Positions 1 to 34,334 of a stretch of DNA of 34,334 bases are shown piece after piece. The DNA comes from Acidobacteriaceae bacterium (GTDB lineage Bacteria > Acidobacteriota > Terriglobia > Terriglobales > Acidobacteriaceae). Position 1 is the stretch's first letter. Each line of letters opens with the position of its first letter. Where the stretch lies: NCBI GenBank assembly GCA_003132325.1, contig PKXK01000111.1:1-34334 (forward strand), read 5' to 3'. The notes below the pieces were generated by a model, which saw only the letters and a program-made list of their open reading frames with translations, did not search any database and was not told the DNA's origin. Made by a program: the position numbers and the translations under genes.

Positions 1-334
1 GCGCTCGTCCTTCCGGCGGTGGTGAGCACGCCACGGCGATGATGCGTTGCCGCTGCTCCTGATCCAGCGCCTGAGTCTTCCCCGGACGCGAGGCCTCGAA
101 CAGCGCCCGTTCCAGTCCGCCCTGTTGATACCGTTTGCCGATCTGCCACACCGCCTTGGCCGACAACCCCAGGCTAGCTCCCACCGCAGGTGTGGAGCGC
201 CCATCGTCCATCTGCCGCAGCGCCAGCGCACGCAACACCGTGCGTACCGGTTGCAATCCGCCCCTCAACAACTCATTCACTTGCTTGCGATCCCGCCGCG
301 TAAGCTCAATGCGAAGTCTCCGGCCTCTGCCCAT
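1..334 (-). pseudogene. IS630-type transposase N-terminal HTH region, running off the window edge (MGRGRRLRIELTRRDRKQVNELLRGGLQPVRTVLRALALRQMDDGRSTPAVGASLGLSAKAVWQIGKRYQQGGLERALFEASRPGKTQ...)
   Basis: Manual translation of the minus strand from ATG at 334; HTH pattern typical of IS630-family transposases. Only the N-terminal part lies in the window, so intact versus fragment cannot be decided. Confidence 0.7.
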
Positions 335-437
335 GCCTCATAAGAACGGCCAGACAAGGCCCACGCCAAGTGCCTACATTGATTACCTCTACACGCGGTC
401 ACGGTACTAGTTCGACTACGCCCTGTCTCTTACTCCA

Positions 438-581
438 CTCCGGCTGCTGGAAGAGTTCATTTACCTGGCGGTGGTGCTGGACGCGTTTTCTAGGCGGGCG
501 ATTGGCTGGGCGCTGGACGGCACGCTGGAAGCCCGCTTGGCCGTGGCGGCGCTGGAGATGGCGTTGGAGCGGCGGCGTCCA
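438..581 (+). pseudogene. IS3-family integrase core fragment (LRLLEEFIYLAVVLDAFSRRAIGWALDGTLEARLAVAALEMALERRRP)
   Basis: Matches the 'YLAVVLDAFSRRxIGWAL...LALEMAL' core of IS3-family transposases; nothing recognisable from the same protein before or after, so a fragment. Confidence 0.75.
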
Positions 582-707
582 GCAGACCAGGATTCTTATC
601 CGGCTCACTGGCGTTCGTACTACCGGGGCAATGAAGACCAGGTACGCCTCGCCCGCATTTACAGTTACAGCGATCGTTGCCGCTATTACTGGGTGGATGC
701 GACCGTT
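582..707 (+). pseudogene. Probable C-terminal fragment of a GatZ/KbaZ/AgaZ-type (Tagatose_6_P_K, COG4573) protein
   Basis: ADQDSYPAHWRSYYRGNEDQVRLARIYSYSDRCRYYWVDATV resembles the 'HW..YY.G.....RLAR.YSYSDR.RYYW' C-terminal block of that family; in frame with the upstream IS3 fragment (ORF 471..1196). Confidence 0.55.
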
Positions 708-713
708 CCGCGG

Positions 714-1343
714 TCAGGTTCCAGGACAGCACCATGGGTAAGCGAAAGTGGCGGTCGAAGATCTAGGCAGGATCTCTTCGAGGACGCCGTCCCAGCGGTC
801 GTCGGGATCGTCGTTGGTGTCGAGCGAGGTGGTCAGGCCGGCGGACTTCATCCGCCGAAAAAGTTCGGGCACATGCGGCAACAGTCCACGCTGCAAGAAC
901 AGCGACGACATATGGAAGTGGCGCGCGGATGCCAGATAATCGAGGTCGAGATCCTCAAAGCGCAACTCGGAGATTGTGCCCAGATACGTGAGGATGTGGC
1001 GCTGGGGTCCGTGGGGCAGAATGAGCGTTACGCCGGACTTGGCGCCATGCGTGACGCGGGTAAGGTCCACTCCGCGCTCACGCAGGCGCTCCAGCGCCAG
1101 GTCTCCGAAAGAATCGTCGCAGACCTTGGTGACGAACCCTACGCGGCTGCCAAGAGCGGCGAGATTATGCGCCAGGATGGCCGACGAACTGCCTAACGTG
1201 ATGGCGAAGCCGCTGGCCAGCAGTTCGCGTTCTGTGGGCATTTGCTCGGGCAGACCGTAGAGGATTAGGTCAAGATTGATCTCCCCGGCGATCGCGATAT
1301 CGAGCTTGGACATGGAGCAGGCCTTTTGGCGTTTCTTGCTCAT
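714..1343 (-). CDS. PfkB-family carbohydrate kinase, C-terminally truncated
   Basis: IAGEINLDLILYG...ITLGSSSAILAHNLAALGSRVGFVTKVCDDSFGDLALERLRERGVDLTRV; homology appears to end at about 766 (DDRWDGVLEEILP) and the GAGDAF-type ATP/catalytic motif is absent. Confidence 0.8.
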   Translation of the reverse strand: MSKKRQKACSMSKLDIAIAGEINLDLILYGLPEQMPTERELLASGFAITLGSSSAILAHNLAALGSRVGFVTKVCDDSFGDLALERLRERGVDLTRVTHGAKSGVTLILPHGPQRHILTYLGTISELRFEDLDLDYLASARHFHMSSLFLQRGLLPHVPELFRRMKSAGLTTSLDTNDDPDDRWDGVLEEILPRSSTATFAYPWCCPGT

Positions 1344-1358
1344 TACTAACTGCTGCTT

Positions 1359-2441
1359 CTAGCGGCCGTCCGCGAGTTCGACCACGCGCGTTAGGTTTTT
1401 CGGCGAGTCGGGATTGAGGCCCTTTTTGAGGCCGTAGTAAACGCCGTACAGTTGACCCCAAATCGTGAACGTTGCTGGCCGTGCATACTCGGGCGACTGG
1501 AGACCAAGTTCGATGGCGAAGTCGGAGGCACGCTGGGCGCGGCTTTCGACGCGATTCGCGATCACCATGGTGGCCGCGCCGAGAGCGTTCATCTCTTCGA
1601 GTAACTCCAATTCCGCGTCATAGGAAGTTTCCGACATAAGAAACGTGATCAGCGTTTCTGGACCTGCGATGGATTTCGGACCGTGACGGAACTCGAGAGA
1701 ATGAAATACCTGGGCATAGGTGCAGGAAGATTCGGTCACCTTCAACATGCACTCCGAGGCAATGCCGAACAGCGGGCCTTGTGCCAAAAAAACGAAATCG
1801 GAAAAACTGCGAGACTCGACAAACAACCGCAGACGTTGCGGAATGTCTTTCAGAAGCGGCTCGACCTGTTGCGGGAGTTCGCTCAGTGCGCGACGGAACG
1901 CATCATTGCCAGAGACGGTTGCCGCGAGATATTGCAGTCCCAGCAGCATGGAAGTGAACGATCGCGTCATGACCGTGCTCTGCTCGTCGGCGTCGAGAAG
2001 CTTCATCGTCACGCTGCATGCCGGCTCCAGCGGCTGGCCGTCGGCACAGGTGATGGCGATGGTGCGCAGATTGTGATCCTTCTCCAACATCTGCGCGGCG
2101 CGAACTGCCTCCGACGTGCGGCCGGAGCGCGAAATCACAACCGGAACATAATCCCGTCCGGGGTGCAGAGTCAGTGCGGGATACATCAGCAAGTCAGAAG
2201 CGGGGACGGCCCGTGCCGGTAGCTTGAGATAGTTGAAGCTCGATGAGGCCGCCTGCGCGAGATAGTAACTTGTTCCACAGCCCACAAAGATCCATTCCGC
2301 TCGGGGCCGCGCGAGTTGAACGGCCGCACGCAGTTCCGCGCTGGCTGCCAGCTTTGCGAGACACGTGATCCAGCACTGAGGCTGGGAAAACATCTCGTTG
2401 AGAGTATGTTTGCCCGGTTCCGTCATTCCAGCCGATTCCAT
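1359..2441 (-). CDS. SIS-domain sugar isomerase (AgaS / GlmS-isomerase-domain-like)
   Basis: IFVGCGTSYYLAQAASSSFNYL...VVISRSGRTSEAVRAAQML...DEQSTVMTRSFTSMLLGLQ; two SIS-like halves. Start could be the internal Met at 2426. Confidence 0.8.
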   Translation of the reverse strand: MESAGMTEPGKHTLNEMFSQPQCWITCLAKLAASAELRAAVQLARPRAEWIFVGCGTSYYLAQAASSSFNYLKLPARAVPASDLLMYPALTLHPGRDYVPVVISRSGRTSEAVRAAQMLEKDHNLRTIAITCADGQPLEPACSVTMKLLDADEQSTVMTRSFTSMLLGLQYLAATVSGNDAFRRALSELPQQVEPLLKDIPQRLRLFVESRSFSDFVFLAQGPLFGIASECMLKVTESSCTYAQVFHSLEFRHGPKSIAGPETLITFLMSETSYDAELELLEEMNALGAATMVIANRVESRAQRASDFAIELGLQSPEYARPATFTIWGQLYGVYYGLKKGLNPDSPKNLTRVVELADGR

Positions 2442-2658
2442 TGGGTCTATTGAACTCCATTCACACTAAAGGTGACTTTACTCCTGCTTCTTTCAGCGCG
2501 TCCAAGCCCGTTTTTCGGTATGCGGATCGTGATCTGCGAAAGGAAATCCCGGGCCAAATCTTTGACGAGCACGTCCATCCGACTGCAGGACGCCAAGGGT
2601 TTTACGGCGGCGTTCTTCGTTGAGCAGACGGTCCGATTGTTGGTAATCTGTCGCCCAC

Positions 2659-4041
2659 TCATGGCAGCACAGGCTTGATACCGGTAAGTTCGCAAAAATC
2701 GACCAACGCGGGATACAAATCGCTGCCATATCCCAAGCACGCGTATTCGTTGGTCCAGCTGTCGAGCATTCTTTCGACATCACAATGAACAGTTACAAAC
2801 CCATGTGGCCAGAAGGGGATACCGCACTCATCTAGACGTTGCTGGATTTGTTCCTTCGGCGGCTCGAAGATGCTGGCGCGGGTAATGACCATCTGAACTT
2901 CACCATTCACGCGGCCGACACGTGCCAACACGCCTTCGCCCACTTTGCAGATGAGTTTGACGGACATCCCGCCAGCCTCGCCTTCCGTGGGGATGCCATG
3001 TTCGGAGAAACCTGCCGGGCCTAACTTACTAGCGAGTGAGGGCGGACAGGCTCCGTCGCCGATAATCTTGATTTCCTTCTTCTTCTTATCAAGGTGCTGC
3101 AGATCGCCGTAGTAGACACGCTCTTTGCTCAGCTTGGTCAGCAGCCAGACAGTGAGCGCCGTATTGAAGTCACCGAGGGTGGAAGTTCCATAGCCATCTT
3201 CCAGCATCATGCTTTGAGCGAAGCAAGTTGCGGCATAGTCGTTGGCCAGGCCAGGGAAAGACTGGATCGTATAGAAATCAAATTTTTCTTTTGCGACGGT
3301 TCTCTTGAGAGCCAGATAAAGGCGGATCGAACGTTCGTTGACGACGTTTTTCTCCGGGGCAGCGCCGAAGAGCTTTCTTAGACGAGGCTGAAGATCGGAG
3401 ATTTCCTTGGCGGAGACTTTCTCCGCCGCGTGGATGAGTTCGGTAGTATCGCGCGAATCGATATCCACGCCAAACATTCGCATCCACTGGGAAGGATCGG
3501 CAACTCCGCAGGTTTGACCCATGCCGCGACCGCCGAAGGTCCCCAGAGTAGACAGGTTCAGGGAATGCTTCAGATGAGCGGCACGCGCGTAGCTGACAAT
3601 CTTAAGAATGGTTTCCGAGTCGCCGGCTTCCCCATAGACAAACCTGTGGGGAACCCCGATTTCCAGCAATCCACCGTGCATAACCAGTCCACCCACAGGA
3701 CGCCAGCCCTGTGAACCCGGGTGCGTCCACAGAAGCACAGCTTTGCCGCCTGCCGCGTAATCGCGGATGGCTCCGACCAGATGCGCAGCCCAGACCCAAG
3801 TTCCCGAGAAGAGCACAATCATGTCGATCTCTTCGTTGGACTTCATTTTCTTCATGGCCGCGCGGGCTTCTTTTTTCGTAGCCACTACGACTTCGTACTC
3901 CACTACTCCCAGTCCAGCTCGCACGAGAGCTTGCTTTGAACGTTTCACGATGGCGTCATCAATGAATGGCACACCCATAGGGTCTTTGAGCCCATCCTTG
4001 TGAACACCGTAGACGATGAATCCGATTTTAGGTTGAATCAA
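2659..4041 (-). CDS. L-fucose isomerase-like (COG2407-type) protein, probable TTG start
   Basis: IGFIVYGVHKDGLKDPMG...MIVLFSGTWVWAAHL...GQTCGVADPSQWMRMFGVDIDSRDT...; GGAGGA Shine-Dalgarno directly upstream of TTG at 4041, which overlaps the stop of the upstream kinase gene. Confidence 0.72.
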   Translation of the reverse strand: MIQPKIGFIVYGVHKDGLKDPMGVPFIDDAIVKRSKQALVRAGLGVVEYEVVVATKKEARAAMKKMKSNEEIDMIVLFSGTWVWAAHLVGAIRDYAAGGKAVLLWTHPGSQGWRPVGGLVMHGGLLEIGVPHRFVYGEAGDSETILKIVSYARAAHLKHSLNLSTLGTFGGRGMGQTCGVADPSQWMRMFGVDIDSRDTTELIHAAEKVSAKEISDLQPRLRKLFGAAPEKNVVNERSIRLYLALKRTVAKEKFDFYTIQSFPGLANDYAATCFAQSMMLEDGYGTSTLGDFNTALTVWLLTKLSKERVYYGDLQHLDKKKKEIKIIGDGACPPSLASKLGPAGFSEHGIPTEGEAGGMSVKLICKVGEGVLARVGRVNGEVQMVITRASIFEPPKEQIQQRLDECGIPFWPHGFVTVHCDVERMLDSWTNEYACLGYGSDLYPALVDFCELTGIKPVLP

Positions 4042-5573
4042 CGCTCCTCCTTGTGGGTAAGAAAATCCTGGCGCGCCATCATGGCCGCGCGAAATATCCG
4101 GTACTGGTTCATTTGATCCGCGTAACTTGTGGCAGTAGCCTGGTTCGGGACCAGTACGGCAGTCTCGTGGACAACCTGATCGACCGCCTGGCTTGCATCC
4201 CGGTATTCGCCGACGGCGACACCGGCCAGGATCGCGGTGCCCAGGCACACAGCTTCCTGGGACGCCATGACATGGAGGCGGCAGCCGGTGAGGGCCGCGC
4301 GCAACTGGAGTCCGAGCGCAGAGCGCGAGCCGCCGCCAGTCACGTAGATGTCCCCGAAGTCTCCGGCAGCTTCCGCCAACATTTCGGTCATCAGGGACAG
4401 CTCACAGGCCAATCCTTCCAGGATGCCCCTATAGAGTTGGCCGCGAGTGGTTGCCGGACTGAGCCCGGCGATCACTCCTCGCGCGAACGGGTTGAACTCC
4501 GGATTGCACGTGCCAATCAGGTGCGGGGTGATGCACAAACCGGTGGGACCCTCAGGGACGTGTGCCTCCAAGAAAGAATAGTGATCGGCTTCGAGACCGT
4601 CGGCGATGGCTTCCGCACTGGCGTGACCCGATCCATTGCTGTACAGCAAATCATGAAACCACTTGACCATGATGCCGGAGGGGAAGTAAGCGAGCGTCAC
4701 GAACTTCTGAGGCACCACGTGGCAGTAAGAATTTAACGAGGCATGCAATGCCGCGTCGCTGAGGCACGGCTCGTCCGAGCCAACGACAATGCACTCGTAG
4801 GTTCCAATGGAATCGTAGACGCGTCCCTTGCCGATCACTCCCACTCCCAGCGCACCACAAGGTTGGTCGTGACCTCCGAGTACAACCGGCGTGCCAGGAA
4901 GAAGACCGAGATCGCTTGCTGCTTCAGAATTCAGCTTTCCCGCGATGGAGCCAGCGGGGACTGGCAGGGGTAATTGTTCCTTGCGCAACCCAGCGGCCGT
5001 CAAAACTTCTTCGGACCAGCAGCGCTTCCGGATGTCAAAGGCCAAGAAGCGTGAAGCCAGGGAATAGTCAACGTACGGAGGAAGCCCCATCCGCTGCAGG
5101 ATGTATCCGATCAAGGTGACAAAGCACGCGGTCGAGGCGAAAATGTCCGGCCGATGCTTGCGTAACCAAATGATCTTCGGGATGGAATACATGGGATGCA
5201 TCACTAACCCGGTGATTTGAAACAGGCGTTTGCGACCGATCGCTTCTTCGCACCAAGCGGTTTCGGTGACAGCACGGTTGTCCTGATTAAGAATCGCGGG
5301 GGCCACAGGTCGGCCCTTCGCGTCGAGCGCAACAAAAGTCTCGCCGTGCGAGCTGAGGCAGAGTGCCTGTACAGGATCAACTACGTCTCTTGCGACTGCC
5401 TGGCTGGAGGCGCAAATAGCGTGCCAGAATTTCTCGGGATCCATCTCCGCCCACGACGAGCGAGGAAAATCGGGAGTGTATGCCGAAGTGTGTTGAGCCA
5501 GAATTTTCCCGCTGACCGCGAACCGCACGGCTTTGCATGCGCTTGATCCGATGTCGATGGCAAGCAGGCTCAT
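4038..5573 (-). CDS. FGGY-family carbohydrate kinase (xylulokinase/fuculokinase-like)
   Basis: MSLLAIDIGSSACKAVRF...LSSHGETFVALDAKGRPVAPAILNQDNRA...VVLGGHDQPCGALG...YVTGGGSRSALGLQLRAALTG. Confidence 0.88.
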   Translation of the reverse strand: MSLLAIDIGSSACKAVRFAVSGKILAQHTSAYTPDFPRSSWAEMDPEKFWHAICASSQAVARDVVDPVQALCLSSHGETFVALDAKGRPVAPAILNQDNRAVTETAWCEEAIGRKRLFQITGLVMHPMYSIPKIIWLRKHRPDIFASTACFVTLIGYILQRMGLPPYVDYSLASRFLAFDIRKRCWSEEVLTAAGLRKEQLPLPVPAGSIAGKLNSEAASDLGLLPGTPVVLGGHDQPCGALGVGVIGKGRVYDSIGTYECIVVGSDEPCLSDAALHASLNSYCHVVPQKFVTLAYFPSGIMVKWFHDLLYSNGSGHASAEAIADGLEADHYSFLEAHVPEGPTGLCITPHLIGTCNPEFNPFARGVIAGLSPATTRGQLYRGILEGLACELSLMTEMLAEAAGDFGDIYVTGGGSRSALGLQLRAALTGCRLHVMASQEAVCLGTAILAGVAVGEYRDASQAVDQVVHETAVLVPNQATATSYADQMNQYRIFRAAMMARQDFLTHKEER

Positions 5574-5662
5574 GAGGGCCGGGTGACTCCTTCACCGCTT
5601 CCAGGATGTACAGCGAAACTAACGAACTCGTTGCCAAACTCTTCAACCATTGCGACAACCAA

Positions 5663-6841
5663 CTACAAGAAACTTCCCACCGAAGCCGTTAGTTCGCGCT
5701 CTCCTGGCGCTGATTCAACGACACGAGCAACTCCTCCGCTGATGGAGACTTCCTTCACGCCTGAGAATGCATCAGGAGTTTTAAATAACATGATCAGGAA
5801 GCGAACGGCCAGGCGCGACTTCGCTGGAAGCCATCGGTAGGTCCGTTCACCGAAGAGCGTACCTTGGTCGACCGTCTCTCGGCGGGGAATCGCGTCGGGC
5901 GTTGTGCTGAACTCGATGCCTCGACAAAATGTTCGCGCCTTCCAAGGTGGCGTAGTGCGATTGTTTCTTTCTTCCCAGTTGCCAACCCAGGGAAAATCCG
6001 CTCTCCGAAACGCATACACAACCAGGAAGTTTTGAGACGGGTTGCAGGCGCTGACGAAAGCGATTTGCAGGTCTGGATCCAGCAGTTGCATGGTATAGTG
6101 CCCGAACTGCTGATCCGGAGTCCGTCGCAAGTCAGTGGTTGCGCCTTGTTTTGTCGGAGCATTAGGCCACATAAACTCAGCATCCGGCTGCAGAAAAATC
6201 CGTTCGCTGTAGCTAGGAGCGCACACCTTGGCATGGGTTGCCGGCATATCAAAGACGGTCGTCCCACATTCGAGGAACGGCGGGCCGAAGGTTACATGCT
6301 CATTCCAGGAAATTGGCCGGTCATAAACGCTGAGATTCGTCGCCTGCTCTTCGCAATAAATAATGGGATGCGAGCGGTCGACTGAAATTGTTCTGCGGAA
6401 ATCGATTTGCGCCTCGGGGAGAGTCTGTCCGTAATGGAGGGTTGGCCGGGGAGAATCGGATTTCTTCAGCAAGTCCCATTTCAAGGATGGGGCCTCTCCG
6501 TGAGTCGTAAGTCCGGCTGCTGTTTCCTCTTTTGATGGCGGTCCAAAGTGATCGAAGCTCAAACTGTGTCCGGCGATGCCGGCAAGCAGCTTGGCATCCG
6601 GTGCGGGACCGTAAACACGCCGGTGCTCCTTAGGTGAGTAGTCATCTGGATCGATCGTTGTCCATTGCGGACGCCACAGAGGATTCACTCCAGGAACGCT
6701 GTTGAGGCTTAACTCGCAAATGTGGCCGCCGCCTTGCAGGACGGAAACGTGTCCCCATTTGGCTTTTATGCGATAGCCACTACGGCCATCCAATACATTG
6801 CTCAAGCGTTGTACCGCTTTCGTACGGCTGCTGTGGGGCAT
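5663..6841 (-). CDS. Aldose-epimerase/mutarotase-superfamily-like protein of unknown function
   Basis: 392-aa ORF; VYDRPISWNEHVTFGPPFLECGTTVFDMPATHAKV resembles the mutarotase-like fold of DUF4432-type proteins; co-directional with the sugar genes. Confidence 0.55.
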   Translation of the reverse strand: MPHSSRTKAVQRLSNVLDGRSGYRIKAKWGHVSVLQGGGHICELSLNSVPGVNPLWRPQWTTIDPDDYSPKEHRRVYGPAPDAKLLAGIAGHSLSFDHFGPPSKEETAAGLTTHGEAPSLKWDLLKKSDSPRPTLHYGQTLPEAQIDFRRTISVDRSHPIIYCEEQATNLSVYDRPISWNEHVTFGPPFLECGTTVFDMPATHAKVCAPSYSERIFLQPDAEFMWPNAPTKQGATTDLRRTPDQQFGHYTMQLLDPDLQIAFVSACNPSQNFLVVYAFRRADFPWVGNWEERNNRTTPPWKARTFCRGIEFSTTPDAIPRRETVDQGTLFGERTYRWLPAKSRLAVRFLIMLFKTPDAFSGVKEVSISGGVARVVESAPGERELTASVGSFL

Positions 6842-6989
6842 TATCGCTTGTCTCCTGGTCTCAGGAACTTCGACACCCTCTAGGATGGCGCGCTTGCTGC
6901 AGAAAGGAACTCGAAGCTCCCCCCTAGGCGGGAAGAAATCCGCCCGATTAGAAAGATCAAGTTAGTACGTATTCGAGCGATTGTCAATC

Positions 6990-7808
6990 TTATTTGTTTG
7001 TATTGGATCGATTCTTTCGAGCAGGAAGCTGCGCTTGTTGCATTTCTGCAACAATCACTTCAATCCCGGCTTCGCGCAACTCATTGATGTACTTCGGGTC
7101 CGTTCCATCGTCGGTCACCAGGGTAGTTATATCGGAGACCGGCCCGACATAGGCAAAAGACTGCTTGCCGAATTTGCTGTGGTCTGCCAGGGCAATACGA
7201 GTCTTTGCCGCCTTAACAAGCATTTTCTTGATTTGTGCTTCGGCATGATTGGCGGTGGAGATTCCATAACCAGGATCAATGGCGCTCACGCCCAAAACAG
7301 CTTTGTCCAACCGTATTTCGGAAAGAGCACGCTGCGCCCACTCTCCCGAAAAATAGAAGGTGTCCTTTTGCAGGTCGCCGCCAGTGCACAAGACGGTCAC
7401 GCCGGCGCTGTGTTCTAGTTGGCATACGATGGTTGGAGAGTTGGTGACCACTGTAAGCCGATTGCGGTTATGCAAGCGGCCCGCCAGATCCAATACCGTC
7501 GTGCTGCCCTCGAGAAACACCGTATCTCCATCGAGGATCAGTTTCTCTGCTTCGCGCGCAATGGCATGTTTCTCTTCGCTGTGGCTGCGTGCCAAGGCTT
7601 CGTAAGAAGGCTGAAACTTTGTGCTCGACATGCGAGACACGGCGCCGCCATGGGAGCGGACGAGCACACCTTCATCTTCGAGAGCCGCCAGGTCGCGGCG
7701 AATGGTTGCGGGCGTCACCGCTAACGCACTGCACAGCTCTGAAGCACTGATCGTGCGTTGCGTGGCAAGAATCTCCCGAATGCGAAACCTGCGTTCTTCA
7801 GCGAGCAT
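6990..7808 (-). CDS. DeoR-family transcriptional regulator
   Basis: MLAEERRFRIREILATQRTISASELCSALAVTPATIRRDLAALEDEGVLVRSHGGAV (DeoR HTH) plus C-terminal sugar-phosphate sensor (FLEGSTTVLDLA...VVTNSP...GVSAIDPGYGISTANHAEAQIKKMLV). Confidence 0.92.
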   Translation of the reverse strand: MLAEERRFRIREILATQRTISASELCSALAVTPATIRRDLAALEDEGVLVRSHGGAVSRMSSTKFQPSYEALARSHSEEKHAIAREAEKLILDGDTVFLEGSTTVLDLAGRLHNRNRLTVVTNSPTIVCQLEHSAGVTVLCTGGDLQKDTFYFSGEWAQRALSEIRLDKAVLGVSAIDPGYGISTANHAEAQIKKMLVKAAKTRIALADHSKFGKQSFAYVGPVSDITTLVTDDGTDPKYINELREAGIEVIVAEMQQAQLPARKNRSNTNK

Positions 7809-8078
7809 GGCGATGGTTGGCCCTCCTGGGGGCGCGGAACCGAACGGGTACGGTACCGCTCAATCTTATAACCCGGTTTCGGATGCGCAAGCGACCAAAC
7901 AGATACCAGATTGCCCAATGGTTATCAGCCAGTGCTAATTAGATAATAGATTAAAACCGATCATACTATCATGGCTCGCGCGCACTGCTTAGCGGAACGC
8001 GCCAGTCACGCGCCCAACTTTAGACACAAGTCAGGGAGCCGGTTGTTGCACAGGGATGGCGCGTGATTGGCTTGGCTC

Positions 8079-10538
8079 TCAGACGCCCTGGCGGCTCCGG
8101 CGCACCAGTTCTCCGAGCGTGGAGTTTGTGTGTGGCCGATAACCTTTCAGGGGCAGGATTCGCTCGTGGACCGCATCGAGCAGCCACTCGGGTTGCGGGA
8201 AGAACATGGCTTCCAGTTCCGGGGCAGGCGTGATCCAGTTGCGAGAACCGACGACGACCGGCGGCGCGTCCAGATCGTCAAAGCAGAGCTGGGTGAGGTT
8301 CGTGGCCACCGTTTGCAGCACAGAACCACGTTCCACCGCGTCACTGGCGAGCAGGACCTTGCCCGTCGTCCGGACCGAATTTACAAGCAGTTCGTAATTG
8401 AGCGGATTGATGGCCCGCAGGTCGACGATCTCCGCCGAGATGCCAAACTCTTTTTCCAGCCGATCGGCGGCGGCAACAGCGGTGTAGAGCGCGGGGCCCA
8501 GCGTAATGATCGTCAGATCGTTGCCCTTGCGCTTGATGGACGGTTCCGACAGATCGATCTCATAGTGTCCCTCGGGGACGCCTTGATCGACGAACATCTC
8601 GCCGATGTCGTAGATCTTCTGGCTCTCGAAGAAGACCACGGGGTCCGTTCCGGCGAGAGCGGCGGCCATCATGCCCTTCGCGTCGTAGGGCGTCACCGGA
8701 TAAACCACCTTCAAGCCAGGGATGTGATGCACCAGGGCGGTCCAATCCTGCGAGTGTTGGGCGCCGTACTTCGCGCCGACGGAGATGCGGAGGACCACAG
8801 GCATGGTTAGTTGTCCGGCCGACATGGACTGCCACTTCGAGAGCTGATTGAAAATCTCGTCGCCGGCGCGCCCCATGAAATCGGCATACATGAGCTCGGC
8901 CACCACGCGGCCACCGGACATCGCGTAGCCCACAGCCGCGCCCACGATGGCCGCCTCAGAAATTGGCGCATTGAACAAACGATGGTAGGGAAGCGCTTCG
9001 GTGAAGCCTCGATAGACCGCGAAGGCGCCGCCCCAGTCGCGGTTTTCTTCGCCAAACGCAATCATGGTGGGATCGACGGAAAACCGGTGCAGCATGGCCT
9101 CGAAGATGGCATCGCGCACGTTGTATGCCTTCATCTTCGGAACGGGCTTGCCGTCCTGCGTGGGAGTCCGGATCTTGCCGCGGATCTGCTGCACCCTGGG
9201 ATTGGAGGCGATGTCTTGCAGGAACTCGGGCGGGCGATCGTCGAACTTCTCGACGCGCTGGTTGGAAAACATGACGCGGTCGACAAGATCGGAATCGATG
9301 GCGACTCGGGGGCTGCGCTCGAGATCAGTGGCCAGGCGGAACATATCGAACACCACGGTTTCGATGCTGGCGCGGGCGCTGTCCAGTTCGCTTTCGGTCA
9401 AAATGTGGCCCTCGACCAGCCGCTTCCGGAACGCGGCAATCGAATCGGCCTTCTGCCAGTGCTCGATTTCTTCTTTCGAACGATAGCTGGATGAATCGGA
9501 GGGTGAGTGGCCGCTGATGCGATAGGTGATAGTATCGAGCAGAACGGGACCGCGGCCTTCGGCCAATATCTGCTTCTTGCGGCGAAATGCATCGATCACG
9601 GGTAACGGATCGTATCCATTAACGCGCTCCGCGTGCATCTGCTCGGGATTAACGCCCGCGCCGATGCGCGCGATGAACTGCACGCCCATCGTTTCTCCGC
9701 AGGGCTGCCCGCCCATGCCGTAGAAATTGTTCATGCAGTTGAAAACGATCGGCAATCCTCCGCCCAGCGATTGATCCCACAGTTTGCAGTACTGATCCAT
9801 CGCGGAGAAGGTGATGCCTTCCCAGACCGGGCCGCAGGAAAATGAAGCGTCTCCGATGTTGCAGACGACAATGCCGGGCTTGCGGTTTACTCGCTTATAG
9901 AGCGCGGCGCCGGGGGCGATCGAACCCGAGCCGCCGACAATCGCATTGTTGGGGTAGATCCCAAACGGAGGGAAGAACGCATGCATCGAGCCGCCCAGCC
10001 CGCGGTTGAATCCCACGTCACGCGCGAAGATCTCGCAATAGGCCCCGTAGATAAAAGCGCGGAGGGCTAGCTCGCGGGTCGAGCCTTGGAACTCATTCTC
10101 GACGGGACGCAGCATGACTCCGTCGCGGTACGACTTCAGGATTTCCCACAACTGTGGCTCCGTGAGCTTGCGGATGCTGGAAAATCCTTTCGCGAGAATC
10201 TCGCCATGGCTCCGATGCGAACCAAAAATAAAATCTTCCGGCGATAGGGAAAAGGCCATGCCTACCGCGGCCGCTTCTTGTCCGATCGACAAATGAGCGG
10301 GTCCGGCGTGGTTATACGCAACGCCCTTATAGGCGCCCTTGGTCTTGATTTCGTTCAGGATGGTCTCGAACTCACGGATCGCGCACATGTCCTGCCAGAT
10401 ATGTAGAAAATCCGCGGTGGAGTAGTTCCCCAGTTCCTGTTCCAACGTGCGGTCGTAGGTGTTGATGGGGATTTCCGACACGTGGATCTTCGACTTGGCG
10501 AGAACCTCTTTCGGTTCGATGATGATCGATTTGGGCAT
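8079..10538 (-). CDS. Thiamine-diphosphate-dependent 2-oxoacid (branched-chain/acetoin-type) dehydrogenase E1, alpha and beta subunits fused
   Basis: Alpha half: [13 protein letters not shown]...[10 protein letters not shown]...[10 protein letters not shown]; beta half: [17 protein letters not shown]...[47 protein letters not shown]. Confidence 0.9.
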
Positions 10539-10592
10539 TCCGCAAAGCTCCTAGTGAACGAAACTCCTAGTGGACTCCAGCCATCGCTTTTT

Positions 10593-11897
10593 TCAAAGAT
10601 TCGATCCAATCGTACATATCTGCTCCACGTTTTCGATCTTGTCGCGTACCACTTTCAGGAATCTCGCGCCCGGCGCGCCGTCGATGATCTGGTGATCGAG
10701 CGTCAGAGAGAGACCGATGGAATCGATGAATCCCACTTCGCCTTCTCTGCGCACCGCCTTCAGCTGAATGGCGTTGACTCCGAGAATGGCCACCTGCGGC
10801 GGATTCAGTAGAGGGGTGAAGGATTCGATGCCCAGTCCACCGAGATTGCTGATGGTGAAAGTTGCGCCGTTGAGGTCGTCAGCGGAAATCTTGTTTTGTA
10901 GCGCCTGGTCCGAGAGATCCTTCATGCGCGTGGCAAGAGCCGCGACCGTCAATGTCTGTGCATTCCGCACTACTGGAACGAGCAGTCCGCGCGGAGTGTC
11001 GCAAGCAAACCCGATGTGAACGCCCCGACCCGGGTGAACCTTTCCATCGACGAACAACGCGTTAAGATTGGGAACCTCCAACAATGCCCGAACGGTGCAG
11101 AATGTCACCAGGTCGTTGATGTTGATGTCTGGCACTGCAGACGAAGCCTTGATGCGAGCGCGCAACCGAAGTAAGCCACGGGCGTCGGCGGAAGAATGGA
11201 GGGTGTACTGCGCTGTGCTGGATAGAGACTCGCGCATGCGGCGCGCAATCTTCTCGCGAACACTGGAGATTCGAGTTTCTGGCGCATCCAGATCGGAGGA
11301 AAGGATCATCCCACCGATTCCCGAACCCTCCAGCGGAGCTGCTGCCCCGCTTTGCACTCGTCGGTTAGCCGCACCAGAGATTCTTGGAGAGGCGTGATAG
11401 AGAGCGCGCAAGTCGGCTTCGAGGACGCGGCCGCCGGGTCCGGACCCATTGACCACTCGCGGGTGGAAGTTGTGTTCTTCGGCAAACCGCCGTGCCCTGG
11501 GACTCAGGGGCGCGGAGGAGTGGGGCAGGGAGTCGCCAGTGGCCGCAACGGGCTGGCCTCCGGGGTTGGCATTTAGTGTACTTGGCGCCGGTGGCCCCGC
11601 AGAGTCTGCTGCCGGAGTTGACTTATTCAATTGCGGACGAAACGCTTCTACGCTCTCGCCGGGATTGCCGATCACAAATAGCGGTGTGAAAACCGGCACG
11701 AGCGCGCCTTGTTCGAAAAATGTCGCAAGCACGATGCCGTCCACGGACGCCGCGACTTCAAAACTCGTTTTGTCGGTCTCAATCTCGACCACCGTTTCCC
11801 CGGCAGAGACCGCTTGGCCCTCTTGCTTGAGCCACCTGGCAATAAGGCACTCTTCCACCGTGTTGCCTAACTTCGGCATTTCTACAGCGACTGCCAT
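10593..11897 (-). CDS. Dihydrolipoamide acyltransferase (E2), lipoyl domain + peripheral-subunit-binding domain + catalytic domain
   Basis: MAVAVEMPKLGNTVEECLIARWLKQEGQAVSAGETVVEIETDKTSFEV (lipoyl-Lys motif) and C-terminal GATFTISNLGGLGIESFTPLLNPPQVAILGV...LDHQIIDGAPGARFL. ATG at 11897 preferred over the longer track ORF (11993). Confidence 0.9.
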   Translation of the reverse strand: MAVAVEMPKLGNTVEECLIARWLKQEGQAVSAGETVVEIETDKTSFEVAASVDGIVLATFFEQGALVPVFTPLFVIGNPGESVEAFRPQLNKSTPAADSAGPPAPSTLNANPGGQPVAATGDSLPHSSAPLSPRARRFAEEHNFHPRVVNGSGPGGRVLEADLRALYHASPRISGAANRRVQSGAAAPLEGSGIGGMILSSDLDAPETRISSVREKIARRMRESLSSTAQYTLHSSADARGLLRLRARIKASSAVPDININDLVTFCTVRALLEVPNLNALFVDGKVHPGRGVHIGFACDTPRGLLVPVVRNAQTLTVAALATRMKDLSDQALQNKISADDLNGATFTISNLGGLGIESFTPLLNPPQVAILGVNAIQLKAVRREGEVGFIDSIGLSLTLDHQIIDGAPGARFLKVVRDKIENVEQICTIGSNL

Positions 11898-12092
11898 CTG
11901 CGTCTTCCTATTCCTCACTTCTTTCCGTGCGCTCGTCGTTTCGCCGGGCGCGCAAGTACTTCGTCTCACCGTGCGGACATCGCAAGCGTACACCCGCCCT
12001 CAGCCGCTACGTGTCACGAGGATGGCGTGGGAGAGGCGATATGGTCAGTATAGCTCGCTTGTGATCGAGAAACAACAAATAATGTTCATAAT

Positions 12093-12122
12093 TTGTCGTA
12101 ATTATAGTTAACAATACGACAA
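12093..12122. promoter_or_regulatory. Candidate operator: TTGTCGTA-N14-TACGACAA inverted repeat flanking the -10 of the E2 promoter
   Basis: Perfect 8-bp arms at 12093-12100 and 12115-12122. Confidence 0.5.
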
Positions 12123-12129
12123 TAAACAA
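12101..12129 (-). promoter_or_regulatory. Candidate sigma70-like promoter for the E2-E1 arm: -35 TTGTTT, 17-nt spacer, -10 TATAAT
   Basis: Minus strand: -35 from 12129-12124, -10 TATAAT from 12106-12101. Confidence 0.55.
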
Positions 12130-12138
12130 ACAACATTG

Positions 12139-12168
12139 TTGACACTCGTGCGCGTTAAGAGATACATT
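12139..12168 (+). promoter_or_regulatory. Candidate sigma70-like promoter for the aldolase arm: TTGACA, 18-nt spacer, TACATT
   Basis: Consensus -35 at 12139-12144 and a 4/6 -10 at 12163-12168, divergent to the E2 promoter. Confidence 0.45.
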
Positions 12169-12284
12169 TATGTCGATTTGACTTTGTCTGGCTGATGTTC
12201 ATTTGTGGTTGTGCTCCGGGAATCCTTACTTATGTGTTTGATAGCCACGATGGCCGTCCGGCCGAGACAGCATGGAAACATGAG

Positions 12285-13223
12285 ATGAATCTAGGCAACC
12301 GAGAAGTGGCAGGGCATCCGCTGCCTACGTCGGGCATCGCAACTGGCATTCAAATTGGAGTGCGACCGGCGGAGACGGTCATCCCTGCGTTCAATATCCC
12401 TTATCTGCCGATGATGGAGCCGGTAGTCGCTGCTCTGCGTGAAACGGACTGTTTTGGGATGATCGCGGTGGCGCGCTTGGAGTGGATCAAGTTCGAGGCG
12501 CGCAGCCTGCGGGCCGTGCATGAAGAATACGAACGGGTCGGGGATGAACGCTTTACGCGACTCCATCTGGACCATATTCCGGTCATTGACGAGGACAACC
12601 TGCGGGTTGATTTTGAGGCTGAAATCCGGGAGGCGATCAGGCTCGGGTACCAGTCCGTAATGGTGGACGGTTCCCGGTTGTCGTTGGAGGAGAACATTCA
12701 AGCAACGCGAAGAATCACGGCCATCGCGCATGCCGCAGGGATTCCTGTAGAAGCGGAGTTGGGGGCCGTTCTCGGTCACGAAGCGGGGCCACTTCCTCCT
12801 TACGAAGAACTCTTCGCAACTGGCAAGGGTTTCACATCGCCTGAGGAGGCAAAACGGTTTGTTGCCGAAACAGAAACGGACTGGCTCTCGGTGGCGGTCG
12901 GGAGCGTGCATGGGGCTCTGATGAGCCACTGTCAGAAAGTAGAGGCGAGGTTGGACCTTGCGCATTTGCAGCGGATCCACGAAGCGACACGAATTCCATT
13001 GGTGTTGCACGGAGGGAGCGGGATTAAGACGGAGTACATTCTGGAAGCGACGCGCCGTGGCATCGCAAAGATCAACATCGGCACCGCAATCCGCCAGGCT
13101 TATCAAGCCGCCCTCCCCATCTCCCTGGTGTCCGCGCAACAAGCAGTGCACGATACCACGGTGCTGATTCTAAGGGAGTTAGGGCTTCAGGGAAGCCGGA
13201 AGCTCATTCATCTGGATTCGTGA
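12285..13223 (+). CDS. Class II (GatY/KbaY/FbaA-type) ketose-bisphosphate aldolase family protein
   Basis: VIPAFNIPYLPMMEPVVAAL...HLDHIPVID...GYQSVMVDGSRLSLEENIQATRRITAIAHAAGIPVEAELGAVLGHE...LVLHGGSGIK...IAKINIGTAIRQAY; internal Met at 12285 preferred over track start 12195. Confidence 0.85.
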   Translation: MNLGNREVAGHPLPTSGIATGIQIGVRPAETVIPAFNIPYLPMMEPVVAALRETDCFGMIAVARLEWIKFEARSLRAVHEEYERVGDERFTRLHLDHIPVIDEDNLRVDFEAEIREAIRLGYQSVMVDGSRLSLEENIQATRRITAIAHAAGIPVEAELGAVLGHEAGPLPPYEELFATGKGFTSPEEAKRFVAETETDWLSVAVGSVHGALMSHCQKVEARLDLAHLQRIHEATRIPLVLHGGSGIKTEYILEATRRGIAKINIGTAIRQAYQAALPISLVSAQQAVHDTTVLILRELGLQGSRKLIHLDS

Positions 13224-13312
13224 TTCCCGGGCAGGTTCGGGATACTGCTGGGTGGGGCCAGCTTAGAACTTGGGGTGGTAAAGGCTAGAGAAGCTTTTCG
13301 AACTTACAACGT

Positions 13313-14605
13313 TTGCGATTTCGCCGCATGAAGCCTAACCATGAGATCACGGAGAACGTCCCGTCCGAAATGCGGGCGCTGGTCCTTGACGGCGTTGGCT
13401 TCGAACACCTAGCCGTCCGGAAAGTTCCGGTGCCGAGTCCCGGCGCACATCAGATGTTGGCGCGGGTGGAAGCAGCCGGCATCTGCACGTCTCTGATCAA
13501 ACTCATTGAACAGGGACCGGACCACAACCTGATGCACGGCTGGGATGTGCGCCGCTTTCCCGCGATTCTTGGCGACGAAGGTGTGGTAACCGTCGTGTGC
13601 GTCGGAGAGGCGCTTCGGAACCAGTACCGGCTGGGTGAGAGCTATGTCGTCCAGCCCGCCGTGGATCACGAGCCCGTCAATCATCGCGAACGGTATCGCA
13701 ATGCAGGCCAAGGAGTGAATAAGGTGGCCGTGGGCTACACCCTCGCGGGTCATCTCGCCGAGTACATCCTCATCCCGGAAGAGGTTCTGAACTCCGGATG
13801 CCTGTTGCCCGTTCCTCTGCCACACCCGCCATTTGCGCACGCCGCCATGAGTGAGCCGCTCTCCTGCGTTGTCTCGGCCCAAGAGCACCACATGCATTTG
13901 ATCCAGAGTAGTCCGCTGGCCGCGCGGGAAGCCGTGAAAGGACTGAAGCGGGGAGGCGTCACCGTGATCATCGGGGCGGGCGCGATGGGGCGAATGCACG
14001 TCGACCTGGCCTTTCCCTACCGGCCACGCGCGATTGTGGTGGCAGATTTTCTGGAGGCTCGTTTACAGGTTGTCCGGAAGCTCTTCCAGGCACGGGCAGC
14101 GGAAACAGGAATCGCGCTGCACACGGTCCACGCTGCTTCCAGCTCGGTTGAGAAGGTAGTCGCTGAACTGACAAACCTTCTCGGGGCGGACGATGTCATA
14201 GTTGCGGTGGGGTCCAAGAAGGCGATCGAGGGCGCCCAGAATATGGTCGGGCGGGGCGCCGTGCTCAATCTTTTCGGAGGACTGAAAAAGGGCGACGACA
14301 TCGTGGGCATCGATGCCAGCGCGGTTCACTACAAAGAGATCAACGTCACCGGATCGAGTGGCGGCTCACCGTGGGACATCGCGCGTACGTTGCAACTCAT
14401 CGTGGCGAAAGAGATCGATGCCGGTGCGCACATCACCCGCGTGGGCGATCTGGAACATGCCATTGAACTGCTCAAGTTAGTGAAGGCCCAGCAAATCGAC
14501 GGCAAAGCCGTGGTCTACCCGCATCGGCGTACCCAAAACATTCACAGCGTGGATTCGTGGTCGGGGGCGGACGAACGCTCCTACCTGCAAGCAAGCGAGA
14601 TCTGA
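13313..14605 (+). CDS. Zinc-type/MDR alcohol dehydrogenase, possibly SorE (sorbose-1-P reductase)-like
   Basis: MRALVLDGVGFEHLAVRKVPVPSPGAHQMLARVEAAGICTSL...GVTVIIGAGAMGRMHVDLAFPYRPRAIVVADFLEARL. Start could be the later Met at 13328. Confidence 0.75.
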   Translation: MRFRRMKPNHEITENVPSEMRALVLDGVGFEHLAVRKVPVPSPGAHQMLARVEAAGICTSLIKLIEQGPDHNLMHGWDVRRFPAILGDEGVVTVVCVGEALRNQYRLGESYVVQPAVDHEPVNHRERYRNAGQGVNKVAVGYTLAGHLAEYILIPEEVLNSGCLLPVPLPHPPFAHAAMSEPLSCVVSAQEHHMHLIQSSPLAAREAVKGLKRGGVTVIIGAGAMGRMHVDLAFPYRPRAIVVADFLEARLQVVRKLFQARAAETGIALHTVHAASSSVEKVVAELTNLLGADDVIVAVGSKKAIEGAQNMVGRGAVLNLFGGLKKGDDIVGIDASAVHYKEINVTGSSGGSPWDIARTLQLIVAKEIDAGAHITRVGDLEHAIELLKLVKAQQIDGKAVVYPHRRTQNIHSVDSWSGADERSYLQASEI

Positions 14606-15940
14606 GTGTCCCTCTCGGGCAATCGCGCATTCGTCGGCTTCGGGTTCGGCGCCATTCAAGCCGGCCTCTTCCTCTGCGAAGCCTTTCGCTCAGGAAACTT
14701 TCGCCGGCTCATGGTCGCCGAGGTCATGCCGAATGCGGTGCAGGCGCTCCGCCAATCGGCGGGAAGTTATGCGGTCAATGTGGCATACCGCGACCGGGTG
14801 GAAGCGGTAGAGATCGGGCCCACTGAGATCGCGAATCCGGGGAACCAGTCCGACTGCAAGTTTCTGGTGGCGGCGGTTGCTGAAGCCGCAGAAATCGCAA
14901 CCGCTTTGCCGAGTGTGGCGTACTACACCTCGGCCTCACCGGGAAGCGTGCACCGGATTCTGGCCGAGGGGCTTAGGCGGAAGGCCATTGCGTGCGGTCC
15001 TCCAGCAGTCGTTTATGCCGCCGAGAACCACAACCATGCGGCCGAAATCCTGGAAGCTGCGGTCCTGAGTGAGATCCCCGGGCACGAGCATAATCAGGTC
15101 CATGGCCGCGTCTCATTTCTCAACACGGTGATCGGGAAAATGAGTGGCGTGGTCACAGACCCGTATGAGATTCAAAAACAAGGCCTGAAAACGGTCACGC
15201 CGTTCGAGTCCCGGGCCGTCCTGGTGGAGGCCTTCAATCGCATTCTAGTTTCAAGAACATCCTTTGGAGATCGACCCGCCACTCTGGGCTTCCACCGTGG
15301 CATCGAAGTGTTCGAAGAGAAGCCGGACCTGCTCCCTTTTGAGGAAGCGAAACTCTACGGACACAACTCAACCCACGCCGTCGCTGCCTATCTCGGAGCG
15401 GTCCTGGGTGTGGGACGGATCGCTGATCTGGGGAGAACTTCTGGAGTGACCGCATTTTTGGAGGCCGCATTTGTCGACGAGTCAGGGGAGGCACTCATTC
15501 GCAGACATAAGGGTAAGGATCCTCTGTTCACACCGGAAGGCTACCGAGCGTATGCCACGGACCTGCTGCTGAGGATGTTCAATCCTTACTTGGGCGACAC
15601 GGTGGAACGCGTGGGCCGCGATCCAGGACGGAAGTTGGAATGGGACGACCGGTTGGTGGGCACGGTTCGCCTTGCCCTGCAGCAGGGCTTAAACCCGGTG
15701 CGTTACGCAATGGGTACGGCCGCTGCCGTGACTGCGCTCGATAAGTCTGCCCTCGATTCAACCGTGCCGTTGCAGGAACTCTTGGATCCGGTCTGGCATA
15801 AGGCTTCGCCAAACCCGGCTGAGAGGGAAGCAGTGCTAAGAGCTGTAGAAGAAGGTCGAACGAGATTGAGGCTCTGGCGCCACGATGGTTTCCCGAACCT
15901 GGAAGCGTTCGTGGAACGGAACCTGTCCGTTCGGCGCTGA
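14606..15940 (+). CDS. Mannitol-1-phosphate 5-dehydrogenase-like polyol(-phosphate) dehydrogenase, GTG start
   Basis: AFVGFGFGAIQAGLFLCEAF Rossmann start, YAVNVAYRDRVEAVEIGP, AENHNHAAEILE (cf. ACEN of MtlD); GTG immediately follows the TGA of the preceding gene. Confidence 0.7.
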   Translation: MSLSGNRAFVGFGFGAIQAGLFLCEAFRSGNFRRLMVAEVMPNAVQALRQSAGSYAVNVAYRDRVEAVEIGPTEIANPGNQSDCKFLVAAVAEAAEIATALPSVAYYTSASPGSVHRILAEGLRRKAIACGPPAVVYAAENHNHAAEILEAAVLSEIPGHEHNQVHGRVSFLNTVIGKMSGVVTDPYEIQKQGLKTVTPFESRAVLVEAFNRILVSRTSFGDRPATLGFHRGIEVFEEKPDLLPFEEAKLYGHNSTHAVAAYLGAVLGVGRIADLGRTSGVTAFLEAAFVDESGEALIRRHKGKDPLFTPEGYRAYATDLLLRMFNPYLGDTVERVGRDPGRKLEWDDRLVGTVRLALQQGLNPVRYAMGTAAAVTALDKSALDSTVPLQELLDPVWHKASPNPAEREAVLRAVEEGRTRLRLWRHDGFPNLEAFVERNLSVRR

Positions 15941-16010
15941 AGCTGCTGCGAAAAGTACCAAGGACAGAAAACTCTGCCGACGACACGCAGCGGAATGGTA
16001 CCAGAGCTAG

Positions 16011-18499
16011 TCACAAAATCTTCATTGGCAATCAAATGGACTCTGCGGCGTCCCCATCGCGACCTCTGGTGGGCAGCCGACCAACATTTTCCCTGATGGC
16101 ACCATCGATCCGCTGGCCGCGCGCCTGGCCGCGCTGTTTCCCGTCTCCAACAGCACCGCAGGAGGCGGCAACAATTTTCTTACCGACCCAAAACGCACCG
16201 AAAACCAGAACAAGTTCGCCGTTCGCTTTGACCAGAGCCTTAGCGGCAAGGACAATTTTTTCGCCCGCTTCAGCTACGGCAAAGACAGTACTTTCCTGCC
16301 CTCGCCGTTCAGCAATGCGCTCGACGGCGGCGGGTTTCAGGATGGCTACAGCGAAAACTCAGCCCAGGGGCTGGCTGCCAGCGAGATCCACAGTTTTAGC
16401 AACAACCTCATCAACGAATTTCGCTTCGGCCTCAATCGTCTGCATTCCCACCGCTACAATTTAAACTACAACGTCAACGAATCGCAGATCCTCGATTTTC
16501 CGGGAGTTCCGTTCGGTCCTGACCTCGGCGGCCTGCCCTCCATCGGCTTCAGCGATGGCACCGCGCAAATTGGCAGCTTCGGATACCTGCCCTCCATCGA
16601 AAAGCAGAACAGTTACGTGTTTACCGACAACCTCAGCTGGATGCACGGCCGCCACGCCGCAAAATTCGGCGCTGAACTCCGCTTCGAGCAGTTCACCATA
16701 TACCAGCCGGCTTCTCCTCGAGGCAACATGAGCTTCGGCAACGAGTTCACCGACAACCCCGCCTCACCCGGATCCGGCGGCGAGTCCATCGCCACCTTCC
16801 TGCTCGGCATTCCCGACGGCGGATCCATCCCCAGCCTGCACAACGTTGATTATCGCCGCCAGATATACGCGGTCTATGGCATCGATGACATCAAAGTAAC
16901 TCCGCGCCTCACTCTGAACCTGGGTCTCCGCTACGAACTCTTCACCACCATCAAAGAGGCGAACGACCAGGCGGCCACGTTCGATTTCAACTCGCTCTCG
17001 CTGATTGTTCCCAGCGGACAAAACGCGCAATTAACGCCCACGCTCGGCACCGAACTCACCATGCAGCGCAACGGTTCCCGCGGACTCATTCGTCCCGATC
17101 TCAACAATTTCGCGCCGCGGATCGGACTCGCCTACCAATTGAGCGACAAGCTCGTCCTCCGCAGCGGCTATGGCATCTTCTATGGCGGGCAGGAAAACGG
17201 CCCATTCTCCAACCCGAGCCCCGGTTTCAATCCTCCATTCTTTTCTTCGCAGGTATTCACCCCGCCCTGTAGCGCAGCCTCAGCCAATCCTTCGCAGCTC
17301 GATTGCTCGATCTCGGCCGCGAACTCCGGTTTGGCGTTGAACGTCCTGGCGAATGGTTTTCCCGCCAACTCGCTCAGCGACCCAAATTCGCCGAGCCTGT
17401 ACTCCATCGACCCGCACCTGGTCACGCCCTACACGCAACAGTGGCACCTGGGTCTGGAATACCAATTGCCCGCCGACACCGTTCTCGAAGTTTCCTACGG
17501 AGGCTCGCGCGGATTGAAGCTCTACGCTTTCTACAACGGCAACCAGGCGACTCCCACGACGGATCCCACGGCTGCCACCGCGCCGCGCCGTCCCGCCAAC
17601 AACAATGCCTGGCCCGGCGCCACCGGCCCCTGTACTCTGGCGACCCCCGGCAACTGCAATCCCGCGCTCGATACCGCTATCGCCACCTTCCGCTCGAATA
17701 CGCAGTCGAATTACAACTCGCTGCAGGTTCGCCTGGAGAAGCGCTACTCTCATGGACCTCAATATGAAGTGGCTTACACCTTTGCGCACGCTCTCGACAA
17801 CGCTTCCAGCGCCAGCCTGGGATCGGTGAACAATGGAGATTTCCGCGACCAGACCCGCCCCAACCTGGAATACGGCAATGCCGACTTCGACGTGCGCCAC
17901 CGCTTCGTTTTCAGCTATACCTACGACTTACCCTTCGGCCGTGGGCACATGTTTGCCAAGAACGCTTCCGGCCTCGTGAATCAGATTCTGGGCAACTGGC
18001 AAATGACCGGCGTCTTTTCCGCCGCCACCGGCAATTACTACACTGCCACGGACGTGGTTTCGGTCTCCAATACCGATTGCGGCGGTTTTGTCGCCTGGCA
18101 GTGCTCACGCCCCGCCCTGGTCGGCAATCCCAACGCCAAGCCGTGCATCCCGGGAACGCTGTTCAACACCTGTGCATTTGCAGACAACAGTACCATTCCT
18201 GGAATTATCCCCCAGGGCACATTCGGCAACGCCGGACGCAACATCATCCAGGGCCCCGGGTACAAGACGTGGGACACCTCTCTGGTCAAACAGTTTCCGA
18301 TTTCTGAGCAAAAGAAAAGCATTTCGAATTCCGGGCGGAACTCTTCAACGTGCTTAACCACGTGAACTATTTGTTTGGAAGTTTTGGTGCGATCAGCGTC
18401 GAGCCTACGCCCCTGGAACTTGGTCAGCCCGGATTCGGCTTCCCCCTGGCAGCGCGTGATCCGCGACAGATCCAGTTCGCGCTCAAGTTTTATTTCTAA
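16011..18499 (+). pseudogene. TonB-dependent receptor (Oar-like, Acidobacteria-type) remnant: 5'-truncated and frameshifted near the 3' end
   Basis: ORF 16617..18365 reads through upstream to about 16011 in the same frame (GTIDPLAARLAALFPVSN...ENQNKFAVRFDQSLSGKDNFFARFSYG); no signal peptide or plug. At about 18315 the frame must shift to give HFEFRAELFNVLNHVNYLFGSFGAI...RDPRQIQFALKFYF*. Confidence 0.8.
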
Positions 18500-18690
18500 A
18501 TTCAACTTGACTGTCGCCGACTTCTGTTCACGAAGGGAACACAGTCTTCTGTATCGGGAGATTTAGAGCTACACAATTACGAACGACTCTCGTACCGGCT
18601 GGAATGCTTGTTGAGGGAGGTCCTGTAGATCCATTTATCGATGAACCGGCTTCATAAATCCAGATCAAGAAAGGCCAGAGGAGAGCAACC

Positions 18691-20277
18691 ATGAAAAGAG
18701 AATCATGCCAACCAGGAAGAAGGCTTTTGGGCCGGTTCGTATCGCTGCCTTTGTCGGGATCACCAATAGCCCCTGCTACCGCAGCACTAAGAACCCCCTG
18801 CAAGTTATTTGTCGTGCCCTCGATCATAGTTTTGGTAACAGTTATCTTTGTACTACACCTGCAAGCACAGACCCTGTCGGGTCCGACTTATTCGGAGTGG
18901 AGAATCTCTCCCGCCTCGATCACTGTCGTCCAGGGCAGTTACACGGGGTCGATTACGGCGCTGAACACGAAAGACCAAACCGGCACCCAAAACATTGCAG
19001 CCGACTACGTTCAATTTGGAACGACCGGCGGGCAGCAGTTTACGGGTTACTTCAGCTTCACCGTTCCCAGCGGGGTTACGGCGTCCCAGATCACTTCGAT
19101 CCAGCTCATGGCGAATGTCCTGGCTCCTAAAGACACGGCGGATAGCTGGGACTACAGCATCTACAACTGGAAGAACGCTGCCTACGAGCACCTGGGCAAT
19201 CAGAACCACTGCGGGGGTTCCACCGGCCTGCACACCTGCAGTGATGATTCCAGTAGTTTCCTTGACTGGAGATGGAATCAATACAACGCGAACGGCGACG
19301 CCACAAAATCCGATTACGTTAACTCCACCACCGGCGAAATCCGTATCCAACTGGCCTCCTCCAATGCGTCGAGCTACGAGGATATAGATTGGATCTCCGT
19401 AGCGGTCTATACCAGCAAAGGCACTGGCGCCATCTTCTATCCGCCCACGACCTACCGCTGGCAATACCAACTAACAGCCACAGCAGCAGACGGAACCTCT
19501 TATCCGTCAACTCAGGGAATCGACACGACGGTTTGCGCGGTTCCTTACACCGGGGGCGCCTGCGTAGAGCCACTGATTATCAATTTCGATTTTTACGAGA
19601 GTTCTTCGATTTCGGGATCTAACAATTTTCTTTACGCTACGGGGGCCGTGAACTCGTTGCATTCCATGAGCAAGAAAGCGATTGGTTACGTAGACGCGGG
19701 CGATGTCGAACAGGGCCGTCCCGACTACCAACAATATGTGGACTTCGATAACGCATGTTCCGGCTGCCTGATCGGGAATCCTTTCTCCGGGTTCCGAAGC
19801 GAGTACATGCTCAACATCAACAACGATAAAGGGCAGGCTGACTTCATTCGTAAAATGGTTTCGGCTCGCACCGACAGGGTCGCCGCGAATGGCTTTGATG
19901 CCGTGGAGTACGATGTCCTCTGCAATTACGAGAACAAATCAGGCTTCACCATCACTGACGCCACGCAGGCGAGTTTTAACATCTCGCTGGCGGCGATCGC
20001 GCACAACCATTTCTTATCGGTTCCTCTAAAGAGCGACGTGGACCAGGCCACGGAGTCACCCATTGAGTCGGCATTCGACTTCGTGATTGATGAGCAGTGT
20101 AACCAGTACAGCCAATGCGGGAACTATTCCTCATGGCAAGCTGCCAGCAAAGCGATATTCAACGTCGAATACAAGCTCGCCACGAGCAAATTCTGCCCGC
20201 AGGATAACTCGGCTAATATCAATGGCATTTTGAAGAATTACAGTTTGGACGTGACTCCATACACGGCCTACCGCTAA
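18691..20277 (+). CDS. Secreted protein with a GH114-type (endo-alpha-1,4-polygalactosaminidase) C-terminal domain and an N-terminal beta-rich domain of unknown type
   Basis: Hydrophobic N-terminus (LFVVPSIIVLVTVIFVLHLQAQ); AIGYVDAGDVEQGRPDYQQYVDF...FDAVEYDVLCNYENKSGFTITDATQASFNISLAAIAHNHFLSVPLKSD...FDFVIDEQCNQYSQC matches the GH114 pattern; AGGAGAG Shine-Dalgarno before ATG. Confidence 0.75.
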   Translation: MKRESCQPGRRLLGRFVSLPLSGSPIAPATAALRTPCKLFVVPSIIVLVTVIFVLHLQAQTLSGPTYSEWRISPASITVVQGSYTGSITALNTKDQTGTQNIAADYVQFGTTGGQQFTGYFSFTVPSGVTASQITSIQLMANVLAPKDTADSWDYSIYNWKNAAYEHLGNQNHCGGSTGLHTCSDDSSSFLDWRWNQYNANGDATKSDYVNSTTGEIRIQLASSNASSYEDIDWISVAVYTSKGTGAIFYPPTTYRWQYQLTATAADGTSYPSTQGIDTTVCAVPYTGGACVEPLIINFDFYESSSISGSNNFLYATGAVNSLHSMSKKAIGYVDAGDVEQGRPDYQQYVDFDNACSGCLIGNPFSGFRSEYMLNINNDKGQADFIRKMVSARTDRVAANGFDAVEYDVLCNYENKSGFTITDATQASFNISLAAIAHNHFLSVPLKSDVDQATESPIESAFDFVIDEQCNQYSQCGNYSSWQAASKAIFNVEYKLATSKFCPQDNSANINGILKNYSLDVTPYTAYR

Positions 20278-20288
20278 AAGCATGATGA

Positions 20289-20326
20289 GATACTCTCGAC
20301 AGCGTGCGATAGCTGTCGAGAGTATC
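20289..20326. terminator. Perfect 15-bp stem hairpin (GATACTCTCGACAGC-GTGCGATA-GCTGTCGAGAGTATC)
   Basis: Exact inverted repeat 12 nt after the GH114 stop codon; no U-tract, so terminator is a tentative label. Confidence 0.55.
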
Positions 20327-20419
20327 ATGGGCCCGATCTTCCGCTTTTGCGGTAAGCGCAAGTAGACGCGAGCCACTCCTGCAACTGCGCCCGAAGGATC
20401 TGCAGAGTTTGGAGGCGAA

Positions 20420-21781
20420 TTGGCAGCTGCAACTACTGTGTCTGAGCTTACTCCCAAGCTTCGTCGGGCGCTGGGGCTCTGGGATCTTATTCTCTACGGC
20501 ATTGTTGTTATACAACCGACGGCTCCCATGCCGGTGTTTGGCGTAGTAAGCGAGCGAGCTCATGGCCATGTGGTCACGGCCGTATTGATTGCCATGGTCG
20601 CGATGCTCTTTACCGCGATCAGCTACGGCCGGATGGCAAGGGCTTATCCGAGCGCAGGGTCGGCCTTCACCTATGTTGGACGAGAAATTCACCCTGCCCT
20701 CGGATACGTGACCGGTTGGGGCATGGTGATGGATTACCTGCTGAATCCGCTGATCTGCACCATCCTGTGCGCTCAGTTAGCTCGCAATCTCGCTCCGGGC
20801 TTACCTTACGTCGCTTGGGCAATTGTTTTCGCCGGGCTGTTTACCGGTCTCAACCTGTTTGGGATTCGTACATCGGCACGAATCAATGAAACGCTGGCAA
20901 TCGGAATGGGTGTAGTCATCGCCATTTTTTTCGTGGTGGCTGCGCACTACATATTCCGGCACCCTCACGCAGAAGCGGGATTTTTCACCGTGCCCTTCTA
21001 CGATCCCGGCAGGTTTCAATTGAAGTCCGTTTTGGGAGGGACGTCGCTGGCAGTTCTCACCTACATTGGCTTCGACGGTATTTCGACCCTTTCGGAAGAA
21101 GCAAAGAATCCAACCCGCGACATTCTGGCAGCCACGGTGCTTGTCTGCCTGGTCACGGGCATACTGGCGGCGTGCGAAGTGTACGCTGCGCAGTTGGTCT
21201 GGCCGACTTCCAAACTGTTCCCTGACGTGGATACTGCCTACGTACACGTGGCAGGGCTGGCGGGTGGCGCCTGGCTGTTGCAGTTGGTCAACGGAACGCT
21301 CCTGGCGGCAACGGTTGGCTCCGGAATGGGGTCGCAACTGGGCGCGGCCCGGCTCTTGTACGCCATGGGCAGAGGCAACGCGATTCCCAAGGCGTTCTTT
21401 GGCGCGCTCGATCCAGTCACGCGAATTCCCCGCAACAACGTTCTGTTTTCCGGCGCGCTCGCCCTCGTGGGCGCGCTTACCATCAGCTTTGCTCGCGGTA
21501 TCGATCTGCTGAACTTCGGTGCGCTGATTGCGTTTATGGGAGTGAATGCGGCATCTCTCGTTCGCTACTATTTCCGGTCGCCTTCACGGGGCGCGCGCGA
21601 TTTCTTCCCACCCGTGCTCGGGTTTCTGGTTTGCCTTCTGTTGTGGTGGAACCTGAACTCAAGCGCCAAACTCGCAGGCACGCTCTGGATGTTAGCGGGA
21701 TTGGCGTATGGCGCCATTCGGACGAAGGGATTTCGCGGGGAGTTGGTTAACTTTGACGCACCGCCGGCCGATCAGGAGTAA
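20420..21781 (+). CDS. APC-superfamily amino-acid permease, TTG start
   Basis: ALGLWDLILYGIVVIQPTAPMPVFG...AYPSAGSAFTYVGREIHPALGYVTGWGMVMDYL, about 12 TM segments; GGAGG directly upstream of TTG 20420. Confidence 0.88.
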   Translation: MAAATTVSELTPKLRRALGLWDLILYGIVVIQPTAPMPVFGVVSERAHGHVVTAVLIAMVAMLFTAISYGRMARAYPSAGSAFTYVGREIHPALGYVTGWGMVMDYLLNPLICTILCAQLARNLAPGLPYVAWAIVFAGLFTGLNLFGIRTSARINETLAIGMGVVIAIFFVVAAHYIFRHPHAEAGFFTVPFYDPGRFQLKSVLGGTSLAVLTYIGFDGISTLSEEAKNPTRDILAATVLVCLVTGILAACEVYAAQLVWPTSKLFPDVDTAYVHVAGLAGGAWLLQLVNGTLLAATVGSGMGSQLGAARLLYAMGRGNAIPKAFFGALDPVTRIPRNNVLFSGALALVGALTISFARGIDLLNFGALIAFMGVNAASLVRYYFRSPSRGARDFFPPVLGFLVCLLLWWNLNSSAKLAGTLWMLAGLAYGAIRTKGFRGELVNFDAPPADQE

Positions 21782-21807
21782 AGCTTCTTTCCGTCTTCGG
21801 ACGATTT

Positions 21808-24348
21808 CTATTCAATCCCGTGGTAGCGGGCGGGAGGCGGAAGCGTGATTGAGCCACTCACTTCAACGGTCGCGCTCTTCTCCGCTGGAACTCCATCCAA
21901 TCCGTCAACGATCAGCCTGGCCCTATAGCTTCCGACCGTGGTGTAGGTGTGGGTCACTTGTCTGCCCTCCTCTGTTGTCCCATCTCCGAAGTCCCAGTGA
22001 TACGAGAGAGGGGGCACGCCGTTGGGAGCCAAAGCACTGACGAACTTGAGTTCTTCGCCGACCTTGGCGCGGTCTGGCGCCTGCAGGCTCACAGAAGGCG
22101 CTGCAGCGGGGACGGACGGATCAACTATCTTGATCAGCTTCACGGAATGGGCCGCCAGTTCGAGCCGAATGGAATTGCCATCGGGCGATAATCGGCGCGC
22201 CGGTTCGAGGGCATCGTGCAATTCATAGACAGGCCCACTAGGAAGATTCAATTCAGAGAGTGAGAAGACGCGAGATCTCGTTTGTTCAGTCCAGTTGAAT
22301 ACCGCCAATATCGACTGCCGCTGATCTTCCCGCAGCAAAAAAACGCTCGGCTGCTCGTCTTCCGGGCGATAGGTGAGGAGATCCAGGGGAAGCGAGGCGC
22401 GGCCGAGTTTCGCCATTCCCAGCAGGTCTGGATTTTTAAGTAGTGCCACCCGGTCCGCGTCTGCTCCCAGGGTGGGAAGGTCGTCGCCGATTTCGTACAA
22501 TCCTCCCGACACCGCCGCTAGCGCGATCGACACCTCGGCCTCGTCCAACGTAAGCGGAGCCTGAATTTCGCGCTCCTCCATCAACTGGCGCGACACCGTA
22601 AAGGCGTCGGGGTCATTGATGAAAAAGTTTCGGTGCATGTAGAAACGGGCCGCGATTCCCGGGGCGGCTTCCTTGCTGCGCGAAAACAAGTGGCCGGTAT
22701 CCTGCGACACCCGGCCGTCATCCACCAGGCCCACCGGGTTCAGCATCGGGCTGCCATCTTTGTCCAGCAATACGTGCTCGCCAACCGCATTGCGAATGAC
22801 TTCCAGCCCCGTCCGCTGGGCTTCCAGAGCAGTTGTATTCGGTCGAAAATAATGGCCCTCGATGGCCGTATTGTCCATGAAGTCGAGCTTGATGTACTGC
22901 ACTCCCCACTCGTTGACTAGCGAGCGGTAGGTGTTGCGAAGATAGTCTTGTGCGCCGGGATTTGTCGCGTCCAACACGAACACGCGTTCTGTAGGCATCT
23001 CCTCCGCGGTCGTGATCTGGATTGGCTTGCCATTCAAGTTTTGGACCAGCCAGTCTTTGTGCTTCTCGTACACCCAGCTCCGCTCCCCTACTTCAAAAGG
23101 GGCGGTCCATACACCGATATTTAGTCCCAGCTTGGAAATACGGCGAGTCAACGTCCCCATTCCATGAGGAAACTGCGACGCGTTAGGGGTCGTGTATTCG
23201 TTACGGGCATAGCCGTATCCCAAATCGAAGTGAAAGTAGTCATAACCTAGCGGTTTCAAGTGCTGCGCGAGCCAGAGCGCGTTGGTGAACGTGTTGCCCT
23301 CAGTGATCTTCGTGTAGTAGGCAGTCCAGCTCCACCACCCGAGAATATTGTCCTCGGGGATGCGGCTGTGGTGCAGTTCACGAATAGCGGCACCATAGTT
23401 TTCAAGTTGGGCGAGGTAGTCGGTACCAGCGGCAAACATCAATCGCTCGGAAGTCATGTTCTCGCCGCTAGCAAGGGGCAGGCTCAGTTCAACCAGATTC
23501 TCGGCAGGTCCTTCGTGCAGTCCTGACTCCGGATCGGAGCCTTGAATTTCAGTCGTGCCGGTGGAATCGATTGTAAGAGCACCGGTTGAGGGGCCATCGG
23601 ATCCGGGCCGCGCTTTCAAGCGAATGATCGTCAGGAAGCGATCTGACGAAAGAGCTCCGAAGAATACGCTTTCTTTGCTCTGTTGGTTGTACACCAGTTG
23701 ACTGCCCACGGCCCGATGCATGCCATTTGGCGCTTGGCCCAAATCGTAAATGCGAAGCGGTGGCCAATCTTCACTGAAGCTGTCGGATAAAATCCGGTCT
23801 GAGCTTTCTTTGCCGTGGAGATTTAGGACCTGCTCGCCGGTGGCCTCTAAGCAGCGGATACTCTCGACGGACAAAGGTTTTCCCGTGTGATTCTGAACCA
23901 CAACCTGAATATCGCCGAACGGTCGGGTGTCGTAAGTTCGGATTGTGTACACCAGGGCGGGATGATCGGGGAGTCCGGTCGAGGTGACGGTGACCTGGTG
24001 ACCCTTACCGAGTACATCTTCGAACAAGGATTCCGAAACCTGATGCTGAGGGTAGTCCGTCGACGCAATCCACTGATGGTTAACCTGTGCTGCCACTCTC
24101 GCCCGAAACATGGTGGGCCAGTTTGCGCTTAGTGCAATCCTGTACGAACCATCATTAGAATCGATGCTTACGAGCAGGCTGTCATTCTTAAGCGTGGCGT
24201 CGGCGGCACAAGCTAGACTCACGAACAAGAAAATGGCAACTGAAAGCATGAGCCTCGGCAAAAAAGAAGTGGCAGTAGTCTGGGGGCCCCGTATCGGTTG
24301 ACCAACGGCGAAGTTGAGTGTGGTCCTGCACGTTTCTTCCTTTGCCAA
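21808..24348 (-). CDS. Secreted alpha-galactosidase (GH36/GH27-like clan GH-D) with C-terminal PKD domain; probable TTG start
   Basis: WWSWTAYYTKITEGN...YDYFHFDLGYGY...VQYIKLDFMD (nucleophile region); C-terminal YHWDFGDGTTEEGRQVTHTYTTVGSYRARLIV (PKD); signal-like LMLSVAIFLFVSLACAADA; AGGAGG Shine-Dalgarno upstream of TTG at 24348 (track start 24447 less likely). Confidence 0.82.
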   Translation of the reverse strand: MAKEETCRTTLNFAVGQPIRGPQTTATSFLPRLMLSVAIFLFVSLACAADATLKNDSLLVSIDSNDGSYRIALSANWPTMFRARVAAQVNHQWIASTDYPQHQVSESLFEDVLGKGHQVTVTSTGLPDHPALVYTIRTYDTRPFGDIQVVVQNHTGKPLSVESIRCLEATGEQVLNLHGKESSDRILSDSFSEDWPPLRIYDLGQAPNGMHRAVGSQLVYNQQSKESVFFGALSSDRFLTIIRLKARPGSDGPSTGALTIDSTGTTEIQGSDPESGLHEGPAENLVELSLPLASGENMTSERLMFAAGTDYLAQLENYGAAIRELHHSRIPEDNILGWWSWTAYYTKITEGNTFTNALWLAQHLKPLGYDYFHFDLGYGYARNEYTTPNASQFPHGMGTLTRRISKLGLNIGVWTAPFEVGERSWVYEKHKDWLVQNLNGKPIQITTAEEMPTERVFVLDATNPGAQDYLRNTYRSLVNEWGVQYIKLDFMDNTAIEGHYFRPNTTALEAQRTGLEVIRNAVGEHVLLDKDGSPMLNPVGLVDDGRVSQDTGHLFSRSKEAAPGIAARFYMHRNFFINDPDAFTVSRQLMEEREIQAPLTLDEAEVSIALAAVSGGLYEIGDDLPTLGADADRVALLKNPDLLGMAKLGRASLPLDLLTYRPEDEQPSVFLLREDQRQSILAVFNWTEQTRSRVFSLSELNLPSGPVYELHDALEPARRLSPDGNSIRLELAAHSVKLIKIVDPSVPAAAPSVSLQAPDRAKVGEELKFVSALAPNGVPPLSYHWDFGDGTTEEGRQVTHTYTTVGSYRARLIVDGLDGVPAEKSATVEVSGSITLPPPARYHGIE

Positions 24349-24672
24349 GTGACGCCTCCTGGGTTTGACGACAGAAAGGGCTATGTTTTTAAACACAATG
24401 AACATATTACTATACACAACGTGCAGACATCTATTACAATCGCGCATATATACTCACTAACGCTCCTAATGGTTTACGCGGGTTGGAGGTAACCGGCATG
24501 CAAAGAATCGTTCTCGTGACCGTGGTCGTTTCTGCTGTTTACGATATCTTGCGCCAGCCAGGTAACAGCGCCTTCGAATAATCCGCAAACCTTTAGGATC
24601 GGAATCGCCTGCATCGCTCACCGAGGCCGAGTGGAAGGCGCTTGCGTCTTTAGAACCGATCGATACCCATAC

Positions 24673-24950
24673 TGTAGTGCACCCCTCAGAACTGGACACA
24701 TGGGGCCGTGTTTGAAGTAAGGGTTTGGGCGAACCGGGCACGAGCGTCGTGCGGGGTTCGTCCGTGGAGTCCGCGATGCGGACGGTCGTGATTGTACTCC
24801 TCGATCCAACGAGCGATGCTCAGCTCGGCTTGGTCAAAGTTCTGGTATTCGTTGAGCCATACCTCCTCTTCTTTCAAGCTGCGATGGAACCGTTCGATGT
24901 AGCTGTTGCCCTCGGGATGGTTGTAGGCGGTGCGCCCATGCCCTTCATGC
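24673..24950 (-). mobile_element. IS3-family transposase C-terminal fragment with candidate terminal end (TGTAGTGCACCCCTCAGAACTGGACACA)
   Basis: HPEGNSYIERFHRSLKEEEVWLNEYQNFDQAELSIARWIEEYNHDRPHRGLHGRTPHDARARFAQTL, stop at 24686; the IS-end-like sequence starts at about 24673. Confidence 0.78.
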
Positions 24951-25938
24951 CGTCGGTGGATGCTCTTCGGATTATTCGCTTCCCGACTCTAAGTTGCGCG
25001 TAGATGAAATGAGGATCACCCCTGTGCGGAACAAGAGCATTGATTTGCTGATTAAACGCAACTTCGCGATCAGTCATAGCTGCATTGCCGATGCAATCCG
25101 GGCTTCCGGCAATGCAGGTCACCAGTATGGAATTCGCCGGCGCAGTTCGCGCCACCGACTTACCGATTGCAGACAGACCCTCGCTTGCTTTGGTCAGGTA
25201 ATAGTACGGTGTGTTGATGTTGTCGGACTTAATCCACTCGATTGCACTTCCAAAGTACTCCGCTTTATCCCGTGACGGAGTGTTCCCAGTTATCACCGTA
25301 CCGATCTCATGAATGGGTACAAGCGGCCAACCCCGAGGGTTCGTCGCAGGGTCACCGAAGAGGTCGAGGAAGAGAGATTGGGTGAGCGTGTCGAGTTGGG
25401 CGAGGGCGGAGCGGCGCTTGGCCCGCAATGACTCCGCCCGGTCCAGCGTCTCCGCAATCCGCTGCTGCTGCGCCAAGGGCGGAACGGGAAGGTGCATTCC
25501 TAAAAGAGAGTCGCGCCCGACCGTGGCTTGATTCACCCACTGGCGGCACATGCCTTGGAATACTCTTCGCTGAAATTGCAGCATCAGCCAACGAGCCAGG
25601 AAACGCCCGTCAAGCCTGTCCGGGCGTGGCCGTAGTCGCAAGAAATGATTGCTGAATACTGCTGGCTCTTCATATCCCGGGAAAAAAGCTGATTTTCCGA
25701 CAAGTTCCGGGCTGTTCGTAGCGTTGAACAGCACATCTCCGGCCTGCAGTAAGTATGTGTCCAGATGTCCAGTCTCTCTCGGAACGCGTCGTTTCTTCGA
25801 GAAATCGAACTCGCCCTCCGTCGTCACATTGTTCATCCGAAATTGAAACACACCGTCCTGCGGGTCGTCGCCACATGCGAAACCTGGTTTCGCATCAATC
25901 AAAACATCTGCCAGTGGCGATGCTCCCCAAACGCTCAT
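24874..25938 (-). pseudogene. hsdS: Type I restriction-modification specificity subunit, 3'-truncated by the IS3-type fragment
   Basis: First TRD, then conserved region MHLPVPPLAQQQRIAETLDRAESLRAKRRSALAQLDTLTQSLFLDLFGD, then second TRD GWPLVPIHEIGTVITGNTPS...FIYAQLRVGKRIIRRASTDGMKG, where homology switches to transposase at about 24950. ATGA overlap with hsdM. Confidence 0.82.
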
Positions 25939-27473
25939 CCCAGCATCCCCTCTAGCTCCCTCATCCCCTGCTGAATCTCCACCTCCAGCCGTGCCAAGTC
26001 TGCGAGGATCTCCTTCGGCGGGCGGTGAGCGATCTCCTCGTGAACCACCTCTTTATACCGGTTGAGGCTGAGGTCGTAGCCTTTCGATACCAGATCGGCT
26101 TTGGGCACGCAGAAACTCTGAGCGGTGCGCGGACGCTTGCGCTCGCTGTCATCGCGTTGTTGCCAGCGGGCGAGGATGTCGGGCAGGTTGTTCTTGGCAT
26201 GCTCGTCGGTGGTGAGCGCGGTCTTGGGTGCGACGCCGAGCTTGTCTTCCGGGAGGAGCGCTGTGCGTTTGTCGTCCAGCGACCAGCCGTCCTCCTCCAT
26301 GTCGTAAAACCACACCTGATCGGTACCGCCGGAGTTGGTCTTGGTAAAGAGCAAGATGGCTGTGGAGACGCCGGCGTAGGGTTTGAACACGCCGCCGGGC
26401 AGCGAGATAACAGCGTCGAGCTTCTGCTCCTCCACCAGCATCCGGCGCAGGGACTTGTGCGCGTTACTTGATCCGAATAGAACTCCGTCAGGCACGATTA
26501 CAGCGGCTCGCCCGCCAGGTTTGAGCAGCCGCAGAAATAGCGCCAGGAAAAGTAGCTCGGTCTTCTTCGTCTTGACCACCTGCTGCAGGTCCTTGGCGCA
26601 GCTCTCGTAGTCCAGCGAACCGGCGAACGGAGGATTGGCCAGCACCAGCGTGTACTTTTCTTCTTCCCCGGCATGGTCTTGTGCGAGCGAATCCCGATAG
26701 GTTATGTCCGGGTTTTCCACTCCGTGCAACAGCATGTTCATGCTGCCGATACGCAACATGGTGTTATCGAAGTCAAAGCCGTGGAACAGATTGTTGTGGA
26801 AGTGATCGTGCAGCTTCTTGTTGGTCAGCACCTCCGTGTGATGCTCGCGCAGGGATTCGCCCACGGCCACTAGGAAACCGCACGTTCCACAAGCCGGATC
26901 GCACACAACGTCATTGGGCGTGGGCTGCACCATTTCCACCATGAGCCGGATAATGTGGCGCGGCGTGCGAAACTGGCCGTTCTGCCCGGCGCTGGCAATC
27001 TTGCTCAGCATGTATTCGTATAGATCGCCCTTGGTGTCCCGGTCTTCCATGGGCACCTTGTCAATCATGTCCACGACCTTCGCCAGCAGCGCGGCCGTGG
27101 GAATGGTGAAGCGCGCGCCCTCCATGTGCTTGGCGTAGGTTGACCCGGTGCCGCCCACCGTCCGCAGCCAGGGGAAGACGTGCTCGCTGACTAAGGTGTA
27201 CATTTCCCGCGCTTCCATATTCTTGAAGCGGTTCCAGCGGAAGTCCTGGTAGGACCGTTTCTTGCTGTCCTTACCCTCGGGAAAGAAGCGCTTGGCCATC
27301 GGCTTCTTTTCCCGATTGGCCTTCAGCTCTTCAGCGATTTCCTGCTCGTCCAAGCGCTTAAGAAACAGCAGATAGGTAATCTGCTCAATGACTTCCAACG
27401 GGTTGGAAATACCGCCCGTCCAGAAGGCATTCCAGATTTGATCGATTTGGCTGCGAATTTCGCCGGTAAGCAT
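25935..27473 (-). CDS. hsdM: Type I restriction-modification N6-adenine methyltransferase
   Basis: HsdM N-terminal bundle, DVVCDPACGTCGFLV (motif I), LVLANPPFAG (NPPF motif IV). Confidence 0.95.
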   Translation of the reverse strand: MLTGEIRSQIDQIWNAFWTGGISNPLEVIEQITYLLFLKRLDEQEIAEELKANREKKPMAKRFFPEGKDSKKRSYQDFRWNRFKNMEAREMYTLVSEHVFPWLRTVGGTGSTYAKHMEGARFTIPTAALLAKVVDMIDKVPMEDRDTKGDLYEYMLSKIASAGQNGQFRTPRHIIRLMVEMVQPTPNDVVCDPACGTCGFLVAVGESLREHHTEVLTNKKLHDHFHNNLFHGFDFDNTMLRIGSMNMLLHGVENPDITYRDSLAQDHAGEEEKYTLVLANPPFAGSLDYESCAKDLQQVVKTKKTELLFLALFLRLLKPGGRAAVIVPDGVLFGSSNAHKSLRRMLVEEQKLDAVISLPGGVFKPYAGVSTAILLFTKTNSGGTDQVWFYDMEEDGWSLDDKRTALLPEDKLGVAPKTALTTDEHAKNNLPDILARWQQRDDSERKRPRTAQSFCVPKADLVSKGYDLSLNRYKEVVHEEIAHRPPKEILADLARLEVEIQQGMRELEGMLG

Positions 27474-27614
27474 AAGTCTTTAGGGAGAGACCGATAATGC
27501 TACCTCATCATGGGAGTTACCTGCACTACTGTTTGTATGGAGAGGGTTCACGGCGACGAGCGTGACGCAGTCATTATCAGCATCGGATATGGCAAGGACC
27601 GGCGGTAGTCGATA

Positions 27615-28784
27615 TCAGTCATGGCGCTCTCCTTCGGGGTCAAGATTCGGCGATTCTCGCTGAGCACGTCCGACAGACGCCCGGTTCTCCAGTTCCCTGC
27701 GGGAGCGTTCCAGTTCCTCGGCGATGAGCTTTTCGTCTGGAAGGACAGTCTGATATTCGGCGGCGAGGACCTTGCTCGGGAGATTGTCGAGTGCGTAGTG
27801 AGCCTCTGCGGCTCCTTTTTCGGCGCACAGAATGAGTCCGACTGGCGGGTTCTCTCCCGGCTTCATCCAGTGTTCGCGGGCGTAGTTCAAATAGAGGTGC
27901 ATCTGGCCTGCGTCGGCGTAACTGAACTTCCCAACTTTCAAATCCACGATCATAAGCGCTCGTAAACGGCGGTGGAAGAACACGAGGTCAATACGAAACC
28001 AGGTGTCGTCGATGCGAAGTCTGCGCTGGCGGGCAAGAAAGGCAAAATCATCGCCCAACTCCAAGAGAAAGTCCCTGAGGTGCTGGATGAGCGCGTCTTC
28101 CAAATCTGACTCGGAGTACTCATCTTTGAGGTCGAGGAATTCGAGAACGAACGGGTCCTTGATGGCTTCTTCGGGTGTCACCACATCGCTGGGTGCGGAG
28201 TTCTCTGCTTTCTCCATCATGGCGGCTTTGTTTTGCGAAAGTGCGGTGCGTTCGTAGAATTGACTGCCGATCTGTCTGTCAAGTTGGCGAACCGACCAAC
28301 CCGAACGCAGGGCTTCGGTCTCGTAGAAGCTGCGAGCCTCCGGATTTTTGACGGAAAGCAGCCGGACGTAGGCCGACCAGGGCAAAGGGAAGCGAGATGC
28401 GAGAGCTAGGACTGTTGAGGAGTTCTTCTCTATATCATTGAGATCGCTGGGGCTTGCAGATTCTCCAGACAGCGTCTGGAGAATCTTTGGATCGGGCCAC
28501 GCACGGTAAAATGCACGCATTTGCCAAAGATTTGCTCGACCAAAACCACGGCCAAATTGGCGCGTCAAATCCCCAGACAATTGCTCGATTAGCTGTTCGC
28601 CATAGTCAGCACGGTGCTCCCCGCCTTGTTCAAGCTTTACGATCCGTCGCCCAATATCCCAATAGACGGCAGTCATGATGGAATTCACATTCCGGGCCGC
28701 GGCTGAGCGGGCTGTTTTGAGCAGTGCGACGATTTCAGCGCGGATGTTGTTGTAGTTTTCTGGAATGATTGTCATCTTTGTCAT
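27615..28784 (-). CDS. YhcG/DUF1016-family PDDEXK nuclease
   Basis: VYWDIGRRIVKLEQ...YGEQLIEQLSGDLTRQFGRGFGRANLWQMRAFY N-terminal domain; C-terminal FRIDLVFFHRRLRALMIVDLKVGKFSYADAGQMHLYLNY. Confidence 0.9.
   Translation of the reverse strand: MTKMTIIPENYNNIRAEIVALLKTARSAAARNVNSIMTAVYWDIGRRIVKLEQGGEHRADYGEQLIEQLSGDLTRQFGRGFGRANLWQMRAFYRAWPDPKILQTLSGESASPSDLNDIEKNSSTVLALASRFPLPWSAYVRLLSVKNPEARSFYETEALRSGWSVRQLDRQIGSQFYERTALSQNKAAMMEKAENSAPSDVVTPEEAIKDPFVLEFLDLKDEYSESDLEDALIQHLRDFLLELGDDFAFLARQRRLRIDDTWFRIDLVFFHRRLRALMIVDLKVGKFSYADAGQMHLYLNYAREHWMKPGENPPVGLILCAEKGAAEAHYALDNLPSKVLAAEYQTVLPDEKLIAEELERSRRELENRASVGRAQRESPNLDPEGERHD
28458..28486. repeat. 13-bp perfect inverted repeat with 3-nt spacer (AGATTCTCCAGAC-AGC-GTCTGGAGAATCT) inside the YhcG gene
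   Basis: Arms 28458-28470 and 28474-28486. Confidence 0.9.
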
Positions 28785-28816
28785 TGCGACTCCTTCATCA
28801 TAAATTGCTGCCCCTG

Positions 28817-31537
28817 TTAGATCGCTATCCCTAGTCCTTGCGCGACGGATGGGGTTGGGTTGAGTTCCAAGGCGGAGGTCTTCGAGACATCGGCTCCCAA
28901 TTGGGGGGCAAGTTTTGCCATGTCGTCGGTGAAGAGCGTGGCCTCGTGGCTGGCGCGAGAGATGGAGACGTAGCCGAAGCGGGAGTTGAGCAGGTCCGGG
29001 TGGACGCCGGTGTCGGCGTGGACGAGGACGCGTTCAGCGGTGAGTCCCTGGGCGCTATGGCTGGTGACGGCGTAGCCGTGGTCGAAATGACGATGCTCGC
29101 TTGGGTCGAACTCGATTTGGCGATTGTTGGCGAGGTGGGCGGAGAGACGGCCATTGGGATGGACGGTCTCGATGGTGGCGAGCTCGCGATTGGCAACCCC
29201 GAGCGATTTGTCGGGCGCGGTGAACTGAATGCGGTCGCCCACGGAGAACTGGCGTTCGATCTCTTGGTAGACGCTAACGCCGGTTAGTCGGCGGGGATCG
29301 TAGGTGGCGATTTCTCCGTTCGCTTTCTCGACCGTGAGCTGGTTGGCGGCTGGGTTGATCGCTGCGACCGACGCGTAACTGCCTGCTTCGATTCCGATGG
29401 GTTTGCTGCCGCGCGTGTAGCGGACAACGTCGTCGATCTCGTAGTGGCTGGCCCAGGAGCGTTCGGCCCCGGTCATGTCCTGACGCGGAACCAGAACGCG
29501 GAACGTATGATCTTCCGTGGCGAGGGCGCCGGTGGCTTTCAACTCCTGGCGAACGGCGGCGTTGAGTTCGCGGCGGGAAGCATTGTCGGGAGAGACAATG
29601 AGAGTGTTCTCGGGCGCTTTGACGTAGCTCTTGGCGATGGCTCGGACGCGCTCTTCTTTGTCGGGAATTTCCTGTACTCGGCCCTTCTGTCCGAGTGCGT
29701 CGAGCGCAGCGGAGATTTGGCCCGTGGCCAGCAATTCGACGGTGGCTTTCAGGGCAGGGTCTCTTTGGCGGACGATCTCATCGAGCTTGGCAGTGCGCAT
29801 TCCGGCCTCCTGCAGCTGCTCGAAGGGGCGGCCCGCTTCGACGCCCTGATGCTGGCGGATGTCGCCGATCAAAAGCACGCGGTCATGGGGACCAAGCCGC
29901 GCAAGGAACTCGCGCATCTGGTTCGTGCTCGCGAGACTTGATTCGTCAATGAAAAAGAGTCGTTTCTGTCCTGGGTTGCGCTCCGCGTTTTGTCCGCGGG
30001 CTAGGAAACCTTGCAAGGTTCCAGCCTGGACACCCGCCTGCTCCAGTTGTTTCGCGGCGCGAGAGGTCGGGGCGAAGCCCTCGACCTGATAGCCCTGCGA
30101 TTCCGCGGCGCTGCGGATGACGGTAAGCGTGGTGGTCTTGCCCGCGCCGGCGAAACCTTGGATTCCGTGGATGCGGTCGGGCGAACTAAGCACATCTTCA
30201 ACGACACTCTTCTGTGCGTGGTTGAGATGCTGGTGCTGGTCGGCAAAGGCGATGGCTTGCGAACGCGAAAGCGCCGGCTCGACTTGGTTTTGTCCCTCGC
30301 GCATACGGCGGAGCGTTTCGTGCTCCGCTGCGATGGTTTTGGCGGTGGTGAACTGACGGCCTGGGACGCCCTGCCTACGGTCGACGATCTGAAATTCCCC
30401 GGACGCCAAGCGGGCGTCAAGATGGGCGCGGACCTGGTCATGGGTGATCTCGCCCATGCCGCGCCGCAGCCCGTCGCGGATCAGGGCGCGTTCGTCTACA
30501 ACCGCCTCGCGCTCGAAGTTTTTGTCGCGGGAAAAGGTGAGAGATTCGCGGACACGGTCTACCGAGTTCACCGGCCTTTCTTGATGCTGGAACCTTTCAT
30601 GGGCTGCTCGGACAACGGCCTCGGCCTGGTGTCCAAAGTCTGCCGCGAGCTTTCGGTGCGCGGCCATCACGTCGGCTGGCGAATGGATTTCTTTACGGTC
30701 GCGGGTCGAGTGTGCGGCGATTTCGGCGGCCTCTTTCCCAGAGCGGCCTGTGCGTTCGAGGTAATCACGAATCTGTTGGCTGCGGGGGCTGGATGCGTCG
30801 AGGTATTCCTGTGTGTATCCCTTGATCTCCGGGGCACCGCTCCGCCCGGTCGTAATTTCGTAACCGAGTTGGCGTAATTTGTATGTCAACTCGGACTGGT
30901 AGACAGCCGTAGCGAACTGCTGCGAGGCGAACAGACTGTGCGGCTGAATGGCACGCGGCTGGCCGTTGTCGCGCTCGGTGACGTTGAAAACGACCGCGTG
31001 GGTGTGTAGTTGCGGCGCGACATAGCCGTCGACCGGGCGAGCCGTATCGTGCTCGAACTTGGCGGCGATAAACTTGCCCGTGGTTTCGGGCGGATGGTTG
31101 CCGCCGATGCGGGCTTGTGTGTAGTGTTCGAGCTGGTCGAGGGCCACGCGGACGCTCTCACGATGCGCTTCGCGTACACGCGCATCGCCGCCGACAAGCG
31201 CGGTGAGCGAAACAGATTTGGGCGCGGAAAAGGTCGCATCCCACCCGGCACGATGCTCCATCGTCGTGACGGTTTTGCCGTCGGTATCCTGATATTTATA
31301 CGACGCTCGTTGCCGAACAAACTGCTCGCCTGTGTGTGGGTGCTGGCCCTGGCTGAGTTTCGCGAAGTCTTCGGCGGAGACGGCCCCGACAAGTCCGAAC
31401 TGCGTGGCCAATCGGCCTTGCCACTCGCCTGCGATGACGCCGCGTTGCGACCAATAGTTTTGCTCCTTGGCAGTGAATTCCTTCTGGTGGTAGGTCTGTG
31501 CCTGGCCGGCGGACAGCGGTTTTGAGATCGTCAGCAT
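28817..31537 (-). CDS. MobF (TrwC/TraI-type) conjugative relaxase-helicase
   Basis: MLTISKPLSAGQAQTYHQKEFTAKEQNYWSQ...HRAGWDATFSAPKSVSLTAL...PQLHTHAVVFNVT (HUH motif), IQGFAGAGKTTTL (Walker A). Confidence 0.95.
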   Translation of the reverse strand: MLTISKPLSAGQAQTYHQKEFTAKEQNYWSQRGVIAGEWQGRLATQFGLVGAVSAEDFAKLSQGQHPHTGEQFVRQRASYKYQDTDGKTVTTMEHRAGWDATFSAPKSVSLTALVGGDARVREAHRESVRVALDQLEHYTQARIGGNHPPETTGKFIAAKFEHDTARPVDGYVAPQLHTHAVVFNVTERDNGQPRAIQPHSLFASQQFATAVYQSELTYKLRQLGYEITTGRSGAPEIKGYTQEYLDASSPRSQQIRDYLERTGRSGKEAAEIAAHSTRDRKEIHSPADVMAAHRKLAADFGHQAEAVVRAAHERFQHQERPVNSVDRVRESLTFSRDKNFEREAVVDERALIRDGLRRGMGEITHDQVRAHLDARLASGEFQIVDRRQGVPGRQFTTAKTIAAEHETLRRMREGQNQVEPALSRSQAIAFADQHQHLNHAQKSVVEDVLSSPDRIHGIQGFAGAGKTTTLTVIRSAAESQGYQVEGFAPTSRAAKQLEQAGVQAGTLQGFLARGQNAERNPGQKRLFFIDESSLASTNQMREFLARLGPHDRVLLIGDIRQHQGVEAGRPFEQLQEAGMRTAKLDEIVRQRDPALKATVELLATGQISAALDALGQKGRVQEIPDKEERVRAIAKSYVKAPENTLIVSPDNASRRELNAAVRQELKATGALATEDHTFRVLVPRQDMTGAERSWASHYEIDDVVRYTRGSKPIGIEAGSYASVAAINPAANQLTVEKANGEIATYDPRRLTGVSVYQEIERQFSVGDRIQFTAPDKSLGVANRELATIETVHPNGRLSAHLANNRQIEFDPSEHRHFDHGYAVTSHSAQGLTAERVLVHADTGVHPDLLNSRFGYVSISRASHEATLFTDDMAKLAPQLGADVSKTSALELNPTPSVAQGLGIAI

Positions 31538-31543
31538 GACTGT

Positions 31544-33457
31544 CTACTCCACTTGGTGCTCGTGTGGCTGAACGGCATATTCGGGAGTCAGAAGATTGCC
31601 TTGGATCTCTTCCGGTTCTACTGGAAGCGGCGTGCTTGGCACGATCAGGTCGTCCATTTTCCGCTCGGCAAAACCGGGACCCTTTTCTTCGAGCGCGACG
31701 AACGGAAACGAGAATCGCGCGACATGGTTGCCGTACTTGAGAAAGCCGCGCAGGTCGTCGAGGCCGGAAACCTCGGAAGGTAGAACGAGCGGCTCGGTTT
31801 GCCGGTCGAGCGCAAAGTTGCGTCCGGTGCGGGAACCGTCGTAGTGGGTTTCGCGCAGCCGCTCGATCTCGATTTCGCCGATGGCCTCACTGACCCATTT
31901 CGCCGCCCGCGGCTCGGTGGTGCGGAGGAAAATCTTCGTTGCCGGCTGCGACAGCATGGCTTCGGAGTCTTCGCCGTAACGGGCTTCCATCTGACTTCGT
32001 CCCTGAAAGCCAAGGATCACCGGGTTCTGCGATTTGCGGTTCTCTGTGATCGCGGTATGAAGCTGCGGTAATCGCTGCAGGCTGGCTAACTCGTCGATGA
32101 CGAACCAAACAGGTTTTTGGTCGGGCATGGGTTCGTTCAAGAGGCGCAGAACGAGAGTGTCGATCCACAGACTGATGAGCGGGCGAAGTGCTTCGCGCAT
32201 GGTTGGGCGGGAGGTGATGAAGATCCAACCGCGGCGCGTCTCGGCCCACTTCGTCGCTGTCCATATCGAGGTTGTTTCGTCTTCCTTGGGCAGAAGCCGG
32301 AAGCTGTCCGCGCTCATATTGAGAGAGCCGAGAACGCCAGTCCGCTGCTGCGGGGCCTTCGGGTCGATCAGCATCCAATACTCGGTTCCCTTGACGCGAC
32401 GGTCGATCTCGGCGGGATCGGACATCCACTGGACGAGTTCAACGGGTGTCGGCAGATAGGTAAGCAGATGCGCGAAGATTTTCTGCGGAGCTTCGACGAA
32501 GAAGCGATTGGTCACGCCTTCGGGCTGATACAGCGACACGGCCAGGGCCTTCGCCTCGGCCTTGCGCCGGAGTTCCTTCGACGGGTTCCAGTACGGCATC
32601 CGGGCGTCGAGCGGATTGAGCACGATGTCGCCGCGATGCGCATCGTAAAACTGTTTCACAAACTCGCAGGCGGGATCGTAGACGATGGCGCTGTCGCCGC
32701 GAGCGTCTACCTGATAAAGCATCTGGCGGATGATGCTCGACTTGCCCGAGCCGGTGTCGCCGACAATGAGAAAGTGCTTGTTCTCGGCGTCGCGTGGAAT
32801 CCGCAACGGGCGCTTGGAATCGTTGGTCGCGATGCCTATGCCAGTGCCGGCAACGGCCTTCGTGAACTGGCGTGGACTGACAAGAATCGGCCCTTTTAAC
32901 CGCCTTCCATACCGCAGTTCCTTACGCCGCTGGATGTCCTTGCGGATCGAAAACGGAAGCTGCAATACGAACGCCGCGAGACCAAGAATCAGTTGTGTGT
33001 TGAAGAGCCGTTCGAGAGGAACGTCGGTATAAATCCAGTGCTCAATCCAAGCGTGAAAAGTCTTGTTCAAGTAAGCGCGCGGCTGTTCGCGGAACAGTAC
33101 GCGGAAGCCCTGCTGCCTCGCCTGCGCGGAAAGTGCAAGCGGCAATGGCGCGTCCGTGGGTTGCGCGGTCTGCCCTGACTCCACGTCGGCTGCAAGAGCG
33201 GGTCGCGCCCGCGACTTGCCGTCGGAAAGATAGAGGAGCTGATAGGTGCTGGCATGATGCGTGAGACTCGGCATCTCGCTGCGGAGATAGTACGGGAGGT
33301 AGTAGCGTTCGAGCGATGAAAGGCCGTACTGGAAGTGGACGTAGACAAAGAGCCCGGTCGCCGTGAGCGAGAGGAAGAACGCGCTGAGTGTGTAGAGATA
33401 GGTGCGTGGCGGCCAGATCAGCGACTCTTTGCGGCCCCATCGTTGGACTGTTGGCAT
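31544..33457 (-). CDS. Type IV coupling protein (VirD4/TrwB/TraD-type ATPase)
   Basis: N-terminal TM segments; FLIVGDTGSGKSSIIRQML (Walker A); VWFVIDELASLQRLPQL (Walker B). Confidence 0.93.
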   Translation of the reverse strand: MPTVQRWGRKESLIWPPRTYLYTLSAFFLSLTATGLFVYVHFQYGLSSLERYYLPYYLRSEMPSLTHHASTYQLLYLSDGKSRARPALAADVESGQTAQPTDAPLPLALSAQARQQGFRVLFREQPRAYLNKTFHAWIEHWIYTDVPLERLFNTQLILGLAAFVLQLPFSIRKDIQRRKELRYGRRLKGPILVSPRQFTKAVAGTGIGIATNDSKRPLRIPRDAENKHFLIVGDTGSGKSSIIRQMLYQVDARGDSAIVYDPACEFVKQFYDAHRGDIVLNPLDARMPYWNPSKELRRKAEAKALAVSLYQPEGVTNRFFVEAPQKIFAHLLTYLPTPVELVQWMSDPAEIDRRVKGTEYWMLIDPKAPQQRTGVLGSLNMSADSFRLLPKEDETTSIWTATKWAETRRGWIFITSRPTMREALRPLISLWIDTLVLRLLNEPMPDQKPVWFVIDELASLQRLPQLHTAITENRKSQNPVILGFQGRSQMEARYGEDSEAMLSQPATKIFLRTTEPRAAKWVSEAIGEIEIERLRETHYDGSRTGRNFALDRQTEPLVLPSEVSGLDDLRGFLKYGNHVARFSFPFVALEEKGPGFAERKMDDLIVPSTPLPVEPEEIQGNLLTPEYAVQPHEHQVE

Positions 33458-33459
33458 GA

Positions 33460-33849
33460 CTACTTCTCCCTGTTCTGGCTGCGCTTGGCGAGGAGTTCCT
33501 GCGCCTTCGCGGCCTTGGTGGTTTGGACTTGTCGAAACAGAATGGCGAGCTGTTCGGGGACGATCTTGTCGCCGCGCAGCAGCGGTTCAAGCGTGTTCAT
33601 CAGTAGCATTTGAATGCCGACGAGTTCGGTGAAGATGTGCATCTCCATCGAAGTGTGATTGCCGATAACAACACCGCGCAGCAACAGGTCGCGTGCCCAT
33701 TCGCTCGGTGTTTTGCCGGCGCGCGACGCGGCCTCTTCGATTGCCTTTGCCTCCTGCGCCGTGAGCTTGGTGCTCAGGTTGCAAGCGCGGCGGTCACGCC
33801 CTCGCAGCTTCTCCGAATGCTGTTCTTCGATCATCACAACCTCAGCCAT
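33460..33849 (-). CDS. Small RHH/MobC-like mobilisation accessory protein
   Basis: NLSTKLTAQEAKAIEEAASRAGKTPSEWARDLLL (ribbon-helix-helix-like); immediately upstream of the coupling protein and co-directional. Confidence 0.6.
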   Translation of the reverse strand: MAEVVMIEEQHSEKLRGRDRRACNLSTKLTAQEAKAIEEAASRAGKTPSEWARDLLLRGVVIGNHTSMEMHIFTELVGIQMLLMNTLEPLLRGDKIVPEQLAILFRQVQTTKAAKAQELLAKRSQNREK

Positions 33850-33875
33850 ACGGAACCTCTAGTGGTCCTTAATAC

Positions 33876-33895
33876 TGGTATCTGTCCAGATACCA
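33876..33895. promoter_or_regulatory. Palindrome TGGTATCTG-TC-CAGATACCA, copy 1
   Basis: 9-bp arms with 2-nt spacer, 27 nt upstream of the 33849 start codon. Confidence 0.75.
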
Positions 33896-33923
33896 CCTTG
33901 TTTCAAGATCGTTTGTTTTCTTC

Positions 33924-33941
33924 GGTATCTGCCCAGATACC
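33924..33941. promoter_or_regulatory. Palindrome GGTATCTG-CC-CAGATACC, copy 2
   Basis: Identical 8-bp arms to copy 1, 47 nt centre-to-centre; a degenerate half-site (AGTATCTAGGCAG) follows at about 33944-33956. Confidence 0.75.
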
Positions 33942-33989
33942 AAAGTATCTAGGCAGTTCCCTGTCAGGGGTGGAGTGTCCAAATTCTTC

Positions 33990-34004
33990 CGGTGCGAAGC
34001 ACCG
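33990..34004. repeat. Short hairpin CGGTGC-GAA-GCACCG
   Basis: Perfect 6-bp arms with 3-nt loop in the same intergenic region. Confidence 0.6.
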
Positions 34005-34035
34005 TTCTTGCTCCGGCACGAAATTGAATGCAGGA

Positions 34036-34334
34036 TCATGCTTTCATTACCCGCACAGAAGCCGTGGACTCCACCCCGGCTCCAAGCTTCTTCGCAGGCT
34101 GCTCCGCCTCATTGTTCGTATCCTTATTTGGACCTTTACGGACGCGCAACGTGGAAGCGACCTGCTTGGCCCGTGGCGTCTTCAGAAAGTCCTGGAAGTC
34201 GCGGTCCTTTGAGAAGACATAGTTGAGCGCTTTATCCACAACGTCGTCGGCGGATGCGTGGACGAAAGCGGCGTATTGATCGACTTGCTCAGCGGTCGCT
34301 TCGTCCAGCCGGACAGAAGCACTGATGTAGCGGC
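34036..34334 (-). CDS. Conserved hypothetical protein (possible relaxosome accessory), N-terminus outside window
   Basis: Open frame to the window edge: ...RYISASVRLDEATAEQVDQYAAFVHASADDVVDKALNYVFSKDRDFQDFLKTPRAKQVAST... Confidence 0.5.
   Translation of the reverse strand, partial: RYISASVRLDEATAEQVDQYAAFVHASADDVVDKALNYVFSKDRDFQDFLKTPRAKQVASTLRVRKGPNKDTNNEAEQPAKKLGAGVESTASVRVMKA

Follow-up and report, generated by a model that had tools for sequence, protein, structure and literature searches.

We propose that a GH114 gene and an adjoining APC-superfamily permease gene in an acidobacterial genome are probably part of a multicopy catabolic system for an exopolysaccharide rich in alpha-1,4-linked galactosamine. 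Homology, intact catalytic residues, and repeated co-location are observed; the substrate may be deacetylated fungal galactosaminogalactan (GAG) or a bacterial Pel-like polymer. The genes lie in the window, by which we mean the whole 34,334-nucleotide stretch that was analyzed (see the table). An earlier note on this DNA had suggested a galactosamine-polymer island here. For the system as a whole, that idea is supported by clusters on contig C294 of the same genome and in the species palsa_359, by a galactosaminidase homolog (GH36b), and by order-wide co-location. It is weaker for the window itself, where the GH36 enzyme belongs to a clade tied to a different operon and GH36b is absent. A narrower version, in which a locus is dedicated to cationic alpha-1,4-galactosamine exopolysaccharide and combines a GH114 endo enzyme, a GH36 exo enzyme, and an APC importer rather than a PTS or a GGP-type permease, is possible, with our judgment leaning slightly against it.

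Table. Features of the window and their positions
Feature	Positions	Strand	Remarks
GatZ (tagatose-bisphosphate aldolase subunit) remnant	486..725	+	PF08013 E 4.5e-12; tblastn 3.6e-11
PfkB kinase	714..1343	-	C-terminally truncated; Pfam 1.9e-15
SIS-domain protein, putative amino-sugar-6-phosphate deaminase/isomerase (GlmD/AgaS class)	1359..2441	-	
FucI/SftI-like isomerase	2659-4248	-	second sugar module (2659..6841)
FGGY kinase	4038-5573	-	second sugar module
DUF4432 protein	5663-6841	-	second sugar module
DeoR-family regulator	6990..7808	-	
Class II aldolase	12195-13223		
TonB-dependent receptor remnant	16011..18496	+	first ~432 residues absent; frameshift near 18310
GH114_assoc + GH114 enzyme, predicted secreted	18691..20277	+	528 aa
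APC-superfamily permease	20420..21781	+	453 aa
GH36 + PKD glycosidase (GH36-PKD), predicted secreted	21808..24447	-	879 aa; Leu-type subclade

The GH114-like enzyme of the earlier note is confirmed as an intact ORF, with a Glyco_hydro_114 domain (PF03537, E 3.3e-45) and a GH114_assoc domain (E 1.1e-18). Its best PDB match is Ega3 (6oj1, E 5.1e-15), and profile comparison gave Ega3 (E 3.7e-26), 9ep6 (2.6e-12), and 9ep5 (8.8e-6), while TmGH191 (2aam) yielded no match up to an E value of 1. By sequence, the enzyme is assigned to GH114 and not to GH191. The catalytic pair of Ega3 is Asp189/Glu247 (PMC12054363), with which Asp408/Glu468 of the window enzyme align; the pair is thus conserved, and the protein is predicted to be an endo-alpha-1,4-galactosaminidase that uses these two residues. 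It resembles Ega3 and fungal GH114 enzymes in family, catalytic Asp/Glu, and predicted secretion, but it is bacterial, carries GH114_assoc at its N terminus, and sits in a catabolic locus. GH114 is rare, occurring in 9 of 398 genomes of the family Acidobacteriaceae, and a search of viral contigs found no relatives. Canonical-type GH114 genes in other Acidobacteriaceae (L069 to L075) and in a distant acidobacterium (L076) have no adjoining aga genes; co-location is therefore a trait of the window-type GH114 clade only.

Known hydrolases of the endo-galactosaminidase class (Ega3, Sph3, and PelA) belong to polymer-producing organisms, and the GH114 enzyme might likewise process an exopolysaccharide made by the cell itself instead of acting in catabolism. 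We consider this very unlikely: no ORF in the window, C294, or the palsa_359 locus (L033) was recognized as a polysaccharide synthase or exporter, and the neighbors are receptors, glycosidases, and sugar catabolism genes.

The catabolic reading draws support from the sister clusters. C294 encodes GH114, GH36-PKD, a TonB receptor, an APC permease, GH36b, PfkB, a NagB-like deaminase, and a LacI protein, and the same set is intact and runs in one direction in palsa_359, which is another species. The GH114-GH36-APC-TonB grouping, present in the window, in C294, and in that species, exceeds chance, being recurrent. The hydrolases and the sugar operon, on whose association the earlier note depended, are thus found together elsewhere, because GH114, GH36, deaminase, PfkB, TonB, and APC genes share the C294 and palsa_359 loci. 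GH36b of these two clusters is lipoprotein-like and aligns over its full length with FpGalNase from Flavonifractor plautii (9awt, E 3.7e-90), in which alanine mutants of D463, C513, and D532 are nearly inactive (PMC11762096). These three residues and W317, D346, W387, and K461, seven active-site residues, are conserved in all six GH36b sequences compared. The two enzymes differ at D347, which is Val or Ala in the GH36b of GH114-bearing clusters, and at Y464, which is Phe or Asn. Full-length homology and the catalytic residues argue for a GH36b of the FpGalNase type. The NagB-like deaminase has MDE and DGHIA motifs; it and the PfkB proteins score below curated cutoffs. SIS and NagB-like proteins, two unrelated deaminase folds, may serve one role across the sister clusters. 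GH109-like TAT Gfo/Idh/MocA proteins near some clusters were also considered, but the one scanned scores only as a general Gfo/Idh/MocA protein, and they were set aside as evidence.

All of the neighbors that the earlier note had named (SIS, PfkB, class II aldolase, GatZ remnant, and DeoR) were found in the window. The aga module of the window is broken, with PfkB truncated and GatZ a remnant, and so is the TonB receptor. In NCBIfam, the SIS protein scores best with GlmD (3.4e-36) and then AgaS (1.2e-31), both below curated cutoffs; against TIGR02815 (AgaS) it reaches 110 bits (cutoff, 529), less than its GlmD score, and the AgaS proteins of relatives, at no more than 301 bits, also fall below that cutoff. 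The DeoR regulator has AgaR as its best NCBIfam match (1.1e-56, below cutoff), and its orthologs, at 80% identity, head a FucI/FGGY operon in L023 and L025. As for the permease, the ORF claimed earlier is real, but it is of the APC amino acid type (PF00324, E 1.1e-34) and not a sugar permease. It is 69% identical to the C294 permease and is a putative importer of free hexosamine.

Two other diets would use the same protein classes. FrlA, FrlB, and FrlD are an APC permease, a SIS protein, and a PfkB kinase, respectively, and the corresponding genes here could form an frl-like pathway for Amadori products of the fructoselysine type. One cluster kinase reaches 100 bits with the FrlD model (cutoff, 247), but the window SIS protein scores 24.8 bits with FrlB (cutoff, 430) and more than 100 bits each with GlmD and AgaS, and an frl pathway has no place for GatZ or glycosidases; we regard it as extremely improbable. 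The food could also be glucosamine from chitosan, with the APC permease and GlmD/NagB-like enzymes acting on glucosamine, as GlmD is the top score of the SIS protein and GH2 exo-beta-D-glucosaminidase-type enzymes adjoin APC orthologs on C177 of the same genome and in L083. A hexosamine permease is common to both readings and fits either, but GH114, the FpGalNase-like GH36b, and GatZ indicate the galacto configuration, and chitosan is accordingly quite unlikely.

The alpha-galactosidase of the earlier note held up as a secreted GH36-PKD protein (Melibiase, E 3.7e-13; PKD, E 3.6e-17), but not in its sugar recognition. Its longest ORF begins at 24447, versus 24348 in that note, and the real start probably lies further in, immediately ahead of the signal peptide. 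It matches Thermotoga TmGalA at E 3.8e-48 and with FpGalNase at just 1e-4, which argues against an FpGalNase-type alpha-galactosaminidase. GH36-PKD proteins share W190, D220, W257, K325, D327, R383, and D387 with TmGalA, and the nucleophile and acid/base (D327 and D387) are present in every sequence spanning them. Unlike TmGalA, they have a C-terminal PKD domain, Thr (Ala once) at Y191, an invariant Asp at C368, and Leu or Glu at D221, which in TmGalA contacts galactose O6 (PMC5132143). The residue is Glu in 28 of 32 family genes and Leu in the window clade, leaving the galactose-recognition set of the window enzyme incomplete; a standard alpha-galactosidase is therefore not what this enzyme is likely to be. 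The idea that the invariant Asp contacts the ammonium of galactosamine was dropped because FpGalNase retains a Cys (C513) there. An AlphaFold model (pLDDT 70) added nothing to the sequence tests.

Orthologs of the window GH36-PKD (64% identity) are divergent to a DeoR/DhnA/FGGY/FucI operon in L023 and L025. Leu-type orthologs adjoin a FucI/FGGY/DUF4432/DeoR operon, and the second sugar module of the window is conserved beside Leu-type GH36-PKD genes in other genomes. The window enzyme is more likely the glycosidase of its adjoining FucI/FGGY operon than an exo-galactosaminidase. It, and perhaps the island, might then serve plant-sugar use as a beta-L-arabinopyranosidase or 6-deoxy-alpha-galactosidase, with a FucI/AraA-like isomerase, FGGY kinase, and aldolase downstream and GH114 as a bystander. 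In GH27, Glu or Ile at the O6-contact position marks beta-L-arabinopyranosidases (PMC4598101), and an AraD-family protein in L033 exceeds its curated cutoff. However, Glu-type GH36-PKD genes neighbor AgaS, GatZ, and NagB-like genes, and the GH114 clusters hold a galactosaminidase homolog, so we judge plant-sugar use unlikely.

The association of the candidate galactosamine genes extends across the order. Within 15 kb in 150 genomes, and against random placement, co-location was found for GH36-PKD/AgaS in 11 of 21 genomes (0.17 expected), GH36-PKD/APC in 9 of 16 (0.11), APC/AgaS in 14 of 43 (0.30), APC/GatZ in 10 of 34 (0.22), GH36b/AgaS in 6 of 14 (0.12), and GH36b/GatZ in 4 of 7 (0.06). For GH36-PKD, APC, AgaS, and GatZ, this is about 45 to 80 times the random expectation, a statistic that ignores shared descent.

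In the galactosamine-polymer system, secreted GH114 would make internal cuts in the cationic polymer, and the oligomers would enter through a TonB receptor. In the periplasm, exo-acting GH36 enzymes, foremost GH36b, would free galactosamine from them. Import of this sugar would fall to the APC permease, and a PfkB-type kinase, an SIS (AgaS/GlmD) or NagB-like deaminase, and a GatZ-type aldolase would pass it to glycolysis. We infer these activities, the substrate, the cellular locations, and the order of steps. The scheme resembles the non-PTS aga pathway of Shewanella, which comprises the TonB-type receptor OmpAga, AgaP, AgaK, AgaA, and AgaS and uses a GGP-family permease (PMC2996990), in combining a TonB receptor, permease, kinase, and AgaS-type deaminase without a PTS. 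It differs in its APC-superfamily permease, in its predicted endo- and exo-galactosaminidases, and in that no AgaA/NagA deacetylase was recognized in the clusters (one NagA lies elsewhere in the genome, on C192), suggesting free galactosamine. The system thus appears to be a non-PTS aga pathway coupled to predicted galactosaminidases.

Why bacteria have several endo-galactosaminidase families was posed as a question in structural work on GH114 and GH191, in which correctly folded soluble protein was not obtained for a bacterial GH114 (PMC12054363). If our reading is right, a gene set linking GH114 to uptake and catabolism would offer a nutritional answer. It would also supply soil-bacterial homologs of the galactosaminidase used for blood-group A conversion, candidate biofilm-cutting enzymes, and possibly the first case of an aga pathway that imports hexosamine through an APC-type permease. 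A literature search combining galactosaminogalactan with "utilization locus" found no paper. The host is a peat-type acidobacterium, and because sister copies of the gene set are intact, the prediction can be put to the test.

The window copy appears partly decayed, since GatZ, PfkB, and the TonB receptor survive there as remnants, and it probably depends on the intact copies that C294, C73, and C137 carry. In tblastn, the C13 receptor matches the window over residues 433-1182 and then, in a different frame, 1178-1241. The truncated PfkB matches the kinase encoded on C73 (313 aa) over residues 1-183 at 92% identity, and C73 also encodes an 89% identical paralog of the SIS protein. GatZ survives in the window as the remnant alone, with near-complete or complete copies on C113 and C137 and further copies in L040, L048, and L081. 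No RNA families or tRNAs were found in the window. Between the parts of the island lie E1/E2, ADH, and MtlD-like genes.

The three genes behind the earlier proposal of a galactosaminogalactan or Pel-like polymer locus, coding for a GH114-like enzyme, a permease and an alpha-galactosidase (GH36), are real (see table); the permease, whose family was left unstated, is an APC amino-acid-type transporter. The aga-type neighbors are also present, but PfkB comprises just residues 1-183 of a 313-aa kinase and GatZ is only an 80-residue remnant. Upstream of GH114, the TonB receptor lacks its first ~432 residues and has a frameshift near its end. The window copy of the system is partly decayed. It lies on a 36.6-kb contig, mostly covered by the window, of a 5.3-Mb draft genome (305 contigs, 93.5% complete, 6.7% contamination).

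Window genes and neighboring modules (window coordinates)
Feature	Position	Strand
FucI/FGGY operon	2659-7808	
2-oxoacid dehydrogenase E1/E2 pair	8079-11993	
Aldolase and dehydrogenase trio	12195-15940	
GH114	18691-20277	+
Permease, APC amino-acid-type transporter	20420-21781	+
GH36 (GH36-PKD, predicted secreted)	21808-24447	-
Conjugative element	24874-34334	

Intact representatives of the system are clusters like those on contig C294 of the same genome and in palsa_359 (L033). On C294, the order is LacI, NagB-like deaminase, PfkB, GH36b (a second GH36 type, absent from the window), APC permease (69% identical to that of the window), TonB receptor, GH36-PKD, and GH114. In palsa_359, the entire set is intact and runs in one direction, with an additional amidohydrolase and AraD-family protein; the latter (11952-12668 of L033) scores above its curated cut-off within this galactosamine-type cluster. 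In fen_85, GH36-PKD and GH114 are 96-98% identical to those of C294. The prospect raised in the earlier note, that hydrolases and sugar genes never occur together elsewhere, therefore does not hold; they are together in C294 and palsa_359. Contig C73 of the same genome (L080) carries an intact paralogue of the broken window module (GH36b, TonB receptor, amidohydrolase, DeoR, SIS, and PfkB), with 86% DNA identity to the window across 1.77 kb and an SIS protein 89% identical.

The best solved relative of the window GH114 is Ega3 (E = 5e-15 for the single sequence, 4e-26 for the profile), whose catalytic residues Asp189/Glu247 (PMC12054363) align with Asp408 and Glu468. Since GH191-type structures score far lower in profile comparison, the enzyme is assigned to GH114 proper. 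The same genome has two more GH114 loci. C294 codes for a 341-aa GH114 and a tandem frameshifted GH114_assoc-type remnant, fragments of which are 32-42% identical to the window GH114; on C13, the contig end truncates a GH114 gene whose divergent neighbor codes for a TonB receptor with 55% identity to that of the window. Positions 1209-3135 of locus L019 span a second GH114_assoc-GH114 copy, frameshifted and ending early, with an IS66-like ORF past it. Scanning the GH114 alignment against 85,462 species genomes yielded two loci, those of palsa_359 and fen_85, and the named genomes with close relatives are all Acidobacteriaceae MAGs ("palsa" and "fen" isolates, taken as coming from peat sites). 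The window-type clade is rare: none of the 149 other genomes sampled from the order gave a match, and any GH114 match occurred in 9 of 398 genomes of the family, where canonical GH114s lie away from aga clusters.

The strongest single pointer to galactosamine is GH36b, present in C294, palsa_359, and C73, through its homology, kept residues, and proximity to AgaS (6/14 genomes) and GatZ (4/7). It aligns over its full length with the Flavonifractor plautii galactosaminidase (E = 3.7e-90), of which Ala mutants of D463, C513, and D532 are nearly inactive (PMC11762096); these residues are kept, as are W317, D346, W387, and K461. Where the Flavonifractor enzyme has D347, GH36b carries Val/Ala in the LacI/NagB-type clusters (L019, L033, and L082) and Asp in the SIS-type clusters (L026, L080, and L081), a split that suggests two substrate variants.

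The SIS, NagB-like, and PfkB proteins all score below curated family cut-offs, so class, active-site motifs, and context serve to deduce their exact reactions. The MDE and DGHIA motifs are kept in the NagB-like proteins, which however have Gln in place of the Glu of the NagB NEP motif. The lack of a recognized NagA/AgaA gene within the clusters fits a deacetylated substrate. APC permease orthologues adjoin GH2 exo-beta-glucosaminidase-type enzymes on contig C177 of the same genome (L077) and in L083, which fits a carrier of free, positively charged hexosamines generally. These GH2 enzymes have the exo-beta-D-glucosaminidase Ig domain.

Across the order, at most 15 kb separates GH36-PKD from an AgaS-type gene in 11 of the 21 genomes that carry both, from the APC permease in 9 of 16 such genomes, and from GatZ in 4 of 10; random placement, with relatedness ignored, would give 0.17, 0.11, and 0.06. 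Independent of GH36-PKD, the permease adjoins AgaS in 14/43 genomes and GatZ in 10/34.

The window GH36-PKD is real, yet its place in the galactosamine system is doubtful. With its orthologues in L023 and L025 it forms one clade (support 1.0), in which the position of TmGalA Asp221, a contact to O6 (PMC5132143), is Leu; most other GH36-PKD have Glu. GH27 alpha-galactosidases carry Asp at the corresponding key position, and GH27 beta-L-arabinopyranosidases carry Glu or Ile there (PMC4598101). Given the Leu and this parallel, the window enzyme is probably not a plain alpha-galactosidase. The L023 and L025 orthologues are divergent to a DeoR/DhnA/FGGY/FucI operon, and the window holds the same FucI/FGGY/DUF4432/DeoR genes; the enzyme may serve this second module, whose sugar is perhaps a 6-deoxy sugar or pentopyranose. 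The conserved operon comprises DeoR, in some cases a DhnA aldolase, DUF4432, an FGGY kinase, and a FucI/SftI-like isomerase.

From homology, residue conservation, and co-location, we infer activities, substrate, and location for the following route. Secreted GH114 would cut the polymer; oligomers would enter via the TonB receptor and be trimmed to galactosamine by GH36b, possibly also by Glu-type GH36-PKD; the APC permease would import galactosamine, and kinase, deaminase, and GatZ-type aldolase would complete catabolism. The system would work like a non-PTS aga pathway extended by polymer-cutting enzymes. The Shewanella pathway is AgaP/AgaK/AgaS with a TonB-type receptor (PMC2996990, PMC12118421), and the proposed route is likewise non-PTS, with TonB receptor, permease, kinase, and deaminase. 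However, the acidobacterial permease is of another family, the clusters are without a recognized deacetylase, and a GH114/GH36 front end is added.

Between the sugar modules of the window lie the 2-oxoacid dehydrogenase pair and a trio of class II aldolase, Zn-alcohol dehydrogenase, and mannitol-dehydrogenase-like protein, for which no link to GH114 was found. The sugar genes border on a conjugative element (HsdS, HsdM, YhcG/DUF1016 nuclease, TrwC-type relaxase-helicase, and TraD-like coupling protein), and a VirB11-like ATPase lies directly past the window end.
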